DNA of 64,000 nt from Brooklawnia cerclae. GTDB lineage: Bacteria; Actinomycetota; Actinomycetes; Propionibacteriales; Propionibacteriaceae. The notes beneath the pieces were generated by a model. It ran no database searches. It was given only the letters and a program-made list of their open reading frames with translations, and was not told where the DNA came from. This document shows positions 1-64,000 of this stretch, one piece after another (position 1 is the stretch's first letter; every line of letters begins with the position of its first letter). Position numbers and translations under genes: made by a program. The DNA is taken from the NCBI RefSeq assembly GCF_011758645.1, contig NZ_JAAMOZ010000002.1, positions 1 to 64,000 of the forward strand. Reading direction: 5' to 3'.

Positions 1-1
1 C

Positions 2-469
2 GAGAACGATCGGCGCTTGTCCCAGGCACGAGCCGGCGCGAACGCCGTGGGCGAGCTGAGGCTCGTCCGCAAGGAGCAACTGGACGACGCGTCCGGCTAC
101 CACGCCATGGTCGAGCGAGTCGTCGACGAGTTCCTCGGGTGGCAGAGCGAGGATCGCGACTGGCTGGTGATCGAACAGGAGATCCGGCTGCTGGCGATGC
201 GGGACGAGGAGTTCGGACGCTACCTGCTGGGCTACCACGGGGTCGTCTGTGAGGGCCTCCAGCGCATCCTCACCGAAGCGCTGGGGCGGAACGGTCTGCG
301 CTTCACGATCGACGACACGAGCGCGGTGCGCATTGCCCTGGCCGTGTACACCGAATCGAACGTCCAGCGGGCCATGGGCGCCGCCGAGGAGGACATCCGG
401 CTGCGCGACAAGCTCGTGTTCCTGATCGAGGCGATCACGGAACCCGTGTCGCCCGGGCGGGTGGAGTAG
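2..469 (+). CDS. TetR-family transcriptional regulator, C-terminal part (5' end outside window)
   Basis: The reading frame is open to the left edge, so the annotated part is the ligand-binding and dimerisation half of a longer protein. The first residues visible (ENDRR) look like the segment that follows the helix-turn-helix in TetR proteins. The rest is a helical domain of about 150 residues with no transmembrane segment, as in TetR C-terminal domains. An internal TTG at 17 could be mistaken for a start but has no ribosome binding site. The stop TAG is 18 nt from the 3' end of the convergent LacI-type gene. Target and ligand cannot be told from this fragment. The family call is moderate because the DNA-binding motif is not in the window. 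Confidence 0.6.
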   Translation, partial: ENDRRLSQARAGANAVGELRLVRKEQLDDASGYHAMVERVVDEFLGWQSEDRDWLVIEQEIRLLAMRDEEFGRYLLGYHGVVCEGLQRILTEALGRNGLRFTIDDTSAVRIALAVYTESNVQRAMGAAEEDIRLRDKLVFLIEAITEPVSPGRVE

Positions 470-487
470 CCGGGGTCGGCGTCCGCC

Positions 488-1567
488 TCACTGCCCTCGG
501 GGTCCGGTGGACCCGCGGGGCACCAGCCGTGCCGGAAGCTGGAGATCGGTGACGACGGCGTCGTGGTCGCGAATCAGCCCGAGGAGCAGTTCGGTGGCGG
601 CCACGCCCAGCGCGTGGGTCGGCTGGTCGACGACGGTGATCGGCGGCGATACGACGGTCGTCCAGTTCTGATCGTCGAAGCCCACGAACGAGAAGCGCTC
701 GGGCAGGCGGATCCCGCGTTCGGCGACGGCCTGGAAGGCGCCGTAGGTCAGGACCGCGTCGGTGCAGTACACGGCTGTGAAGTCGAGTCCTTCGTCGAGC
801 GCTCGGCCGAACACCTTCGAGGCGGATGTCGCGGAGTACTCGGCGTGGATCACGAGGGAGTCGTCCACCACCAGTCCGCGCTCCTCGAAGGCCCGGGCGA
901 AACCGATCTGGCGTTGCTGGGACGGTCTCAAGGCCGTGTCGTCGGCTCCGGACGCGATGAGGTCCGCCGTCTGGACGCGGGCGGGGGCCTCGGTGATCAG
1001 TGCCACCCGCCGGTGTCCGAGATCCAGCAGGTGGCCGGCTGCGAGCCGGGACGCGCCCACGTGGTCGAGGCTGACCAGAGGCACGTGACCGAGCGCGGGC
1101 GTGCGCCGGTCGAGGAGGACGACCGGCGACCCCTCGGCCACCAGTCGCTCGATGGCACGCGGGTGTTCCTGGAAGACCGGGGCGATCACGAACCCGTCGA
1201 CCCGCTTCTCCGCGAGCACCTCGATCGACCGCTCCTCGACCGCGGCGTCGTTGTCGGTGTTGGTGAGCAGCACCTCGAAACCGTTGGCGCGGGCGGCATC
1301 GATGAGGCCCCGCATCACCGCGGAGAAATACGGGCTGGCAATGTCGGGTATCACGGCGGCGATCGTCATGCTGGCCCCCGATGCCATCGCCTTGGCAAGG
1401 GCGTTCGGGCGATATCCGAGTTTCTCGGCTGCGGTCAGAACTCTGCGCCGCGCCTCCTGGCTGGCCGATCCTCGTGAGGCCAGGACCCGCGCGGCGGTCG
1501 ACTTCGAGACCCCGGCCTCGCGGGCTATGTCGACCACCGTGATCGAGTGGCGTCGGGAGTGCGGCAA
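488..1567 (-). CDS. LacI-family repressor, probable regulator of the adjacent glycated-compound operons
   Basis: This is a 359-residue LacI/GalR repressor. The helix-turn-helix (ITVVDIAREAGVSKSTAARV) is at residues 9-28, followed by a hinge and a periplasmic-binding-protein-like effector domain to residue ~345. I chose the TTG at 1567 because AAGGA lies 8 nt upstream and the HTH then falls at the usual distance from the N terminus. The frame stays open further upstream with an ATG at 1678, but that would add about 37 non-conserved residues and run into an operator. Palindromes of the type TTGGGATCGTTCCCAA with a central CG, typical of LacI operators, occur upstream of this gene and of the frlB operon. 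Autoregulation and control of both operons is inferred. The effector is probably a substrate or phosphorylated intermediate of the pathway. Confidence 0.9.
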   Translation of the reverse strand: MPHSRRHSITVVDIAREAGVSKSTAARVLASRGSASQEARRRVLTAAEKLGYRPNALAKAMASGASMTIAAVIPDIASPYFSAVMRGLIDAARANGFEVLLTNTDNDAAVEERSIEVLAEKRVDGFVIAPVFQEHPRAIERLVAEGSPVVLLDRRTPALGHVPLVSLDHVGASRLAAGHLLDLGHRRVALITEAPARVQTADLIASGADDTALRPSQQRQIGFARAFEERGLVVDDSLVIHAEYSATSASKVFGRALDEGLDFTAVYCTDAVLTYGAFQAVAERGIRLPERFSFVGFDDQNWTTVVSPPITVVDQPTHALGVAATELLLGLIRDHDAVVTDLQLPARLVPRGSTGPRGQ

Positions 1568-1677
1568 AGAGGTGGTCCTTCCTCGGGGCCAGGACGGTGA
1601 CGAGCGACAGCGTAGCGGCGAAGCCAGTGCTCCCCGGCCGTGGTTTGTTACGACTGCGTCAATTCTGCCAGACGCCA

Positions 1678-1693
1678 TTGACACCGTTCCCAG
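1678..1693. promoter_or_regulatory. Weaker LacI-type operator
   Basis: TTGACACCGTTCCCAG matches the 16-mer TTGGGATCGTTCCCAA at 12 of 16 positions. It keeps the central CG and one perfect half site (CGTTCCCA). It overlaps the -35 box. Confidence 0.5.
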
Positions 1694-1706
1694 GATGGTG
1701 AAGATT
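1678..1706 (+). promoter_or_regulatory. Predicted promoter of the ABC importer operon
   Basis: TTGACA at 1678-1683 is a consensus -35 element. A 17-nt spacer leads to AAGATT at 1701-1706 as a weak -10. The -35 box lies inside the weaker LacI-type operator, which would allow direct repression. Confidence 0.5.
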
Positions 1707-1721
1707 TGCTGCATCCCCAAT

Positions 1722-1737
1722 GTGGGATCGTTCCCAA
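1722..1737. promoter_or_regulatory. LacI-type operator
   Basis: GTGGGATCGTTCCCAA is an inverted repeat around a central CG (1729-1730) and differs at one base from the copy at 7953. Its centre is 44 bp from that of the weaker site, roughly four helical turns, which suits looping or cooperative binding of a tetramer or two dimers. Confidence 0.75.
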
Positions 1738-1896
1738 AGCAGCTTGGTAGCACGACCGGAACGGACGAGGACTCACAGCGGTGTCACCATTCCAGGGTGT
1801 GGTGCACCGCCGGTTCGCCGCCCGCCTCCGGTCAGGTGCGGGTCGCCGGATGGCGGCACGTCCCGCGACGAGGCTGCCAACCGAAGGAGAGAACTG

Positions 1897-3462
1897 ATGC
1901 GGAGAGAACATGCGCCCTCGGCGCTGCGTGGTGCGCTGCACCGCGTGGTGGCGGTGGGCCTCGCGCTCGCGCTGAGCGCCGGTGCCGTCGCCTGTAGCGC
2001 GAACACGGGAGAAGACAGCACGACCGTCCTGACCTACGGTCTCGACAGTGACGTGCCCAACCTGCAGACCCTCAAGAACCAGGGCAGCGCGTCCATGATC
2101 CTCAACAGCGTGCTGCACCGTGGCCTGGTGCAGTACGACGCGGACGGAAACATCGTCCCTGCGCTGGCGGCCGAGGTATCGGACGTCGACAAGCAGGAAT
2201 ACACCTTCGTCCTTCACGAGGGGCTGACCTTCCACGACGGCAGCGCCCTCACCAGCGAGGACGTCAAGGCTTCGCTCGAAGCCATGGCTGATGCCGACAA
2301 CGTCGCCAAGATGTACCCGGCCGCCAAGAACATCGTCAGTATCGACACCCCCGACGACCTCACCACGATCGTGAAGCTGTCGGCTCCCGATGCGGCGTTC
2401 CTGTCCTACATGGCCGACGTCTCCGGGGCGATCCTGCCCTCCGAGAGCATCGGTCAGGAGGACCCGACGTACGTCGGCGCCGGCCCCTACAAGTTCGTCA
2501 GCTACGAGAACGGCTCGGAGTTCGTCGTCGAGAAGTTCGACGACTACTACGAAGAGGACAAGCCGTCGATCGACCGGATCGAGTTCAAGATCCTGTCCGA
2601 CCAGTCCGCGCGCGACAGCGCCCTGCTGAGCGGAAGCGTGGACGCGGTCTCGTTCGTCGGCTGGAACAACTACGACCAGGTCTCGGCGAACAGCAACCTC
2701 GTGCTGGACGAGACCGAGGGCCCGTTCATGTACCTGCTGTTCAACACCACGTCGGACAGCCCGTTCTCCAACCCGCTGGTGCGCCAGGCCGTCGCCTACG
2801 CGGTCGATCGCCAGGCCGTCGTCGACTCCGCTCTTGCGGGACGCGGCGAGCCGCTGTCGGGCATGCCGATCCCGGAGAGCAGCGAGTACTACAACGAGGA
2901 ACAGGCCAACTACTACACGCAGGACCTCGACAAGGCCAAGGAACTGCTGGCCGAGGCCGGCTACCCGAACGGTTTCACCGCGACGATGCTGTCCTCCTCG
3001 CAGTACGACTTCCATCAGAACACCGCGATCTCGGTGCAGGCCGACCTCAAGAAGATCGGGATCGAACTCGAGATGGTCATGCCCGACTGGCCCACGCGTC
3101 TGGAGATCGGCGCCGCCGGTGACTACGACATCGCCGTCTACGGCACTGTCGGGATCACCAACGACCCGTCGTTCCTCGATCAGCTGCTGACCCCGGCGGG
3201 TTCGCAGAACGCCCCGTTCGGTTACGACGACCCGACGGTGAACGACCTGCTCACCCGTGGACGGGCCGCGACCGACGAGACGGAGCGCAAGGCGATCTAC
3301 GACGAGCTGGGCGCCTACGTCCTGGAGAACGCCCCGATCGTCGGGCTGGCCTGGCGGTCGCAGGCCTACGGTTATGACAAGAAGGTGTCCGGGTTCAGCA
3401 ACATCCCGGGATTCCTCACCTTCGACTCCGGTTACACACTCGCGGACGCGACCATCGGTTGA
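1897..3462 (+). CDS. ABC importer substrate-binding lipoprotein, family 5 (dipeptide/oligopeptide type)
   Basis: This 521-residue extracytoplasmic binding protein begins with a lipoprotein signal peptide. A hydrophobic stretch ends in SAGAVAC with the lipid-modified cysteine at residue 33. The mature part has the layout of SBP_bac_5 proteins (DppA, OppA, NikA): an early LTYGLDSDVPNL segment, then TFHDGSALTSEDVKAS. The ATG has AAGGAGAG 6-7 nt upstream. It is first in an operon with two permeases, an epimerase-family enzyme and a double ATPase. A peptide-type binding protein, rather than a small amino-acid one, suggests a bulky substrate such as a glycated peptide or amino acid. This is inference from context. 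The LacI-type operators upstream suggest substrate induction. Confidence 0.93.
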   Translation: MRREHAPSALRGALHRVVAVGLALALSAGAVACSANTGEDSTTVLTYGLDSDVPNLQTLKNQGSASMILNSVLHRGLVQYDADGNIVPALAAEVSDVDKQEYTFVLHEGLTFHDGSALTSEDVKASLEAMADADNVAKMYPAAKNIVSIDTPDDLTTIVKLSAPDAAFLSYMADVSGAILPSESIGQEDPTYVGAGPYKFVSYENGSEFVVEKFDDYYEEDKPSIDRIEFKILSDQSARDSALLSGSVDAVSFVGWNNYDQVSANSNLVLDETEGPFMYLLFNTTSDSPFSNPLVRQAVAYAVDRQAVVDSALAGRGEPLSGMPIPESSEYYNEEQANYYTQDLDKAKELLAEAGYPNGFTATMLSSSQYDFHQNTAISVQADLKKIGIELEMVMPDWPTRLEIGAAGDYDIAVYGTVGITNDPSFLDQLLTPAGSQNAPFGYDDPTVNDLLTRGRAATDETERKAIYDELGAYVLENAPIVGLAWRSQAYGYDKKVSGFSNIPGFLTFDSGYTLADATIG

Positions 3463-3471
3463 TCGTCCGAG

Positions 3472-3512
3472 CGCTGCGCGGTGGGGCACTCCCGTCGTCC
3501 CACCGCGCAGCG
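3472..3512 (+). terminator. Strong intercistronic stem-loop after the binding-protein gene
   Basis: A perfect 14-bp stem (CGCTGCGCGGTGGG, 3472-3485, with its complement at 3499-3512) encloses a 13-nt loop, 9 nt after the stop codon. No U-tract follows and the operon continues. It probably acts as partial terminator or 3' mRNA stabiliser, keeping binding-protein levels above permease levels. Confidence 0.7.
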
Positions 3513-3556
3513 TCTATGTGACGGGTATCAGACGCAGGAGCAGGACAGGATCGATC

Positions 3557-4507
3557 ATGGTTCTCACCATCGCGAAACGGCTGGCAGCGGGCGTGGGTCT
3601 GCTGTTCGTGGTCGCGACCCTCATTTTCATCGCGCTGCACCTCGTTCCGGGTGATCCGGCGCGGACGATCCTCACGGGCACGGGGGCCGTCCCGACCGAC
3701 GCGGCCGTGGAGAACCTGCGCGAGCAACTCGGCCTGAACCTCCCGCTCGGCCAGCAGTACCTGCGCTACCTGCACGAACTGGTGACCGGGTCGCTGGGCA
3801 CCTCGCTCAACGACAATCGTCCGGTCATCGAACTGATCGGCGAAAGACTCCCGCGCACCCTCCAGCTCATCGGCTCCACGACGGTGGTCTCGGTGATCGT
3901 CGGTGTGACCATCGGTGCACTCGCGGCACGGCGCGGGGGTCTCATCGATCGTATCGTCATGGTGCTGACCTCCTTCGCCGTGGCTGTCCCGGCATACGTC
4001 GCCGCCGTGCTGTTGGTCTATTTCGTCGGGGTGAAGCTGCAGTGGCTGCCCAGCGGCGGCTACGTCGACCCGGCGGTCGACGTAGGACGTCACCTGCGGG
4101 CGCTCGTGCTCCCGACGATCTCGTTGTCGCTGGGATTCTCCGGCATCGTGGCGCGCATGACCCGATCGGCCGTGCTCAACGTCGGCAACCAGGACTGGGT
4201 GCGCACGGCGCTGTCCGTCGGGCTGACCCGGGGGCAGGTCTTCCGCCGTCACGTGCTACGCAACTCGCTGAGCCCCGTGGTGACGGTCACCAGCCTGCAG
4301 ATGGGTGGTCTGCTGGGCGGCACGGTGATCATCGAGCGGGTGTTCAGCTGGCCCGGCTTGTCGGGCCTGCTCATCGACGGCGTCACCAGCCGTAACTATC
4401 CGGTGGTGCAGGGCATCGTGATCCTCATCGCCGCTCTGTTCATCCTGCTCAACATCGTGGTCGACATCGTGTACGGCCTGCTCGATCCACGAGGGAGGTC
4501 GAAGTGA
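3557..4507 (+). CDS. ABC importer permease, DppB type
   Basis: This 316-residue inner-membrane permease starts with the DppB/OppB pattern: one transmembrane helix, then the extracytoplasmic segment LVPGDPARTIL and the EQLGLNLPLGQQYLRYL region. Five more helices follow. The EAA-like coupling loop, AVLNVGNQDWVRTALSVGL, lies at about residues 201-219. The ATG is preceded by AGGAGCAGGACAGGA. The stop codon overlaps the GTG of the next permease (GTGA), so the two are translationally coupled and should form the heterodimeric channel with it. Confidence 0.95.
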   Translation: MVLTIAKRLAAGVGLLFVVATLIFIALHLVPGDPARTILTGTGAVPTDAAVENLREQLGLNLPLGQQYLRYLHELVTGSLGTSLNDNRPVIELIGERLPRTLQLIGSTTVVSVIVGVTIGALAARRGGLIDRIVMVLTSFAVAVPAYVAAVLLVYFVGVKLQWLPSGGYVDPAVDVGRHLRALVLPTISLSLGFSGIVARMTRSAVLNVGNQDWVRTALSVGLTRGQVFRRHVLRNSLSPVVTVTSLQMGGLLGGTVIIERVFSWPGLSGLLIDGVTSRNYPVVQGIVILIAALFILLNIVVDIVYGLLDPRGRSK

Positions 4508-5424
4508 AGCAAGGGTTGCGCGCGTTCTGGCGCGAGTTCCGGTCACCCGGCACCGCGGCCGCGGGGATCTTCCTGGCGCTGCTGATCCTGATGGCGATCT
4601 TCGCAGGCCTGGTGGCGCCCTACGATCCCGTCGCGCAGAGCGACGTCCGGCTGGCCCCTCCCGGATCGGGGCACCTGCTGGGCACCGACCAGTTCGGCAG
4701 GGACATCCTGTCGCGGCTCCTCATCGGCGGCCGGGTCGACCTGACGGTGTCGTTCGGGGCGTCCCTGCTGGCCATGTGCATCGGCGTATTGCTGGGGCTC
4801 GCGGGCGGGACGGCCCGCAGCTTTCTCGGAGGGCTTGCCATGCGGGCGGTCGAGGTGGTGCTGGCGTTCCCGCCGATCGTGCTGGCGCTGCTCGTCGTCA
4901 CGCTGTTCGGGCAGGGCGAGCTGACCCTCGTGGTCACGATGGGCGTCCTGTTCGCCCCCGCCTTCGCGCGCATCGTCTACGGCGAGGTGCTCACGGTGAG
5001 GTCGCTGGAGTACGTGCAGGCCAGCACGGCGATCGGGACGCCGAGGTCGCGGATCGTCTTCGGCGTGATCCTCCCGGCCGTCTACCCGCCGATCCTCGTC
5101 CAGCTGTCGCTCACGCTCGCCTCGGCGATGCTGCTGTCGTCCGGCCTGAGCTACCTGGGGCTGGGAACCGTGCCACCCACACCCTCGTGGGGCGGCATGA
5201 TCGCCGAAGGACAAGCGCTGATGATGACCTCCCCGCTCCTGCTCCTGGTGAGCAGCGGCGTCGTCGTGGCCACCATCCTGTCCTTCTCCGTGCTGGCGGA
5301 CGCCTTGGAGAAGGCCCTCGACCCGAGGCGCCGGAAGAGCCGGGTGGAGCTCACCCCGGCCACCGTCACCCCGACGTTCGGGGGACCGTCCGAGCCGGAT
5401 CCATCAACGCAGGGGGCAGCATGA
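4504..5424 (+). CDS. ABC importer permease, DppC type
   Basis: This is the 306-residue partner permease. Features typical of DppC/OppC are visible: a cytoplasmic N-terminal segment, a first helix, then APPGSGHLLGTDQFGRDILSR, which is a signature of the OppC_N domain. The BPD_transp_1 core follows, with the coupling loop near LEYVQASTAIGTPRSRI. The GTG start overlaps the previous stop by 4 nt, and its own TGA overlaps the ATG of the epimerase-family gene. A proline- and threonine-rich tail of about 25 residues follows the last helix. Confidence 0.95.
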   Translation: MKQGLRAFWREFRSPGTAAAGIFLALLILMAIFAGLVAPYDPVAQSDVRLAPPGSGHLLGTDQFGRDILSRLLIGGRVDLTVSFGASLLAMCIGVLLGLAGGTARSFLGGLAMRAVEVVLAFPPIVLALLVVTLFGQGELTLVVTMGVLFAPAFARIVYGEVLTVRSLEYVQASTAIGTPRSRIVFGVILPAVYPPILVQLSLTLASAMLLSSGLSYLGLGTVPPTPSWGGMIAEGQALMMTSPLLLLVSSGVVVATILSFSVLADALEKALDPRRRKSRVELTPATVTPTFGGPSEPDPSTQGAA

Positions 5425-6269
5425 AATACGGTGCGCATTCGCAGATGTTCGTGGACGACATCGCCGAGGACCCGGCAGGGGTCTTCCGGCTGGTGGCGAG
5501 CTACGGGCTGGACGCGGTGGAGGTGCACGTAGCTCGTGCCGAGGACTTCCCGGCCGATGCGGTGGCCGAGGCGGCCGCCGAGACGGGTCTCGACGTCGTC
5601 CTCGGGACGGCGCTCGGCGCGGACCGTTCGACCATCTCGGACGATCCCGAGGTGCGCGCACGTGGGATCGCACATCTCGAGGGTTGCATCCGGATCGCCG
5701 AGAAGGTGGGTGCGCGGAAGATCGCCGGCGGTATCCACTCGGCCAACGGTGTGTTCGTGGGTCGTGGACGTACCGACGAGGAGTGGAACCGCTCGATCGA
5801 GGCCCTGAGGACCGTGGCGCCGAAGGCGGAGGCGGCCGGTGTGCTGCTCACCGTCGAACCGGTCAGCCGCTACTCCGGGTACTTCCTCAACACCGCCGCC
5901 GACGCGATCGCGCTGGTGGAGGCCGTCGGTTCGTCCAGCGTCAAGGTGCAGTTGGACACCTACCACATGAACATCGAGGAGGCCGATCCGGCCGCGGCGA
6001 TCAGGGCGACCGGGGGCCTGCTCGGTCATTTTCACGCCGTGGAGAACAACAGAGGCGTCCCCGGCACCGGGCAGGTGCCCTGGGCGGCCGTGTTCGCGGC
6101 GCTCGCCGACATCGGCTACGACGACCTGATGGTGTACGAACACTTCCCACTCGACCTGCCGAGGATGGCGGTGCGGACGCACACGTGGCGGCACCTGGCG
6201 ACCTCGCGCGAGGTCTGCATCGACGGCACGGCGAACCTGAAGGCGGTGGCGAATGGCTCCGGAGAGTGA
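5421..6269 (+). CDS. Sugar 3-epimerase family TIM-barrel enzyme (D-tagatose/D-psicose 3-epimerase or FrlC type)
   Basis: This 282-residue TIM-barrel protein resembles Pseudomonas cichorii D-tagatose 3-epimerase closely through the active site. The metal ligands are all present: E146, D179 (VKVQLDTYHMNIEE), H205 (GHFHAVENNRG) and E240. Their spacing equals E152/D185/H211/E246 of that enzyme with a constant offset of six. It sits inside an importer operon next to FrlB/FrlD homologues. In E. coli the comparable enzyme FrlC interconverts psicoselysine and fructoselysine, so an epimerase that brings ketosyl-amines to the fructosyl form is the natural reading. A free ketose epimerase is also possible. 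The start ATG overlaps the previous gene (ATGA) with AGGGGGC just upstream. The 3' end overlaps the ATPase gene by 17 nt. Confidence 0.85.
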   Translation: MKYGAHSQMFVDDIAEDPAGVFRLVASYGLDAVEVHVARAEDFPADAVAEAAAETGLDVVLGTALGADRSTISDDPEVRARGIAHLEGCIRIAEKVGARKIAGGIHSANGVFVGRGRTDEEWNRSIEALRTVAPKAEAAGVLLTVEPVSRYSGYFLNTAADAIALVEAVGSSSVKVQLDTYHMNIEEADPAAAIRATGGLLGHFHAVENNRGVPGTGQVPWAAVFAALADIGYDDLMVYEHFPLDLPRMAVRTHTWRHLATSREVCIDGTANLKAVANGSGE

Positions 6270-7944
6270 CGGACCGCTGCTGCGGGTCGCGGGGCTGACA
6301 GTAGGCTTCGGCGAGCCCTCCGCCCCGGTGGTCGACGATCTGCACTTCGACGTGACCACGGGTGAGACGGTCGCGCTGGTCGGGGAATCCGGCTCCGGCA
6401 AGACCATGACCGCGATGTCGGTGCTCGGTCTGCTGCCCCCGACGGCCACGGTCACCGGTTCTGTGCGGTTGGCCGGCAAGGAGGTCATCGGTGCACCGGA
6501 GGACCAGCTGAGGGCGATCCGCGGGCGGAGCGCCGCGATGATCTTCCAGGAGCCGATGACGGCCTTCAACCCCGTCTACACCGTCGGCAGGCAGATCGTC
6601 GACGCCCTGCGGGCCAGGGAGCGCATCTCGCGGGCCGAGGCCATGAACCGTGCCGTCGACCTGCTGCGGCGGGTCGGGATCCCCGAGCCGGAGCGGCGGG
6701 CGAAGAGCTATCCGCACGAACTGTCGGGCGGGCAGCGGCAGCGGGCGATGATCGCCCTGGCGATCTCGGGGAACCCGTCCCTGTTGATCGCCGATGAGCC
6801 CACCACCGCCCTCGACGTCACGGTCCAGGCGGAGATCCTCGCGCTGATGAAGGGTCTTCAGCGCGATCTCGGCATGGCGATCCTGCTGATCACCCACGAC
6901 ATGGGAGTGGTCGCCGAGATGGCCGACCGCGTCGTGGTGATGAAGGACGGGATCGGCGTCGAGCAGGCCGATGTCTTCGAGCTGTTCGAAGCGCCCCGGA
7001 ACGACTACACCCGCGCCCTGCTGGAGGCCGTTCCGCGACCGGGTGTGGGTGGCAGGCTGCACCGCCTGTCGGTCGGCGAGCCCGCACGCGCCGAGGGTGA
7101 GGACGAGTCGCCGGCCCTCGAGGTCTCCCACCTCAGCGTCCGTTATCCGGGCAAGTTCCTCTCGCCGGGCTTCCTGGCCGTCAACGATGTGTCGCTGACG
7201 ATCCCCCGCGGGCAGGTGCTGGGCCTGGTGGGTGAGTCGGGATCGGGGAAGTCGACGATCGGCAAGACGATCGCCGGGCTGCTGCGTCCCGAATCGGGAA
7301 CCGTCACCGTGGCGGGCAAGGACGCCCTGGTCTCCAGCGAGAGCAGGCTGCGGGAGATCCGCCGGAACTACGGCATGGTCTTCCAGGATCCGGCGTCCTC
7401 GCTCAATCCCCGCAACTCCATCGGGCAGAGCATCGCCGAGCCGTTGCTGGTGCACGCCAGGTCGCTGACCGCGTCCCAACGGCAGGCCAGGGTCAACGAA
7501 CTCCTCGAACAGGTGGAGTTGCCGGTCGCCTGGCACGTCCGGTTCCCGCACGAGCTGTCCGGGGGCCAGCGCCAGCGGGTCGGCATCGCGCGGGCGCTGG
7601 CCGCCAACCCGCACCTGTTGATCGCGGACGAGCCGACGAGCGCCCTCGACGTGTCGGTGCAGGCCGCCGTCCTGGAACTGTTCCAGCGTCTTCAGCGCGA
7701 CCTGGGCTTCTCCTGTCTGTTCATCAGCCACGACCTGGCCGTCGTGGAGATCCTGGCCGACCGCGTGGCGGTGCTGGCCGACGGCGCGCTGGTGGAGGAG
7801 GGCGACGCGGAGCAGGTGCTGCGCTCGCCGGTCACCGATTACACCAAGAGGCTCATCGCTGCGGCACCCGTGCCCGATCCCCGAGTCCAACGGGCTCGGG
7901 CCGCGGCCCGGATCGAGACGGAGGCCGCAGCTCTCACGTCCTGA
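6253..7944 (+). CDS. Fused double ATPase of the ABC importer (DppD-DppF in one chain)
   Basis: This 563-residue protein joins two complete ABC domains, which in dipeptide importers are usually separate DppD and DppF subunits. Walker A motifs GESGSGKT (residues 44-51) and GESGSGKS (327-334) are present. So are two LSGGQRQR signatures (near 157 and 435), each followed by a Walker B ([13 protein letters not shown] and [13 protein letters not shown]) and a switch histidine. The protein should power the two permeases above. The fused form is common in actinobacteria and proteobacteria (GsiA/YliA type). The gene starts inside the 3' end of the epimerase gene and closes the operon, just before the frlB promoter and operators. 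Confidence 0.95.
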
Positions 7945-7952
7945 TACAACCA

Positions 7953-7968
7953 TTGGGATCGTTCCCAA
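7953..7968. promoter_or_regulatory. LacI-type operator O1 of the frlB operon
   Basis: TTGGGATCGTTCCCAA is a 16-bp inverted repeat around a central CG, broken only at the two positions flanking the centre. It is nearly identical to the site at 1722 and overlaps the proposed -35 box. Confidence 0.8.
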
Positions 7969-7990
7969 ACGCTGGTCGAACCAGTATTGT
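7962..7990 (+). promoter_or_regulatory. Predicted promoter of the frlB-frlD-hyuA-hyuB operon
   Basis: TTCCCA (7962-7967) and TATTGT (7985-7990) are separated by 17 nt. Both elements fall in or beside LacI-type operators, so repressor binding would exclude polymerase. The spacer itself contains CTGGT-CGA-ACCAG (7972-7984), a second small inverted repeat of unknown meaning. Confidence 0.6.
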
Positions 7991-8005
7991 TGGGAACGGT
8001 CTCAC
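7990..8005. promoter_or_regulatory. LacI-type operator O2 of the frlB operon
   Basis: TTGGGAACGGTCTCAC has one perfect half site (TTGGGA) and the central CG. Its centre is 37 bp from that of O1. It covers the likely transcription start. Confidence 0.65.
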
Positions 8006-8047
8006 ACCCCAGTCGACACCATCTCCCGAAAGGCACAAGGCAGCATC

Positions 8048-9067
8048 ATGACCGATCTGATCGAAGTCCCTGACGACTTCGAAGCTTCGATCCAGCACGC
8101 CCTCGACCAGGACGACGCCGCTCGCGCGATCGTGGCCACCGCATTGGACAAGGGCCTGGAGCGGGTCTACCTCGTGGGCTGTGGTGGTTCGCACTTCGGC
8201 ACCTACCCCGCGTTCGACCTCCTCGACCGGAACACCACGGCATTCGCGACCCAGCGGATCTCCAGCGCCGAACTCACCTCCCGCGCACCCGCCGGCCTGA
8301 ACGAGCACGCGTTGGTGATCGCCGCCTCGCATTCGGGCAATACCCCGGAGACTGCGGACGCGGCGGAGTTCGCCCGTACGCGGGGCGCGACCGTGGTGGC
8401 CATCGCTCGCGAGGGCGACTCGCGGCTGGCCCGTGCCGGGCACGTCCACCTGGACTATCCGAACACCATCACCATCACCGAGCCCAAGCTCGTCCACAAC
8501 GAGCAGTTGGCGCTGGCCCTGCTCGAGGGAGTCGGCGCCGGTGAGAAGGCCGCCCTCCTGCGTCCGAGCCTCGCGGCGCTGCCCGCGGCGCTGCGCGCGG
8601 TGAAGGACGAGATCGCCGCAACCGGTGAACGGGTGGCCGACGTGGTGGCCGACGCCCCGCTCAGCTACATCGTGGCGGGTGGAGCCGCCTACGGCATGGC
8701 CAAGATGATGGCCTGGTGCTACTTCCAGGAGATGCAGTGGATGAACGCCGCGGCCATCAACGGCGGTGACTTCTTCCACGGCCCGCTGGAGATGATCGGC
8801 CCCGACACCCCGCTGGTGGTGCTCCAGGCCGAGGACGACGCACGTGCGCTGGGCGAACGTGTCGTCCGTTTCGGGGAGCAGTACACGTCCCAGTTGGCGG
8901 TGATCGACACCGCCGGCCTCACGCTGCCCGGCATCGACCCGCAGGCGCGGCCCGATCTCAGCGTGCTCGCGCTCATGAGCGCGGAGCGCCGGGTGCTCGA
9001 TCATGTGGCGGCCCGGCGTGGCCACGACACATCCGTTCGCCGTTACATGTACAAGGTTCAGTATTGA
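8048..9067 (+). CDS. frlB: SIS-domain fructosamine-6-phosphate deglycase, FrlB type
   Basis: This 339-residue protein has two SIS (phosphosugar-binding) domains. The first contains VGCGGSHFGTYP and SHSGNTPET. The second carries the FrlB/AgaS-type motif GGDFFHGPLEM with H244. The C terminus, SVRRYMYKVQY, matches the pattern of E. coli FrlB (ERRYYGGLVEY), where terminal residues reach the neighbouring active site. Known FrlB enzymes convert fructoselysine 6-phosphate, or related fructosamine 6-phosphates, to glucose 6-phosphate and the free amine. The gene directly precedes an FrlD-type kinase. Together with the kinase it forms the canonical two-step Amadori pathway in the cytoplasm. The amino-acid part of the substrate cannot be read from sequence. 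Confidence 0.88.
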   Translation: MTDLIEVPDDFEASIQHALDQDDAARAIVATALDKGLERVYLVGCGGSHFGTYPAFDLLDRNTTAFATQRISSAELTSRAPAGLNEHALVIAASHSGNTPETADAAEFARTRGATVVAIAREGDSRLARAGHVHLDYPNTITITEPKLVHNEQLALALLEGVGAGEKAALLRPSLAALPAALRAVKDEIAATGERVADVVADAPLSYIVAGGAAYGMAKMMAWCYFQEMQWMNAAAINGGDFFHGPLEMIGPDTPLVVLQAEDDARALGERVVRFGEQYTSQLAVIDTAGLTLPGIDPQARPDLSVLALMSAERRVLDHVAARRGHDTSVRRYMYKVQY

Positions 9068-9068
9068 G

Positions 9069-9920
9069 ATGAGGTTGTTGGGAGCAGGCGACAATGTCGT
9101 TGATCGCTATCGAAGCCTCGGGCGATACTTCCCGGGCGGCAACGCGGTCAACGTGGCGGTCTTCGCCGCCCGGCAGGGCGCGGCGAGCGCCTACCTGGGT
9201 GTGGTCGGGGACGACGAGGCCGGCAAGCACGTTCTGGCCGCACTGGATGCCGAGCGGGTGGACACGAGCCATGTGCGGGTTGTCCACGGGCCGAACGCCA
9301 CGGCCGATGTCGACCTGGTCGGCAACGATCGGGTCTTCGTGGGTTCCGACCGTGGCGTGGCGATGTTCACCCCGGATGCCCGGCAGCTCGACGTCATGGC
9401 CGGATATGACGTGGTCCATTGCGGCTACGCCTCCGCGATGCTGGCCAGCGTCCCCGACCTCGTTCAGCACACCAAGGTCTCCTATGATTTCGCCAACCGG
9501 TTCGTGGCCGATGACATCGTCCGCCACGCCGGTGGCCTGTATCTCGCGGCTTTCTCGGCGGGGCACCTGCCTTCCGACGAGGCCCTGCGGCTGGTTGAGC
9601 GTGCCACGGCAGCCGGCGCTCGCTACGTTCTCGCCACCCGGGGCGCCGCCGGCGCCTATCTCGCCGGGCCGCACGGCGTGACGTTCGCCGCTGCGGAACC
9701 GATCAAGGCCGTCGACACCCTGGGTGCCGGTGACGCGTTCATCGCCACCGTGCTCGTTCGCCTGTTCGCGGGCGATCCACCCGGGGTCGCGACGACCGCC
9801 GCGAGCCACGTCGCGGCCCAGGTCTGCCTCGACTACGGTGCCTTCGGCCACGGTGCCGCCTATTCTCCGGACGACGCGACGACCACATCCGTCTCCACTA
9901 CGAAAGGAGCAGCCTCATGA
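9069..9920 (+). CDS. frlD: PfkB-family fructosamine kinase, FrlD type
   Basis: This 283-residue ribokinase-fold kinase starts one base after the frlB stop. The N terminus (AGDNVVDRY, then GGNAVNVAVFAARQG) and the NDRVF segment are shared with E. coli fructoselysine kinase FrlD. The PfkB signature DTLGAGDAF carries the catalytic base D222. Known members phosphorylate O6 of fructoselysine or fructosyl amino acids to make the FrlB substrate. An in-frame ATG at 9003 would overlap frlB by 65 nt and give a non-homologous extension, so I use 9069. The 3' end overlaps hyuA (ATGA). Confidence 0.9.
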   Translation: MRLLGAGDNVVDRYRSLGRYFPGGNAVNVAVFAARQGAASAYLGVVGDDEAGKHVLAALDAERVDTSHVRVVHGPNATADVDLVGNDRVFVGSDRGVAMFTPDARQLDVMAGYDVVHCGYASAMLASVPDLVQHTKVSYDFANRFVADDIVRHAGGLYLAAFSAGHLPSDEALRLVERATAAGARYVLATRGAAGAYLAGPHGVTFAAAEPIKAVDTLGAGDAFIATVLVRLFAGDPPGVATTAASHVAAQVCLDYGAFGHGAAYSPDDATTTSVSTTKGAAS

Positions 9921-12019
9921 GCCTGCGCATCGGCGTGGACACGGGGGGAACCTTCACCGACGTGTGCGCCTTCGATGAGCAGACCGGGCGTCTGCACGTC
10001 CGCAAGGTCTCCAGCACGCCCGCCGACCCCGGCATGGCCATCCTCCAGGGGGTGGCCGAGATCCTCGACCAGATCGGGGACCGCCGGATCGGTGAGGTCT
10101 CCTACTTCGCCCACGGCACCACGGTCGGCACGAACGCGCTGCTCACCGGCGGAGGCGTGCGCACCGGCCTGATCACCACTCGCGGCTTCCGCGACCTGCT
10201 CGAACTCGGGCGGGGCCGTCGTCCCTCCATGTACGACATCCAGGTCGACAAGCCCGAGCCCTTCGTCCCCCGGCATCTGCGCCTGGAGGTCACCGAGCGC
10301 GTCCGGCACACCGGGGCGATCGAGACCCCGCTGGACGAGAACGACGTCCGCGTGGCCGTGCGCGCTCTGAAGGACGCGGGCGTCGAGTCCGTGGCCGTCT
10401 GCCTGCTGTACAGCTACCTCGTGGACGACCACGAGAAGCGCATCGCCGAGATCATCGCCGAGGAGTTCGGGGATGCCTATGTGTCACTGTCGAGCGAGGT
10501 GCTGCCGGAGTTCCGGGAGTACGAGCGGCTGTCCACGGTGGTCACGAACGCCTACGTCGGCCCCGTCGTCTTCCGCTACCTCGTGCGGCTGCGCGAGAAG
10601 CTCGCCGAAGCGGGGCTCAAGGCGGTGCCGCACGTCACGCAGAGCAACGGTGGTGTCATCCCGTTCCAGACCGCGGAGCAGATGCCCGTGCGGCTGATCC
10701 TGTCCGGCCCGAGCACCGGCGTGGTGGGGGCGGCGCAGATCTGCCAGGCGGCGGGCTTCGGCGACATCATCACCTTCGACATGGGTGGCACCAGTTCGGA
10801 CGTCTCGCTCGTCCAGGACGGCAAGCCCAAGGTCACCTCGGGCATGGAACTCGACAACCGCCCGATCCGTTCCCCGATGCTCGACATCCACACCGTGGGC
10901 GCCGGCGGCGGCTCGCTGGGGTGGATCGACAGCGGCGGCCATCTGCGCGTCGGCCCGCAGAGCGCCGGAGCCATGCCCGGCCCGGCCTGCTACGGCAACG
11001 GCGGCGAGGCCACCGTGACCGATGCGAACGTGGTGCTGCGGATGCTCAACCCGGAATACCTGCTCAACGGGCAGATGAAGATCGACCGGGAGCTCTCGGT
11101 GGCGGCCGTCGACAGGCTCGGCGGGCAGCTCGGCCTCAGCGCCGAACAGGCCGCGCTGGGCATCCTGCGCGTGGTCACGGCAAACATGGCCCGCGCGATC
11201 CGGGTGGTCTCGGTGCAGCGCGGTTACGACCCCCGCGACTACGCCCTGGTGCCGTTCGGCGGGGCGGGCCCGCTGCACGCGTCCCGGCTCGCCCGTGAAC
11301 TCGGCATGACCACCGTCGTCGTGCCGGAGATCCCGGGTGCGCAGTCGGCGCTCGGCCTGCTGATGACCGACGTGAAGACCGACTTCATGAAGACCCAGAT
11401 CGTCGGGCTGGACGCCGCGCACGTGTCCGAGATCGAGGCCGCCTTCGCGGTGCTCGACGAGCAGGCCGCGGAGTGGTTCGCCGAGGAAGGCGTCTCGTCC
11501 GAGGGACGCTCGGCCGTTCGCCGCATCGAGCTGCGCTACGCCGGGCAGAACTTCGAACTCCCGGTCGAACTGCCGGAGGGTCTGCTGGTGCCCGTCGAGC
11601 TCCCGTCCGGCCTGGAACTGTCGGACGAGGCGATCGGCTGGATCACCGAGGCGTTCCACGTCGCGCACGAGCGCGTCTACGGCTATCGCTCCCCCGAGTC
11701 GCCGATCGAGGCGGTCACCTTCCGCCTGGAGGCCCACGGAACGGCCCCGCAGGTCGGCCTGCACACGTACGAGGCCGCCGGTCCCGACGCGAGTTCGGCG
11801 GTCATCGGGACGCGCGAGACATGTTTCGACGCCGATGCCGGCTATCAGCGGATCGACGTCTACGACCGGGCGCTGCTGCGTCCGGGGAACACGATCAGCG
11901 GGCCCGCGATCGTGGAACAGATGGACACCACCACCGTCCTGCTGCCCGGCGACACCCTGGTGGTGGACGAGTGGAAGAACCTGATCATCCGGATCGAGGA
12001 CGGTATCAATGAGCTCTGA
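9917..12019 (+). CDS. hyuA: ATP-dependent hydantoinase/5-oxoprolinase, subunit A
   Basis: This 700-residue subunit belongs to the hydantoinase A/oxoprolinase family. It has the actin/HSP70-like nucleotide-binding fold: phosphate-1 motif GVDTGGTFTDV (residues 6-16), HGTTVGTNALL, then DMGGTSSDV and GAGGGSLGW. The C-terminal acetophenone-carboxylase-like domain is present. Family members use ATP to open cyclic imides or lactams (5-oxoproline, N-methylhydantoin) or to carboxylate ketones. It pairs with subunit B, which overlaps it by 11 nt. Its position behind frlBD and under the same operators implies a substrate released from, or attached to, a glycated compound. That link is inference. Confidence 0.9.
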   Translation: MSLRIGVDTGGTFTDVCAFDEQTGRLHVRKVSSTPADPGMAILQGVAEILDQIGDRRIGEVSYFAHGTTVGTNALLTGGGVRTGLITTRGFRDLLELGRGRRPSMYDIQVDKPEPFVPRHLRLEVTERVRHTGAIETPLDENDVRVAVRALKDAGVESVAVCLLYSYLVDDHEKRIAEIIAEEFGDAYVSLSSEVLPEFREYERLSTVVTNAYVGPVVFRYLVRLREKLAEAGLKAVPHVTQSNGGVIPFQTAEQMPVRLILSGPSTGVVGAAQICQAAGFGDIITFDMGGTSSDVSLVQDGKPKVTSGMELDNRPIRSPMLDIHTVGAGGGSLGWIDSGGHLRVGPQSAGAMPGPACYGNGGEATVTDANVVLRMLNPEYLLNGQMKIDRELSVAAVDRLGGQLGLSAEQAALGILRVVTANMARAIRVVSVQRGYDPRDYALVPFGGAGPLHASRLARELGMTTVVVPEIPGAQSALGLLMTDVKTDFMKTQIVGLDAAHVSEIEAAFAVLDEQAAEWFAEEGVSSEGRSAVRRIELRYAGQNFELPVELPEGLLVPVELPSGLELSDEAIGWITEAFHVAHERVYGYRSPESPIEAVTFRLEAHGTAPQVGLHTYEAAGPDASSAVIGTRETCFDADAGYQRIDVYDRALLRPGNTISGPAIVEQMDTTTVLLPGDTLVVDEWKNLIIRIEDGINEL

Positions 12020-13679
12020 CAACGCAGAGGCCCGGCAGGTGGCCCAGGATCCCGTCCTCGTCGAGGTCATCGGCTCAGCGCTGTCGACCATCGTCGAGGA
12101 GATGAGCGAGACCCTGGTCAAGGCCGCGTTCTCGCCCAACATCAAGGAGCGGCGCGACTGCACGGCGAGCCTCTTCGACGCCGCCGGCCAGGCGATCGCC
12201 CAGGACGAGGGCGGATCCCCGCTCCACCTGGGGTCGCTGATGGGCATCGTCGGGGCGATCCGCAGCCGGTTCGGCGAGGCCGACATCCGGCCCGGCGACG
12301 TCTTCATCGGCAACGATCCCTACTCCGGCGGCGGTTCGCACCTGCCCGACATCGTCCTGGCCTCCCCGATCTTCGTCGAGGGCGAACTCACGGCCTGGGC
12401 GGCCGCCCTGGCCCACCACGCGGACTTCGGCGACCGGGGCCACGCCCACATCTACCAGGAGGCCATCCGCATCCCACCCGTGCACCTCGTGCGGGAAGGC
12501 GTCATGCAGGACGAACTGCTCGCCCTGATCCTGCTGAACTGCCAGATCCCCGAGGAGCGGAAGGCCGATCTCCGCGCCCAGCAGGCCGCACTGCGGGTGG
12601 CCATCACCCGCTACACCGAGCTGTGCGGGCGGTACGGGGCCGACCGGATGCGGGCCGTCGGGCAGGAACTGCTCGACTACACCGAGCGACGCACCCGCGC
12701 GGCGATCGCCGCGTTCCCCGACGGTGAGTACACCTTCAGCGACAAGTTCGACTGCCCCGAGCTGGACGACGAGCTGACGCTGCGGGTGCGCATCGTGGTG
12801 GACGGCGACGAGATGCTGTTCGACTTCGCCGGAAACCCACCGCAGGTGCGCGCGAGCGTCAACGTGGTCTGGTCGGGTCTGTATGCGGCCGTCTACTACA
12901 CGGTGAAGACGATGATCGACCCCGACATCAACCCGAACGCGGGGTTGTACCGGCCGATCCGCATCGAGGCGCCGAAGGGCTCGATCCTCAACAGCGTCGA
13001 GCCCGCTGCCGTGAACGGCCGTAGTGAGACCTGCCAGCGGGTGGTCGACCTGATCACCGGCGCGCTGGCGCCCGCGGTGCCCGAGCGGGTGACGGCGGCG
13101 TCCAACGGCGCCAACACGGGCGTCCACTTCTCGGGGCACGACTCGGCACGCGACCGCGACTTCGTCTACCTGGAGACCATCGGGGGAGGCTCCGGTGCCC
13201 GGTTCGACAAGGATGGGCTCGACGGCGTCCAGGTGCACATGACGAACACCTCGAACCTGCCGGTCGAGAGCCTTGAGGCCGAGTATCCCCTTGTCGTGGA
13301 GGCATACGAGTTGCTGGACGACTCGGGTGGCATCGGCGAGCACCGGGGTGGCCTCGGAATCCGCAGGAAGGTGCGGGTGGAGGCCGACGACGTGCACTTC
13401 TGGCTCGACACCAGTCGGCTGCGCTCGCGGCCCTGGGGACTGTTCGGCGGCGGGGAAGGCGACTCGGCACGCTGTGTGCTCAGCGAGGACGCCCGGCCGA
13501 TCGACCACGGGTACACCGTGTTGCAGCCCGGGCAGACCGCCTCGATCGAGACGGCCGGGGCCGGTGGCTACGGTTCCCCGGCGAAGCGCCCGCCCGAGTC
13601 GGTCGACCAGGACCTGCGCGAGGGCAGGATCTCGGCCGAGACCGCCGAGCAGTACCGGGAACTCCGCGAGAAGGGCTGA
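12009..13679 (+). CDS. hyuB: ATP-dependent hydantoinase/5-oxoprolinase, subunit B
   Basis: This 556-residue protein matches the hydantoinase B/oxoprolinase family. Visible hallmarks are the N-terminal DPVLVEVIGSALSTIVEEM, the segment FSPNIKERRDCTASLFDA, GDVFIGNDPYSGGGSHLPDI, HADFGDRG, and the late ETIGGGSGAR and VHMTNTSNLPVE. The last two are typical of this subunit. It should form the catalytic complex with HyuA. The protein is full length. It is the last gene of the operon, and a repeat array followed by a strong hairpin lies behind it. Confidence 0.92.
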   Translation: MSSDNAEARQVAQDPVLVEVIGSALSTIVEEMSETLVKAAFSPNIKERRDCTASLFDAAGQAIAQDEGGSPLHLGSLMGIVGAIRSRFGEADIRPGDVFIGNDPYSGGGSHLPDIVLASPIFVEGELTAWAAALAHHADFGDRGHAHIYQEAIRIPPVHLVREGVMQDELLALILLNCQIPEERKADLRAQQAALRVAITRYTELCGRYGADRMRAVGQELLDYTERRTRAAIAAFPDGEYTFSDKFDCPELDDELTLRVRIVVDGDEMLFDFAGNPPQVRASVNVVWSGLYAAVYYTVKTMIDPDINPNAGLYRPIRIEAPKGSILNSVEPAAVNGRSETCQRVVDLITGALAPAVPERVTAASNGANTGVHFSGHDSARDRDFVYLETIGGGSGARFDKDGLDGVQVHMTNTSNLPVESLEAEYPLVVEAYELLDDSGGIGEHRGGLGIRRKVRVEADDVHFWLDTSRLRSRPWGLFGGGEGDSARCVLSEDARPIDHGYTVLQPGQTASIETAGAGGYGSPAKRPPESVDQDLREGRISAETAEQYRELREKG

Positions 13680-13691
13680 GCGCTCAGCGGT

Positions 13692-13849
13692 CGTTTCGAC
13701 AGGCTCAACGATCGTTTCGACGGGCTCAACGGGCGTTTCGACGGGCGTTTCGACAAGCTCAACGGGCGTTTCGACAGGCTCAACGGGCGTTTCGACAGGC
13801 TCAACGGGCGTTTCGGCGGGTGGCGGCGATCGTTTCGACAGGCTCAACG
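13692..13849. repeat. Array of 19-bp direct repeats (CGTTTCGACAGGCTCAACG)
   Basis: Six full copies start at 13692, 13713, 13746, 13767, 13788 and 13831, with partial copies near 13734 and 13809. They differ only at one position (CGACAGG, CGACGGG or CGACAAG). Copies are mostly 21 bp apart. The complementary core TTGAGCTTGTCGAAA recurs in the two hairpins just downstream. This is a local expansion of an intergenic repeat family, not a CRISPR array, because there are no unique spacers of constant length. Confidence 0.85.
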
Positions 13850-13863
13850 AGCGTCTCGCTCCC

Positions 13864-13888
13864 GGTCCTTGAGCTTGTCGAAAGGACC
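13864..13888. repeat. Palindromic copy of the same repeat family
   Basis: GGTCCTT (13864-13870) and AAGGACC (13882-13888) flank GAGCTTGTCGA. The same hairpin core recurs 61 bp further on, within the terminator. Confidence 0.75.
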
Positions 13889-13917
13889 TCGACATGGGTG
13901 AGCCCGGCGAACTCCTC

Positions 13918-13956
13918 GGGTCTCGGTCCTTGAGCTTGTCGAAAGGACCGAGACCC
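13918..13956. terminator. Bidirectional hairpin between hyuB and the E1-like gene
   Basis: A perfect 14-bp stem (GGGTCTCGGTCCTT with its complement at 13943-13956) has an 11-nt loop and ends at the stop codon of the convergent gene. It can serve both strands as a terminator. Confidence 0.7.
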
Positions 13957-16302
13957 TCACAGCCCCATGACGCCCAGGGCCGCATTGACGACGGATCCCG
14001 CGTCGAGGCGATGGGCGGCGTAGAGGTCGGCGACGGCCCCGGACTGGCCGAACGCGTCCACACCGAGGCTCGCCGAACAGACGCCGAGTGCTCCTCCCAG
14101 CCAGGCGAGATGGTGGCTGGACGCGTCCTGCACCGTGACGATCGGCGCGCGGTGCGGGAAGCAGGCCCGCAGGACGCCCGGCAGGTCGGGCACGCGCGCC
14201 GAGCCGATGCCGTCCTCCACGCCGCGGCGCCACGCCCGGTAGAGGCGGCCCGGGCTGGTGATGTCGACGACGTCGACCGCCACGCCCTCGTCCGACAATT
14301 CGTCGGCGGCGGCGAGCACCTCGGGCATCACCGCGCCGGTGGCGGCCAGCGTGACGCGCGGCCGTGGCGCGTCGTCCTCGTCGGCGGCACGCAGCCGGTA
14401 GGCGCCCTGGAGCACCTGTGAACGCAGCGACGCCTCGCCGATGCGGGCGAGGGCGTCGGCGAACGGCTGCTGGGGGATCGTCCGCGTGCTGAGCCGGAAA
14501 TACCCCACCTCGGGGTGGACGCCGTCGGCGGCGGCGACCCGCGCCAGCGCGTCGCACAGCGTCCAGTCGAGTGCCTGCACGTAGGCGGGTTCGTGGTAGG
14601 TGACCCCCGGGAGCTCCGTGCCGATCGAGGCGGTGACGGTCGACTGGTGCGACCCGCCTTCCGGAGCGAGGGTGACGCCCGAGGGTGTGCCGGCGAACAC
14701 GAAGCCCGCGCCCGTGTAGGCGGCGTAGATGAGCGCGTCGAGGCCGCGGCAGACGAACGGGTCGTAGAGCGTCCCGACGGGCAGCAGCCGTTGGCCCGAG
14801 AAGGCCTCGGCACTCCCGAGCTGGCCCAGCAGGCTGAACATGTTCATCTCGGAGATCCCGAGTTCGATGTGCTGGCCGGTGGGGGTCTCGCGCCAGCGCA
14901 GCATCGGGTCGTCCGACCAGGTGCGGCGCTCGTGCTCGGCAAAGATGCCCGTGCGATTGATCCAGCCCGCGAGGTTGGTCGAGGTGGCGACGTCCGGCGA
15001 GGTGGTCACGAGGTAGGGGCGGACGCGTTCGTCGCGTGACAGGTCGACCAGGATGCGCCCGAACCCTTCCTGGGTGCTGATCGGCCGCGCGACATGGGGA
15101 GACGTCGTGACCGGGACGACCGGCCGGGGCCCGGAGGGACGCGGGGAACGTCGCAGGTGGGCGGCGCGCTCGGCCAGGAGGCGCCCCTCGGGCGAGTCGG
15201 GCGCGAAGCGGTCCCATTCGGTGTCGGCCGTGAGGCCGATGCGGTCGCGGAGCTGCTCGACCTGTTCGGTGGTCAGGACGGCCGCGTGGTTGCGGGCCTG
15301 GCCCTGGATCGGCAGCCCCCATCCCTTGTGGGTGTAGGCGAACACGACCGTCGGCCGCGTCGGGTCCGCGTCCGACTGCCTCAGGGCGTCGAGGACGCTG
15401 GCCAGGTCGTGACCGCCGAGGTCGGTCACGAGGCCCGCGACGGTCTGGTCGTCCAGGTCGTGCAACAAGGCGTCTACCTCGCCGGGTGCGCCTGCCAGGA
15501 AGCGGTCGCGCAGGTCGCCGGGTGCCAGGCCGAACAGCGACTGGTAGCGCTCGTTGGGCATGGCGTCGATCCACTCGAGCAGGGCGCCGCCGTCGTTGTC
15601 GTCCACGAAACGGCGGAGGCGGTGCCCGTACTTGACCTCGATCGCCTGCCAGCCGTGGGCGGCGAAGGCGGCGTGCCAAGGGCTGATCCGCACGTCGGGG
15701 ACGATCCGGTCGAGCGACTGGCGGTTGAAGTCGACCAGCCAGGTCACCTGGCCCAGAGCGGTGGTGGCAGGGTCGTGCACGGCCTCCCAGACGTTGCCCT
15801 CGTCCAACTCGGCGTCCCCCAGGACGGCGACGAACCGCGACCGGGGACGCTCGCCGAAGTGCGCGTTCACGTAGTCACGGGTCGTGGCGGCGAAGATCGT
15901 CGCCGTGGGGCCGAGCCCCACCGATCCCGTCGAGAAGTCGACCCGATCGGGGTCCTTGGTGCGCGACGGGTACGCCTGGAGCCCGCCGAACCGGCGCAGC
16001 GCCGTCAGCTGCGAGGCGTCCAGCGTGCCCATGAGGTAGTTCAGGGCATGCAGCACAGGGCTGCTATGCGGCTTGACGGCGACGAGGTCGTCCGCGTCGA
16101 GGTGGTGCAGGTACAGCGCGGTCATCAGCGTCACCATCGATGCGCACGACGCCTGGTGACCGCCTACTTTCAGCCCGTCGGGATTGGGCCGGCGGTGGTT
16201 GGCCACCTCGATCATGTTGGTCGCGAGCCACAGCACCCGCTGCTGGATGTCGTCCAGAACCTCGAGATCGGCCGATGTGTCCGACGCCTTGTAGCCCGAC
16301 AT
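13957..16302 (-). CDS. Homodimeric 2-oxoacid dehydrogenase E1 / transketolase-family protein (AceE-like)
   Basis: This 781-residue thiamine-diphosphate enzyme has the order of the homodimeric pyruvate dehydrogenase E1 component. An N-terminal ThDP-binding domain includes STGSVGLGPTATIFAA and the motif GDAELDEGNVWEAV...DFNRQSLD near residue 160. A central pyrimidine-binding domain contains IELGISEMNMFSLLGQLG, and a transketolase-type C-terminal domain follows. E. coli AceE is about 100 residues longer. The gene stands alone, with no E2 or E3 partner in the window, so it may act as a stand-alone decarboxylase or transketolase-like enzyme. GGAGG lies 5 nt before the ATG at 16302. A GTG two codons earlier overlaps that ribosome site and is rejected as the start. 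Confidence 0.8.
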   Translation of the reverse strand: MSGYKASDTSADLEVLDDIQQRVLWLATNMIEVANHRRPNPDGLKVGGHQASCASMVTLMTALYLHHLDADDLVAVKPHSSPVLHALNYLMGTLDASQLTALRRFGGLQAYPSRTKDPDRVDFSTGSVGLGPTATIFAATTRDYVNAHFGERPRSRFVAVLGDAELDEGNVWEAVHDPATTALGQVTWLVDFNRQSLDRIVPDVRISPWHAAFAAHGWQAIEVKYGHRLRRFVDDNDGGALLEWIDAMPNERYQSLFGLAPGDLRDRFLAGAPGEVDALLHDLDDQTVAGLVTDLGGHDLASVLDALRQSDADPTRPTVVFAYTHKGWGLPIQGQARNHAAVLTTEQVEQLRDRIGLTADTEWDRFAPDSPEGRLLAERAAHLRRSPRPSGPRPVVPVTTSPHVARPISTQEGFGRILVDLSRDERVRPYLVTTSPDVATSTNLAGWINRTGIFAEHERRTWSDDPMLRWRETPTGQHIELGISEMNMFSLLGQLGSAEAFSGQRLLPVGTLYDPFVCRGLDALIYAAYTGAGFVFAGTPSGVTLAPEGGSHQSTVTASIGTELPGVTYHEPAYVQALDWTLCDALARVAAADGVHPEVGYFRLSTRTIPQQPFADALARIGEASLRSQVLQGAYRLRAADEDDAPRPRVTLAATGAVMPEVLAAADELSDEGVAVDVVDITSPGRLYRAWRRGVEDGIGSARVPDLPGVLRACFPHRAPIVTVQDASSHHLAWLGGALGVCSASLGVDAFGQSGAVADLYAAHRLDAGSVVNAALGVMGL

Positions 16303-16418
16303 GTCCACCTCCGTTGGCGCGCGGTCGAAGCTGCCAACAATCTAGCCCGTGACGTGGTGCGACGAGATGCCGCCCCGGTCGGGAGATAGTTCCTGAGAAC
16401 TCCCGGAATAGTTGACGT

Positions 16419-16433
16419 CTCAATCAAGTTGAG
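16419..16433. promoter_or_regulatory. Inverted repeat upstream of the YceI gene
   Basis: CTCAA-TCAAG-TTGAG lies 55 bp before the YceI start and directly after a TTGACG sequence (16412-16417). Its form resembles MarR-type operators (GTTGA/TCAAC half sites), but the regulator is not identified. Confidence 0.35.
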
Positions 16434-16488
16434 GTGGGTGTGAACGCCCGGATCCTCCGTTGGCGTGACGACCCAAGGAGCAACGGAA

Positions 16489-17055
16489 ATGACTGAGATC
16501 GCAACCGAGAACCTCAACGAAGCCCTCACCGGCGAGTGGACCATCGACGCGGCCCACACCCGTATCGGCTTCTCCGCGCGCCATGCCATGGTGACCAAGG
16601 TGCGCGGCACCTTCAAGGAGTTCGAAGGCACCGCCCATATCGATGCCGTCAACCCCGCCAACTCGCACGTGGAGGTCACGATCCAGGCGTCGTCCATCGA
16701 CACCGGCAACGAGGTCCGTGACAACCACATCCGCACCAACGACTTCCTCGAGATCGAGGCATACCCCACCATCACCTTCACGTCCACCAAGGTGGAGCGC
16801 CTGGACGAGGACACCGTCCGCATCACCGGCGACCTGACCATCAAGGCCACCACGCGTGAGGTCAGCCTCGACTTCGCCATCGGCGGCGTGGCCAAGGATC
16901 CCTTCGGCAACACGCGCGCCGGGTTCGAGGGCACCACCTCGATCAACCGTCAGGACTACGGCGTGGCCTTCAACGCGGCCCTGGAGACCGGCGGCGTCCT
17001 CGTGTCCGACAAGGTCGGCATCGACATCGAGGTCTCCGTCGTCAAGGCGCAGTAA
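16489..17055 (+). CDS. YceI-family lipocalin-fold protein
   Basis: This 188-residue protein has the YceI pattern throughout: GEWTIDAAHTRIGFSARHAMVTKVRGTFKEFEG, the NHIRTNDFLEIEAYPTI segment, and the C-terminal half with SINRQDYGV. YceI proteins form a beta-barrel that binds polyisoprenoids or similar hydrophobic ligands. No signal peptide is visible, so this copy is probably cytoplasmic, as is common in actinobacteria. AAGGAG lies 9 nt before the chosen ATG at 16489. An in-frame start at 16465 would place the ribosome site inside the gene. It appears monocistronic. Confidence 0.93.
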   Translation: MTEIATENLNEALTGEWTIDAAHTRIGFSARHAMVTKVRGTFKEFEGTAHIDAVNPANSHVEVTIQASSIDTGNEVRDNHIRTNDFLEIEAYPTITFTSTKVERLDEDTVRITGDLTIKATTREVSLDFAIGGVAKDPFGNTRAGFEGTTSINRQDYGVAFNAALETGGVLVSDKVGIDIEVSVVKAQ

Positions 17056-17186
17056 CCCGAACGCCTACCCCAACGGTCGCGGCTCGTCCCGACCGTCTCG
17101 GCCGGCAGCCGATCCCCGCGAATGGCGGGTCGGCTGCCGTCCTCATGTCCGGACGTGTTCCCGGTCCGGGGGACGGGGAGGCGTCC

Positions 17187-17192
17187 TACACT
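17187..17192 (+). promoter_or_regulatory. -10 element of a leaderless transcript
   Basis: TACACT is followed by 6 nt (GCCTTC) and the ATG of the metallopeptidase gene. There is no Shine-Dalgarno sequence. This is the usual geometry of actinobacterial leaderless mRNAs. Confidence 0.55.
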
Positions 17193-17198
17193 GCCTTC

Positions 17199-17549
17199 AT
17201 GGCGATCGAGGTCGGTGATCAGGAGTTCGACGCGTGCGTCGACGAGGCACTCGACTCGATTCCCGACGAACTTGCCGAACTCATCGACAACTGTGTCGTC
17301 CTCGTCGAGGAAGAGCCCCCACCGGGCGAGGATCTGTTCGGCTACTACGACGGGGTTCCGCTGACCGAGCGCGGTGGCGACTACACCGGCGTGCTGCCCG
17401 ACCGGATCCTCATCTTCCGGGGCCCGCACAGGCGCGAGTGCGGCACGTTGGACGAGTTGGTGGACGAGATCCACATCACGGTCGTCCACGAGATCGCTCA
17501 CCATTTCGGCATCGACGACGAGGCCCTGCACGATCTCGGTTATGACTGA
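17199..17549 (+). CDS. Small zincin-like metallopeptidase-family protein
   Basis: This 116-residue acidic protein carries the zinc-binding HEIAHHFG motif (HExxH) close to its C terminus. It matches the short zincin family (formerly DUF1025), which has the conserved start of two helices, the GYYDGVPLTER segment and IFRGPHRRECGT. Members are small soluble proteins whose substrates are unknown. The start is set by the leaderless -10 box. The next gene begins about 90 bp downstream with its own ribosome site. Confidence 0.85.
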   Translation: MAIEVGDQEFDACVDEALDSIPDELAELIDNCVVLVEEEPPPGEDLFGYYDGVPLTERGGDYTGVLPDRILIFRGPHRRECGTLDELVDEIHITVVHEIAHHFGIDDEALHDLGYD

Positions 17550-17639
17550 CCTTCCACCGCTACGGCAAGGGATGATGTAGGCGGCGTGAGGCCCCGCTAT
17601 TCTGATCTGGGTGCCCGTTCGGGCTCGATCGGAGGTGAC

Positions 17640-18365
17640 ATGCCCAGGACGCTGCTGATCATGCCGGCGTGGAACGAGGAAGAGGTCATCGCCGGGACGA
17701 TCGCGGAGGTCAAGGCCGTGCTTCCCGACATGGACCTGCTGGTGGTCAACGACGGCTCCACCGACGGCACCGTCAGGGTGGCCGAGGCAGCGGGTGCGCG
17801 CGTCCTCAGCCTGCCGTTCAACCTGGGCGTCGGCGGAGCGATGCGCGCGGGGTACACCTACGCGGCACGATTCGGCTACGAGCGGGCTATCCAGTTGGAC
17901 GCGGACGGCCAGCACGACCCGCGGAATGTGCCCAAGGTGCTCGCCGGCCTCGAGAACGCGAACATCTCGATCGGCTCCCGGTTCGCGGGCAGTGGCGACT
18001 ACGAGGTGCGCGGTCCCCGGAAGTGGGCCATGCAGGTGCTGTCGCGAATCGTGTCGTCCCTGGCCAGGACGCGACTCACCGATATCACCAGCGGTTTCCG
18101 CGCGGCCGACCGGGTGGCCATCACCCAGTACGTCAAGCACTACCCGGTCGAATACCTGGGCGACACGATCGACTCCCTGGTCGTCGCCATCCGCTCGGGG
18201 CTGACAGTGACGCAGGTTCCCGTCGAGATGCGCCCGCGACAGGCCGGGACGCCCTCGAACAACCCCTTCAAGGCGGCGCTCTACCTCGTCCGGTCGATGT
18301 TCGCGCTGTTCGTCGCGCTCACCCGGCGTCCCGTCAGACGTGCACGTCCGGGGGCGAAGGCATGA
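17640..18365 (+). CDS. Family 2 glycosyltransferase (dolichyl-phosphate mannosyltransferase-like)
   Basis: This 241-residue GT-A glycosyltransferase has the nucleotide-sugar motifs VVNDGSTDGT and QLDADGQHDP (DxD-like metal site) and the acceptor-region motif RLTDITSGFRAADR. It lacks C-terminal transmembrane helices. The GGAGG just before the ATG at 17640 fixes the start. The following DUF2304 membrane protein overlaps by 4 nt. This pair (soluble GT2 plus DUF2304) is frequent in actinobacteria and probably acts in polyprenyl-phosphate-sugar synthesis for cell-wall glycans. The sugar is unknown. Confidence 0.9.
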   Translation: MPRTLLIMPAWNEEEVIAGTIAEVKAVLPDMDLLVVNDGSTDGTVRVAEAAGARVLSLPFNLGVGGAMRAGYTYAARFGYERAIQLDADGQHDPRNVPKVLAGLENANISIGSRFAGSGDYEVRGPRKWAMQVLSRIVSSLARTRLTDITSGFRAADRVAITQYVKHYPVEYLGDTIDSLVVAIRSGLTVTQVPVEMRPRQAGTPSNNPFKAALYLVRSMFALFVALTRRPVRRARPGAKA

Positions 18366-18790
18366 GGGCGACCATCTTCTTCCTGGTGGTGGCCGTCGTC
18401 ACCCTGGTCTTCCTGTTCAACCTGGTGCGCTCGCGCCGGTTGCGCGAGAAGTACGTCGCTCTGTGGATGGTCACGGCCGTTGTCATCATCGTGCTGGCCC
18501 TGTTCCCCGACCTGCTCGGCTGGCTGGCGAGCCTGGCAGGCATCGCGGTGCCGTCCAACCTGCTGTTCGCCCTGGCCATCCTTCTGCTGTTCGGGGTGTC
18601 GTTGCAGCTGTCGCTGGAGATCAGCCGGGCCGAGGACAAGACGCGCGTCCTGGCCGAGAACGTCGCGATCCTGAACCTCCAGCTGCGGGAACTGCGGGGC
18701 CAGGGCCCGAAGCAACCGTCGCCGTTGCCCGCCGACGACCAGACCCCCGACGCGGTGCCGGAGCCGGATCGCTCCGAGCGGCTGCCGTAG
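18362..18790 (+). CDS. DUF2304 membrane protein
   Basis: This 142-residue protein has three hydrophobic segments (residues about 3-20, 34-58 and 62-80) and a cytoplasmic tail with a short amphipathic helix. It matches the DUF2304 layout, including RRLREKYVALWM. It is co-translated with the GT2 gene and likely anchors or regulates it at the membrane. Oddly, the last 11 codons and the stop lie inside a 47-bp sequence repeated exactly 1.65 kb downstream. The C-terminal tail may therefore be derived from that repeat or have been rebuilt by an insertion event. Confidence 0.85.
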   Translation: MRATIFFLVVAVVTLVFLFNLVRSRRLREKYVALWMVTAVVIIVLALFPDLLGWLASLAGIAVPSNLLFALAILLLFGVSLQLSLEISRAEDKTRVLAENVAILNLQLRELRGQGPKQPSPLPADDQTPDAVPEPDRSERLP

Positions 18791-18802
18791 CCTCGAAGCG
18801 CC
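18756..18802. repeat. Left 47-bp direct repeat flanking the AbiE module
   Basis: The sequence is identical over 47 bp to 20408-20454. It covers the end of the DUF2304 gene and 12 bp of intergenic sequence. The two copies bracket the AbiEi/AbiEii genes with 1605 bp between them. Confidence 0.9.
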
Positions 18803-18831
18803 GAAGTGCGCTTGTGCTGCCTGCGAAAAGG

Positions 18832-18849
18832 TTACCTTTTTGGTAAGGT
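18832..18849 (+). promoter_or_regulatory. Inverted repeat and -10 element in front of abiEi
   Basis: TTACC-TTTTT-GGTAA (18832-18846) is a perfect inverted repeat. Its right arm overlaps TAAGGT (18844-18849), which lies 6 nt before the ATG, as expected of a leaderless -10 box. AbiEi antitoxins autorepress by binding inverted repeats in this position, so this is the likely operator. Confidence 0.65.
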
Positions 18850-18855
18850 TTTTGC

Positions 18856-19434
18856 ATGAACGCCGAGGTGGTGACATACCTGGACCGATTGCGCGAGATC
18901 GCCTTGGATCAGCACGGGTACGTGACCTCCGCACAGGCGCTTGTGGAGGATGTGCCCCGCGCGGAGCTGTCGAAGATGGTCAGTCGCGGTCGGTTGGACC
19001 GCGTGGCCCATGGGGTCTACCAGGTTCCGCAGGTCACAGGGTCTCGGTTCGCCCCATACATGTTGGCCGTGTTGTGGACAGGTGCGCCCGAGGCGTGCCT
19101 GTCACACGAGACCGCCCTTCAGGCCTGGGATATCAGCGACATAAACCCTGACCGCATCCACGTTGCGGTCGCCAAGAGACGGCGCATCAAACGGCAGGGC
19201 GGTGACGGATACGTGATCCACCACTGCGATCTCGCGCCGGAACAGGTGACATGGTGGGAGCGGATCCCGATCACGGACGTACCCACGACCATCTGCCAGT
19301 GCATCGACTGGGGCGTGCCCACCTATCTGATCAAGCAGGCGCTGGAGCGAGCCGGACGCACGAGCCTGTTACACGCGGACGAGCGGAGACACCTTGCCTC
19401 ACGATTGGATGACCGCGACTATGGCAGACGATGA
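18856..19434 (+). CDS. abiEi: AbiEi-family antitoxin, type IV toxin-antitoxin system
   Basis: This 192-residue protein has the AbiEi architecture. A winged-helix N-terminal domain begins YLDRLREIALDQHGYVTSAQALVEDVPRAELSKMVSRGRLDRVAHGVYQ, and an antitoxin C-terminal domain with SHETALQAWDISDINP follows. Members repress their own promoter and counter the partner nucleotidyltransferase without binding it. The start follows from the leaderless promoter. The 3' end overlaps abiEii by about 14 nt. AT content of the promoter is clearly higher than in the neighbouring genes, and the pair lies between direct repeats, which supports acquisition by transfer. Confidence 0.88.
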   Translation: MNAEVVTYLDRLREIALDQHGYVTSAQALVEDVPRAELSKMVSRGRLDRVAHGVYQVPQVTGSRFAPYMLAVLWTGAPEACLSHETALQAWDISDINPDRIHVAVAKRRRIKRQGGDGYVIHHCDLAPEQVTWWERIPITDVPTTICQCIDWGVPTYLIKQALERAGRTSLLHADERRHLASRLDDRDYGRR

Positions 19435-20374
19435 ACGCCCGCTCAACCTGTCAGCGGCGCTGAGCAGCCTGCCGCCCAAGACAAGAGCCCCGAACTCGGC
19501 GAGAGTGCTGGATGCCTGGATCACGCAGGCGGAGACCAAACTTGGCAGCACACGAGGGCGTCTGGGCTGGCTCGTCGCCTCGACCGTCGTGACCTCAGCA
19601 TTGCAACAGGCTGTGGATGATCAGGGACACCCGTTGTTCCTGCTCAAAGGCGGAACACTTCTTCAGCATCGTCTGCCGGGTTCGAGAGCGACGACCGATC
19701 TCGACGGATTGGCGCGTGGCAGCATCGAGTCCTTCCTGGATGCATTCGACGAGGTGTCGCGCCACCCGTGGGGACCGTTAACGCTGAGACGCGACCCGGT
19801 CGAGATCATCGATGTACCGGGCAAACTCGTCAAGCCCCGTCGGTTCGATGTGGTCGTCATGTTCAACGGTGTGACGTGGCGCCGCATCCAGGTCGAGGTG
19901 TCTCCTGACGAGGGCAGCGCAGGCATTGTCGGTGAGAGTGTGCCCGCGCCGGCGTTGGGAGCTGTCGGGTTACCAGCTCCTGACCATCTGGTGGGTTTGG
20001 CGATGCGTTACCAGATCGCACAGAAGGTTCATGCAGCGACGGATCCGCACATGCCCCCCGAGTACGTCAACGACCGGGCCCGCGACGCGGTCGACCTGCT
20101 TCTGCTGCGCGACCTCGCCAACGAGAGCGGGCACCCTTCGATGGCAGGTATCAGGGCTGCGATCGAAGATATTTTCGGCGTACGTGCTGCGGAGGCTGCG
20201 GCAACGGGGTGCCTGTCGCGCAGCTGGCCCGCCAGGCTCGTCGCCTACGCGCACTGGCACACTTCGTACCGGAGGGCTGCAGAATCGGCAGGCGTCACGC
20301 TCACTCTCGAAGAGGCCGTCGCTGAAGTGAACCTCTGGCTTGACAGTGTTGACCGGGCAATGGATGACTGCTGA
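19421..20374 (+). CDS. abiEii: AbiEii-family nucleotidyltransferase toxin
   Basis: This ~317-residue toxin has the DNA polymerase beta-like nucleotidyltransferase motif of AbiEii: FLLKGGTLLQHRLPGSRATTDLDG, with the metal-binding aspartates in TTDLDG. The later KVHAATDPHMPPEYVNDRARDAVDLLLL is also typical of the family. Known members, for example MenT, add nucleotides to tRNA or other targets and block growth or phage replication. Starts at 19409 or 19394 are possible in the same frame. I use the ATG at 19421, which follows GGATGACC. The gene overlaps the antitoxin gene. Together they form an innate phage-defence or addiction module. Confidence 0.88.
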   Translation: MADDERPLNLSAALSSLPPKTRAPNSARVLDAWITQAETKLGSTRGRLGWLVASTVVTSALQQAVDDQGHPLFLLKGGTLLQHRLPGSRATTDLDGLARGSIESFLDAFDEVSRHPWGPLTLRRDPVEIIDVPGKLVKPRRFDVVVMFNGVTWRRIQVEVSPDEGSAGIVGESVPAPALGAVGLPAPDHLVGLAMRYQIAQKVHAATDPHMPPEYVNDRARDAVDLLLLRDLANESGHPSMAGIRAAIEDIFGVRAAEAAATGCLSRSWPARLVAYAHWHTSYRRAAESAGVTLTLEEAVAEVNLWLDSVDRAMDDC

Positions 20375-20407
20375 GATCGGCGATCCGAAGCTTCGGCTGA
20401 ACTAGTT

Positions 20408-20454
20408 GCCGGAGCCGGATCGCTCCGAGCGGCTGCCGTAGCCTCGAAGCGCCC
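20408..20454. repeat. Right 47-bp direct repeat flanking the AbiE module
   Basis: This is an exact copy of 18756-18802. Here it is wholly intergenic, between abiEii and the ferric-reductase-like gene. It ends about 50 bp before the next start codon. Confidence 0.9.
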
Positions 20455-20504
20455 CCAAAGGCGACCCACAGGCTTCCCACAGGTAGGCCACGCACTGTGG
20501 CCCC

Positions 20505-21953
20505 ATGACCACACAGCGGCTCGTAGGAGACCCGGTCCCGCTCGGGGACCGGCGTTCAGGTCGCGTCCCCGTCCAGCCCGCGAACGCCGCGCTGGACTAT
20601 CGACGCCAGGCGCGTGCTCGCGGGCTGCGCAAGGCACTGCTGGACGCGGTGAGCGTCCTCATGGTCGTCGTCCCGGTGGCGATCTTCCTGGCACAGGGCA
20701 ACGCGGCGCTCTTCACGTCCCTCGCGGGTGGCCTGCTCGGCCTGGGCATGCTTTCCGGCCTGGTTGCCACCGCCCTGCTGTGCCAGATGCTGCTGCTCGC
20801 CGCACGAATCCCCTTCGTCGACGACACACTGGGCCAGGACCGCGCCCTGATCCGGCACCGCAAACTCAACACGTCGATGATCTCGTTGCTGATCATGCAC
20901 GCGCTGCTGCTGCTCGCCGGGTATGCCGCACAAGCGGGGACGAACGTGGTGACCGAGTTCCTCGGCCTGTGGCCGGTGCGCGACTTCGTCCTCGCGGTGG
21001 CGTCGATGGCCCTGTTCGCGGTGGTCGGCCTGAGCTCCGCCGCAGCGGCGCGTGCCCGGCTGAGCCACGAGGTGTGGTGGATGATCCACCTGGTCAGCTA
21101 CCTCGCCGTGCTGGTGTCCATCCCCCATCAGTTCTCGCTGGGAGGCATGTTCGCCCAGGGTGCGGCCCGGTGGTACTGGGCCGCGATGTTCCTGGTCGCG
21201 TTCTTCTGTCTGCTGTGCTTCCGGGTGTTCCTGCCGATCTTCAACTCCCTCGACCATCGCCTGACGGTCACGACCGTCGAGCCCGCCGGGCGCGACGCCG
21301 TGAGCATCAGCCTGAGGGGCGAGCACATGGGGCAGCTGGGGCTGCGGGCCGGCCAGTACTTCGGATTCCGTTTCCTCGCTCCGGGCCTGTGGTGGCACGA
21401 GCACCCGTTCTCGACCAGCTCGACCGTCCGTGACGACGGGAGCTTCCGGATCACCGTCCAGGCCGCGGGCGCGGGCACCAGAGCACTCATGCGAGTGCGT
21501 CCCGGTACGCCGGTGCTGGTCGAGGGACCGTACGGGATGTTCTCCGACAGGGCGCGCACCCGCGAGGCGGTCGTCCTGCTGGGCGCGGGATCGGGGATCG
21601 GGCCGATCCGGGCGCTCCTGGAATCCACCGGCATCGTCCCCGGCCGCGCGATGGTCGTCCTGCGGGCCGCCCACCCGGGGGCCCTGTACCTGTACGACGA
21701 GATCCGGGCGCTGTGCCAGGCGCGGGGCGTCCGACTGGTGACGATGGTCGGCCACCGGGCGCGGTCCAGGGGTGCAGCGGCCTGGACCAGCGCCGATCAC
21801 GCGGGAACACACCTGGCCGACCTGGCGCCGTGGGTGCGTGATGCCGACGTCTACGTCTGCGGCCCTGACGGGTTCATGGACGCTGTGCTGGTCGACGCGC
21901 GAATGGCCGGCGTCCCCGGAAAGCAGCTTCATCACGAAAGGTTCAGCTGGTGA
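20505..21953 (+). CDS. Ferric-reductase-like membrane flavocytochrome
   Basis: This 482-residue protein combines about six transmembrane helices with a C-terminal ferredoxin-NADP-reductase module. Histidines suited to haem ligation lie in paired helices (IRHRKLNTSMISLLIMH and HEVWWMIHLVSYLAVLVSIPH). The FAD-binding motif HPFSTSS and the NAD-binding GAGSGIGPIRALL with a late CGPDGFM follow. It should pass electrons from cytosolic NAD(P)H across the membrane. The next two genes encode an FMN-binding protein and ApbE, so the acceptor is probably an extracytosolic flavin carrier rather than iron directly. GGCCAC-N5-GTGGCC lies just before the ATG. Confidence 0.87.
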   Translation: MTTQRLVGDPVPLGDRRSGRVPVQPANAALDYRRQARARGLRKALLDAVSVLMVVVPVAIFLAQGNAALFTSLAGGLLGLGMLSGLVATALLCQMLLLAARIPFVDDTLGQDRALIRHRKLNTSMISLLIMHALLLLAGYAAQAGTNVVTEFLGLWPVRDFVLAVASMALFAVVGLSSAAAARARLSHEVWWMIHLVSYLAVLVSIPHQFSLGGMFAQGAARWYWAAMFLVAFFCLLCFRVFLPIFNSLDHRLTVTTVEPAGRDAVSISLRGEHMGQLGLRAGQYFGFRFLAPGLWWHEHPFSTSSTVRDDGSFRITVQAAGAGTRALMRVRPGTPVLVEGPYGMFSDRARTREAVVLLGAGSGIGPIRALLESTGIVPGRAMVVLRAAHPGALYLYDEIRALCQARGVRLVTMVGHRARSRGAAAWTSADHAGTHLADLAPWVRDADVYVCGPDGFMDAVLVDARMAGVPGKQLHHERFSW

Positions 21954-22459
21954 GCACGCGCGCGAAGATCGCATCCGCGGTGGCCTCGACGGGTGTCCTG
22001 CTGCTCGGATGGCAAGGTGGGGCCTACGCCCTGGCCAGGCTCGGGGACGACGAGTCGGCGTCCGTCCAGGTCCAGGAATCCGTCTCACCGGCGACGTCGT
22101 CGTCCAGTCCGTCGCCCACGACATCGGCGTCGTCCGGGACGCAATCGGCGTCCTCGGGATCGGATGCCTCGTCAACCGGACTGACCGACGGCACCTGGAC
22201 GGGGAGCCCCGCTTCCGAGCGATACGGCACGTGGACGGTGACGATCACCGTCCAGGGTGGCCGGATAACCGACGTCACCGGCTCCGCGAACTCCTCCGAG
22301 TCGCGTTCCGACCAGATCAACTCCAGGGCCGAGCCGATCCTGACCAGCGAGGTGCTCAGTGCCCAGAGCGCTGACGTCGACGCGGTGTCGGGGGCGACGT
22401 ACAGCAGCCGGGCCTACCTGAGCAGTCTTCAATCGGCTCTCGATCAGGCCTCCGCCTGA
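21950..22459 (+). CDS. FMN-binding domain protein, extracytoplasmic
   Basis: This 169-residue protein has an N-terminal membrane anchor or signal (residues about 5-30) and a long Ser/Thr-rich linker (residues 37-77). A single FMN-binding domain ends in DAVSGATYSSRAYLSSL. The motif D144-x-x-S-G-A-T150 is the ApbE flavinylation site, with FMN attached to T150 through phosphoester. It is translationally coupled to the ferric-reductase-like gene (GTGA overlap) and followed by apbE. The protein should carry electrons on the outer face of the membrane. Confidence 0.9.
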   Translation: MSTRAKIASAVASTGVLLLGWQGGAYALARLGDDESASVQVQESVSPATSSSSPSPTTSASSGTQSASSGSDASSTGLTDGTWTGSPASERYGTWTVTITVQGGRITDVTGSANSSESRSDQINSRAEPILTSEVLSAQSADVDAVSGATYSSRAYLSSLQSALDQASA

Positions 22460-22476
22460 GCATGGAAGGTGACACG

Positions 22477-23298
22477 ATGACATCCGTCAGCATTCGGCAG
22501 ACACCGAGCCCACTCGACCCGTGGGGGCCCCGGCTGGTCGACAGGGACGATCGGCTGGTCTTCGAGACGATGGGGACGGTGGCGTCCCTCGCCGTCCCCG
22601 CCGGGATCGACCCCGGTCTGCGCGACCGGGTGCAGGGCTGCCTCGCCGACTGGGACGCCCGGTTCAGCCTGTTCCGGCCCGCCTCGGAAGGCGCCCGGGT
22701 CGACCGGGGAGAGCTGACCGTCGCCCAGGCGTCCGGTCGGTTCCGGAGGGCCTTCCGGGTCGCCGAGACGTGGCGCGAGCGCACGGACGGCGCGTTCAGC
22801 CCCTACCCGCCGAGTGGCGGCCTCGACCTGGCCGGCGTGGTGAAGGCCCTGGCCATCCGCGAGGCCGGGGACCTGCTGATCGATGCGGGTGCGACCGACT
22901 GGTGTCTCGACGTGGGCGGGGATGTGTTGGTCGCAGGTAGCCCGGCACCGGATCGGGGCTGGAAGGCCGGGGTCTGCGACCCGAGCGACCGGCAAACCCT
23001 GGTCACCGCCCACGAGTTCGGGCCGGCGTCCGGCGCGGGCGCCCCAACGCTGCGGGCGTTGGCCACCTCGGGCACCTCCGAGCGCGGCGAGCACATCTGG
23101 CGATCCGATCACGAGCTCGCCCAGGTCAGCGTCCTGGCCGCCGACATCGTGACGGCCGACGTGCTCGCGACGGCCATCCTGGCGCGCGGCGAGGAGCTCA
23201 TCGTCCCGGCCATCGAGCGGTGGGACGCGGACGTCCTGGCCATCGGCGTGGACGGCCGGTTGCTGGCGAGCCCGGCGTTCGCGGCCCCCAGAGGGTGA
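22477..23298 (+). CDS. apbE: FAD:protein FMN transferase
   Basis: This 273-residue protein has the ApbE layout: FETMGTVASLAVP near the start, DARFSLFRPASE, the segment FSPYPPSGGLDLAGVVKALAI, then the conserved WCLDVGGDVLVAG. The late IVTADVLATAIL metal-site segment is also seen. It transfers FMN from FAD to the threonine of the preceding FMN-binding protein. The upstream ATG at 22462 has no ribosome site, whereas GGAAGG lies 9 nt before the ATG at 22477. No signal peptide is visible, unlike many ApbE proteins, so the site of modification is open. Confidence 0.92.
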   Translation: MTSVSIRQTPSPLDPWGPRLVDRDDRLVFETMGTVASLAVPAGIDPGLRDRVQGCLADWDARFSLFRPASEGARVDRGELTVAQASGRFRRAFRVAETWRERTDGAFSPYPPSGGLDLAGVVKALAIREAGDLLIDAGATDWCLDVGGDVLVAGSPAPDRGWKAGVCDPSDRQTLVTAHEFGPASGAGAPTLRALATSGTSERGEHIWRSDHELAQVSVLAADIVTADVLATAILARGEELIVPAIERWDADVLAIGVDGRLLASPAFAAPRG

Positions 23299-23333
23299 GC
23301 TCGCGCCCGGCGACCCGACCTCGGCCGGGCCGA

Positions 23334-24788
23334 CTACTCGTCCGGTTCGCCGGGGCCGGCCGTTGTGATCACCTTGGGGGTCGGCACGCGGTGGGTGAGC
23401 CAGGTGCGAGCCGACATGCCGATGAGGACGAGCGCGATCACGATGCCCACGACGAGCGCCCACACGGAGTGCGCCAGGAAGATGCAGACCATCGACACGA
23501 GGGTCGGCAGCAGGTAGCGGACCGTCCAGCCGATGTAGCCGCCGAAGCTGGGCATCTGGATGCCACGGGACTCCGCGACCGACTTCACCATGAAGTTCGG
23601 GCCGTTGCCGATGTAGGTCATCGCGCCGCACGTGACCGAGCCGAGGCTCAAGGCCTCCAGCCAGATCTGGGGGACGCCGGCTATGCGCGTCTCCAGCGCC
23701 ATGATGCCGGGATCGGCTCCCAGGCTGTGGGCCATCTCGAAGAAGGTGGCGTACGTGGGCGCGTTGTCGAGGAAGGACGACAGCGCGCCGGTGAAGGCGA
23801 AGAACGTGATCGTGTTGAGCGGCATCCGGTGTGCGGCCTGCCCGAGGTATTCGAGCGCCGGGATCATCGTCAGGAAGATGCCGACGAAGATGACCGCCAC
23901 CTCGCGGATGGGGCCCCAGGAGAACTGGTTGAGCTCGTAACGGATCTTCTTGCTACCGGTGATGAGCGAGCCCGCGGCGGCGGCCAGGAAGACGATCTCG
24001 CGGAACGGAATGTAGTCGCTCCAGACCGCGTGGCCCTCCTCGATGGCCTCCAGGTCCATCGAGGGGATGAAGGCGACCGCGAGGATGATGACCGCGAACC
24101 ATAGGAAATTGACGAGCCCCTTCACCCTCACGGGTTCGATCTGGGTGGCGTCCAGTACCCGGTCGGCGATCTCCTCCTGCGAGTACGCCTTCGTGTCGAG
24201 CGCGAAGTAGATGATCAGGAGCATCGCGTTGATGAACAGCCACATCGGGAACAGGTGGAACGTCCAGGTGAACGGGACGCCGCGCAGGAAGCCCATGAAC
24301 AGGGGCGGGTCGCCCAGCGGCGTGAGCAGGCCGCCGTTGTTGGCGACGATCAGGATGGTGAACACGACGGTGTGCACCTTGTTGCGCCGCTCCTTGTTGA
24401 TGTTCAGCAGGGGCCGGATGAGCAGCATCGCGGCACCCGTCGTCCCGACGAAGGACGCCACCACCGCGCCGATGGCCAGCACGATCGTGTTGTTGCGCGG
24501 GGTGGCCCGGATGTCGCCGGCGAGGAACAGCCCGCCTGAGACGACGAACAGTGCGAACAACAGCAGGATGAACTGCACGTACTCCCACACGGCGTCCCCG
24601 ACGCGCATCCACCCGAGCAGCAGACCGATCCACACGGCAACCGGAATGCCGAGGACCAGTGCCAGCCCGAACTGGAACCTCCAGTCCTCCCACTTGTGCG
24701 CGGTCGCAGGGATCAGGGGCATCAGGGCGATGCTCAACAACATGACAACGAAGGGGATGATTCCCCACCACGGGACAACTGCGTCCAT
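23334..24788 (-). CDS. NhaD-like sodium:proton antiporter / ion-transporter superfamily protein
   Basis: This 484-residue protein has about 12 transmembrane helices. It resembles the NhaD/ArsB part of the ion-transporter superfamily, with VGTTGAAMLLIRPLL, NNGGLLTPLGDPPLFMGFLRGVPF and SFLDNAPTYATFFEMA as conserved half-helix motifs. The duplicated NNGGLLTPLGDPP and SSFLDNAPTY segments are the expected pair of inverted-topology hairpins. It probably exports sodium against protons, though a dicarboxylate or arsenite-type substrate cannot be excluded. The ATG at 24788 follows GGTGGAG. The frame extends 56 codons further upstream without family resemblance. Confidence 0.82.
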   Translation of the reverse strand: MDAVVPWWGIIPFVVMLLSIALMPLIPATAHKWEDWRFQFGLALVLGIPVAVWIGLLLGWMRVGDAVWEYVQFILLLFALFVVSGGLFLAGDIRATPRNNTIVLAIGAVVASFVGTTGAAMLLIRPLLNINKERRNKVHTVVFTILIVANNGGLLTPLGDPPLFMGFLRGVPFTWTFHLFPMWLFINAMLLIIYFALDTKAYSQEEIADRVLDATQIEPVRVKGLVNFLWFAVIILAVAFIPSMDLEAIEEGHAVWSDYIPFREIVFLAAAAGSLITGSKKIRYELNQFSWGPIREVAVIFVGIFLTMIPALEYLGQAAHRMPLNTITFFAFTGALSSFLDNAPTYATFFEMAHSLGADPGIMALETRIAGVPQIWLEALSLGSVTCGAMTYIGNGPNFMVKSVAESRGIQMPSFGGYIGWTVRYLLPTLVSMVCIFLAHSVWALVVGIVIALVLIGMSARTWLTHRVPTPKVITTAGPGEPDE

Positions 24789-24908
24789 CGAAATATCTCC
24801 ACCCTGCGGGATCTCGCGTACGCCCAGAGGTGAGCGCGGGACATAGCGGAGCCCATCGTAGCGACACGCCGACGAGGCCGGACGACCGGCCCAGCCTGTG
24901 ACGGCCCC

Positions 24909-24957
24909 TGTGGACAAGTCTGTGGGCCGCGAACCGGCGTCCACAAAGTTATCCACA
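24909..24957. other. Pair of inverted DnaA-box matches
   Basis: TGTGGACAA (24909-24917, complement TTGTCCACA) and TTATCCACA (24949-24957) are both perfect DnaA 9-mers, in opposite orientation and about 31 bp apart. They lie in the intergenic region between the antiporter and Tad genes. Function is unknown. They could also be bound by a different regulator. Confidence 0.4.
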
Positions 24958-24986
24958 GGGGGCGCCGGATGACCCGGGCCGAACCT

Positions 24987-24992
24987 TATAGT
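24987..24992 (+). promoter_or_regulatory. Possible -10 element for the Tad operon
   Basis: TATAGT lies 48 bp before the first Tad gene in GC-rich surroundings. No good -35 box is visible at the right distance. Confidence 0.35.
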
Positions 24993-25039
24993 TCAGGTGC
25001 CGCGCCTCGCCCTCCACCAGCGCGGCGAAGGGACCCCCG

Positions 25040-25747
25040 ATGGCAGCCCTCCGCACCACCTCGACGACGACCCGTCCAGACGCCGGCCGATCGAAACCGT
25101 CCGCCGCGGCACCGCAACGCCCACCCGTGCTACCACAGCGTCCGGACGACGTGCGGCTGCGCGCACGGCGCAACCCGCGGCTGATCGTCATCGGCATTCT
25201 CTGTGCCTGCCTGGGCAGCCTCGGCATGGCCTGGGCGTGGTCGACCGCCCAGGACTCGCGGACCGTGGTGGTCGTGGCGCACAGCGTCTCGCGCGGTCAG
25301 CAGATCGGGCCGGGCGACCTCACGACGACGACCCTCGGCGCCGGTGCCGGGTTGGCGACGCTGTCGTCCGAGCGGGCAGATGAACTGATCGGCCGGTACG
25401 CCCTCGTCGACATGCCCGCGGGCTCGCTGGTGGGGCCCGACTCGATCGGCGACCGGGTCGTCCCACAAGGGGCCGCCCACGTGGGCCTGCGGCTGCAGGC
25501 GGGACGGCTGCCGAACCGTCCGCTGCCGTCGGGCACCCCCGTGCTCCTGGTCGAGGTCCCCGGCCCCAGTGACCAGCAGACGGCCCCCGGCATCGAGGTG
25601 GAGGCCGTCGTGGTCAGCGCCCCCCAGGCGCTGGCCGACGGGCAGACGTGGGTGGTCGACGTGCAGGTCGACGACGCGTCGGCGGCGACCGTCGCGGCGC
25701 TCGCCGCGGTGGACCGTCTCGCTCTCGTCCGGTTGGCGGACGGCTGA
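25040..25747 (+). CDS. SAF-domain protein, CpaB/RcpC-like pilus assembly factor
   Basis: This 235-residue protein has a cytoplasmic N terminus of about 45 residues and one transmembrane helix (LIVIGILCACLGSLGMAWAW). A SAF domain follows (VVVVAHSVSRGQQIGPGDLTTTTL), with the signature turn DMPAGSLVGPDSI. In Tad systems the CpaB/RcpC protein lies on the outer face and helps form or gate the pilus exit. It is the first gene of the Tad operon, and its TGA overlaps the ATG of the next gene. Confidence 0.8.
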   Translation: MAALRTTSTTTRPDAGRSKPSAAAPQRPPVLPQRPDDVRLRARRNPRLIVIGILCACLGSLGMAWAWSTAQDSRTVVVVAHSVSRGQQIGPGDLTTTTLGAGAGLATLSSERADELIGRYALVDMPAGSLVGPDSIGDRVVPQGAAHVGLRLQAGRLPNRPLPSGTPVLLVEVPGPSDQQTAPGIEVEAVVVSAPQALADGQTWVVDVQVDDASAATVAALAAVDRLALVRLADG

Positions 25748-26541
25748 TGGGCATCGTCGTCGTGGCCTCCGCGGGAGGATCGCCAGGGACCACCACCGTC
25801 GCCCTGGGACTGGCGCTGACCTGGCCACGGGAGGTCGTCCTCGCCGACTGCGACCGGCATCCCAGCCAGGCTGTCCTGGCCGGGTACCTGAGGGGCCTGC
25901 CTGCGGGGGGCCGGGGACTCATGGGCCTGGCCCAGGCGTACCGCGAGCGCGACGGGCGCGGTGTCGTCCTCGACGACCAACTGGTCCTGCTGGCCACCGA
26001 CCCAGGGACGCGCAGGCGCTTCCTACCGGGATTCACCCATCCCCGGTCGGCCGTGCTGTTCGAACCGTACTGGCCGCGCCTGGCCGCGCAGTTCGCCGAC
26101 CTGGGCACGCGGCAGACCGATGTCGTGGTCGACTGGGGCCGGTTGGACGCCGACGGGCTGCCCGACGCCCTGGTGGAACGCGCCCGGGCCGTGCTGCTGC
26201 TGACCCGCTCGTCGTTGCCCGCCCTCGCCGCCGTCCGGTTGGCACTGCCCGCCCTGACCGAGGCGGTGGCCGATGCCAGGGCAGAGGTGCAACTGGGAGT
26301 CGTCGGCGGCGGACGCCCTTACGCCGCCGGGGAGATCTCGGCTCAACTCGGCCTCCCGTTGGTCGCCGACCTGCCATGGGACGTCCCGTGCGCCGGCACG
26401 CTGAGCGATGGTGCCCCCGAGCCGCGGCGACTCGGGCAACGTCCCTTGTGGAGAGCGCTGACGACACTCTCCCTGACGCTGGCGGGCAGAGTCGCGGTCG
26501 CCGACGCGGTGCAGCGCGGCGTTTCAGCGGGTGCACGATGA
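25747..26541 (+). CDS. CpaE/TadZ-like ATPase-fold protein with degenerate Walker A
   Basis: This 264-residue protein has a MinD/ParA-like fold: VVVASAGGSPGTTTVALGLAL at the N terminus, LADCDRHPS and VVVDWGRLD. The Walker A lysines are missing. SAGGSPGTTT stands where KGGxGKT would be, so ATP hydrolysis is doubtful. That fits TadZ/CpaE-type localisation factors, which place the pilus machine at a site in the cell. It is coupled to both neighbours by 1- and 4-nt overlaps. Confidence 0.78.
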   Translation: MGIVVVASAGGSPGTTTVALGLALTWPREVVLADCDRHPSQAVLAGYLRGLPAGGRGLMGLAQAYRERDGRGVVLDDQLVLLATDPGTRRRFLPGFTHPRSAVLFEPYWPRLAAQFADLGTRQTDVVVDWGRLDADGLPDALVERARAVLLLTRSSLPALAAVRLALPALTEAVADARAEVQLGVVGGGRPYAAGEISAQLGLPLVADLPWDVPCAGTLSDGAPEPRRLGQRPLWRALTTLSLTLAGRVAVADAVQRGVSAGAR

Positions 26542-27977
26542 GTCCGCCCCGGTCACCGTCCGAGCCGCCGCCGCTCGCGCTCGCGGACGCGTTCACTGCG
26601 CTGAACCCGCGCGTCGTCCCGCCCCGTGCCCCGGAAAGAGGTGGTCAGCGCGGACATCGTCGCCGCGACACCGCGGAGGTCGACTGGGCCGTGGTCGTCC
26701 AACTGCGGCGCAGGGCGTCCGAGACCATCACGGAGAACTCCCAGCACTGGGCCTCCGAACGCGGGCGGCCGATGCCCGCCGACGACCGGCGCATGATGGG
26801 CCGGTCGGTGATCCGCGCGGTCGTCCGGGAGCACGCCCAGAGGCTCGGGCAACAGGGCGAATCGCTGTGGCCCTTGTCCGTCGAGCAGGCCTACGCCGAC
26901 GCGGTCGAGGACGCGATCTTCGGGTACGGACGCCTGCAGCCCCTGTTCGAGATCGCCACGGCCGAGAACGTGGAGATCCACGGGTGGGACTGCGTCACGA
27001 TCCAGCACGGTGACGGGCGGCGCGAGGAGCATGCGCCGGTGGCCGACTCGGACGAGGAACTGGTCGAGGCGATCCGGTTCCTGGGCGCCAGCGCCTCGCC
27101 TGCCCGGGCTTTCGACGACGCACACCCGATGATGACCCTCGCCCTGGGAGACCGGTTCCGTCTGCACGCGATCGGTTTCGGCCTCAGCTTCCGGCCCTCG
27201 ATCGTGATCAGGCAGCATCTGCTCACCGACGTCTCGCTGCGACAGCTGGCCGACCGGGGGATGATGCCGCACGCGGTGGCCGACCTGCTGGACGCCTGTG
27301 TGCTGGCCCGCAAGTCCATCGTCATCTCCGGCGATCAGGGAGCCGGCAAGACCACCCTGCTCCGGGCGCTCATCTCCTCGATCCCCGGTGGCGAGCGCAT
27401 CGGCACGTTGGAGACCGACTACGAACTGCTCACCCACCTCCTGCCGAACCGGCGCAACATGCTCGCGCTCCAGGCGAAGGTGGGGCTCGGCGAGTACCGC
27501 GACGGCCGTCACATCGGCGAGTACACCGTCGCCGACCTCATCCCCGAGGCCCTCCGCCAGAACCTGTCGCGCCTGGTGGTCGGGGAGGTGCGCGGCGCCG
27601 AGGCCGGGGCCATGTTCGAGGCCATGCAATCGGGCGCCGGCACGATGTCGACGACCCACTCGCACTCGGCGTCGTCCACGATGGACCGCCTGGCCGCCCG
27701 CGTCGCGCAGGGCGGCGTCCTCGGCGTGGACGAGGCGTACCGGCAGATCGCGTTGAACCTGCACCTGCTCGTCCATGTGCGGCTCGTGGACGACACCTGG
27801 CGAGGAGGCGTGCGCCGGAGGTTCGTCAGCGAGATCCGGGAACTCACCGGGGCCGTCGAGAACGGCAGGCCGGTCACCCATCTGGCTTATCGCGCGGACG
27901 AACCCGGCCGGGCGACCCACGTCCATCCCAGCGCCGAACTGCTCGCCGAACTGGGACAGGCTGGGTGGGCGTCGTGA
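26538..27977 (+). CDS. tadA: Tad pilus assembly ATPase, CpaF/TadA type
   Basis: This 479-residue secretion ATPase has the CpaF features: an N-terminal helical region, YGRLQPLFE, the Walker A SGDQGAGKTTLL, the Walker B region LSRLVVGEVRGAEAG, and a histidine box STTHSHSASSTMDRL. As a hexamer on the inner membrane it powers assembly of the pilin subunits. The start ATG overlaps the previous gene (ATGA). The first ~45 residues are proline-rich and probably disordered. The 3' end overlaps the TadB-like gene. Confidence 0.93.
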   Translation: MSPPRSPSEPPPLALADAFTALNPRVVPPRAPERGGQRGHRRRDTAEVDWAVVVQLRRRASETITENSQHWASERGRPMPADDRRMMGRSVIRAVVREHAQRLGQQGESLWPLSVEQAYADAVEDAIFGYGRLQPLFEIATAENVEIHGWDCVTIQHGDGRREEHAPVADSDEELVEAIRFLGASASPARAFDDAHPMMTLALGDRFRLHAIGFGLSFRPSIVIRQHLLTDVSLRQLADRGMMPHAVADLLDACVLARKSIVISGDQGAGKTTLLRALISSIPGGERIGTLETDYELLTHLLPNRRNMLALQAKVGLGEYRDGRHIGEYTVADLIPEALRQNLSRLVVGEVRGAEAGAMFEAMQSGAGTMSTTHSHSASSTMDRLAARVAQGGVLGVDEAYRQIALNLHLLVHVRLVDDTWRGGVRRRFVSEIRELTGAVENGRPVTHLAYRADEPGRATHVHPSAELLAELGQAGWAS

Positions 27978-28843
27978 ACGGGCTGGTGGCGAGCGTGGGA
28001 GCCGGGGTGCTCGTCCTGGGCCTGTTCCTCGTCGTGACCGGCAGCGCGGCCGGGCGCCGGGTGCCGCGGCCGGGTGCCGGGCACGGGCCGGTCTCCATGT
28101 GGCGGAGGACGACGCCGCGTGCTCGCCTCCAGCTGCTGACCGGGGCGTGCCTGGGAGTGGTGGTCGCGTTCGTCACCGGGTTCGTGCCGGCCGTCGTCGT
28201 GGTTCCTGTCGTCGTCGCGCTGGTCCCGGAGCTTCTTCGCACACCGCCGCAGTCGGAGGTACGGATGCTGGAGGCACTGGACCGATGGATCAGGGCACTC
28301 GCGGCGTCGGTGTCGACCGGGAAGTCGGTGACCGACGCGATACGTGCCACCCGCGGCCAGGTCCCTACGGTGCTGGCGGCCCCGGTGCATGATCTCGTCG
28401 TCCGGCTCGACGAGCGGTGGAGCCTGCGCGACGCCGTTCAGGCGATGGCCGACGAGGTGGACTCGGCGGATGCGGACGGAGTGCTGGCGGCGTTGATTCT
28501 CGTGGGGGAACGCGGCGGGATCGGCGCGTCGGCCACCCTGGAGGTGCTGGGGGCCGGCCTGCAGGACCGGATGCGCGCGGCGCGGGAGGTGGCAGGCGAA
28601 CGGGCGAAGCCGCAGGTGGTCGTCCGGCAGGTCACCGGCATCACAGTGGTGGTGGTCGCCGCCGCCGTGGTCGTGTCACCCGGCTATTTCGCCCCCTTCG
28701 GCACACCGCTGGGCCAGGGTCTGCTGCTGGTGCTGTGTGCGGCCTACCTCGGATCGCTGGCGGCGTTGCGGCGCATCGCCACGCCCCGGCGGCGCGACCG
28801 GGTGCTGGTGAGGCTCTTCGATGCGGAGGCGACTCGTGGCTGA
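27974..28843 (+). CDS. tadB: TadB-like inner-membrane platform protein
   Basis: This 289-residue protein has a T2SSF (type II secretion F) domain, with a cytoplasmic helical core around LEALDRWIRALAASVSTGKSVTDAI and GVLAALILVGERGG. Hydrophobic helices lie at the N terminus, in the middle (two) and at the C terminus (two). It forms the membrane platform with TadC. I use GTG 27974, which gives the GTGA overlap seen through this operon. GTG 27965 is an alternative three codons upstream. Confidence 0.88.
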   Translation: MNGLVASVGAGVLVLGLFLVVTGSAAGRRVPRPGAGHGPVSMWRRTTPRARLQLLTGACLGVVVAFVTGFVPAVVVVPVVVALVPELLRTPPQSEVRMLEALDRWIRALAASVSTGKSVTDAIRATRGQVPTVLAAPVHDLVVRLDERWSLRDAVQAMADEVDSADADGVLAALILVGERGGIGASATLEVLGAGLQDRMRAAREVAGERAKPQVVVRQVTGITVVVVAAAVVVSPGYFAPFGTPLGQGLLLVLCAAYLGSLAALRRIATPRRRDRVLVRLFDAEATRG

Positions 28844-29747
28844 CCCCGTCTTCGCTGTCGCCGTGTGCACCGCCGGGCTGGCCGCGGCGGGACTGTGGGC
28901 CGCCACCGCGGGGATGCTGCGGCCGCACGCACGATTGGACGACGCCTTCGCGGTGCTCGACGGCGTGGAGCCGGCCGACCGGGTGCCCGGCGGGCAGCTG
29001 GTCGTGGACGACCCGGAGTCGCGCCTCGAACGGGTGGGGGCCTGGCTGTACTGCCGGGCGCGTCTTCCCTTGCCCGCGGCTACTGCGCGCGTGCTGATGC
29101 TCCAGGGACGGTCGATCGGCGACTATTTCGTGAACAAGCTCGTGCTCGCTGTCGCGGGTCTGTCCATGCCGGCCCTGGTCGCCTGGGCGCTGCGTCCGCT
29201 GACGGGGCCCGTGGGCGCGCTGCCCGTGGGGGCCGGGCTCGTGGCCGGCATCGTCGGCTGGCTGTGGCCCGACCTGCAGCTGCGCAACCAGTCGTCCCGC
29301 ATGCGTGCGGACGCCCAGGAAGCCCTCAACACCTTCTTCGACCTCGTGACCCTCGAACGCCTGGCCAACCTCTCGGCCACCCAGGCCCTCGAGGCCGCGG
29401 CGCAACTCTCGGACGTCCCGGTCTTCCAGCGGATCAGGGCCGCGCTCGAACGTGCGCGGCTCGAACAGCGTCCGCCCTGGCTCGATCTGCGGCAGCTGTC
29501 GGCCGACCTCGACCTGCCGCAGATCGCCGACATCGCCGACATCATGCGGCTGGACGATCAGGGGGCGGCCCTCGCGGACGTGCTCATGGCACGCGTCCAG
29601 GAACTCCGGGACGCGCATCTGGCGCGCGAGAAGGCCGAAGCACACCAGGCGACCGAGCGCATGACCCTGTGGATGTCGATCCCCGTGGTGATCTTCTCCC
29701 TCGCCTTCCTCATCCCGCCCCTGCTGAAGATCGCCGGACAGGGCTGA
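28836..29747 (+). CDS. tadC: TadC-like inner-membrane platform protein
   Basis: This 303-residue protein has a second T2SSF domain (DAQEALNTFFDLVTLERLANLSATQALEAAAQLS) between two pairs of membrane helices, the standard TadC layout. GGAGG lies 6 nt before the GTG at 28836, which I prefer to the ATG at 28821. It follows TadB with an 8-nt overlap. It is the partner of TadB in the platform that receives pilins. Confidence 0.88.
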   Translation: MADPVFAVAVCTAGLAAAGLWAATAGMLRPHARLDDAFAVLDGVEPADRVPGGQLVVDDPESRLERVGAWLYCRARLPLPAATARVLMLQGRSIGDYFVNKLVLAVAGLSMPALVAWALRPLTGPVGALPVGAGLVAGIVGWLWPDLQLRNQSSRMRADAQEALNTFFDLVTLERLANLSATQALEAAAQLSDVPVFQRIRAALERARLEQRPPWLDLRQLSADLDLPQIADIADIMRLDDQGAALADVLMARVQELRDAHLAREKAEAHQATERMTLWMSIPVVIFSLAFLIPPLLKIAGQG

Positions 29748-29844
29748 ACGACCATGCGACCACGCGACGGGCACGCGACCCGTACCACGAACACGACGAT
29801 CAGGAAAACCAGGCACGACGAACCGAACGACCGAGGAGACGACC

Positions 29845-30069
29845 ATGCCGGACCAGACAGCGACACGAGCCCCAGCCGGCCTTCGGGCCTGGCACCGAAT
29901 CGTCGGGACGATCGGCCTCTGGTCGTCCCGACGTCCACACCCCGATCAACGAGGCTTGTCACAGTCGACCGAAAACGCGGTGCTGCTCACGGGGGCGGTG
30001 GGCATAGCGGTCACCGTCATCGCGGTGGTGGGCCAATATGTCACCGAACGGCTGTCCGGGTTGCGTTGA
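29845..30069 (+). CDS. Flp-type pilin candidate
   Basis: This 74-residue protein has a basic leader followed by G37 and a hydrophobic helix (LSQSTENAVLLTGAVGIAVTVIAVVGQY). Cleavage after G37 would leave a 37-residue mature pilin, a normal Flp size. The acidic residue after the cleavage site is at mature position 6 (LSQSTE) rather than 5, and the usual GxxxxEY is replaced by STEN. GAGGAG lies before the ATG. The 97-bp gap after tadC is the longest inside this operon and may hold a pilin promoter or processing site. Confidence 0.7.
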   Translation: MPDQTATRAPAGLRAWHRIVGTIGLWSSRRPHPDQRGLSQSTENAVLLTGAVGIAVTVIAVVGQYVTERLSGLR

Positions 30070-30440
30070 GGTGCCCACGGGCGCGCGGGGCCTCGGGACG
30101 CGGCCTGAGCGAGTCCGTCCAGTGGGCGGTCGTCATGCCCGTGGTGCTGCTGGCGCTGTTCGGGCTGGTGCAGGGCGGGGTGTGGTTGGCCGGCAGGTCG
30201 GCGGTGCAGCAGGCGGCGATGGCCGCTGCCGAGCATGCGGCGTTCGCGGGCGGCAATGCGGCGCAGGCCAGATCGGTGGCCGAGAGCGTCGCGGGAGGCT
30301 CGGGGCTTCAGGTCGAGACCGTGGTCGTCCAGGAGACGGGAACCGGTGTGCGGGTCGACGTCTCGGCGCGGGTGCCGGTCGTGCTGCCCGGCCGGTGGTC
30401 GGCGGTCGAGGCCTCCGCGTTCAGGGCGAAGGAGGGATGA
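30066..30440 (+). CDS. TadE-like minor pilin
   Basis: This ~124-residue protein has RGLSESVQWAVVMPVVLLALFGLVQ near its N terminus, aligned with the pilin gene product (GLSQSTENAV) and with TadE motifs. The residue matching the conserved glutamate is glutamine (SVQWAV). The remainder is an extracytoplasmic domain with an Ala-rich helix and a beta-rich end. The best in-frame start is a TTG at 30066 that overlaps the pilin stop (TTGA). No strong ribosome site is present, so translation probably depends on coupling. Confidence 0.65.
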   Translation: MRCPRARGASGRGLSESVQWAVVMPVVLLALFGLVQGGVWLAGRSAVQQAAMAAAEHAAFAGGNAAQARSVAESVAGGSGLQVETVVVQETGTGVRVDVSARVPVVLPGRWSAVEASAFRAKEG

Positions 30441-30442
30441 CC

Positions 30443-30886
30443 ATGCTCGATGCCGTGACCAGAGGAACTGCGTCGCGTGGTGCGGCGGCCGTCGAGCTGG
30501 CTGTGCTCGTGCCGGTCGTCGGGCTCCTGCTGGCCGGGCTCGCGGGAGGAGCGCGCATCGGCTGGGCCCGCGCCCAGGTGGAGGAGGCTGCGGCCGCCGG
30601 TGCCCGCGCGGCATCCATCCCGGCGTCGGCGGGAAGCGCCCAGGCGGCCGGTCGTGCGGCGGTGGAATCGGATCTACGAACCGTCGGCGTCCACTGCCGT
30701 TCGATCGGCGTCGCAGTCGACACCAGCGCCTATGGCACCGAACCGGGAACCAGGGGCGAGGTCGTCGTGACCGTCTCGTGCGACCTCGACTTGTCGGACG
30801 CGGTGCTCGCCGGGCTGCCGGGCTCCGTCGGCATCGCGGCCACTGCGTCGGAGCCGGTGGACATGTTCCGGGTGCGTGAACCGTGA
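30443..30886 (+). CDS. TadE/TadF-like minor pilin
   Basis: This 147-residue protein has SRGAAAVELAVLVPVVGLLLAGLAGG at its N terminus, the classical TadE motif with glutamate at position 5 after the glycine. An extracytoplasmic part with two cysteines (HCRS and VSCDLD) follows. GGAGGG overlaps the first possible ATG at 30437, so I use the ATG at 30443. The protein is probably a minor pilin needed to start the pilus. It is coupled by 4 nt to the next gene. Confidence 0.75.
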   Translation: MLDAVTRGTASRGAAAVELAVLVPVVGLLLAGLAGGARIGWARAQVEEAAAAGARAASIPASAGSAQAAGRAAVESDLRTVGVHCRSIGVAVDTSAYGTEPGTRGEVVVTVSCDLDLSDAVLAGLPGSVGIAATASEPVDMFRVREP

Positions 30887-33510
30887 ACGCGGCCCGTGTG
30901 ACCGCGGTGGCTCGTGCCCTGGCCGCGGCCCTCGTGGTCGCCGCCGTCGTCGTCGGCGGGCCGCTGGCCCTGGTCCGTTTCGGGCGGTTGGGGGCGTTGC
31001 TGGGCTTCGACTGGGGCGCCGTCTGGGTGACCCGCGACGACGGCTCCCTGGTTCTCGGGGTGATCACCCTTGTGGGCTGGGGTGCATGGGCGCTCGCGAC
31101 CCTGTCACTGATCTCCGAGGTCGTCGCCGTGGCGACCCGCGAGAGGCATCGTCCGCGGCTGCCGGGGGCGGGGCTGTTCGCCCCGGCGAGCGCCGTGCTC
31201 GTCACCGCGATCATCGGGCTGGTGGCCGGGCAGGTGATCGTCCCCGCCCGTGCCCACGCGCAGGACCCGGCCGACGATGCCGGGACTCCGGCGGCGACCA
31301 CGGTGGCCTCTGCTGCGGCGCGTCCTTCCGAGGCGTCCGACCCGATGCGGAACCCGACCACCCGGACGCACCTCGTCCAGCCCGGGGACGACCTGTGGAG
31401 CCTCGCCGAGCGATATTTCGGGGACGGGACGAGATGGCGTCAGATCGCCGAGGTCAACGACACTGTACTGATCGAGGGAACCGATCTTCTGCAGCCCGGC
31501 ATGGTTCTCGCCATCCCCGCCGGGGTCGCGGACCCGCCCGATGACGGCGCCGTCACGGTGCAGTCGGGCGACACCCTGTCGGGGTTGGCCGAGACGTACC
31601 TCGGCGAAGCCGGACGATGGCCCGAGTTGGCCGCCGTCAACGGCGATCAGGTGCTCGACCCCGACCGGATCGACACCGGTTGGCAGCTCCGGCTCCCGGA
31701 GGACACCGCCACCGACGGCCCGGACGAGGAACAGGCCGCTCCCGAATCCAGGTACGCACCTACCGACGACGGCGAGCCCGTCGAGCAGTGCCCCGTCCCG
31801 GTCGATCCGGCGTCGGCGCCGGACGGGCCTGTGATCGAGGTCTCCTCGCCGGAGGCGGGCGCCGACCTGCTCCCGGCAGTCGCAGCAACTGCCGCGATCG
31901 GTTCCGTGCTCGCGGGCGGGTTGATCGGTCAGTTCAGGTGGCGGCGGCGTCAGCAGCAGGCGTCTCGTCCGCTGGGACGCCGTCTGCCGCCGATTCCGCC
32001 GGGCAGCGAGCCGATCCGCGGGGCGCTGGAGCAACTGGCTGCTTCCGCCGACCCTGTGACGTCGTCGGCGACGGTGGTCGAACTCGGCGAACGCCCGGGT
32101 GGCGGCCCGGACGGTGTCGTGCGAAGCGACCTCGAGGGTTCGGTGGTCACCGCGGTGCTGGGCGACGACGGCGACGACATCGCGATGGCGAGCGCCATCG
32201 CCCTGCAGCTGGCCTGCACGGGCGACGGGAACACGGCCGTGATCGCCGCCGGTGCGGAGTTCGGTTGGATGACGAGCCTGGACGAGCCCCGCGTCGTCAT
32301 CCGGGAGAACATCGACGACGGCATGCGCGAACTGGGGGCGTGCGTCGCACGGCGGTTGGCGTCCCTGCCCCCCGGGGCCACGGCCGCCGGACTGCGGTCG
32401 GATCCGCAACTCGCCGAGGCCTGGGCGCCACAGGTCTTCATCTTCGCGACGCCGCCGGGCTCGCCCCTACCCGCGGGCATGCGGGAGGCCGGTGTGGCCT
32501 GTGTCGTGTGCGGTGAGGTGCCCGGTGCCGGGACCGTCGTCAGCATCGGGGACGACCTCGCCGAATGCCTCGGTGTGGTGGGCCGGTTCTCCCCGCGTCT
32601 CGTCCCGCCGCCCGCCCGCCGTGCCCTCGCCGAGATCTTCGAGGCGGCCAATGCGAGCGAACTCCCCCCGGCTCCCTGGTGGAGCGAGACGTCCGGAACC
32701 GAGGAACCCACCCCCCTTCCCCTGCCGATCGCGCACCGGCCCGGCGACCTGGAGGAATCATCCGTGTCCCCACTGGCAGAAAGCTCTCACCCCGTCCTCC
32801 ACCTGCTGGGCCCGGTCAGGCTGACCGGGACACGGGGTCCGTTGCCCGCACGCGCGGTCAAACAGTGCCAGGAGTACTGCGCCTGGCTGCTCGAGCACCC
32901 CGGCAGCAGCGCGCCGGCCATGACGCAGTCGCTGCTCGTGGCCGAGGGGACTCGCCGGTCGAACATGAGCCGGTTGAGGGCCTGGCTCGGCTCCGCGCCC
33001 GACGGGACCGCCTACCTGCCTGATGCCTACAGCGGACGCATCAGCCTGCACCCGGCCGTGACCTCCGACTGGGAGACCCTGCAGCTTCTCGTCGGCGGCG
33101 GGGTCAACCGCACGGGCGACGCGGCGCTCGTCCAGGCGCTCAGCGTCGTGCGTGGCGCCCCGCTCGCGGACGCGGCTCCGGGTCAGTGGCACTGGGCCGA
33201 GCAGTTGCGGGCCGACATGACGGCGCTGGTTCGCGACATCGGCGTCGTCCTCGCCAGGCACGCGATGGCGTCGGGAGACTCCGATCTGGCAGCCTGGGCC
33301 GTCGAGCGTGCCCAGCTCGCGGCGCCGGACGACGAGCTCCTCCTCGGCCTTCGCATACGTATGGCGGACGCCGCCGGCGACCGTGCGGAGGTCGATCACC
33401 TGGTCATGCACCTCACGCGGCGCGCCCGGACGCTGGGTGTCGATCTTGCGGACGAGACGGTCGTCCTGCTGCAGCAGGTGGTCGAGGGACGGGCGAGGCT
33501 GCGGGCCTGA
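30883..33510 (+). CDS. Membrane LysM-BTAD fusion protein of the Tad locus
   Basis: This 875-residue protein starts with two to three transmembrane helices (residues ~10-110). Two LysM domains follow, LVQPGDDLWSLAERYFGDGTRW and VQSGDTLSGLAETYLGEAGRW, at ~165-275. Another helix at ~325-345 leads to a large C-terminal region ending in a BTAD-type helical domain. This LysM-plus-BTAD architecture is common next to Tad genes in actinobacteria. The LysM part would bind peptidoglycan outside while the BTAD part is cytoplasmic, so it may couple wall contact to signalling or anchor the machine. A winged-helix-like segment, ARAVKQCQEYCAWLLEH, precedes the BTAD. It is last in the operon. Confidence 0.82.
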   Translation: MNAARVTAVARALAAALVVAAVVVGGPLALVRFGRLGALLGFDWGAVWVTRDDGSLVLGVITLVGWGAWALATLSLISEVVAVATRERHRPRLPGAGLFAPASAVLVTAIIGLVAGQVIVPARAHAQDPADDAGTPAATTVASAAARPSEASDPMRNPTTRTHLVQPGDDLWSLAERYFGDGTRWRQIAEVNDTVLIEGTDLLQPGMVLAIPAGVADPPDDGAVTVQSGDTLSGLAETYLGEAGRWPELAAVNGDQVLDPDRIDTGWQLRLPEDTATDGPDEEQAAPESRYAPTDDGEPVEQCPVPVDPASAPDGPVIEVSSPEAGADLLPAVAATAAIGSVLAGGLIGQFRWRRRQQQASRPLGRRLPPIPPGSEPIRGALEQLAASADPVTSSATVVELGERPGGGPDGVVRSDLEGSVVTAVLGDDGDDIAMASAIALQLACTGDGNTAVIAAGAEFGWMTSLDEPRVVIRENIDDGMRELGACVARRLASLPPGATAAGLRSDPQLAEAWAPQVFIFATPPGSPLPAGMREAGVACVVCGEVPGAGTVVSIGDDLAECLGVVGRFSPRLVPPPARRALAEIFEAANASELPPAPWWSETSGTEEPTPLPLPIAHRPGDLEESSVSPLAESSHPVLHLLGPVRLTGTRGPLPARAVKQCQEYCAWLLEHPGSSAPAMTQSLLVAEGTRRSNMSRLRAWLGSAPDGTAYLPDAYSGRISLHPAVTSDWETLQLLVGGGVNRTGDAALVQALSVVRGAPLADAAPGQWHWAEQLRADMTALVRDIGVVLARHAMASGDSDLAAWAVERAQLAAPDDELLLGLRIRMADAAGDRAEVDHLVMHLTRRARTLGVDLADETVVLLQQVVEGRARLRA

Positions 33511-33540
33511 GCCTTTCAAGGTCACGAACGGGTCACGACG

Positions 33541-33576
33541 GTTGCCGTGGTTGCCATGTGATCATTGACCGTTGCC
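33541..33576. promoter_or_regulatory. GTTGCC repeats upstream of dctP1
   Basis: GTTGCC occurs at 33541, 33550 and 33571, and the second copy continues as GTTGCCAT. The same pair is found upstream of dctP2 (37493 and 37501). The first two copies lie just ahead of the -35 box and the third in the spacer. They are a candidate site for the locus regulator. Confidence 0.5.
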
Positions 33577-33593
33577 AAGCCGTTTCTTAGGAT
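33565..33593 (+). promoter_or_regulatory. Predicted promoter of dctP1
   Basis: TTGACC (33565-33570) and TAGGAT (33588-33593) are separated by 17 nt. The same combination, TTGACC with TAAGAT, precedes dctP2. The leader to the ATG is about 170 nt and contains a GGGAATATTCCC palindrome at 33623-33634. Confidence 0.7.
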
Positions 33594-33749
33594 CTCCTCG
33601 TCAGGTAGCTCACCCCAATCCTGGGAATATTCCCTAGTGGACAGGGTTACCTGTACCTCTCTTCGCGCTTCGGACCATGGCGGTCCATCCGACGCGGAAG
33701 CCGTCCGATTCGTTGTGGAGTTGGTTCGTTGCCGTTTGTTGCAGGACCC

Positions 33750-33765
33750 GTACCAAAGGAGGTAC
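33750..33765 (+). promoter_or_regulatory. Small hairpin holding the dctP1 Shine-Dalgarno sequence
   Basis: GTACC-AAAGGA-GGTAC could fold as a 5-bp stem with the AAAGGAGG ribosome site in the loop and right arm. The same arrangement, with a shorter loop, precedes dctP2. Confidence 0.5.
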
Positions 33766-33770
33766 ACACC

Positions 33771-34808
33771 ATGAAGTTGTCCAAGGTGATCCTGACCGGT
33801 GCCGTCGGTGTCGTGTCGTTGAGCATGGCCGCGTGTGGCGGCGGTTCGTCCAGCGGGGAGGCGAGCGGTGGCGGCGGTGAGCAGACCGTGTTCAAGCTCG
33901 CGTTCAACCAGACCGAGGAACACCCGCAGTACCACGCCGGTGAGGAACTGGGTAAGCGCCTCGAGGAGGCGACCGACGGCCGCTACAGCATCAAGGTCTA
34001 TCCGAACGAGCAGTTGGGCGGACAGTCCGACGTCATTCAGAACCTGGCCAACGGCACCGTCGAGCTGATGTGGGTGGGCGGCCCGGTGCTGGAGTCGTAC
34101 AACGAGGACTTCGTCGTCTACAACCTGCCCTACGTGTTCGACTCCTACGAGTCGCAGATGGCGATCCTGCAGGACGAGGAGCTCAACGACGATCTCTTCC
34201 ACTCGATCGAGGACAAGGGCATCACGGTGCTGGCCGGCGTTCACGCGGGCATCCGCAACATCTACAACAGCAAGCGGCCCGTCACCACGCCCGACGACAT
34301 GGCGGGGCTGAAGATCCGCGTCCAGCAGTCCGACTCGCAGGTGAAGATGATCGAGCTCATGGGCGGCGTCGCGTCCCCGATGAACCTCGGTGAGGTCTAC
34401 TCGGCGCTGCAGACCGGCGTGCTCGACGGCGCCGAGAACAACGAGCCGACCTACGACGCGATCAAGCACGACGAGGTCGCGAAGTACTACTCGTACACCA
34501 AGCACCTGATGATCCCCGACTACCTGCTGGTGAGCACCAAGGCACTGGAGGGCATGGACGAGGCCGACCGCGAGGCGTTCCTGGCGCTCATCCCCGAGAT
34601 CCAGGAACTGGCCAGCAGCGAGTTCCTCGACTACGCAGAGGAGTCGAAGCAGCATGCCGAGGAACTCGGTGCGCAGTTCAACGACGCCGGCGCGGCGGCC
34701 TTCAAGGAGAAGCTGACCCCGATGGTCGAGGAGTACATGAGCGCGAACGAGGCTCGCCAGACCATCTACGCGGCCATCAAGGAAGCCAACCAGGCCAATC
34801 CGGCGTAA
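33771..34808 (+). CDS. dctP: TRAP transporter substrate-binding lipoprotein DctP (copy 1)
   Basis: This 345-residue DctP-family protein has a lipoprotein signal ending in SLSMAAC with the lipidated cysteine at residue 22, then a Gly/Ser linker. The mature part has the TRAP pattern VFKLAFNQTEEHPQYHAGEELGKRLEEAT, IKVYPNEQLGGQ, and GLKIRVQQSD with the conserved arginine that grips the carboxylate of the ligand. GVLDGAENNEPTYDA completes it. It is very similar to the second copy about 4 kb downstream. No permease gene follows it directly. It is separated from the rest of the TRAP locus by a terminator and three unrelated genes, so it probably shares the DctQM permease with copy 2. Confidence 0.93.
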   Translation: MKLSKVILTGAVGVVSLSMAACGGGSSSGEASGGGGEQTVFKLAFNQTEEHPQYHAGEELGKRLEEATDGRYSIKVYPNEQLGGQSDVIQNLANGTVELMWVGGPVLESYNEDFVVYNLPYVFDSYESQMAILQDEELNDDLFHSIEDKGITVLAGVHAGIRNIYNSKRPVTTPDDMAGLKIRVQQSDSQVKMIELMGGVASPMNLGEVYSALQTGVLDGAENNEPTYDAIKHDEVAKYYSYTKHLMIPDYLLVSTKALEGMDEADREAFLALIPEIQELASSEFLDYAEESKQHAEELGAQFNDAGAAAFKEKLTPMVEEYMSANEARQTIYAAIKEANQANPA

Positions 34809-34822
34809 CGCCGAACCCACCC

Positions 34823-34866
34823 GGACGCCGGGCAGGCTGGTCGACGACCACGCCTGCCCGGCGTCC
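34823..34866. terminator. Bidirectional terminator between dctP1 and the convergent gene
   Basis: GGACGCCGGGCAGGC (34823-34837) pairs perfectly with 34852-34866, giving a 15-bp stem and 14-nt loop between two convergent stop codons. Confidence 0.8.
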
Positions 34867-34874
34867 GTCACGTC

Positions 34875-35297
34875 TCAGTCGCCGGTGGAGGCGATCGTGA
34901 CGCCGATGTCGTACTCGTCCGGGTCGATCGACACGGTGACGGTGCCGGCCTGCGCGTCCCAGACGGTCAGGTCACCCACCACGTACCCCTGCTGTCCCAG
35001 CTCCGAGGCCAGCGCCCCGCGCAGGTCGGAGGCCACCTCGGCCAGGAGCGCGTCGGGGTCGGGGCCGGTGGCAGACAGTGTCAGGCCCAGTTCGCTGACG
35101 GTTCCGTCGGCCGACGACCACCTCCACCGCTGGCCGCCGACGTCCAGGAGCCCGTGGGACGGCTCCGCCCCGGCGTCCGTGGAGGTCTCCCGCGCTCCCG
35201 CGCGGTCGAAGAGGTCGCCGCGCCTGGCCACGTCGGGCCAGCCGGTCGAGGCGAGCGCGCCGAGCAGTCGGCGCACGATGGCAACGGTCTCTTCCAT
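34875..35297 (-). CDS. Hypothetical protein, 140 aa
   Basis: I do not recognise this soluble, acidic 140-residue protein. It has an N-terminal helix (EETVAIVRRLLGALAST) and LDVGGQRWRWSS. Alternating beta-type sequence follows toward the end (TVTVSIDPDEYDIGVTIAST). No signal peptide, cysteine or known motif is visible. The ATG lies 16 bp downstream of the MFS transporter stop on the same strand, so the two are likely co-transcribed. The composition is normal for the genome, which supports a real gene. Confidence 0.65.
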   Translation of the reverse strand: MEETVAIVRRLLGALASTGWPDVARRGDLFDRAGARETSTDAGAEPSHGLLDVGGQRWRWSSADGTVSELGLTLSATGPDPDALLAEVASDLRGALASELGQQGYVVGDLTVWDAQAGTVTVSIDPDEYDIGVTIASTGD

Positions 35298-35313
35298 CCG
35301 GACAGCTTAGGGC

Positions 35314-36654
35314 TCAGAGACGATCGAGCGGTTCGTCGGGCAGCAGCACCGTGCCGCGGTCGAAGGCGGACGCGTCCCCCCTGCTCGACAGCCAGAAGGC
35401 GGTCGCGAAGCCCGCCATCAGCACCGTGAGCCAGACGAAGACGGCCACGGGCCGGCCCGAGTCGGGTAGCACGAGAGCGGCCAGGCAAGCGCCGACGACG
35501 ACGCCGAGGTTGTTGAGGATGTCGTAGATCACCATGACCCGGCCACGAGCCCAGTCGGGCACATGTGCCTGGACGACGGTGTCGGAACACACCTTGACGG
35601 TCTGCGCGCCCAGGCCTGTGACCAGCCCGATCACGACGAGCGCGACGTGCCCGAGGTGCCAGATGGGAAGCGCGGCGACGACCGTGCCCGCCACGAACGC
35701 CCAGCCGGTGGTCGCCCGCACCCCGATCCGGGCGCTGAGGGGGGTCGCGACGAGGCCGGAGACCGCGAAGCCCACCCCGCTGGCCAGGAACCAGACACCT
35801 ATCCCGACCATGGCGCCCGCCGAGTCGTCGGGCGAGTGGAAGACGTGCCGGTAGACGATGACCGCTGTGGTCATCAAGATCCCGTAGCCGATCTTGACGC
35901 CGTGGACGGCGAGTATCCCGATGAACGCCGGACGATGGTGGGTCAACTCCCGCATCGCCACCGAGAAGCCGCTGAGCGCTTGGCCCCACGACGTGTGGTA
36001 GGCGTCCCGGTCGGGGCCGAGCGACATGCGGGCAAAGCGCGTGGTCAGCGACACCGCGCAGACGAACATGATCCCGGCCAGCAGGAAGACCAGACCGTCG
36101 GCCTGCCAGCTCTCGAACACCCGGCCGCTGCCGAGCCTGATCGCAGCGGCCGCGAGGCCCCCGAAGATGGCGGCCGAGGGGCCGATCATCGGCATGACGG
36201 AGGCCGCCTCGAGGTACTCGTCCGAGTCGACCGTATAGGGCATGCCCGCGCCGAGGGCGGCGAGCTGGAGCCTGTTGAGGCTGAGCGTCACGAGCAGCAG
36301 GACGTAGAGCCACGCCTGCCAGCCACCGGCGACGCGGTCGGTTCCCACGAGGAACGCCATGACGAGGGTCAGGCCCGCGCGGGCGATGTCGCACACGATG
36401 GTGATCCGCTGCCTTGGGAAACGATCGAGTATCGGGCTGACGAAGGGCCCGACGACGCTGAACGGGAGCATCACCAGTGCGACCACCCCGGCGATCGCGG
36501 CCGCGTTCGGCTGGGACTGCGGGCTGAACACGATGTAGGTGGCCATGCCCACCTGCACGACGCCGTCGCCGCCCTGCGACAGCAGGCGGACGATCACGAG
36601 TCGTCTGAACGCGGGATGCCGCGTCAACCTCATGAGCCTGCCCACCGCGTTCAT
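35314..36654 (-). CDS. Major facilitator superfamily transporter
   Basis: This 446-residue protein has about 12 transmembrane helices and MFS-type loops: FVSPILDRFPRQRI after helix 2 (motif A-like) and ATPLSARIGVRATTG in the second half. It looks like the DHA/efflux-type MFS proteins, but the substrate cannot be inferred. The ATG at 36654 is preferred to a TTG three codons earlier. TAGCAT lies about 8 nt upstream of the ATG with no Shine-Dalgarno sequence, so the message may be leaderless. It is divergent from the next hypothetical gene. Confidence 0.85.
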   Translation of the reverse strand: MNAVGRLMRLTRHPAFRRLVIVRLLSQGGDGVVQVGMATYIVFSPQSQPNAAAIAGVVALVMLPFSVVGPFVSPILDRFPRQRITIVCDIARAGLTLVMAFLVGTDRVAGGWQAWLYVLLLVTLSLNRLQLAALGAGMPYTVDSDEYLEAASVMPMIGPSAAIFGGLAAAAIRLGSGRVFESWQADGLVFLLAGIMFVCAVSLTTRFARMSLGPDRDAYHTSWGQALSGFSVAMRELTHHRPAFIGILAVHGVKIGYGILMTTAVIVYRHVFHSPDDSAGAMVGIGVWFLASGVGFAVSGLVATPLSARIGVRATTGWAFVAGTVVAALPIWHLGHVALVVIGLVTGLGAQTVKVCSDTVVQAHVPDWARGRVMVIYDILNNLGVVVGACLAALVLPDSGRPVAVFVWLTVLMAGFATAFWLSSRGDASAFDRGTVLLPDEPLDRL

Positions 36655-36756
36655 GGAGCCCAATGCTATGACCCGGCGTCGTAACCGCTGTCATTACCGG
36701 CGACGGGCGGTCCGCGTCGTCTACGCTTGGTAGCGACCCGACGAAGGGTGCCCACC

Positions 36757-37218
36757 GTGAGTCCCGAGGACGTGACTACGAAACGCCGGCGACGGCCGTC
36801 GCGCCGCGCCGACGCCAAGCGCTGCGCAGCGCTCGCCCGTGCACGGACGGAGATCGATGCCACGGAGGCCCAGCACCTCATCGAGCAGTTCATAGCGGAG
36901 GCCATCCACCGCGGCATCCTCCCCGAGCCGCTACGAGCGCAGCTCTCCGACGGGGGCACCGCCCGCACGGACAAGAAGGGGTGGTACATCAAGGTGAACG
37001 AGACGGTCGGCATCGGCGAGGACGGCGGCTATTACGTCCTGAGCCTTCCCGGCGGTCTCAAGGAGCGGCTCTCGGGGATACGGCTCGAACCGTCCCAGCC
37101 GTGTCTGCGGGTGGCTCAGGTGGAACAGGACGGTGAGGCCGGCGATCTCGCGGACTTCCTCACCAAGCGGCTACGGGCGACGCATCCGGAGGGATCACCG
37201 TCGTCCCGGACGTCGTGA
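36757..37218 (+). CDS. Hypothetical basic protein, ~153 aa
   Basis: I do not recognise this protein. The N terminus is strongly basic (TKRRRRPSRRADAKR). Helices follow (ATEAQHLIEQFIAEAIHRGILPEPL), then a beta-rich part with WYIKVNETVGIGEDGGYYVLSLPGGLKERLSG and VAQVEQDGEAGDLADFLTKRL. It may be a small nucleic-acid-associated or regulatory protein, but this rests only on charge. GTG 36757 follows GAAGG by 9 nt. GTG 36748 and TTG 36727 are in-frame alternatives. It lies between the two dctP genes and is transcribed in the same direction. Confidence 0.5.
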   Translation: MSPEDVTTKRRRRPSRRADAKRCAALARARTEIDATEAQHLIEQFIAEAIHRGILPEPLRAQLSDGGTARTDKKGWYIKVNETVGIGEDGGYYVLSLPGGLKERLSGIRLEPSQPCLRVAQVEQDGEAGDLADFLTKRLRATHPEGSPSSRTS

Positions 37219-37515
37219 GCGAGCCTCACCAGTGTGAAAAGACACCGGTTTGAAATGGCACCAGGGGGCTGCTGGTCACCCCCAACAACCCCCTGGGCTT
37301 TGCCTATAGGGTACACACCCTGAGCGTTCCCTGGGAATCGCTTGCCCAAGGTTGCCACGCCGTTATCAATCCGTTATCCTCGCTGCCGCGTCCAGGTCTG
37401 TAGCCCACGCTGGCGGGGCGGGGTGGGAGTGCGCCCGATCCGGAAGCGGGATGGGCTCCATTCGCTGGCCAGATAACGAATACGTCACCGTTGTTGCCTA
37501 GTTGCCATTCGTGTC

Positions 37516-37545
37516 TTGACCAGCATATCGGTGCATTTCTAAGAT
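37516..37545 (+). promoter_or_regulatory. Predicted promoter of dctP2-dctQ-dctM
   Basis: TTGACC (37516-37521) and TAAGAT (37540-37545) have an 18-nt spacer. A GTTGCC repeat pair lies immediately upstream, as at dctP1. Confidence 0.7.
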
Positions 37546-37669
37546 CCACACATCAAACGGAACAGCGTTCCATTTGACGCACACATGTCGAGATAAAGAG
37601 GTCCCGGCGGGCGCATCGCGTGCGCCAACCTGCCTGACCGGCAGGCGTCCGCCCGTTCCGCAAGGTTGC

Positions 37670-37684
37670 GTACCAAGGAGGTAC
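37670..37684 (+). promoter_or_regulatory. Small hairpin holding the dctP2 Shine-Dalgarno sequence
   Basis: GTACC-AAGGA-GGTAC repeats the arrangement at dctP1 with a loop one base shorter. The stem arms are identical in both copies. Confidence 0.5.
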
Positions 37685-37690
37685 AACCAC

Positions 37691-38734
37691 ATGAAGTTGT
37701 CCAAGGTGATCCTGGCCGGCACTGTCGGCCTCGTGTCGCTGAGCATGGCCGCCTGTGGCGGCGGCTCGTCCAGCGGCGATTCCAGCGGCGGTGGCCAGCA
37801 GACCGTGTTCAAGCTCGCGTTCAACCAGACCGAGGAGCACCCGCAGTACCTGGCGGCCGTCGAGCTCGGCAAGAAGCTGGAAGAGGCCACCGACGGCCGC
37901 TACAGCATCAAGGTCTACCCGAACGAGCAGCTCGGGACCCAGACCGACGTCGTCCAGAACCTGTCCAACGGCACCGTCGAGATGATGTACATCGGCGGCC
38001 CGGTCATGGAGGGCTTCAACAAGGACTTCATCGTCTACAACCTGCCCTACGTCTTCGACTCGATCGAGGCCCAGCAGGAGGTCTTCCGTGACCAGGAGCT
38101 GAACGACGAGCTCTTCCACTCGCTGGAGGCCAGCAAGAACATCACCGTTCTCGCCGCGCTCCACGCCGGTGTGCGCAACGTCTACAGCAGCAAGGGCCCG
38201 GTCCGCGAGCCGTCCGATCTGTCCGGTCAGAAGATCCGCGTCCAGCAGTCGGACTCCCAGGTCAAGATGATCGAGCTCATGGGCGCCGTCGCCTCCCCGA
38301 TGGGCCAGGGCGATGTGTACTCCGCGCTGCAGACCGGCGTCCTCGACGGTGCCGAGAACAACGAGACCGTGTACGACTCCCTCAAGCACGACGAGATCGC
38401 GAAGTACTACTCGTACACCAAGCACCTGATGATCCCGGACTACCTGCTCATCAGCTCCAAGGCCCTCGAGGGCATGGACGACGCGGACCGTGAGGCCTTC
38501 CTCGCCCTGATCCCCGACACCCAGGACATGGCCGACACCGGCTTCCTCGACTTCGTCGAGGAGTCGAAGGCCAACGCCGAGTCGCTCGGCGCCGAGTTCG
38601 TCGAGGACGTCGACACCGCGGCGTTCAAGGAGCTCGTCCAGCCGCTCGTGGACGAGTCGGTCAACGAGAACGACGCCCGCAAGGCCCTGTACGCCGCCAT
38701 CCAAGAGGCGAACGCGGCCCATCCGGCCTCCTAG
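37691..38734 (+). CDS. dctP: TRAP transporter substrate-binding lipoprotein DctP (copy 2)
   Basis: This 347-residue paralogue of the protein at 33771 has the same lipobox (SLSMAAC, Cys22), the same FKLAFNQTEEHPQY opening and the same GQKIRVQQSDSQVKMIELMG ligand-binding arginine region. Differences cluster in surface segments (MMYIGGPVMEGFNKDF, FRDQELNDELFHSLEAS), so the two may bind related sugar acids with different preference. Unlike copy 1 it is followed directly by dctQ and dctM. A strong stem-loop lies between, which probably favours binding-protein synthesis over permease. Confidence 0.95.
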   Translation: MKLSKVILAGTVGLVSLSMAACGGGSSSGDSSGGGQQTVFKLAFNQTEEHPQYLAAVELGKKLEEATDGRYSIKVYPNEQLGTQTDVVQNLSNGTVEMMYIGGPVMEGFNKDFIVYNLPYVFDSIEAQQEVFRDQELNDELFHSLEASKNITVLAALHAGVRNVYSSKGPVREPSDLSGQKIRVQQSDSQVKMIELMGAVASPMGQGDVYSALQTGVLDGAENNETVYDSLKHDEIAKYYSYTKHLMIPDYLLISSKALEGMDDADREAFLALIPDTQDMADTGFLDFVEESKANAESLGAEFVEDVDTAAFKELVQPLVDESVNENDARKALYAAIQEANAAHPAS

Positions 38735-38744
38735 TGAACCCAGC

Positions 38745-38780
38745 CTCCGGCTCCCGGGCACGTAGTGACGGGAGCCGGAG
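38745..38780 (+). terminator. Intercistronic stem-loop between dctP2 and dctQ
   Basis: CTCCGGCTCCCG (38745-38756) pairs with 38769-38780, a perfect 12-bp stem with a 12-nt loop. No U-tract follows. It probably acts as partial terminator or mRNA stabiliser, like the stem-loop at 3472-3512 after the other binding-protein gene. Confidence 0.65.
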
Positions 38781-38840
38781 CTGCGCTGTCATCCCCGCAG
38801 CCCGACCGAATCGTCCGAGAGAACCGAGGCTCATCTACCC

Positions 38841-39371
38841 ATGAATGCCCTAGCAAAGTTCCGCGGGGTCCTGGACTTCATCCTCCGCTGGTTCTGCATC
38901 ATCCTGTTCGCCCTGCTCGTCCTCCTGGTCGTGTTCCAGGTCGCCGTCCGCTTCGCCGGCGGTGGCAACGCCTGGACCGAGGCCATGGCCCGAATCGTCT
39001 TCATCTGGCAGGGCATCATCGGAGCCGCCTACGTCATCGGCGAGAACGATGACGTCGCGATCGACTTCCTGGTCCGCAAGTTCCCCGCGTTCGTGGTGAA
39101 GACCTTCGAGATCATCGCCCACAGCATCGTCGCCTTCTTCGCCATCTGGGTCATGATCTGGGGCGGCATGGAACTGGCAGGTTCCGCGTTCGACCAGACG
39201 GTCGAGCTGCTGCCCTTCTCCCAGGGCCAGCTCTACCTGGTCCTGCCGATCAGCGGCGCCCTCATCTGCATCTACTGCCTCCTCCACATCATCCGGACCG
39301 TCGTGACGCCGGTGACGGTGCACAACGAGGAAGACATCGACATCGCGAACATGCTGGAAGAGGGCATCTGA
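38841..39371 (+). CDS. dctQ: TRAP transporter small permease DctQ
   Basis: This 176-residue membrane protein has four transmembrane helices and the DctQ signature around NAWTEAMARIVFIWQGIIGAAYVIGENDDVAIDFLVRKFP, which is conserved in the family. It forms the small subunit that pairs with DctM. The acidic tail (HNEEDIDIANMLEEGI) is cytoplasmic. The start codon of dctM is 2 bp after its stop. Confidence 0.94.
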   Translation: MNALAKFRGVLDFILRWFCIILFALLVLLVVFQVAVRFAGGGNAWTEAMARIVFIWQGIIGAAYVIGENDDVAIDFLVRKFPAFVVKTFEIIAHSIVAFFAIWVMIWGGMELAGSAFDQTVELLPFSQGQLYLVLPISGALICIYCLLHIIRTVVTPVTVHNEEDIDIANMLEEGI

Positions 39372-39373
39372 TC

Positions 39374-40687
39374 ATGAACGAAGCAGGACTGGTTGCCCTC
39401 ATCCTCGTGGTGGGGATGTTCGGCCTCATGGCCATCGGGGTCTCGGTCTCCGTGTCCATCGGCCTTCCGTCGGCCATCTGCCTGGTCATCCTCATGGGTC
39501 ACGACTCGGGCATCTTCACCTCGGCACAGAAGATCTACAACGGCATCGACTCCTTCGCCTTGCTGGCGATCCCACTGTTCGTCCTGGCCGGCGCGATCAT
39601 GAACTCCGGCGGCATCGCGAGCAGACTGATCGGTCTGGCCAAGGCGCTCACGGGCCCGCTGCCCGCCTCGCTCGCGCACACGAACATCATCGCCAACGCG
39701 CTGTTCGGCGCGATCTCCGGCTCGGCCCTCGCGGGCGCCTCGGCGGTCGGCGCGATAATGAGCCCCGAGATGGAGAAGGACGGCTACGACATGCGCTTCG
39801 GCGCCGCCGTAAACATCGCCTCCGCCCCCTCGGGCATGCTGATCCCGCCGTCCAACACGACGATCGTCTACGCCCTGGTGTCGCAGGCCTCGGTCGGCGC
39901 GCTGTTCATGGCCGGTTACCTGCCCGGCATCCTGTGGGCAGTGACCTGCATGGTCATCGTCGCCTTCTACGCCCGCAAGCACCCCGAACTCAAGGGCAAG
40001 GGCTTCCCCCCGATCAAGGAGGGGCTGCTCGCCTTCTGGCGTGCGCTGCCCAGCCTGGGGCTCATCATCGTCGTCATCGGCGGCATCATCGGCGGCGTGT
40101 TCACCCCCACCGAGGGTGCGGCTGTGGCCGTCGTCTACGCCCTGGTGCTGTCGTTCATCTACCGCACGATCTCGTTCAAGGACCTTCCGCGCATCCTGCT
40201 GAACGCCACGCGCACCTCGTCGGTAGTCATCTTCCTGATCGGCCTGTCCAGCATCATGTCGTACGCCATGACCTTCTCGGGCATCCCCGACCTGATCGGC
40301 GACTGGCTGACCTCGATCACCGACTCCCCGGTGGTGTTCCTGCTGATCATGATGGTGATCCTGCTGGTCATCGGCATCCCGCTGGACGCCACCCCGGCCG
40401 TGCTGATCTTTACCCCGATCTTCCTGCCGATCGCGACCCAGTACGGTATCCACCCCGTGCACCTCGGCATGATGATGGTGTTCAACATGTGCATCGCGGT
40501 CATCTCCCCGCCGTCGGCACCGGTACTGTTCGTGGGTGCCCGCGTGGCCGGTAAGAAGGTCGAGGATGTCATCGGACCGCTGATGCCGTTCTTCGGCGCG
40601 CTGATCGTCTCGCTGCTCATCGTCCAGTACGTGCCTGCGCTGTCACTGGCGTTGCCACGAGCTGCCGGACTTATCGTCGGCGGGTAG
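39374..40687 (+). CDS. dctM: TRAP transporter large permease DctM
   Basis: This 437-residue transport subunit has about 12 helices with the DctM landmarks: IPLFVLAGAIMNSGGIASRL, the first hairpin GAISGSALAGASAVGAIMSPEM, NIASAPSGMLIPPSNTTIVY, and GGVFTPTEGAAVAVVYALVLS. The second-half hairpin IPLDATPAVLIFTPIFLPIA is also present. It carries out sodium-coupled import of the substrate delivered by DctP. Length and motifs are normal. A ribosome site for the downstream dehydrogenase lies in the 24-bp gap behind it. Confidence 0.95.
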   Translation: MNEAGLVALILVVGMFGLMAIGVSVSVSIGLPSAICLVILMGHDSGIFTSAQKIYNGIDSFALLAIPLFVLAGAIMNSGGIASRLIGLAKALTGPLPASLAHTNIIANALFGAISGSALAGASAVGAIMSPEMEKDGYDMRFGAAVNIASAPSGMLIPPSNTTIVYALVSQASVGALFMAGYLPGILWAVTCMVIVAFYARKHPELKGKGFPPIKEGLLAFWRALPSLGLIIVVIGGIIGGVFTPTEGAAVAVVYALVLSFIYRTISFKDLPRILLNATRTSSVVIFLIGLSSIMSYAMTFSGIPDLIGDWLTSITDSPVVFLLIMMVILLVIGIPLDATPAVLIFTPIFLPIATQYGIHPVHLGMMMVFNMCIAVISPPSAPVLFVGARVAGKKVEDVIGPLMPFFGALIVSLLIVQYVPALSLALPRAAGLIVGG

Positions 40688-40711
40688 TCCGATCCGATTC
40701 GAAAAGGAGAA

Positions 40712-41740
40712 ATGAGCCTCATGAAGGCCGTTTACATCAAGGGCAAGGAAGACCTGGAGGTCACCGACCTCCCGGTTCCCGAGCCCGGCCCCGGTCAGGT
40801 ACGTCTCGCGGTGGAGTACGTGGGTATCTGCGGGTCCGACCTGCATTACTACTACCACGGCGCCAACGGCACCTTTGTCGTCCGCGAGCCCCTCATCCCC
40901 GGCCACGAGATGTCCGGCCACATCGACCTCGATCCGCAGGGCGAATGGGCGCCGGGCACTCCCGTCACCGTTCACCCGGCGACGTTCGGGCCCGACGTTC
41001 CCGGCATGGAGAACCTGCGCCACCTTCGTCCCGGCGGCTCGTACCTCGGCAGCGCCTCCACCTGGCCTCACACCCAGGGCGCCATGGCCGAGTACATGCT
41101 GGTCAACCGCGACATGGTCCGCGTGCTCCCGCAGGGCCTGTCCACCAAGGACGCGGCACTCGCCGAGCCCCTGGGGGTCGTCCTGCACGGGATCAACCTC
41201 GTCGGTGACCTGACCGGGTGCTCGGTGCTCGTCTCGGGCTCCGGGCCGATCGGCCTTCTGGCGGCGTTCGCCGCGAAGCAGCGTGGCGCCGCCAGCGTCA
41301 CCAGCTCCGACCTGTTGGACGGCCCGCTGGAGCGGGCCAAGCAGGTGGGGGCCGACGCGGTGATCAACCTGCGCAACGAGCCGCTCCCCGAGAACGCGTT
41401 CGACGTCGTCCTGGAGTGTTCGGGTTCGCCCATCGCCGCCGGTAGCGCTCTCAAGGCGGTCAAGCCGTCCGGGCGGGTCGGCCAGATCGGGATGCTCCCG
41501 GGGGATCCGTCGCAGATCGTCCTGGCGCCCCTGGGGCAGAAGGAGATCACCTGGATCGGTTCCTTCCGCTTCGACAACGAGATCGACGACGCCATCGCGT
41601 TGATCGCCGCCGTCCCGGAAGTGGCGAACGTGGTCACGCACTCGTTCCCGGCCGATGAGGCTCGCCAGGCCTTCGCCGTCGCCAAGGACTCCCAGGCGTC
41701 GGGCAAGGTGCTGGTGCAGCTGGGGACGCCGCAGGCGTAG
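40712..41740 (+). CDS. Zinc-type alcohol dehydrogenase, L-idonate 5-dehydrogenase-like, lacking the structural zinc cysteines
   Basis: This ~342-residue medium-chain dehydrogenase has the catalytic-zinc residues (GICGSDLHYYYHGANG and PGHEMSGHI) and a Rossmann motif (VSGSGPIGLLAAFAAKQ). The GICGSDLHYYYHG segment is typical of L-idonate and sorbitol dehydrogenases. It differs from them in the loop that normally carries four structural-zinc cysteines: HPATFGPDVPGMENLRHL has none. It follows the TRAP permease and precedes an IclR regulator and an SDR, as in idonate/5-ketogluconate pathways, so oxidation of a sugar acid is likely. The ATG at 40712 has a tight ribosome site; the ATG at 40721 is the alternative. 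Confidence 0.85.
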   Translation: MSLMKAVYIKGKEDLEVTDLPVPEPGPGQVRLAVEYVGICGSDLHYYYHGANGTFVVREPLIPGHEMSGHIDLDPQGEWAPGTPVTVHPATFGPDVPGMENLRHLRPGGSYLGSASTWPHTQGAMAEYMLVNRDMVRVLPQGLSTKDAALAEPLGVVLHGINLVGDLTGCSVLVSGSGPIGLLAAFAAKQRGAASVTSSDLLDGPLERAKQVGADAVINLRNEPLPENAFDVVLECSGSPIAAGSALKAVKPSGRVGQIGMLPGDPSQIVLAPLGQKEITWIGSFRFDNEIDDAIALIAAVPEVANVVTHSFPADEARQAFAVAKDSQASGKVLVQLGTPQA

Positions 41741-41776
41741 CAGGCGCGTCCTGCACGTATTCTTCGGCAGCCCCTC

Positions 41777-42562
41777 ATGGCGGAGGTACAGCACATCAAG
41801 GTACCGCCGCGCGGGAGCCCATCGGTCTCTCGCGCGGCGGCCATCCTGAATCTCATGGCGACGCGACCCGGCGGATGGTCGCTGACCCAGATCGCATCGG
41901 CATTGGGCCTCGCGAAGTCGTCGACGCTGACGATCATGACGTCGCTGGAGGCAGCCGGCCTGGTGGCCAGGGCGGACAACTACTACGAGCTCGACGTCGG
42001 CGTCCTGACCCCGGCAGGGGGATTCCTCAAGGGCGTGGACATCGTGAGCCTGTTCAAGCGGAGGATCGCGACGTCCCCGCTTCTCAAGAACGAGATCGCG
42101 CATCTCGCCGTGCTCGGCGGGCGCGACGTCATCTACATCTCGCGGCACATCGGGCGCTCACCGTTGCCCGTGACGGCCCAGGTGGGCGACCGGTTCCCCG
42201 CATCGATCACCGCGGTCGGGGCCGCGCTGCTGGCGCAGATGCCGGACGACGAGGTGGTCGCCCTGTTCCAGGGCGCCGGTGAGTTCCCGCAGTGGACCTC
42301 GCGCTCAACCCCTGACCTGGAGGCGCTGCTCGCGAAGGTCCACCACGTGCGTGAGATCGGCTATGCCGTGGACGACGGCGAGACCCATCCCAACGTGTTC
42401 GCCTTCGGGCTGGTCGTCCACCGGGTGGGCAACTTCGTCCAGGACGTGGCGATCAGTACGTCGTTGAGCAGGGATCCGCTCGACGCCGAGCACCGCGACA
42501 AGGCACTGAGCGAACTGCGCACGATCTGCGCGGCGTTGGAGATGGGCAACGACATGCTCTAG
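41777..42562 (+). CDS. IclR-family transcriptional regulator
   Basis: This 261-residue regulator has an N-terminal winged helix (SVSRAAAILNLM, then SLTQIASALGLAKSSTLTIMTSLEAAGLV) and a GAF-like effector domain. GRDVIYISRHIG, FPASITAVGAALLAQMPDDEVVAL and REIGYAVDDGETHPNVFAFG are the usual IclR landmarks. It is the only regulator in the sugar-acid locus, so it is the likely ligand-responsive controller of the dctP promoters. TATTCT (41758-41763) lies 13 nt before the ATG and no Shine-Dalgarno is visible. The stop overlaps that of the convergent gene by 3 nt (CTAG). Confidence 0.9.
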   Translation: MAEVQHIKVPPRGSPSVSRAAAILNLMATRPGGWSLTQIASALGLAKSSTLTIMTSLEAAGLVARADNYYELDVGVLTPAGGFLKGVDIVSLFKRRIATSPLLKNEIAHLAVLGGRDVIYISRHIGRSPLPVTAQVGDRFPASITAVGAALLAQMPDDEVVALFQGAGEFPQWTSRSTPDLEALLAKVHHVREIGYAVDDGETHPNVFAFGLVVHRVGNFVQDVAISTSLSRDPLDAEHRDKALSELRTICAALEMGNDML

Positions 42563-43458
42563 GAGCGATCGGGGTCGGACGGCAGCGTCGTCGTCTCCTC
42601 GAGATACTTGTGGACGACGGCCAGGTCGTCGTCCCCGAGCCCTGCTGCCACCACACCTTCGATGATGCCCAGCGCATGTTTCGCGGTGGGCAGGGTGCGA
42701 GAGGCCTGTGCGGCCTCGTTCAGCGCGATGTTCAGATCCTTGACCATGAACTTCGCCGCGCCCGTGTTGGAGTAGTCGCGGTTCTCGATCTTCTCGTGCT
42801 TGGCCGTGAGTACGGCGCTTCCACCCCAACCCTTGGCGAGCATGCCGAACATCAGGGCCACGTCGACTCCGGCGCCCTCGGCCAGCAACGCGGCCTCGGA
42901 CAGGGCACTGATCGTGACGGCCACCACCATCTGGTTGCACGCCTTGACGACCTCCCCTGCACCGAGCGGGCCGCAGTGGACGGGCGTGCCGCAGGCCTGA
43001 AGGACGGGCAGGACGCCGGCGACGGCCTCCTCGTCCCCTCCGACCATGATCGACAGGGTGCCCGCCTGAGCGCCCGCCTCGCCGCCCGACACCGGTGCGT
43101 CGACGACCCGGAGCAGGCCGCCGGTGGCCTGCTCCGCGCGAGCCGCCAGGTCGCGCACACCTTGGGGGGCCACCGTCGAGCTCACCACCAGGACGGTGGG
43201 CCGGGTGGTGCCCTCGAACAGGCCGGGCAGCAGGGGCTCGAGCTGCGTCAGATCCTGCAGCATGTCGATGATCACATCGTTCGATGATGCGATCCGTACG
43301 GGGTCGGACTCGAAAGTGGCGCCGGCGGCGACCAGGGACCGGGCGGACTCCGGACGGCGCGCCCACACTGTGACGCGGTGACCCGCGCCGATCAGATTGT
43401 GTGCCATGGGTGCGCCCATCTTGCCCGGGCCGAGCAGTGCAACGTCATGTGAAACCAT
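42559..43458 (-). CDS. NAD(P)-dependent oxidoreductase, 3-hydroxyisobutyrate dehydrogenase / tartronate semialdehyde reductase family
   Basis: This 299-residue beta-hydroxyacid dehydrogenase has the N-terminal Rossmann motif LLGPGKMGAPMAHNLIGAGH and the substrate-binding signature VVDAPVSGGEAGAQAGTLSIMVGG. The catalytic lysine region GEVVKACNQMVVA is intact. Such enzymes interconvert 2-hydroxy-3-oxopropionate and glycerate, or 3-hydroxyisobutyrate and methylmalonate semialdehyde. In a sugar-acid locus the first is more likely. It is encoded opposite to its neighbours, convergent with iclR and divergent from the SDR, with only ~60 bp to the SDR start. That leaves room for one shared control region. 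Confidence 0.87.
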   Translation of the reverse strand: MVSHDVALLGPGKMGAPMAHNLIGAGHRVTVWARRPESARSLVAAGATFESDPVRIASSNDVIIDMLQDLTQLEPLLPGLFEGTTRPTVLVVSSTVAPQGVRDLAARAEQATGGLLRVVDAPVSGGEAGAQAGTLSIMVGGDEEAVAGVLPVLQACGTPVHCGPLGAGEVVKACNQMVVAVTISALSEAALLAEGAGVDVALMFGMLAKGWGGSAVLTAKHEKIENRDYSNTGAAKFMVKDLNIALNEAAQASRTLPTAKHALGIIEGVVAAGLGDDDLAVVHKYLEETTTLPSDPDRS

Positions 43459-43521
43459 GTATGCAGACTATTGGCGGCAGGCCATCGGTGGCGGCCGTAT
43501 CCAACGACGGAAAGCATGGTC

Positions 43522-44277
43522 ATGAGTTCACCATTCGACATCTCCGGGCAGACCGCTGTCGTCACGGGCGGGGCGAGAGGCCTCGGCCGGGGCGCCGTCG
43601 AGGCGCTCCTGCGGGCAGGGGCCGACGTCCACGTCATCGATCGCCTGGAGGCGCCGGACGATCTGCGCGCCTTCGCCGCGGAGCAGGGGCGAAGGCTCGT
43701 CGGGCATCAGGCCGATCTCCTCGATCCCGATGCCCTGCCGGGCGTGGCACGGGAGATACTGGCCGACGACCAGATCGACATCCTCGTCAGCAACGCCGGA
43801 TTCAACGTGCGGTATCCGTCGACCGAGTTCCCGCTGGACAAGTGGGATGCCGTGCTGGCCGTCGACCTGAGGGCCGTCTTCCAGGGATGCCAGCTCTTCG
43901 GTGCTCCGATGGTCGAGCGGGGGCACGGGAAGATCATCAACACCGCATCGGTGCTGAGCTTCCAGGGCGGGCTGACCGTGCCCGCCTATGCGGCCGCGAA
44001 GGGCGGCGTCGCCTCGGTGACCAGGGCACTGTGCAACGAGTGGGCGGGCCGGGGCGTCAACGTCAACGCCATCGCGCCCGGGTACATGGCCACCGAACTC
44101 AACACGCAACTGCTCGCCGACGAGGAGCGCACCGCACAGATCACCGTGCGCATCCCGGCGGGGCGCTGGGGCACGCCCGCCGACGTGGGCGACGTGGTCG
44201 TGTTCCTGGCCTCACCCGCTGCCGACTACATCCACGGGCAGGTGATCGCCATCGACGGCGGCTGGCTCGCGCGCTGA
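43522..44277 (+). CDS. Short-chain dehydrogenase/reductase, gluconate 5-dehydrogenase or KduD type
   Basis: This 251-residue classical SDR has the cofactor motif TGGARGLGRGAVEALL, NAGFN, the active-site serine in NTASVLSFQG, and the catalytic pair YAAAKGG. VNAIAPGYMATELN and the C-terminal DGGWLAR are typical of gluconate 5-dehydrogenase and 2-deoxygluconate 3-dehydrogenase. Together with the idonate-dehydrogenase-like enzyme it could run the idonate to 5-ketogluconate to gluconate route. GGAAA lies 8 nt before the ATG at 43522. The ATG at 43516 is too close to it, and the long upstream extension is not conserved. Confidence 0.85.
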   Translation: MSSPFDISGQTAVVTGGARGLGRGAVEALLRAGADVHVIDRLEAPDDLRAFAAEQGRRLVGHQADLLDPDALPGVAREILADDQIDILVSNAGFNVRYPSTEFPLDKWDAVLAVDLRAVFQGCQLFGAPMVERGHGKIINTASVLSFQGGLTVPAYAAAKGGVASVTRALCNEWAGRGVNVNAIAPGYMATELNTQLLADEERTAQITVRIPAGRWGTPADVGDVVVFLASPAADYIHGQVIAIDGGWLAR

Positions 44278-44291
44278 CCAGGCAGCCCGGG

Positions 44292-44951
44292 TCAGGAGGC
44301 GAGCCCGGTCTCGAAGGCGATGAGGACCAGGCTGACGCGGTCGCGTGCCTGCAGTTTGCTGAGCAGGCGTCCGATGTGGGTCTTGACCGTGCCCTCGGCC
44401 ATGAACAGGCTCGCGGCGATCTCCGAGTTCGTCGCGCCGCGGGCGATCTCGACGAGCACCTCGCGTTCCCTGTCGGTGAGCACGTCGAGGCGCTCGTCCC
44501 GGCGTCCCGGCGCGTCCGGCAGCGACGGCAGCACCTGCTCCAGCAGCCGGCGGGTCGCGCTGGGCGCCACCACCGAGTCGCCCGCGGCGACGGCCCGGAT
44601 GGCGCTCAGCAGGTCGTCGGGGCGCGCGTCCTTCAGCATGAACCCGGACGCCCCCGCCTTCAACGCGGAGAAGACGTACTCGTCCAGATCGAAGGTGGTG
44701 AGGACGAGCACCTTCGTGGGCAGGCCGGCCGCGACGATGCGCCGGGTGGCCTCGACCCCGTCCATCTGGGGCATGCGGATGTCCATCAGGACGACGTCGG
44801 CCGGCTTCGCGGTGAGCGCGCTGACCGCGCCGAGCCCGCTGTTGGCCTCGCCGACCACCGTCATGTCGTCCTCGGCGTCGATGAGCATGCGGAACCCGCT
44901 GCGTACCAGGGACTGGTCGTCGGCGAGGAAGACTGTCAGCGGCTGTGTCAC
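44292..44951 (-). CDS. Response regulator, NarL/LuxR type
   Basis: This 219-residue regulator has a receiver domain with the phospho-acceptor aspartate in VVLMDIRMPQMDG and the conserved lysine in GFMLKDARPDDL. A LuxR-type helix-turn-helix follows (LTDREREVLVEIARGATNSEIAASLFMAEGTVKTHIGRLLSKL). The GTG start overlaps the stop of the sensor kinase gene (GTGA), so the pair is translationally coupled. The target genes are not evident from the window. Confidence 0.93.
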   Translation of the reverse strand: MTQPLTVFLADDQSLVRSGFRMLIDAEDDMTVVGEANSGLGAVSALTAKPADVVLMDIRMPQMDGVEATRRIVAAGLPTKVLVLTTFDLDEYVFSALKAGASGFMLKDARPDDLLSAIRAVAAGDSVVAPSATRRLLEQVLPSLPDAPGRRDERLDVLTDREREVLVEIARGATNSEIAASLFMAEGTVKTHIGRLLSKLQARDRVSLVLIAFETGLAS

Positions 44952-46261
44952 GGGGTTTGGTTCCCTCCTGGTCCGTGGTGACGTGGTGACGGTTTGCCCG
45001 CCTGCAGCGGGAGCGTGGCACGGACCAGCCACCCGCCTGTGCGTGTCGGTCGGGCGACCAGCTTGCCACCCATTGCGGCGACTCGCTCGTGCATACCGCG
45101 AAGACCGTAGCCAGGGCCGAGATCGGGGACCAAGGGCCAGTCGTCGGCGGCGTCGGGTGTCGATCCCGCGGGGATGCCGCCGTCGTCCATCACCTCGATG
45201 TGGATCACGGTCGGCTCGTAGATGATCGTGACGCGCGCCCTGGCCTGGGGTCCGGCGTGTTTGAGGAAGTTCGTCAGCGCTTCCTGCACCACCCGGTAGG
45301 CGGTCAGGCCCACGGTGGCGCTCACCGCGGGTTCCGCCCCGGTGATGGACAGCGTCACCCGGTCGCCCGCGCGGGCGACCATGGTCGCGATGTCGGGCAG
45401 CCCCGGGTTGGGGCGATAGTCGTCGGGCGAGGACGACTCGGGGTCGACGCGCAGGACGCCCACGATGCGCCGCATCTCCGACAAGGCCTCGCGGCCGGTG
45501 TCCGAGATGGTGTCGAGCACACGGGTGGCCGCCTCGGGCTGCTTGCGGGCCAGGGCCTTGCCGCCGTCGGCCTGGACGATGATGACGCTGAGCGAGTGCG
45601 CCACCACATCGTGCAGCTCTCGTGCGATCTCGTTGCGGATGCGCGCCTCGGCCATCCGCGTCTGCTGCTCGCGGCGCACGAGTTCCGACTCGTAGCGCTG
45701 GCGGGCCGACTGCTCCCGCTCCTCCCGGGTGATCGCCGTCTCGCGATCTCGCCGCCCGAGCAGGTACGGGATGACCACCCAGGCGAAGCAGAGGGCCGAG
45801 AACGGGGCCGTGAGCGACAAGAGACCTTCCCCCTGCTGTGCGAGCGGCTCGTCGCTCATCCAGCGCAGGGGGCCGATGACCGACCCCAGCGCTCCTGCGC
45901 CGACGACGATCCGCGACTCGTGCCCGGCGACGAAGCGTGCCACCGAGTACGACGCGGCCGGGATGGCTATCAGCGACCACGTCGGGCTCGAGACGAACAC
46001 CACCTGGACGAGGCCGGCCACGGTCATTAGGCCGGTCATGAGGATGGGGTGGGTCCGGCGGATGGCCAGCGGCATCATCAGGGCGATCGAGGTGATCACG
46101 GACGCCGCGTAGTCGGGACGCCTGGGGCCGGACGCCAGCAGGTCGCCCCAGAAGGCGGTGCCCAGCGTCAGGGCGATGGCCATGGCGAGATCGAGACGCC
46201 GGGCTGCGGGTCCCCCGCGCTCGGCGGCCTCCTTCGACCTGAGACCGTCGTCCACGTCCAT
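44948..46261 (-). CDS. Sensor histidine kinase, NarL/DesK-like family
   Basis: This 437-residue kinase has four to six hydrophobic segments in the first ~190 residues. An HisKA_3 dimerisation domain contains the phospho-acceptor histidine in ARELHDVVAHSLSVIIVQADGG, and an ATPase domain carries EALTNFLKHAG, VMDDGGIPAG and GYGLRGMHERVAAMGG. The short extracytoplasmic loops argue for sensing within the membrane. The ATG at 46261 is set by a leaderless -10 box 6 nt upstream. The frame reaches 68 codons further back without conserved sequence. It forms a pair with the response regulator. Confidence 0.9.
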   Translation of the reverse strand: MDVDDGLRSKEAAERGGPAARRLDLAMAIALTLGTAFWGDLLASGPRRPDYAASVITSIALMMPLAIRRTHPILMTGLMTVAGLVQVVFVSSPTWSLIAIPAASYSVARFVAGHESRIVVGAGALGSVIGPLRWMSDEPLAQQGEGLLSLTAPFSALCFAWVVIPYLLGRRDRETAITREEREQSARQRYESELVRREQQTRMAEARIRNEIARELHDVVAHSLSVIIVQADGGKALARKQPEAATRVLDTISDTGREALSEMRRIVGVLRVDPESSSPDDYRPNPGLPDIATMVARAGDRVTLSITGAEPAVSATVGLTAYRVVQEALTNFLKHAGPQARARVTIIYEPTVIHIEVMDDGGIPAGSTPDAADDWPLVPDLGPGYGLRGMHERVAAMGGKLVARPTRTGGWLVRATLPLQAGKPSPRHHGPGGNQTP

Positions 46262-46267
46262 CCCCTC

Positions 46268-46273
46268 AGCGTA
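46268..46273 (-). promoter_or_regulatory. -10 element of a leaderless transcript for the sensor kinase
   Basis: On the minus strand TACGCT is followed by six bases (GAGGGG) and the ATG. Confidence 0.5.
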
Positions 46274-46421
46274 GTCCCGCGGTCTCGCAGGTCGCGCCTG
46301 CGTGCGAGGCGCCGCCTCACGGGGGAGAATGGAGCCAGCCGAATCCGAGACGAAGTGTCGGCGCGGCCCGGTACTGTCGGCCACGGACGAACTCGAGATC
46401 ACCCCAGCGGAAGGAAGGACC

Positions 46422-48263
46422 GTGGCATCGCAACTCGAGACCCCCCGGCCCCATTCCTGGCCCACGTTCGGGATGGAGCCGCTCGATGCGTCCTACGTGA
46501 ATCGTCTGATCGATTATGTGGACGGCCGCCTCGACCAGGCGGATCATCGCATGCTGCTGCTGCTCAAGTGCATGCTGGCAAGCGATCTTCCGCCGGCGCT
46601 GCACAATCGGGCGACCGAGGCCGTGCTGGGGTTCCGCTATTCCGTGCTGGAGCCGGGCCACGACTCGATGACCCTGTGGACCGAGAGCCACCAGCTCGCG
46701 ACGGCGACGGCGGAGTACCTCGCCGGTCAGATGCTCGAGGACCAGATCTTCCGCAATGACGGGCGGTCGGGCGCCCGGCACAAGCGGGCCGCCCACGCGC
46801 GGTTGCTCCAGTGGCTGTCGGATCGTTTCCGGTTCGGCTTCAGCGAGTGGCTGTCGAGCGACTACTACGCGTACAACGCGGGCACGCTGGCGCTGCTCAT
46901 CGACCACGCCCGCGACGAGGCGCTGGTGCGGCGGGCGTCCATGGTGCTCGACCTGCTGCTGACCGATGTGGCGCTGCACAGCTTCCGGGGCCAGTTCGTC
47001 CCCAGCATGGGACGCGGCAGCCTCGAGGCGATCTGCCATCCCGAGACCTCCGAGATCGTCCCCGTGTGGCATTCGGCGTTCGAGACCGCGGACGAGGACG
47101 ACCCCGAGCCCGACTACGACCAGCTGTCCAGCCTGTTCGTGACGAGGCGCCGCTACGAGACACCGGCGGCCGTGCGGGAGACCGCGCTCGACCAGCCGGT
47201 CAGGCGGGTGCTGACGTCCCAGGGCCTCGACGCGGACGAGGTACGTGACGAGTTACGCGCCCATCCCGAGTACCCGCGCTCCCAGGGCATGGATCTGGTG
47301 GCCTTCTGGTGGGCGCAACAGGCGATCACGAGGCCCGAGACCATCGTGGAGTCGGTGCGGGCGCTGCGGGCGCTCGACCTCGACGGCAACCGCACCCTGG
47401 CTCCGATGCGGCGTTTCTGCCGGGTGCCCGACCGGCTGCTCGTCCCCACCCTCAACACGCTCAACCCGGTGACGCAGGGCGCCGCGCTGCAGCGGGCGAA
47501 CGTGCAGACCGTGACGACGGCCAACTACCTGCTGAGCAGCGTCCAGCGCTACCACCCGGGCGAGTTCGGCGACCAGCAGCACATCTGGCATGCGACCCTG
47601 CCCGGCGACATCCAGGTGTTCGGGACGCACCCCGGGTCGACGGAGCTGACCCGCGAGGGACGCCCGGCGAGCCCCGGGCACTGGGTGGGCAACGGCATCA
47701 ATCCCGACGTGGCGCAGCACCACAACGTGCTGCTCGCCCTCTACGACCTCCGGGCGCGCAAGGGCATGCTGGAGGGCCCGCGCCACGAACTCGTGCACAT
47801 CCACTTCCCGTTCGTCCCGTTCGACCAGACCAGGCTCGGGTCGACGTGGGTCGCCGGGCGCAGGGACGACTCGTACATCGGCATCCTCGGCACGCACAGC
47901 TTCGAACAGATCAGTGAGACCGAGATCGTGCAGCGCGGGGTCAACACGGGCTACGCGGTCGTGCTGGGGGACGACGAGGAGTACACCTCGTTCGCCTCGT
48001 TCCTGCGGCAGCTCAAGCAGTACCGGGTGCGGCTGGACGGCAAGCGCCTCACGTTGACCAGCCCCTACGGCAGGTTCGAACTGGTGTGGAAGGGCGACTT
48101 CCGCGTCAACAGCCGCCTGATCGATTCGTGGTACCCCCACTACGACTCGATCCACGTGCGATCGGCTCGTAACCCGGGACGGCTGACGATCAACGGCACG
48201 ACGCAGCGGCTCGCGCTCGACTGGGGCATGAGCTTGCGCGAGTCCTCGCCGCTCGAAGAGTGA
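46422..48263 (+). CDS. Large uncharacterised protein, 613 aa
   Basis: I cannot assign this protein. The first ~330 residues are mainly helical, with repeated aromatic-rich helices (RFGFSEWLSSDYYAYNAGTLALLIDHARDEALVRRASMVLDLLL). This recalls the alpha-toroid of polysaccharide lyases and related enzymes. The last ~230 residues look beta-rich (GDIQVFGTHPG, RVRLDGKRLTLTSPYGRFELVWKGDF), as in their sandwich domains. HH and HIHFPF histidines could be catalytic. No signal peptide or membrane segment is present. GTG 46422 follows AAGGAAGGA. The gene is divergent from the sensor kinase. The toroid-plus-sandwich idea is only a shape argument and needs a structure prediction. Confidence 0.6.
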   Translation: MASQLETPRPHSWPTFGMEPLDASYVNRLIDYVDGRLDQADHRMLLLLKCMLASDLPPALHNRATEAVLGFRYSVLEPGHDSMTLWTESHQLATATAEYLAGQMLEDQIFRNDGRSGARHKRAAHARLLQWLSDRFRFGFSEWLSSDYYAYNAGTLALLIDHARDEALVRRASMVLDLLLTDVALHSFRGQFVPSMGRGSLEAICHPETSEIVPVWHSAFETADEDDPEPDYDQLSSLFVTRRRYETPAAVRETALDQPVRRVLTSQGLDADEVRDELRAHPEYPRSQGMDLVAFWWAQQAITRPETIVESVRALRALDLDGNRTLAPMRRFCRVPDRLLVPTLNTLNPVTQGAALQRANVQTVTTANYLLSSVQRYHPGEFGDQQHIWHATLPGDIQVFGTHPGSTELTREGRPASPGHWVGNGINPDVAQHHNVLLALYDLRARKGMLEGPRHELVHIHFPFVPFDQTRLGSTWVAGRRDDSYIGILGTHSFEQISETEIVQRGVNTGYAVVLGDDEEYTSFASFLRQLKQYRVRLDGKRLTLTSPYGRFELVWKGDFRVNSRLIDSWYPHYDSIHVRSARNPGRLTINGTTQRLALDWGMSLRESSPLEE

Positions 48264-48267
48264 GTCC

Positions 48268-48396
48268 TCAGTCCAGGTCGTCGGTGGCCGCGGCCCACAG
48301 TTCGGCCGAAGCCTGGGCGCGGGCCCGGTTGCGCAGAGCCATGAGCCCCAGGACGAGGGCGATCACTGCGAGGACGATACCGATGCGTTTCCTCAT
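48268..48396 (-). CDS. Small single-pass membrane protein, DLW-39-like
   Basis: This 42-residue ORF lies on the minus strand. MRKR is followed by a hydrophobic helix (IGIVLAVIALVLGLMAL), a basic stretch and the acidic end AELWAAATDDLD. This resembles the actinobacterial DLW-39 small-protein family, which has a similar helix followed by a conserved LW-A-TD motif. AAGGTGG lies 5 nt before the ATG. It sits between the 613-aa protein gene (convergent) and the GH32-like gene (same strand, 21 bp upstream). An overlapping plus-strand ORF in the same interval is rejected as a shadow. Confidence 0.7.
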   Translation of the reverse strand: MRKRIGIVLAVIALVLGLMALRNRARAQASAELWAAATDDLD

Positions 48397-48417
48397 GCCG
48401 ACCACCTTAGTGCGGAC

Positions 48418-49458
48418 TCAACGGGCGTTCCCGTGGAGCAGGGGACGATAGGTGATCTGCGCGCTCGCCGGGGTGGCCACCCGTAGCCTCCACGGGACAG
48501 GGCCGGTGGGCGGGACACGCAGCAGGGACAGGCATTCCCGCCCTTGATCGGCGAAGAGCTCCACGCTGCAACGGTCGACCCACAGGTCGAGCTCCAGGGT
48601 GCCGGGCAGCAGCGGGAAGCGGGCGGTGTGGGCCGCCAGCATGTGGTCCCCGGGACGATGGGCGATCAACTCGTCGCCGATGCGCGAGACGCTCACACCG
48701 TCGAGGGTGAGCGTGAAGTCGGCCTCGGTGACGCGCAGATGCACCAGGCCGATCGGATCGGTGATCGGTAGTTCCTCGTCCCTGCCGGCAGGGGGGACGG
48801 GCAGGGAGTCCTCGTCCCCGAGCTGCTCACCGATCTCGTCGGGCACCTGCTGGCGCAGCACGCGTCCGCCCTCCTCGTGGGCCACCTGCAGCACGCGGGG
48901 CAGGCTCAGCATTCCGGGCCAGGCGTGTGAGCGCGGCGGGTCGGAGGGCCACAGCGAGCCGATCACCAGCAGGCGCGGGCGTCCCCGGTGGCCCGCGGGC
49001 GAGTTCTGCAGGGGGCGGGCGTGGCGGAAGGCGAGCCACATGTCGAGCGGATGGAATCCCGGATCGCCCTCGGGCACGAACTCGCCGTCCTCCAGCCTCC
49101 CGAAACGGTAGCCGGTGAGTCCCGGCACCGGGCTGCGACCGGGGGTCGGCTCGGCCAGTTGCAGCCAGAACAGCTCGTCCGAGTCGACGTCGGGCACCCG
49201 GAGCAGATCGACGATCGTCCAGTCACCGCAGGTGGGCCGGCGTGTGTCGGAGCGCGCGGCGTCCGGAGGCGAACTGGTGGGCGCGTCGGCCGACCAGGTG
49301 AGGAGGTCGGGGGTGCGCGCTCCGGACCAGCCGGGTGATCCGTGGCCGGTGGGGACGACGTGCCATGCCCTCTCGCCGTACCAGGCGTCCCCCGGTTCGA
49401 GGGCGGCTCCCGTCGCCGCGCCGAAGTGGAAGACGGGCGTGCGCTCCGCTGCGTCCAT
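48418..49458 (-). CDS. GH32-like protein with altered catalytic motif and reduced length
   Basis: This 346-residue protein keeps several landmarks of glycoside hydrolase family 32 (invertase/levanase). The opening is FHFGAATG, WSGARTPDLLTWSADAP corresponds to the WGHAxSxDLxHW region, GMLSLPRVL follows, and the C-terminal sandwich signature is DRCSVELFADQG. The catalytic motif WMNDPNG, however, aligns with AALEPGD (residues 18-24), so the nucleophile aspartate is replaced. The RDP and EC motifs are not recognisable. The usual length is about 480-500. It is therefore probably a non-hydrolytic relative, carbohydrate-binding or degenerate, rather than an active fructosidase. The start is supported by a leaderless -10 box. 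Confidence 0.7.
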   Translation of the reverse strand: MDAAERTPVFHFGAATGAALEPGDAWYGERAWHVVPTGHGSPGWSGARTPDLLTWSADAPTSSPPDAARSDTRRPTCGDWTIVDLLRVPDVDSDELFWLQLAEPTPGRSPVPGLTGYRFGRLEDGEFVPEGDPGFHPLDMWLAFRHARPLQNSPAGHRGRPRLLVIGSLWPSDPPRSHAWPGMLSLPRVLQVAHEEGGRVLRQQVPDEIGEQLGDEDSLPVPPAGRDEELPITDPIGLVHLRVTEADFTLTLDGVSVSRIGDELIAHRPGDHMLAAHTARFPLLPGTLELDLWVDRCSVELFADQGRECLSLLRVPPTGPVPWRLRVATPASAQITYRPLLHGNAR

Positions 49459-49464
49459 AGCGCG

Positions 49465-49470
49465 ATAGTA
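49465..49470 (-). promoter_or_regulatory. -10 element of a leaderless transcript for the GH32-like gene
   Basis: Minus-strand TACTAT is followed by six bases (CGCGCT) and the ATG at 49458. Confidence 0.55.
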
Positions 49471-49571
49471 GTGCTCGCGCGTAAGGCCGGTGCCTCACCT
49501 ATGGTTCACCGAACGGACACCCGGAGGTCCGATGGGGATGAATCACCGGGCTGCACACAGCTTCCGGGGCG

Positions 49572-49654
49572 TTTTCCACAGGATTCATCCACATATCCAC
49601 ATAGCGCTATGTGAACTGTGCGTAAACACTTGCGATTTCAATTTGTTGTCCACA
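49572..49654. other. Cluster of DnaA-box-like sites in an AT-rich intergenic stretch
   Basis: Four sites related to the DnaA 9-mer, all in the same orientation, occur in 83 bp: TTTTCCACA (49572), TCATCCACA (49585), ATATCCACA (49593) and the perfect actinobacterial box TTGTCCACA (49646). The surrounding sequence is markedly more AT-rich than the genes on either side. No dnaA, dnaN or gyrase gene is near, so this is not a standard chromosomal origin. It could titrate DnaA or mark a DnaA-controlled promoter. Confidence 0.45.
49598..49613. promoter_or_regulatory. Perfect 16-bp palindrome
   Basis: CACATAGCGCTATGTG is a perfect palindrome within the DnaA-box-like cluster. It overlaps one of the boxes and lies about 100 bp from the HIT gene and 140 bp from the GH32-like gene. 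It may be an operator for either. Confidence 0.55.
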
Positions 49655-49713
49655 GTGCGCGACCCGAGGCACCGACCTCCGCGAGAGGTGGCACGCGTGC
49701 CACGATGGGTGGC

Positions 49714-50163
49714 ATGGCAACCGTGTTCACGAAGATCATCGAGGGCGAATTCCCGGGCACGTTCGCGTGGGCGGACGACGCGTGCGTCGCCTTCGCGTCC
49801 ATCAATCCGATCAGCGACGGGCACCTGCTGGTCGTCCCCCGGCAGGAGGTGGCGAAGTTCACCGAGGCCGACGACGACCTGCTCGCACACCTCATCCACG
49901 TCGCGAAGATCGTCGGACGAGCCCAGGAGGCGGCGTTCGATGCGCCGCGCGCCGCACTGATCGTCGCCGGGTTCGAAGTGCCGCACATGCACATCCACGT
50001 CATACCCGCCTGGGGGGAGGCCGAGCTCACCTTCGCCAACGCGCGCGCCGAGGTTCCGGGCGAGGAACTCACGGCGGCCACCGAGAAGGTACGGGCGGCA
50101 CTGCGCGCCCAGGGGCACGGCGCGAACGTGCCACCCGACCCGGGCAGCGCCCGGCTGGCCTGA
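49714..50163 (+). CDS. HIT-family nucleotide hydrolase/transferase
   Basis: This 149-residue protein has the histidine triad VPHMHIHVIPAW and the N-terminal IIEGEFPGTFAWADDACVAFASINPISDGHLLVVPRQEV of the HINT/HIT branch. Family members hydrolyse nucleoside phosphoramidates or adenylated lysine and are soluble dimers. The C-terminal tail is slightly longer than usual. CACGAT lies 7 nt before the ATG and no Shine-Dalgarno is present, so the mRNA may be leaderless. The molybdenum cofactor gene mog follows after 7 bp, suggesting co-transcription. Confidence 0.92.
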   Translation: MATVFTKIIEGEFPGTFAWADDACVAFASINPISDGHLLVVPRQEVAKFTEADDDLLAHLIHVAKIVGRAQEAAFDAPRAALIVAGFEVPHMHIHVIPAWGEAELTFANARAEVPGEELTAATEKVRAALRAQGHGANVPPDPGSARLA

Positions 50164-50170
50164 CCCCGCC

Positions 50171-50671
50171 ATGACAGAGCCGATCGAGGCCGCCGCACGC
50201 GTCATCACCGTGTCGGACCGCTGCGCGCGCGGCGAACGCGAGGACGCCTCCGGCCCCCTGGCCGCGCGGTTGCTGGGTGAACTCGGGTTGCGTGTGCAGC
50301 CGGTGGTCGTCGTCCCCGACGGGGTGGATTCCGTGCGCGAGGCGATCCGGGCGGCGCTCGCCTCGTCCGCGCGCCTGGTGTTCACGACCGGCGGGACCGG
50401 GATCGGCCCCCGCGACCTGACTCCCGAGGCCACGGAGACGTTGCTGGTCGCCCAGCTGCCGGGACTGGCCGAACAGATCAGGCAGCAGGGCCTGGCCGCG
50501 ACCCCGGCGGCCGTGCTGAGTCGGGGGCTGGTCGGTATCACTGCTCGTGGGCCGGGGGCCGCCCTGGTCGTGAACGCGCCCGGCTCACCGGGCGGTGTAC
50601 GGGACGCGGTGGCCGTGCTCGGTCCGGTGCTGACCCACATCCTCGGTCAGCTCGACGGCGGCGACCACTGA
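50171..50671 (+). CDS. mog: Molybdopterin adenylyltransferase, MogA/MoaB family
   Basis: This 166-residue protein has the MoCF_biosynth fold with ITVSDRCARGEREDASGP and FTTGGTGIGPRDLTPEATE, both typical of Mog/MoaB. VVNAPGSPGGVRDAV is the third motif. It activates molybdopterin with AMP before metal insertion by MoeA. It lies convergent to the mobA-to-moaA operon, so the cofactor genes occupy both strands here. Confidence 0.92.
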   Translation: MTEPIEAAARVITVSDRCARGEREDASGPLAARLLGELGLRVQPVVVVPDGVDSVREAIRAALASSARLVFTTGGTGIGPRDLTPEATETLLVAQLPGLAEQIRQQGLAATPAAVLSRGLVGITARGPGAALVVNAPGSPGGVRDAVAVLGPVLTHILGQLDGGDH

Positions 50672-50682
50672 CGCCGGGCGGG

Positions 50683-51294
50683 TCAGCCTTCCGCCCGCCA
50701 CCGCCTGAGCGCATCGGGGTCGTCCAGATCGGCCGCGGCGTGATCGGCGACCGGGATCGCCTGGAGATCGAGGCCGCCCACCAGGTGCCGCACGGGCATG
50801 CCGTGCGGCGATTCCCCACGCGACGAGGCCTCACGGCTCGCCCGGCGCAGGGCCCCCGTTCGGTAGACGGCGAGCAGGTGCTGGCCGCGGCCGTTCGCGA
50901 GGGCCACGACCCCGTCGCCGGACGAGGATCGCGCGGCAGCGACGAGACCCGCCGCCACGGCTGCCGAGCCGGGGGCGTCACAGGTGCAGACGAGCACGAG
51001 ATCTTCGTCGGCAAGGCCGGAAGGGCAGGCGGAAAGGGCGTCCAGACCGGCCAGGACGGCGGCGGCCGGCCCCCCACCGGGCGGGTCCTCCATCGTCCGC
51101 ACGACGCCCACGGGAAGCGGGAGCGACTCGGGGCCGACCACGACGACGCGCCCGATCGTCCCCGCCGGGAGTGCACGCAGGCCGTCGAGGACGTGCCCGA
51201 GCAGGGGACGCCCGTCGACGACCAGGGTCGCTTTGTCGCTGCCCATGCGCGTGCTGCCCCCGCCCGCGAGCACCACCACGTCCACCCCGGGCAC
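50683..51294 (-). CDS. mobA: Molybdenum cofactor guanylyltransferase-like protein
   Basis: This 203-residue protein has the MobA signature LAGGGSTRMGSDKATLVVDGRPLL at its N terminus. DPPGGGPAAAVLAGLDAL and the DAP metal motif (VCTCDAPGS) follow. It transfers GMP to molybdopterin to make the dinucleotide cofactor. The GTG start is 2 bp after the moaC stop with GAGG upstream. It is last of the minus-strand Moco operon. Confidence 0.9.
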   Translation of the reverse strand: MPGVDVVVLAGGGSTRMGSDKATLVVDGRPLLGHVLDGLRALPAGTIGRVVVVGPESLPLPVGVVRTMEDPPGGGPAAAVLAGLDALSACPSGLADEDLVLVCTCDAPGSAAVAAGLVAAARSSSGDGVVALANGRGQHLLAVYRTGALRRASREASSRGESPHGMPVRHLVGGLDLQAIPVADHAAADLDDPDALRRWRAEG

Positions 51295-51296
51295 GG

Positions 51297-51803
51297 CTAC
51301 CTCGCCCAGGTGGGCAGCTCATCGGCGGGACGACGCCACTCGCCGGAGCGTCCCCCGGCCTTCGACACGATCATGGTGTCGCGGATCGCCGCACTGCGAT
51401 CGATGCCCTTCACCATGTCGATGACGGCCAGCGCCGCGCCCATGACGGCGGTGAGTGCCTCCATCTCCACCCCGGTCCGGTCGGCGGTGCGGGCGGTGGC
51501 CCGCAGGCGCACCCCGTCGTCGGCCACCTCGCAGTCCACCTCGCAGCCGTGCAGGCCGATGACATGGGCCAGCGGCAGCAGGTCGGGTGTGTGCTTGGCC
51601 GCCTGGATGCCCGCGATGCGTGCGATCGCGAGGACGTCGCCCTTCGGGACCGTCCCGGAGCGCAGGGCGGCGACGGTGCCGGGTGCGCAGCTCACCAGGC
51701 CGATCGCCGTGGCCTCCCGCACGGTCGGCTGCTTGGCGGTGACGTCGACCATGTGCGCGGTGCCGTCGTCCCGCAGGTGCGCGAAGCGCTCGCCCGTGGT
51801 CAT
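51297..51803 (-). CDS. moaC: Cyclic pyranopterin monophosphate synthase
   Basis: This 168-residue protein has the conserved MoaC sequence: DGTAHMVDVTAKQPTVREATAIG, AAKHTPDLLPLAHVIGL, ADRTGVEMEALTAVMGAALAVIDMVKGIDR and the lysine in VSKAGGRSGEW. It acts with MoaA in the first step of molybdopterin synthesis. The ATG overlaps the moeA stop (ATGA). Confidence 0.96.
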   Translation of the reverse strand: MTTGERFAHLRDDGTAHMVDVTAKQPTVREATAIGLVSCAPGTVAALRSGTVPKGDVLAIARIAGIQAAKHTPDLLPLAHVIGLHGCEVDCEVADDGVRLRATARTADRTGVEMEALTAVMGAALAVIDMVKGIDRSAAIRDTMIVSKAGGRSGEWRRPADELPTWAR

Positions 51804-53062
51804 GATCCCCGTCTCGTCTCGATGAGGTCGACGACCCCGCCGGAAGTCACCTCGGTGACATCGGCAGGGACGACGGCCAGCGCGCCGGCACGGTGCAGCG
51901 ACGCGATCAGGTGTGACCCGGCCCCGAGGCGGTGGGAGGGTGCCACCGTGCCGTCGGGCAGGCGCATCACGGGCATGAACTGGACGAACCCCCGGGGAGA
52001 CCTCCACCCGGTGCCCACGGGCGCGAGGCCGGTACTCGGGACGGACGCGGGATCGAGCCCGGCGAGGGCCGCGAGGACAGGCACGACGAACACGAACCAG
52101 CTGACGAACACGCTCACGGGATTGCCGGGCAGCGCGAGCAGCGAGACGACCCGTCCGTCGGAGGCCGTCAGCCGTCCGTGGCCCTGCGGCTTGCCCGGAC
52201 GCATGGACACCCTGGCGAACTCCAGGGCGTCGGCCACCGCGGAGTTCTTCACGACGTCGCGGACCCCGACGGACACGCCACCGCTGGTGATGACGACGTC
52301 GGCGAGGTCGAGGGCCGCGGTCACGGCGGCGTCGAGCGCGGCCGGATCGTCCGGGCAGCGAGCCAGGCTCATCGGCACCGCACCGAACTCGGCCACCAGG
52401 CCTGCCAGCATCGGCCCGTTGCTGTCGGGGATCTGGCCGGTGTCCAGTGGCTGACCCGGTTCGACGAGCTCGGCGCCGGTCGCGATCACCGCGACCCTCG
52501 GCGCGGGATGCACGAGCAGGGTGCCGTGCCCGGCGGATGCGGCGGCGGCGATCGCGGTGGCGTCCACCCTGACCCCGGCGGGCAGGATCGGAGCCCCCAT
52601 GGCGACGTCCTCGCCTGCGAGGCGGATGTTTGCTGCCCGGGCGACCGATCCGGTGATCCGCACGATTTCCGGAAGGCCGGCCCGGCCCAGCGGCTGGTCG
52701 GTCAGTTCCACGGGGACGACGGCGTCGGCTCCCGCGGGCAGCGGAGCCCCGGTCATGATGCGAACCGCCTGCCCGTCGCCCACGCGCGGGTCGTCCCGGC
52801 TTCCGGCGGCGAGGTCGCCGACCACGCCGAGGGCGATCGGCGAAGCCGGATCGGCCGTGGCCACATCCGCATGCCGCACGGCGAACCCGTCCATCGCCGA
52901 GTTCGTGAAGGGCGGAACCGCGACCCGGGCCGTCACCGCCTCCGCGGTCACCAGCCCCAGGCATCTGGCCAGGGGCAGTTGGACGGGCGGCAGCGGCATC
53001 AGCCCGTCCAGCAGGCGCTTCCGGTAGTCCTCGACAGACACTCTGCCGTCCCGGCCGCTCAT
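51800..53062 (-). CDS. moeA: Molybdopterin molybdenumtransferase
   Basis: This 420-residue protein has the MoeA domains in order: an N-terminal part with PPFTNSAMDGFAVRHADV, MTGAPLPAGADAVVPVE, then the MoCF fold with GTLLVHPAPRVAVIATGAELV and VVITSGGVSVGVRDVVK. LPGNPVSVFVSWFVFVVPVL and a short domain IV follow. It inserts molybdate into adenylated molybdopterin. The ATG overlaps the moaE stop. Length is normal. Confidence 0.95.
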   Translation of the reverse strand: MSGRDGRVSVEDYRKRLLDGLMPLPPVQLPLARCLGLVTAEAVTARVAVPPFTNSAMDGFAVRHADVATADPASPIALGVVGDLAAGSRDDPRVGDGQAVRIMTGAPLPAGADAVVPVELTDQPLGRAGLPEIVRITGSVARAANIRLAGEDVAMGAPILPAGVRVDATAIAAAASAGHGTLLVHPAPRVAVIATGAELVEPGQPLDTGQIPDSNGPMLAGLVAEFGAVPMSLARCPDDPAALDAAVTAALDLADVVITSGGVSVGVRDVVKNSAVADALEFARVSMRPGKPQGHGRLTASDGRVVSLLALPGNPVSVFVSWFVFVVPVLAALAGLDPASVPSTGLAPVGTGWRSPRGFVQFMPVMRLPDGTVAPSHRLGAGSHLIASLHRAGALAVVPADVTEVTSGGVVDLIETRRGS

Positions 53063-53511
53063 GGCAGTCCCGTCCATTCCGAATGCCCGTCGCTGAAATG
53101 CTGGTGCTTCCAGATCGGGACGCGGTGCTTGACCTCGTCCACGAGATCGGAGGTGGTCGCGATCGCCTCGCGACGGTGATCCGCCGCGACGATCGCGAAC
53201 AGGGCGACATCGCCGATCGTCAGTGCGCCCACGCGGTGAGCGATGCCCACCGCACGCACGCCCGCGCGTCCGGTGAACTCCAGGGCGACCTGGCGCAGGA
53301 CGTCGGCGGCCTTGGGATGGGCCGTGTAGTCGATGCCGTCGACGGCCTGGCCGGCGTCGTGGTTGCGGATGACACCGCAGAACGTGACCACGGCACCCGC
53401 CGCGTCGTCCGCGGCGCACCGCGTGAGCGCGGGCACGTCGATCGGTTCGGTGCCGACCTCGGCGAAGGCGAGGCGGGCCGATGGGTGTTTCGACCCAGGG
53501 GTCACAGTCAC
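53059..53511 (-). CDS. moaE: Molybdopterin synthase catalytic subunit
   Basis: This ~150-residue protein has the MoaE landmarks VVTFCGVIRNHDAGQAVDGIDYTAHPKAADVL, VRAVGIAHRVGALTIGDVALFAIVAADHR and VKHRVPIWKHQHF. The last of these is the active-site lysine region. GTG 53511 follows the GGGAGGG at the end of moaD; GTG 53505 is an alternative. It uses MoaD thiocarboxylate to sulfurate the pterin. Confidence 0.94.
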   Translation of the reverse strand: MTVTPGSKHPSARLAFAEVGTEPIDVPALTRCAADDAAGAVVTFCGVIRNHDAGQAVDGIDYTAHPKAADVLRQVALEFTGRAGVRAVGIAHRVGALTIGDVALFAIVAADHRREAIATTSDLVDEVKHRVPIWKHQHFSDGHSEWTGLP

Positions 53512-53515
53512 GCGC

Positions 53516-53770
53516 CTACCCTCCCGCGAAGGGCGGGAGCACGTCCACGTCGATCTCACCTGCCGGCAGCGGCTCGTCCCCGTCGCTCGCCTGTTGCCCG
53601 GCCACGGCGATGGCACAGACCCCCAGCACCTCTGTCAGCCGGGATTTGCCCTCGCCGAGCGCGGAGATCAGGTCGCCGACCGTGGCACCGTCGGGCAGGG
53701 TGATGTGCGTCGAGTCCGTGCCGGCGGCCTCCGCCGCACCGGCATAGAACGTGACCCTTGCTGTGGTCAC
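53516..53770 (-). CDS. moaD: Molybdopterin synthase sulfur carrier subunit
   Basis: This 84-residue ubiquitin-fold protein ends in PPFAGG, the di-glycine that is activated as a thiocarboxylate. VTFYAGAAEAAGTDSTHITLPDGATVGDLISALGEG is typical of MoaD. GGAGG lies 5 nt before the GTG at 53770. The coding sequence is 13 bp after moaA. Confidence 0.93.
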   Translation of the reverse strand: MTTARVTFYAGAAEAAGTDSTHITLPDGATVGDLISALGEGKSRLTEVLGVCAIAVAGQQASDGDEPLPAGEIDVDVLPPFAGG

Positions 53771-53783
53771 CTTTGCCTCCTTG

Positions 53784-54851
53784 TCATCCACCGATCGCCG
53801 ACATGGGTCGCGTGGTTGCCGCGAATCCGCCGTGATCGATTCCGTGAGCCCTCGGCTTGTGCCACATGGCCTGTCGCCACAGGCGGGCGACCTCCTCGTC
53901 GTCCGCGCCGTTCCGTAGCGGGCCACGCAGGTCGGTCTCCCGTTGCCCGAACAGGCACGAGCGGATCCTGCCGTCGGCCGTGAGCCTGGTGCGGTCGCAG
54001 GCCCGGCAGAACGGGGCCGTCACCGAGGCGATGATGCCCACCTCACCCTCCAGCCCCTCGAAGCGGACGCGCCGCAGCTCGGCCGGGGCAGCGCCGCGAG
54101 CCTCGGTGGCGTCCGTGAGCTCGGCACCGGCATCGGTGAGAGCCTGGACGAGTTGTTCGCGGGTGACGATGGCGTCCCTGTCCCACTCCACCGACCGGCC
54201 GAGCGGCATGTGCTCGATGAACCGCAGCTGGTAGCCGTTGGACAGGCAGAAACGCAGAAGATCGGGAGCATCCTGCCGAAAGCCCGCGGGCTGCGGGACG
54301 CAGTTCACCTTGATCGGGTCGAGCCCGGCCCGCCGGGCGGCGTCGAGGCCCTCGACGACCGACGTCAGCCGTCGCCGCTGAGTGATCTCGGCGTAGCGGG
54401 CGTCGTCCAGGGTGTCCAGCGAGACGTTCACGCGTTGCAGCCCGGCGCCGGCCAGCGGCCCGGCCCGGTGCTTCAGCCCGACGGCGTTGGTCGTGATGGA
54501 GATGCCGGGGAGGCGTCCCTCGGCGGTGGTCAACCGGGCGGTGGCGGCGATGATCGCCTCGAGCCCGCGATGCAGCAGTGGCTCGCCGCCGGTGTACCGG
54601 ACGTCGGTGATGCCGAGGCGGGTGACCGCCACCGTCACGAGCCGGACGATCTCGTCGTCGGTGAGAAGTTCGTCCGGGGACTGCCAGGAGTCGGGCGTCC
54701 GGGGCATGCAGTAGACGCACCTCAGGTTGCAGCGATCGGTGAGCGACACGCGCAGGTCGTGTGCGACACGGCCGTACTGATCAGCGAGCCCGGTCGTCGC
54801 CGGCACACGAGCGGGGTCGACCATCAGCTTCATCGGTCGGGTCAACCGCAC
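53784..54851 (-). CDS. moaA: GTP 3',8-cyclase
   Basis: This 355-residue radical-SAM enzyme has the N-terminal cluster motif CNLRCVYC (C41, C45, C48) and the C-terminal cluster FCRACDRTRLTADGRIRSCLF. RYTGGEPLLHRGL lies between, and the C terminus ends in SAIGG, the double glycine needed for activity. It turns GTP into the first pterin intermediate with MoaC. GGGAG lies 7 nt before the GTG at 54851. The ATG at 54833 is a possible shorter start. It heads the operon moaA-moaD-moaE-moeA-moaC-mobA. Confidence 0.96.
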   Translation of the reverse strand: MRLTRPMKLMVDPARVPATTGLADQYGRVAHDLRVSLTDRCNLRCVYCMPRTPDSWQSPDELLTDDEIVRLVTVAVTRLGITDVRYTGGEPLLHRGLEAIIAATARLTTAEGRLPGISITTNAVGLKHRAGPLAGAGLQRVNVSLDTLDDARYAEITQRRRLTSVVEGLDAARRAGLDPIKVNCVPQPAGFRQDAPDLLRFCLSNGYQLRFIEHMPLGRSVEWDRDAIVTREQLVQALTDAGAELTDATEARGAAPAELRRVRFEGLEGEVGIIASVTAPFCRACDRTRLTADGRIRSCLFGQRETDLRGPLRNGADDEEVARLWRQAMWHKPRAHGIDHGGFAATTRPMSAIGG

Positions 54852-54923
54852 GCTCGAACTCCCTCGAATCGGTATCGACTCAGTGTGCCATATTGATGGA
54901 TGAAGATTGAAGGAGGTTCTCAC

Positions 54924-55202
54924 GTGGATGAGCCGGAGAAGATGGCGCAGATGAACGCCTGGCTGGACGAGGTCTGCGAGGCGCTTGGTGTGCATCGAGC
55001 CGACCTGGCTGCCGTCACCCCGGCCGTGCTCGGCCTTGTCAGTCAGGTGGCGCACGGCCCCTCTCGTCCGGCGGGGCCGTTGACGGCGATGGCGGTCGGC
55101 ATCGCGGCGTCGCGGGCCGACGGTGATTTCGTCCCGGCGGTGGAGGACGCCATCGGGAAGCTGCAACCCCTGCTCGCGCCGTACCGGGACAACGCGAAGT
55201 GA
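54924..55202 (+). CDS. DUF6457-like small protein linked to Moco genes
   Basis: This ~92-residue soluble helical protein opens with MAQMNAWLDEVCEALGVHRADL and continues VLGLVSQVAHGPSRPAGPLTAMAVGIAASRA. It matches a small family (DUF6457) found beside molybdenum cofactor genes in actinobacteria. Its function is unknown. AAGGAGG lies 8 nt before the GTG at 54924. The ATG at 54900 is upstream of that ribosome site and is not used. It is divergent from moaA with only 72 bp between them, so the two may share control. Confidence 0.75.
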   Translation: MDEPEKMAQMNAWLDEVCEALGVHRADLAAVTPAVLGLVSQVAHGPSRPAGPLTAMAVGIAASRADGDFVPAVEDAIGKLQPLLAPYRDNAK

Positions 55203-55203
55203 C

Positions 55204-56763
55204 TCAGGCCTCACGACAGTGGTGATCGGGAGGGGGCGCCGGGCGCCACGACTCGGGTTCGCGCTCCGGCTCGCGTGAGCCGAGGTACTGCTGGGGCGTG
55301 AGGCCGTGTGCGGTTCGGAACGCCCTGGTGAATGCCGGGGGATGCGCGTAACCGACACTTCGGCCGACGGCCGTCGGCGGCAGGCCGAAGTCGAGTTGCG
55401 CCCTGGCGTGGGTCATCCGTGCCAGGGTCCGCCATTGCTGGAGGCTCATGCCGGTTTCGGCGCGGAAGCACTGATGAAGTTCCCGTGGGGCCAGCCCGAA
55501 CGACCTCGCCCAGTCGGCAAGCCTCGTCTCGTTGGCTGGTTCGCGGGACAGTGCGGCTGCCAGGCGGACCGCCGGTGAGACGTCCCGTTCTCCGGCCTGC
55601 GCGCCCTGGCCGAGGGTGCGGGCGACCACGAGGTCGAAGGCCGCCGACCGGTCATGGCCGGGGGGCCGTAGCGCCGTGTATGTGCTGATGAGCGCATGAA
55701 GGAGCCAGCCCTCGTCCTCCACGGGGAAGGAGACGGGTCGCAGGTCGGCGGACGACAACGTGATCGCCTGGGTGCTGCGGAAGCCGAGAGGGAGCAGCAG
55801 CGAGTCGGGTGCCACACGGACGGTGTTGGGTAGCCCTGCCGGCAGGAGGATGGCGTCCCCGCGGCGGAGGTGCCACGTTCGCCCCGCCACATCCACCTCG
55901 GCGGTGCCCCGGCAGACCCACACCGCCACGTGTGCGGCGTTGACATGCGGCCAGGTCTCGCTGGCGGGGATGCCGGGTGGGGGCAGGGCGGGTAGCGCAC
56001 CACCCGGCTCGATGCGACCGGTGAGGGTGGCGAAGTGCTCCTTGTAGCGGCCCGGGGTCGTCCCCAGGTGGGTTCGGAAGGCCCGGGCCAGGGCACTTGC
56101 CCCCGCGAAGCCCACCTGATGGGCCACCCAGCCGATCTCGTGGTCGTCGCGCAGGAGGTCCGCTGCGGTCGACAACCTGACCCGGGTACGCCATTTGGCG
56201 AACGACAGCCCGGTCTCCTGAGTGAACCGGCGTTGCAGAGTGCGTTCGCCGATCCCGGCCGCAGCGGCGAGTTCCCGGGCTGTCCGTGGATCGCCCGGAT
56301 CGCGCAGGAGCACGAGGGCGATGCGGAACGCGTCACCGGATCGGGGTGGTGGCGGGAGGAGCCCGGTGGCGGCGTCCGGGACCGAGCTCGCGTCCGGTAC
56401 CAGTTCGAGAGGTGCCGTGACGGGCTCTTTGAGATAGGACAGATTGAGGGCGAACTCGTAGACGAGGCGTTTCTCCCAGCCCGCGGGAATCTGCCACCGC
56501 ATGGTCTCGATAGCCCGGCCGCCCGCCTCGACGCCGATCGGGAACGCGATGCAGCCCGGTTCGGTCGAGATCGAGTAGCGGACGCCCGCGGGCACCCGGA
56601 GCATCTGGCCCGCTCGCAGGTCATGCACCGTGCTGTCGATGCGGATGGCGGCTCTTCCCTGGCTGACCCACAGCAGCAGCGGGCCGGTCGCCAGCGTCGG
56701 AGCGAGGAAGCTGGCACGGATCGGGCCGATCGACGGCCTCGGCTCGGGCAGTGGTAACAACAT
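55204..56763 (-). CDS. Tandem-duplicated AraC-family regulator (two cupin-HTH units in one chain)
   Basis: This 519-residue protein contains two complete AraC-type modules in series. Unit one has a cupin-like sensor (residues ~25-110) and an AraC DNA-binding domain at ~165-260, with RELAAAAGIGERTLQRRFTQETGLSFAKWRTRVRL and VAHQVGFAGASALARAFRTHLGTTPGRYKEHF. Unit two repeats the layout: GRTWHLRRGDAILLPAGLPNTV at ~320-350, then an HTH domain ending SVGYAHPPAFTRAFRTAHGLTPQQYLGS. Single-unit AraC regulators are about 250-300 residues, so this is a duplication and fusion. It is divergent from the iron-uptake operon and probably controls it. The ATG at 56763 is close to the iron-box-like palindrome. 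Confidence 0.85.
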   Translation of the reverse strand: MLLPLPEPRPSIGPIRASFLAPTLATGPLLLWVSQGRAAIRIDSTVHDLRAGQMLRVPAGVRYSISTEPGCIAFPIGVEAGGRAIETMRWQIPAGWEKRLVYEFALNLSYLKEPVTAPLELVPDASSVPDAATGLLPPPPRSGDAFRIALVLLRDPGDPRTARELAAAAGIGERTLQRRFTQETGLSFAKWRTRVRLSTAADLLRDDHEIGWVAHQVGFAGASALARAFRTHLGTTPGRYKEHFATLTGRIEPGGALPALPPPGIPASETWPHVNAAHVAVWVCRGTAEVDVAGRTWHLRRGDAILLPAGLPNTVRVAPDSLLLPLGFRSTQAITLSSADLRPVSFPVEDEGWLLHALISTYTALRPPGHDRSAAFDLVVARTLGQGAQAGERDVSPAVRLAAALSREPANETRLADWARSFGLAPRELHQCFRAETGMSLQQWRTLARMTHARAQLDFGLPPTAVGRSVGYAHPPAFTRAFRTAHGLTPQQYLGSREPEREPESWRPAPPPDHHCREA

Positions 56764-56785
56764 GGCGCTTTGAGGATACGCGCTC

Positions 56786-56805
56786 AGGTTAGGTAGTCCT
56801 AACCT
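56786..56805. promoter_or_regulatory. DtxR/IdeR-type iron-box-like palindrome
   Basis: AGGTTAGGTAGTCCTAACCT has perfect 8-bp arms around TAGT. The half sites (AGGTTAGG) match the DtxR/IdeR consensus, although the spacing is longer than in the 19-bp consensus. TAACCT (56800-56805) is also 7 nt before the ATG of the iron-binding protein and may be its -10 box. Metal-bound repressor would therefore block the promoter. Confidence 0.7.
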
Positions 56806-56812
56806 CGTCTGC

Positions 56813-57802
56813 ATGCTTGTCAACCTTCGCAAGGCGATCGCCGCCGCGGCCACGGCCGCGGCCCTGCTCCTCACCGGCTGCTCGGGTTCTCCGGCCGCCG
56901 ACTCGTCCGCGCCGTCGTCCGAGGACGGCCAATGGCCCCGCACCATCACACATGAGGCGGGTACGACGACGATCGACTCCCAGCCGCTGAAGATCGTGTC
57001 GACCTCGCCCTCCCTCACCGGAACCTTGCTCGCCATCGGGGCCCCGGTCGTCGCCACCGCCGCTGCTACCCCGTCCGGATTGACCGATGACAAGGGATTC
57101 TTCTCGCAGTGGGCCGATGTGGCCGACGAACGAGGGGTCGAAGTGCTCTACTCGAATCTCGAGCTCGACCTCGACGCCATCGACGCGTACGCGCCGGATC
57201 TGATCATCGGCTCGTCCAACGGCGGCGATTCCGTGCTCGAGGCGTACGACCAGCTGAGCGACATCGCTCCGACGGTCCTCGTCGACTACGGGACTTCGGC
57301 GTGGGACGACCTCACCACCGAACTGGCCGACGCCACAGGTGACGAGGACGAGGCCGCCCAGGTCACCGCGGACTTCGACGCGTGGGTGACCGAGCAGGCG
57401 GAACTCATCGACCTTCCCGAACAGCCGGTGACGGCGTTGGTCTACATGGGCGGCGACGGCGCGTGGGCGTTCTCGCAGGACAGCCAGCAGGCGGTGTTGC
57501 TGGAACAGCTGGGCTTCGAGTACGCGGGGGTGCCGGCCGAGTACGAGGCGTCGAGCTCGTCGGGGGTGTCGGTCGTGACGGCGGAGAACATGCCCGCCGC
57601 GTTCGCCGAGGCGCAGACCCTGTTCGTGGTCCCGGTCTCCAGCGCCGAGGTCGTACAGCAGGTCGCGTCCGATCCCCTGCTCGCCAATCAGCCCGCGGTC
57701 GTCGCCGGCCGGGTGCACTCGCTGGGGGCGGCCTCGTTCCGGCTCGACTACTACAGCGCCACCGACACCGTGGAACTGCTGGTCTCCGAGTTCGGGCGCT
57801 GA
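56813..57802 (+). CDS. Iron-siderophore ABC transporter binding lipoprotein
   Basis: This 329-residue protein is a FepB/FecB-like periplasmic-type binding protein. The lipoprotein signal ends in LLLTGC with the lipidated cysteine at residue 23. A two-lobed binding fold follows, with IVSTSPSLTGTLLAIGAPVVA and DAYAPDLIIGSS. It delivers ferric siderophore to the following permeases. The next gene starts 4 bp after its stop. No Shine-Dalgarno is visible, so the mRNA is probably leaderless. Confidence 0.93.
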   Translation: MLVNLRKAIAAAATAAALLLTGCSGSPAADSSAPSSEDGQWPRTITHEAGTTTIDSQPLKIVSTSPSLTGTLLAIGAPVVATAAATPSGLTDDKGFFSQWADVADERGVEVLYSNLELDLDAIDAYAPDLIIGSSNGGDSVLEAYDQLSDIAPTVLVDYGTSAWDDLTTELADATGDEDEAAQVTADFDAWVTEQAELIDLPEQPVTALVYMGGDGAWAFSQDSQQAVLLEQLGFEYAGVPAEYEASSSSGVSVVTAENMPAAFAEAQTLFVVPVSSAEVVQQVASDPLLANQPAVVAGRVHSLGAASFRLDYYSATDTVELLVSEFGR

Positions 57803-57806
57803 GGTT

Positions 57807-58808
57807 GTGATCCGAACCCGGTTCGCCGTGGTCGTGGGCGTGTCGCTGGGCGTCATCGCGCTGTCGGCACTGGCGGGGATCGGACTCGGCTCGCATCCCA
57901 TTCCCGCGGCCACGGTGGTGGAGGCGCTGATCGACTACGACCCCGCAAACAACGATCACATCGTCGTCGTCCAGTCGCGCGTCCCGAGGGTGGTGATGGG
58001 GATCGTCGTGGGTGCGGCCCTGGGCCTCGCGGGTGCACTCATGCAGTCGTTCACCCGCAACCCGCTGGCGGACCCTGGGATCCTCGGGGTGAACGCGGGC
58101 GCTTCGGCGGCCGTCGTGGTCGCCATCGCATACTTCGGGGTCACCGACGTCGGCGGATACGTCTGGTTCGCGTTCATCGGGGCGGCGGCGGGAACCGTGG
58201 CCGTCTACCTGCTCGGCTCCGCGCACCGGAGCACCGCGACTCCCGCCCGCATGGCGCTCGCCGGCACCGCGTTGTCGATGGTGATCAGTGCCTTCACCGG
58301 CATGGTCCTGTTGAGCAACGAGCCCGTTTTTCTGCAGTTCCGGTACTGGACGGTGGGCACCTTGCAGGGCCGTGGCATCCCCGTTCTGCGGGCCGTGCTC
58401 CCCTTCATGGTCGCCGGTGCGGTTCTGGCGGCACTGCTGGCCCGGCCGCTCAACGCGATCGCCCTCGGGGAGCAGACGGCCCGGGGGCTCGGGGTCAACG
58501 CACGGCTGGTCCGTCTCGGGACCACCCTGGCGGTGGTGCTCCTCGCCGGTGGCGCCACTGCGGCAGCCGGGCCCATCTCCTTCGTCGGCCTGGCCGCCCC
58601 GCACGTCGTGCGCATCCTTGTCGGCCCGGATCACCGCCTGTTGCTGCCGGGCGTGCTGGTCGTGGCGCCCGCCACCCTGCTGGCGGCCGACACCGTGGGA
58701 CGGATAGCCGTCGCACCCGGAGAACTGCAGACGGGGATCTCCGCGGCGGTGCTGGGCGGCCCGATCTTCGTCGCGCTCGCACGGTCGCGGAAGCTGGCCT
58801 CGCTGTGA
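57807..58808 (+). CDS. fepD: Iron-siderophore ABC transporter permease, FecCD family (first subunit)
   Basis: This 333-residue permease has about nine to ten helices and the FecCD landmarks: RVPRVVMGIVVGAALGLAGALMQSFTRNPLADPGILGVNAGAS, ARMALAGTALSMVI, YWTVGTLQGRG and GPISFVGLAAPHVVR. It forms the channel with the next protein, which overlaps it by 4 nt (GTGA). Confidence 0.93.
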   Translation: MIRTRFAVVVGVSLGVIALSALAGIGLGSHPIPAATVVEALIDYDPANNDHIVVVQSRVPRVVMGIVVGAALGLAGALMQSFTRNPLADPGILGVNAGASAAVVVAIAYFGVTDVGGYVWFAFIGAAAGTVAVYLLGSAHRSTATPARMALAGTALSMVISAFTGMVLLSNEPVFLQFRYWTVGTLQGRGIPVLRAVLPFMVAGAVLAALLARPLNAIALGEQTARGLGVNARLVRLGTTLAVVLLAGGATAAAGPISFVGLAAPHVVRILVGPDHRLLLPGVLVVAPATLLAADTVGRIAVAPGELQTGISAAVLGGPIFVALARSRKLASL

Positions 58809-59857
58809 GCCACGCCGACACCGGCCGGATGCCGCCGATCGTCCCACACGTGGTGAGGCTGGGCCCCTGGTCCGTGCGCCTGTGGCCGCGCGGAGTCGTG
58901 TTCGCGGCTGTCACGGTTGTGTGCGTGCTCGGCGTCGGCGCGGCGAGCCTCGCGATCGGCGGGCTCGACATGTCGGCCACCGAACTGTGGGCGGCGTTGA
59001 CGGGCGAGGGCGATGCGTCGGCGGTTCGCTCGATCCGGGGACGCAGGTTGCCCCGCCTGCTCACGGCGATCGGGGTGGGCGGGAGCCTGGGAGTGTCGGG
59101 GGCGGTGTTCCAATCGCTGTCGCGAAACGTGCTCGGATCTCCCGACGTCATCGGGTTCACCACCGGTGCCGCCGCCGCGGCCGCCGTGCAGATCGTGGTC
59201 TTCGACGGCGGAGTGCTGGCCACCGCGCTCGCGGCCGTCGTCGGAGGTGTGCTGACAGCGCTGCTCGTCTACGGATTGGCCAGGAGAGACGGAGTCACAG
59301 GCGGGTTGAGGCTCATCCTGGTGGGCATCGGCACGGCGGCCGTGCTGGGAGCCCTCATCGACTTCCTCATGGTGCGGGCGTCCATCACCGACGCGGCCGT
59401 GCTCCAGCAATGGAGCGCGGGGTCGCTGACCGGACGGGGCTGGTCGCACGCGCTGATCGTGCTGATCGTCGACATCCTCGTCGTCCCCGTGATGGTCCTG
59501 GTGTCGCGACGGGTCTCGCTGATGGAGATGGGGGACGACACCGCGGCCTCACTGGGGATTCCGGTCGAGCGGTTCAGGTTCGCCGCGGTCGTCCTCGCCG
59601 TCCTCCTCGCCGCGGTGGCCACGGCGGCCGCGGGACCGATCGCCTTCGTCGCGCTCGCGGCGCCGCAGATCGCACGCAGGACCGTTCGCTCTCCGGGGGT
59701 ACCGGTGGTCACGTCGTTCTTGACGGGGGCCTTTCTGCTCGCCACCGCCGATCTGCTGGCCCAGCGGGTCGAGATCGGCCTGCGCACGCCGGTGGGCATG
59801 GTCACCAATCTTCTGGGCGGGGCGTACCTCGTATGGCTGCTGGCACGCCGCGCATGA
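58805..59857 (+). CDS. fepG: Iron-siderophore ABC transporter permease, FecCD family (second subunit)
   Basis: This 350-residue partner permease has RRLPRLLTAIGVGGSLGVSGAVFQSLSRNVLGSPDVIGFTTGA, WSAGSLTGRGW and GPIAFVALAAPQIARR, the usual FecCD motifs, over about nine helices. A GTG start overlaps the preceding stop. A longer N terminus than the first subunit is present (about 25 residues before the first helix), as seen in FepG. Confidence 0.92.
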   Translation: MSHADTGRMPPIVPHVVRLGPWSVRLWPRGVVFAAVTVVCVLGVGAASLAIGGLDMSATELWAALTGEGDASAVRSIRGRRLPRLLTAIGVGGSLGVSGAVFQSLSRNVLGSPDVIGFTTGAAAAAAVQIVVFDGGVLATALAAVVGGVLTALLVYGLARRDGVTGGLRLILVGIGTAAVLGALIDFLMVRASITDAAVLQQWSAGSLTGRGWSHALIVLIVDILVVPVMVLVSRRVSLMEMGDDTAASLGIPVERFRFAAVVLAVLLAAVATAAAGPIAFVALAAPQIARRTVRSPGVPVVTSFLTGAFLLATADLLAQRVEIGLRTPVGMVTNLLGGAYLVWLLARRA

Positions 59858-59871
59858 GGAAAGGAGAACAT

Positions 59872-60756
59872 GTGACGACCACCGACGACACCGACGAGAT
59901 GGTGCAACTGAGCGCCGAGGACGTCAGCGTGGGCTACTCGACCACGACGGTCGTCGACCGGCTCAGCCTGCGGATCCCCCCGGGCGGGTTCACCGTCATC
60001 GTGGGGCCGAACGGGTGCGGCAAGTCCACCATTCTCCGGACCCTGGGGCGCATGCTCCAACCCCGCCACGGGCGGGTCGTGCTCGACGGCAAGGACATTC
60101 ACGCTTATCGGACGAAGCAGGTCGCACGCAGGGTCGGTCTTCTGCCGCAATCACCCGTCGCGCCGGACGCGATCACAGTCGCCGATCTCGTGACGCGCGG
60201 ACGTTTCCCCCACCAGACCCTGTTGAGGCAGTGGTCGGCCGAGGACGAGCGCATAGTCGGGCAGGCGCTCGACGAGGTCGGGATGAAACCGGATGCCGGC
60301 CGGCTCGTCGACGAACTGTCGGGTGGCCAGCGGCAGCGCGTATGGATCGCCATGGCGCTGGCTCAGCAGACCTCCGTGCTGTTGCTCGACGAACCGACGA
60401 CGTTCCTGGACGTCTCCCACCAACTCGACGTGCTCGACCTGTGTTCCCGCCTGAACGAGTCGGGGCGAACCCTCGTGGTGGTGCTGCACGATCTCAACCT
60501 CGCCGCGCGGTATGCCACGCATCTCGTCGCGATGCATGCCGGGCAGATCGTCGCGCAGGGCGACCCGGGGGACGTGCTCACCCCGGCCCTGCTCCGGCAG
60601 GTCTTCGACCTCGACGCCCTCGTGCTGGCAGACCCGGAGAACGGGCGGCCCCTCATCGTCCCCCGCGACCGCCGGGGACGCCAGCGACCGGACGCACACC
60701 GTGCGTCCGTGACGACGATGCCGGAACTCCCGGCAGACAAGGAGAGCATGCCATGA
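59872..60756 (+). CDS. fepC: Iron-siderophore ABC transporter ATPase
   Basis: This 294-residue ATPase has Walker A GPNGCGKST, the signature [15 protein letters not shown], Walker B VLLLDEPTTFLD and the HDLNLAARYA region typical of FepC/FhuC. AGGAG lies 6 nt before the GTG at 59872. The C-terminal extension of ~35 residues is Arg-rich. The 3' end overlaps the siderophore-interacting protein gene (ATGA). Confidence 0.95.
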   Translation: MTTTDDTDEMVQLSAEDVSVGYSTTTVVDRLSLRIPPGGFTVIVGPNGCGKSTILRTLGRMLQPRHGRVVLDGKDIHAYRTKQVARRVGLLPQSPVAPDAITVADLVTRGRFPHQTLLRQWSAEDERIVGQALDEVGMKPDAGRLVDELSGGQRQRVWIAMALAQQTSVLLLDEPTTFLDVSHQLDVLDLCSRLNESGRTLVVVLHDLNLAARYATHLVAMHAGQIVAQGDPGDVLTPALLRQVFDLDALVLADPENGRPLIVPRDRRGRQRPDAHRASVTTMPELPADKESMP

Positions 60757-61601
60757 CCGATGTCAGCCCCACGGAGAACGGAGACGGGCCGAGCGTCCTG
60801 CACCACCCTGACCACGACCGTGGCATCGACGAGATCACGGTGACGATCACCGGTGTCATCCGGCCGACACCACGCCTGATCCGGTTCACGGCGTGCCTTC
60901 CCGTCGGCGCCGACAACCCGAGCTGGGCTCAGCCCAACGTCGCCGTGCGGTTGCAGCTGGGAGCTGACTTCGGCCACGTTTCCCGGGTCTACACCGTGCG
61001 GACGTACGACCCGGCGACCCGCTCCTTCGATGTGGACGTCGTCGTACACGGCGACACCAGCCCGATGATGAGGTGGACGTCAGGCCTGCGGCCCGGCGAC
61101 ACGGTGCTCCTCGCCGGCCCACGCCCGCAGCTCGTGGTGCCTGAGGCGCCCGAGCGCAGGGTCGCGTTGTTCCTCGATGCCACAGCGATCCCGGCGCTGT
61201 ACTCCATGCTGGAGCAATGGCCCACGGGCCTGGAGGGCGTCGGGTGGGTCGCCACGAGCGATCGGGCCGCGTTCGACGAACTGCCCGGCGTCACCGGCGT
61301 CGACCTGCGCCGCGTCGATCCGGACGCGGAACTCCGGCCGCTCGCGACCGAGGCGATCTCGCTCGATCACCCCGAGCAGTACGTGGTGTGGGGTGCCGGT
61401 GAGCGCGACGAGATGCGTGACATCCGCAGGCATTTCCGCGACACCGTCGGGCTCACCAAGGACGAGGTCGCCGTTTTTGGCTACTGGAAGCGTGGTGTCA
61501 CCAACACCGAGATCGACCGCCGCCGGCTGCAGAGCTACCAGCGCCTGCTCGCCGACGGTGGCAGCCTCGAGGAACTCGACGATCTGGCGATCGAGATCTG
61601 A
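60753..61601 (+). CDS. Siderophore-interacting protein (flavin-dependent ferric-siderophore reductase)
   Basis: This 282-residue protein has the SIP family order. An FAD-binding barrel contains HVSRVYTVRTYDP, the RxYT motif contacting FAD, and GDTSPMMRWTSGLRPGDTVLLAGP. A NAD(P)H-binding-like SIP domain ends in YVVWGAGERDEMRDIRRHF and AVFGYWKRG. It releases iron from imported siderophore in the cytoplasm. It closes the iron operon and meets the next gene tail to tail with a 3-bp gap. Confidence 0.94.
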   Translation: MTDVSPTENGDGPSVLHHPDHDRGIDEITVTITGVIRPTPRLIRFTACLPVGADNPSWAQPNVAVRLQLGADFGHVSRVYTVRTYDPATRSFDVDVVVHGDTSPMMRWTSGLRPGDTVLLAGPRPQLVVPEAPERRVALFLDATAIPALYSMLEQWPTGLEGVGWVATSDRAAFDELPGVTGVDLRRVDPDAELRPLATEAISLDHPEQYVVWGAGERDEMRDIRRHFRDTVGLTKDEVAVFGYWKRGVTNTEIDRRRLQSYQRLLADGGSLEELDDLAIEI

Positions 61602-61604
61602 GCC

Positions 61605-62372
61605 CTACCGGACCGCCGCGACGACGTAGTCGTCCAGGTACTGCCAGACGGTTCCGACCTCGCTGAAACCTGCACTGCGCAGGGTCTCCAGGTGGAAGCC
61701 CAGGGTCACCTTGGGCGCCGTGTGGTTGCCCTCCCAGAGATGCTCGCGCGCTGTGGCGGCGAACGAGTAGCCGGGACGCGCGGCCGCCACCTCCCACCAG
61801 TGGTCCCAGGTGTCGGCTCCCGCATCGAAGGCCGCCTGCTGGGTGACCGCGTCGTCGTCCGCGGCGATCCGGAGCAGCGTGGGCTGCGCGGCGGGGTCGT
61901 ACGCGAAGTGGTCGCCGTTGAGGAAGACTCCTCCAGGAGCGATCAGGTCGGCCAACTCGAAGTAGAGACGAACCAGGACGTCGGGCTCCAGCCAGTGCAG
62001 TGCGGTGGAGCTGACCACCGCGTCGAAGGGGCCGGGCGCCGAGGCGGCCCAGGCGGCCTCGTCGAGATCGGCGTTCGCGATCATGACCTGCGGGTCGTCC
62101 GCGAAGACGTCGCGGGCGACGGCCAGCAGCAGGGGATCCTTGTCCACCGCGACGACGCTCGACCCGGGGAACCGATCACGGATGAACCGGGTCAGCGATC
62201 CCGGCCCGCAGGCCAGGTCGAGCACTCGTGGCGTGGACCGGCCGAGGAGCCCGACGACTCGTGCCATCGTGTCGAACCGTAGATCGCGGTGGCGGATGTA
62301 CGCGGCCTGCTGGGCGTCCCAGCGGGCGAGCAGATCGTCCGGTCGTGCGGAGGTGGGTTCGGGCTCGGTCAT
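61605..62372 (-). CDS. SAM-dependent methyltransferase (trans-aconitate-methyltransferase-like)
   Basis: This 255-residue class I methyltransferase has motif I VLDLACGPGSLTRFI and VVAVDKDPLLL. DADLDEAAW-type motif II (MIANADLDEAAWA) is present, and STALHWLEPD follows. The last is typical of the Tam-like subgroup. The substrate is unknown. GGAAGG lies 6 nt before the ATG at 62372, which overlaps the stop of the upstream MprF-like gene by 1 nt (TGATG), so it is coupled to it. Confidence 0.87.
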   Translation of the reverse strand: MTEPEPTSARPDDLLARWDAQQAAYIRHRDLRFDTMARVVGLLGRSTPRVLDLACGPGSLTRFIRDRFPGSSVVAVDKDPLLLAVARDVFADDPQVMIANADLDEAAWAASAPGPFDAVVSSTALHWLEPDVLVRLYFELADLIAPGGVFLNGDHFAYDPAAQPTLLRIAADDDAVTQQAAFDAGADTWDHWWEVAAARPGYSFAATAREHLWEGNHTAPKVTLGFHLETLRSAGFSEVGTVWQYLDDYVVAAVR

Positions 62373-64000
62373 CAATTGCCTTCCTGGTTGTGGGTGGACG
62401 CCGAACGGTCGCCGAGTTCGCGGATCGCCCGCAGCGCCTGTGCGACCGACAGGTGCGGGAGATACGACCGGACGACCGCCAGCCCGATCGCGGGGAGGTT
62501 CATCGTCGAGGAGAAGACCATCAGCCAGGGGCGCACCTCGGGTTGGAACTTCTGCTTGAAGTGATGCAGCGACGAGAACCCGTACACGGGCTCCAGTGTG
62601 TTGCCGAGGTAGTCGAGCAGGTCGTACAGGTCGCCGGCACGATCCGTGGGGGACGCGTCGTCCACCGTCTGCCCGCGGTCGTCATGGGCCAGGGGTGCGC
62701 CGCTCAGCGACATGAACTCCATCCCGTCGTCCTTCATCCTCATCGCCGACCGGGCGATGAGGAACTCCATGATCCCGGGCATCGCATCGTGACGCTTGCG
62801 CATCACATCGAGCGTCCAGCCGATCACGCGTCCGTCACGCCAGCTGGGCAGCCAGCTGAGCACCCCCTGGACATGCCGTTTGGGGCCGTAGGCCACCATG
62901 AGGCGCACCTCCGGATCGCGCAACTCGTCCAGGCCGCCGAGGGTGAACCCCATCTCGGGCAGCGGGTGGCCCGAGACCCAGTCCTGGGACAGGTCGACGA
63001 TCTGCGCATAGGCACCGGCCGTCAGGTCGGCCCAGGTCGTCCACTCCGCGGTCACATCCTCGCGCTCGGCGCGCGACAACGCGCTGCGGACGTCCTGCCA
63101 CTTGCGTCCCCGGGTCTGCCACTGCCGGACGTCGACGATGCTCTCGCGGGCGACCTCGACCGACTGCCACTCGAGCTCGCGTGCCACGGGGCCGAAGGCG
63201 CTGGCCGTCACGGCATACCAGACCGGTATCAATCCTTGTGAATCGGCGAACAGGTTGAACCGGCGGACCACCGGCAGGAGCTCGGCCTGGGGTGCCCCGA
63301 AAGGCTCCGACAGTGTCAGCGCCACGCCCGCGACGTCGCGGTAGGCCACGATCGCCCCGGTGAGCGAATCCTGCCAGTGCCGGTTGCCGGGCCACGTGGC
63401 CATGAAGGCGAGTGTCGAGCCCCCACCCAGACGCAGCCGCGCCCGAACCTCGCCGTCACCGGGTTCACGCCGGTGCAGCGGACGGACGGTCAGGATCCGC
63501 CACACCAGCAGGATCAGGGCCAACCACATCACGGCCTCGATCGACTCGGTCGTCAGCTTGGTGATCAGCGTCTGCGGGTGAACCTTGCCGCCCAGCGTGG
63601 TGCGGGCCGCGGGGGGAAGGATGAGCTCCAGCCCCGCGAGAACCGTCTTCAGAATGCTGGGCGGGCCGGCGAAGGACGAGCGCAGCGCGAACACGAATCC
63701 GGCCATCGCCACCCCGGCCGCGATCAGCACCACCGCGACCGACCGCAGGGCGGCCCTGTCCTCGTCCCGGCTGAGTGTGATCTGGAACCTGCGGCGCTGG
63801 ACGATCAGCCAGGCCGCGGCCGCCATGTGGACGAGCAGAACGGCCGCCACCTGGACGATGAGCTCCACCTGTTCCACGGGGGAGGCGGCGGCAATGGCGT
63901 CCAGGCGGTGTGCCGGAAGCATCGCGAAAGACGCGGCGACGCTGACGACCGTCCGTGCGATGAGCACGACAGCGACCCACACCGCAGCCCGGCGTCCGCG
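62372..64000 (-). CDS. mprF: Phosphatidylglycerol lysyltransferase/flippase-like protein (MprF family), 5' end outside window
   Basis: The frame is open to the right edge, so the N-terminal part is missing. The visible 542 residues show about five transmembrane helices and then a DUF2156 (LysPG synthase) domain. This has two GNAT-like halves: STLAFMATWPGNRHWQDSLTGAIVAYR and WTLDVMRKRHDAMPGIMEFLIARSAMRMKDDGMEFMSLSGAPLA, ending in YGFSSLHHFKQKFQPEVRPW. Such proteins add lysine or another amino acid to phosphatidylglycerol and flip it, which lowers surface charge and aids resistance to cationic peptides. Substrate specificity is unknown. Confidence 0.82.
   Translation of the reverse strand, partial: RGRRAAVWVAVVLIARTVVSVAASFAMLPAHRLDAIAAASPVEQVELIVQVAAVLLVHMAAAAWLIVQRRRFQITLSRDEDRAALRSVAVVLIAAGVAMAGFVFALRSSFAGPPSILKTVLAGLELILPPAARTTLGGKVHPQTLITKLTTESIEAVMWLALILLVWRILTVRPLHRREPGDGEVRARLRLGGGSTLAFMATWPGNRHWQDSLTGAIVAYRDVAGVALTLSEPFGAPQAELLPVVRRFNLFADSQGLIPVWYAVTASAFGPVARELEWQSVEVARESIVDVRQWQTRGRKWQDVRSALSRAEREDVTAEWTTWADLTAGAYAQIVDLSQDWVSGHPLPEMGFTLGGLDELRDPEVRLMVAYGPKRHVQGVLSWLPSWRDGRVIGWTLDVMRKRHDAMPGIMEFLIARSAMRMKDDGMEFMSLSGAPLAHDDRGQTVDDASPTDRAGDLYDLLDYLGNTLEPVYGFSSLHHFKQKFQPEVRPWLMVFSSTMNLPAIGLAVVRSYLPHLSVAQALRAIRELGDRSASTHNQEGN

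Follow-up and report, generated by a model that had tools for sequence, protein, structure and literature searches.

In the window, by which we mean the whole 64-kb stretch (64,000 nucleotides) of Brooklawnia cerclae DNA analysed, two adjacent operons of the same orientation hold an importer with a ketose-3-epimerase (1897-7944) and frlB-frlD-hyuA-hyuB (8048-13679). The first starts with an AgaA-like solute-binding protein, the receptor (1897..3462, plus strand as all that follow; SBP_bac_5, top PDB match AgaA, 6hlx), and continues with ABC permeases of the DppB/OppB type (~3557..4507; BPD_transp_1) and the DppC/OppC type (4504..5424; BPD_transp_1 and OppC_N), a TIM-barrel ketose 3-epimerase of the psicose/L-ribulose 3-epimerase family (5421..6269; AP_endonuc_2) and the importer's ATPase, a fused double ABC protein (6253..7944; two ABC_tran stretches). 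The second encodes a FrlB-like fructosamine-6-phosphate deglycase (8048..9067; SIS domain), a FrlD-like fructosamine 6-kinase (9069..9920; PfkB), HyuA, the ATP-binding subunit of an ATP-dependent lactamase (9917..12019; Hydantoinase_A), and HyuB, its metal-containing hydrolytic subunit (12009..13679; Hydantoinase_B). Open reading frames and Pfam domains placed each of these genes in frame where the preliminary description had put it, including their division into two operons. A divergent LacI-family gene (488..~1570, minus strand, start codon uncertain; LacI and Peripla_BP_3 domains) adjoins the importer operon just beyond the coordinates 1897..13679 of that description. The genes frlB, frlD, hyuA and hyuB overlap or almost touch, and hyuAB and frlBD should therefore be carried on one predicted transcript.

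Enzymes, operators and linkage

The PfkB kinase and SIS-domain deglycase genes lie side by side, in the arrangement of the FrlB/FrlD type. FrlB matched 3eua best in the PDB (165 bits) and was 40% identical to each of the Embleya and Klebsiella proteins, but only 33% to the moc deglycase of Ti plasmids. Its E228 is present in all 15 sequences compared and its H244 in 13 of the 15, the window being counted in both, with Gln at the latter position in Embleya and in genome G074 (locus L031); the two residues correspond to the Glu and His on which catalysis by such deglycases depends. FrlD carries a GAGDAF motif at residue 219, is 41% identical to a Ti-plasmid kinase and found its best NCBIfam model in fructoselysine 6-kinase. 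As the NCBIfam equivalogs of the E. coli fructoselysine pathway all scored far under their cut-offs (FrlB 105 bits against 430, FrlD 152 against 247, epimerase 35 against 305), a pathway of that type was rejected. PMC9609667 gives no active-site residues for FraB. The epimerase matched L-ribulose 3-epimerase (3vyl) best in the PDB, scored 183.6 bits against NF051856 (D-psicose 3-epimerase; cut-off 300) and was found in only some relatives. Its E146, D179, H205 and E240, located from motifs, are spaced by 33, 26 and 35 residues, presumably the metal-ligand spacing of the ketose 3-epimerase family, which agrees with the four ligands first ascribed to it.

The suggestion that the two operons share operators was borne out by operator-like palindromes in both promoters. 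With up to two mismatches, the TTGGGAACG-type palindrome gave 7 strand matches in the window against 0.52 expected, six of them at four places within the two promoters and one a stray at 56817. The probable operators lie at 1678..1693 and 1722..1737 (a palindrome) in the importer promoter and at 7953..7968 (a perfect palindrome) and 7990..8005 in the frlB promoter; all four come from the pattern scan and recur in relatives, the first as part of the paired layout. In the whole genome the stricter TTGGGAWCGWTCCCAA occurred with at most one mismatch only at 1722 and 7953, and at two further places with two mismatches. Paired operator-like sites preceded both units in 8 of the 14 loci scanned (window included, L026 left out) and were weak or not found by the pattern scan at L025 and L027-L030. 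Neither promoter showed a sigma-70 pair in the promoter and terminator scans. LacI homologues, 44-60% identical, occur in 12 of 13 close loci, and none was seen in the stretch of the thirteenth (L029).

These 13 loci (L017-L029, FrlB at least 53% identical) were retrieved by FrlB, not by HyuAB, with L017 and G157 treated as one genome and counted once. The preliminary description had made its reading depend on a conserved linkage of hyuAB with frlBD, and frlB-frlD-hyuA-hyuB was complete in 13/13, hyuB being in two pieces in L026; the kinase/deglycase pair and the ATP-dependent lactamase form a real conserved unit. When 293 genomes of the order were surveyed with HyuA, scoring at most three candidates per genome, 5 of the 36 matches listed (own included) were 66-100% identical, every one of them one kinase gene downstream of FrlB, and the remaining 31 were 41-44% identical. 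In G052, frlBD stand alongside a diverged HyuAB (41% and 37%) and a ribose-type importer. FrlB homologues less than 40% identical are mostly without hyuAB, which is absent at L031-L037, L043 and L072-L074, lies in a unit separate from frlB at L041 and L044, and is joined with it only in L030. The system is rare: a FrlB search at E <= 1e-50 found it in one of the 396 genomes of the phylum sample, its own.

Kinship with the agropinic-acid module

A plain peptide importer was rejected, since the closest solved relative of the receptor is AgaA (6hlx, 387 bits; runner-up 174); the peptide-type family first assigned to the importer stands, with the opine receptor as a correction. The receptor gene beside the Ti-plasmid HyuAB is AgaA itself (6hlx, 1097 bits, residues 25-509), and all 12 receptors found in relatives score higher to AgaA than to the second Ti receptor (the stretch of L026 ends before a receptor). 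AgaA is the receptor for agropinic acid, a pyroglutamate lactam with a sugar substituent on its nitrogen. Two features of the agropinic-acid (aga) module, the AgaA-type receptor and the fused-ATPase importer, are both present in the window locus. Identities to the Ti agropinic-acid region (NC_002377 77313-87913) are 41% for the receptor, 43% for each permease (the first against the permease beside AgaA, the second against the second Ti-plasmid permease), 46% and 48% for the ATPase against two fused ATPases, 52% for HyuA, 54% for HyuB and 34% for a nearby LacI-type gene. We take the Ti-plasmid HyuAB to be agaF/agaG, with its function (Lyi et al. 1999); the Ti-plasmid record contains no aga gene names.

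HyuA carries the motifs DTGGTFTD, DMGGT and GAMPGP, and its ATP motifs together with four metal ligands in HyuB are features of the ATP-dependent lactamase (hydantoinase/oxoprolinase) family. The best solved-structure match of both subunits is N-methylhydantoinase (7hk5), and the caprolactamase NCBIfam equivalogs gave 592 bits for HyuA and 259 for HyuB, under cut-offs of 1000 each. In a HyuA tree of 48 rows, which contains no verified bacterial 5-oxoprolinase, the 14 frl-linked rows (window included) form one group with support 100/100. This group joins four aga-type rows (three Ti plasmids and Paracoccus) and one Ketogulonicigenium row with support 99/99 under a midpoint root, so that the window HyuA sits in a group neighbouring aga HyuA and not within it; the HyuA of G052 falls outside the joint group. 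The Ti copy L044, whose HyuAB repeats L039, was omitted from the tree and from the HyuB column counts. The latter covered 13 of the 14 frl rows, L026 being left out for its HyuB matching in two pieces, and HyuB keeps the four CapB metal ligands (D50, H111, D114 and H136 in the window HyuB) in all 13. At the column of CapB Tyr136, which is flanked by gaps, His is found in 13/13 frl, 4/4 aga and 1/1 Ketogulonicigenium rows and in 0/25 other rows. Background rows were lost at L064 and L069 (under the length limit), L070 (stop in the extended frame) and L071 (no match at E <= 1e-20), and a first comparison of the CapB pocket was also without L018 and L024, whose matched stretch ran past a stop codon and which are both in the final counts. 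A passage of PMC8453981 proposes Tyr136 of CapB as acid/base catalyst.

Candidate route and its alternatives

We consider it likely, with some reserve, that the locus serves the LacI-controlled catabolism of a lactam fructosylated on its nitrogen, for which N-(1-deoxyfructosyl)-pyroglutamate is the most likely candidate; HyuAB would open the ring and FrlD and FrlB would lead to glucose 6-phosphate and glutamate. From the computed gene content, linkage, operator-like sites, agropinic-acid module kinship and catalytic residues we infer every reaction, the substrate and the order. The compound is the glutamine Amadori product after cyclisation, and a section of PMC12114437 reports fructosyl-pyroglutamate from honey. 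It would be taken up by the AgaA-like ABC importer, HyuA would activate the lactam with ATP, and the metal site of HyuB would hydrolyse it to fructosyl-glutamate. FrlD would phosphorylate C6 of the sugar, either before or after ring opening, and FrlB would cleave the phosphorylated fructosyl-glutamate, releasing glutamate and glucose 6-phosphate. Through the epimerase, 3-epimeric substrates of the psicosyl type would be able to enter this route. The order first proposed, sugar release and then ring opening, was reversed: cleavage by a FrlB-type deglycase should require an imine, which the amide nitrogen of a lactam is unable to form, so that opening should precede FrlB. According to an excerpt of PMC12632257, FrlB and FrlD of B. 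subtilis prefer alpha-glycated amino acids, which is what the fructosyl-glutamate route needs and was counted in its favour. A fructosyl-lactam is favoured because the receptor resembles AgaA and HyuA groups with the Ti HyuA encoded next to AgaA; together with the shared HyuB residues, this backs the earlier idea of a glycated cyclic lactam with fructosyl-pyroglutamate as best guess, and the hydantoin or imidazolone glycation products named beside it are less favoured.

The same logic could apply to another ring, HyuAB acting before FrlD and FrlB on a hydantoin, an imide or another lactam that carries a fructosyl group (glycated creatinine-type or succinamopine-lactam-type). Other lactams or hydantoins are also compatible with the HyuA scores (7hk5 530 bits, caprolactamase 406), the best solved match of both subunits is an N-methylhydantoinase, and HyuAB-type pairs are proposed in a portion of PMC6733357 to open succinamopine and succinopine lactams. 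The AgaA-like receptor and the grouping of HyuA with the AgaA-adjoining Ti pair nevertheless indicate an N-substituted pyroglutamate, which makes another ring rather unlikely. We give little credence to HyuAB acting as a plain 5-oxoprolinase whose substrate is free pyroglutamate, with an ordinary fructosamine pathway next to it: the family name and the ATP-dependent lactam chemistry suit it, but hyuAB appears co-transcribed with frlBD, the pairing is clade-specific in a tree without a verified bacterial 5-oxoprolinase, the receptor is AgaA-like, and a sugar on the lactam nitrogen would still block FrlB. The genome has two additional HyuA-type genes, and a general oxoprolinase could therefore lie elsewhere. 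That the cluster is an opine pathway whose own substrate is agropinic or mannopinic acid is very improbable despite the similarity of importer and HyuAB to the Ti-plasmid aga region, as the FAD-binding oxidoreductase adjoining HyuAB on Ti plasmids has no counterpart among the Pfam domains of the ten gene products scanned at the locus, on which ground the agropinic-acid pathway was rejected, and the substrates of FrlB/FrlD-type enzymes are ketosamines and not mannityl amines. An accidental placement of hyuAB, to which the frequency of HyuA-type genes (54/396 phylum genomes at E <= 1e-150) might point, is dismissed by the 13/13 linkage, the single group that the frl-linked rows form in the HyuA tree, the position of the close HyuA matches one kinase gene downstream of FrlB and the second pairing, with diverged HyuAB, in G052.

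On the preferred reading, a fructosylated lactam, the conserved gene set probably imports a ring-closed Maillard sugar-amino-acid product, opens the ring with ATP and consumes sugar and amino acid alike. The modules are all known, and their combination appears new. A fructosamine kinase/deglycase and a hydantoinase/oxoprolinase in one pathway were not found in the literature searched, nor was agropinic acid linked with hydantoin; the novelty first claimed holds to that extent, and is reduced by the proposal, in the portion of PMC6733357 cited above, of HyuAB lactam opening in opine catabolism. We are evenly divided over a broader claim: that no pathway for a cyclised (lactam) Amadori product was recognised before this one, and that Actinomycetota put it together on at least two occasions by combining a fructosamine kinase/deglycase pair with an ATP-dependent lactamase. 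On this view, since the agropinic-acid module shares receptor and lactamase ancestry with it, the catabolism of crown-gall opines may be related to an ordinary route by which glycated plant matter is used as it decays. The known frl/fra routes have no obvious means of attacking a sugar bound to the nitrogen of a lactam, and a step dedicated to opening the lactam would account for bacterial recycling of fructosyl-pyroglutamate, to which glutamine-derived Amadori products cyclise. Such a step would give a testable specificity to a HyuAB clade annotated merely as hydantoinase/oxoprolinase, and would tie food and plant-litter glycation chemistry to Ti-plasmid opine catabolism.

Comparison with known systems

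Like the window, the frl/fra pathways (B. subtilis frlBONMD, E. coli frl, Salmonella fra) combine a kinase with a SIS-domain deglycase, and their importers differ from the one found here. The Salmonella fra kinase and deglycase act on the aspartate forms of fructose-asparagine, and an amide-processing step, by the asparaginase FraE, therefore comes first, a logic analogous to ring opening by HyuAB. In the sections of PMC12632257 and PMC4941530 that bear on them, the frl/fra routes end in glucose 6-phosphate and no lactamase is described. Caprolactamase CapAB and N-methylhydantoinase share with the window the ATP-dependent lactam hydrolysis family, its ATP motifs and metal ligands being kept, and several pocket positions of CapB carry other residues than the window HyuB. 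The Ti-plasmid kinase and SIS deglycase compared above (41% and 33% identical) are presumably the moc pair, from the moc (mannopine) region of Ti and related opine plasmids; unlike the window, that region has an open-chain substrate and a unit without HyuAB. Its intermediate is deoxyfructosyl-glutamine, as stated in an extract of PMC6341043. The Ti agropinic-acid region has the AgaA receptor, a fused-ATPase ABC importer, an FAD oxidoreductase and a HyuA/HyuB pair. There the partner of HyuAB is the oxidoreductase and the sugar part of the substrate is mannityl, whereas in the window the partners are the kinase and the deglycase and the sugar part would be fructosyl.

Gene arrangement and operator-like sites

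The window comprises bases 1–64000 of contig 2 in a genome of 3.79 Mb, and the G+C content is ~67–71% across its first 16 kb. The locus consists of two co-oriented units: an importer unit coding for a receptor, two permeases, a ketose 3-epimerase, and a fused double ATPase (1897–7944) and, directly after it, a catabolic unit coding for the deglycase FrlB, the kinase FrlD, and the ATP-dependent lactamase subunits HyuA and HyuB (8048–13679). A LacI-type gene (488 to ~1570) is divergent. As adjacent genes from frlB through frlD and hyuA to hyuB overlap or almost touch, one transcript is expected, and hyuAB should thus be transcribed together with frlBD.

A palindrome of approximately TTGGGA(A/T)CG(A/T)TCCCAA stands upstream of both the importer unit and the frlB unit. 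Scanning of the window gave seven strand hits in comparison with 0.52 expected from shuffles, one of the seven being isolated at 56817 with two mismatches. At most one mismatch to a stricter pattern was seen in the genome at 1722 and 7953 only, and two more places had two mismatches. In a scan of 14 loci (the window, the close relatives L017–L025 and L027–L029, and L030 from genome G052; L026 was left out), paired sites with a spacing of 34–45 bp were found before both units in eight (window, L017–L020, and L022–L024), a pair upstream of frlB only in L021, and a single weak site upstream of frlB in L027 and L029. The scan found no operator-like site before frlB in L025, L028, and L030, the upstream sequence being short for L025 and L028. 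Where a relative carries both pairs (seven loci), the first site of each pair starts with TTGACA, which may be a −35-like hexamer; promoter scans of the window found no full sigma-70 match. Both units are very likely under one repressor.

Immediately behind hyuB (13682–13944), we observed a TTTCGACA(A/G)GCTCAA repeat array with six direct copies, one with a mismatch, and two inverted copies, none being expected by chance. The array is perhaps a repeat element that serves as a terminator, as the gene after hyuB (13957–16308, minus strand) is convergent with it; this gene encodes a transketolase/pyruvate-dehydrogenase-E1-like protein (Pfam Transketolase_N, PDH_E1_M, and Transketolase_C_1). An AbiEi-type antitoxin and AbiEii-type nucleotidyltransferase pair, of the type IV toxin–antitoxin kind, lies at 18856–20374.

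Conservation and rarity of the gene set

Using FrlB alone as the query, we retrieved 10 loci from named genomes at 55–78% identity and three further loci from genomes of the same taxonomic order at 53–62%. The order frlB–frlD–hyuA–hyuB was present in all 13, which come from Aeromicrobium, five Microbacterium, Nesterenkonia, Flaviflexus, a Propionibacterium MAG, a Solirubrobacterales MAG, and the genomes G101, G186, and G255; the hyuB match of L026 was split into two pieces. No hyuAB was found beside FrlB homologues less than 40% identical in the fetched loci L031–L037, L043, and L072–L074. The epimerase was seen in 6 of the 14 frl loci, window included, and not in the fetched stretch of L021, L025, L027, L028, and L029 (those of L020, L023, and L026 end too early to show the gene); it is therefore probably accessory.

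With at most three candidates scored per genome, HyuA was found at E ≤ 1e-150 in 35 of the 293 genomes of the order. Among the 36 matches listed, each of the five at 66–100% identity is separated from an upstream FrlB by a single kinase gene, and the remaining 31 are at 41–44%. FrlB was found at E ≤ 1e-50 in 1 of 396 sampled genomes of the phylum, its own, and the system is rare.

One of the 31 more distant HyuA proteins belongs to a second assembly, in G052 (L030:9423–18471). Behind its frlB–frlD (35% and 40% identity) come genes for an ABC ATPase, a putative permease (part of a 718-aa frame), and a sugar-type receptor, then hyuA–hyuB (41% and 37%) and a glyoxalase-like gene. The gene make-up suggests a ribose-type importer, and in a HyuA tree (48 rows, midpoint root) the protein falls, on a long branch and loosely placed, outside the frl/aga set. 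The same chemistries recurring with another importer and diverged HyuAB point to functional need rather than hitch-hiking behind the pairing of frlBD and HyuAB.

Catalytic residues

Two phosphate motifs, DTGGTFTD and DMGGT, and one adenosine motif, GAMPGP, are present in HyuA; matching motifs are described for the caprolactamase subunit CapA in PMC8453981. HyuB retains the four metal ligands of CapB (as D50, H111, D114, and H136) in all 13 frl rows counted. At the column of CapB Tyr136, His is found in 13/13 frl, 4/4 aga, and 1/1 Ketogulonicigenium rows and in 0/25 others; the CapB vicinal cysteines are absent from these rows. As the alignment there is flanked by gaps, this His serves as a lead rather than as proof, and common ancestry by itself could account for it.

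FrlB retains E228 in 15 of 15 and H244 in 13 of 15 compared sequences, the latter column being Gln in G074 (L031) and Embleya. We take the aligned Glu to be the catalytic residue. PDB 9otj has Glu at this position and 9otu Ala, as would be expected of a catalytic-residue mutant. The kinase has the motif GAGDAF and is 44% identical to an Embleya kinase, 41% to that of the Ti-plasmid moc region, 38% to that of Klebsiella, and 33% each to Pantoea FrlD and the Enterococcus protein. FrlB is 33% identical to the Ti moc deglycase and 40% to each of the Embleya and Klebsiella proteins, the moc enzyme thus being no closer.

Likely substrate and relation to known pathways

A fructoselysine pathway was rejected as curated cut-offs were not reached, and an agropinic-acid pathway as a FAD oxidoreductase is missing from the ten scanned gene products. 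In the HyuA tree, the 14 frl-linked proteins form one group (support 100/100), the Propionibacterium MAG (L025) being placed with same-family genomes, which suggests Propionibacteriaceae as the family of the window, and join at 99/99 with one Ketogulonicigenium protein and four aga-type rows, from three Ti plasmids (L038, L039, and L068) and Paracoccus versutus (L042). In the three Ti plasmids, HyuAB, which we take to be agaF/agaG (aga gene names are absent from the Ti-plasmid record), comes after a FAD-binding oxidoreductase and near an importer with receptor, permeases, and fused ATPase. Agropinic acid is N-(1-deoxymannityl)-pyroglutamate and presumably the ligand of AgaA; its import as an opine is reportedly the subject of Marty et al. 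2019, going by the title, and Lyi, Jafri and Winans are said to have proposed agaF/agaG in 1999 for the conversion of agropinic to mannopinic acid. Judged by its match to PDB 6hlx ("AgaA"; 1097 bits, residues 25–509), the receptor of L039 is AgaA, which is also the top PDB match of the window receptor (387 bits, the second 174). Identities between the window and the Ti region are 41% for the receptor, 43% for the permeases, 46–48% for the ATPase, 52% for HyuA, and 54% for HyuB. Ti stretches L041 and L044 have both frlBD-type and hyuAB pairs, in separate units; in NC_002377 (L044:8087–27914) the pairs are ~14 kb apart, compared with a single unit in the window.

The Ti-type HyuAB of Ketogulonicigenium vulgare (L040:9983–13679) has a peroxidase-related gene and an esterase gene as neighbors, and the 22 kb shown contain no annotated sugar kinase or deglycase. 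This lactamase group may thus have been put to a third use.

The best account of the locus is catabolism of N-(1-deoxyfructosyl)-pyroglutamate. The importer would take up this compound, HyuA would activate the lactam with ATP, and HyuB would hydrolyze it to fructosyl-glutamate; FrlD would phosphorylate the sugar at C6, before or after ring opening, and FrlB would release glucose 6-phosphate and glutamate. The preliminary description had the sugar leaving before HyuAB acted. That order is reversed here: the deglycase step should need an imine-forming amine nitrogen and the lactam nitrogen is an amide, so ring opening should come ahead of FrlB.

The literature searched, with most subscription journals outside the search, yielded no fructosamine pathway with a hydantoinase, only unrelated work on Amadori compounds with oxoprolinase, and nothing on agropinic acid with hydantoin; among the best matches listed in broader searches, no title described such a pathway. 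Every module is already known, and their combination and the likely substrate appear to be new. Fructosyl-pyroglutamate is reported from buckwheat honey (PMC12114437), and mannopine catabolism on an opine plasmid has deoxyfructosyl-glutamine as its first intermediate (PMC6341043). For succinamopine lactams, a comparable role of HyuAB-type pairs is proposed in PMC6733357, and PMC12632257 gives a preference of Bacillus subtilis FrlD/FrlB for alpha-glycated amino acids. The proposed opening before FrlB has a parallel in Salmonella fra: FraE is a periplasmic protein that PMC4941530 discusses alongside further asparaginases of the periplasm, and FraD and FraB were measured there on the aspartate forms, F-Asp and 6-P-F-Asp.
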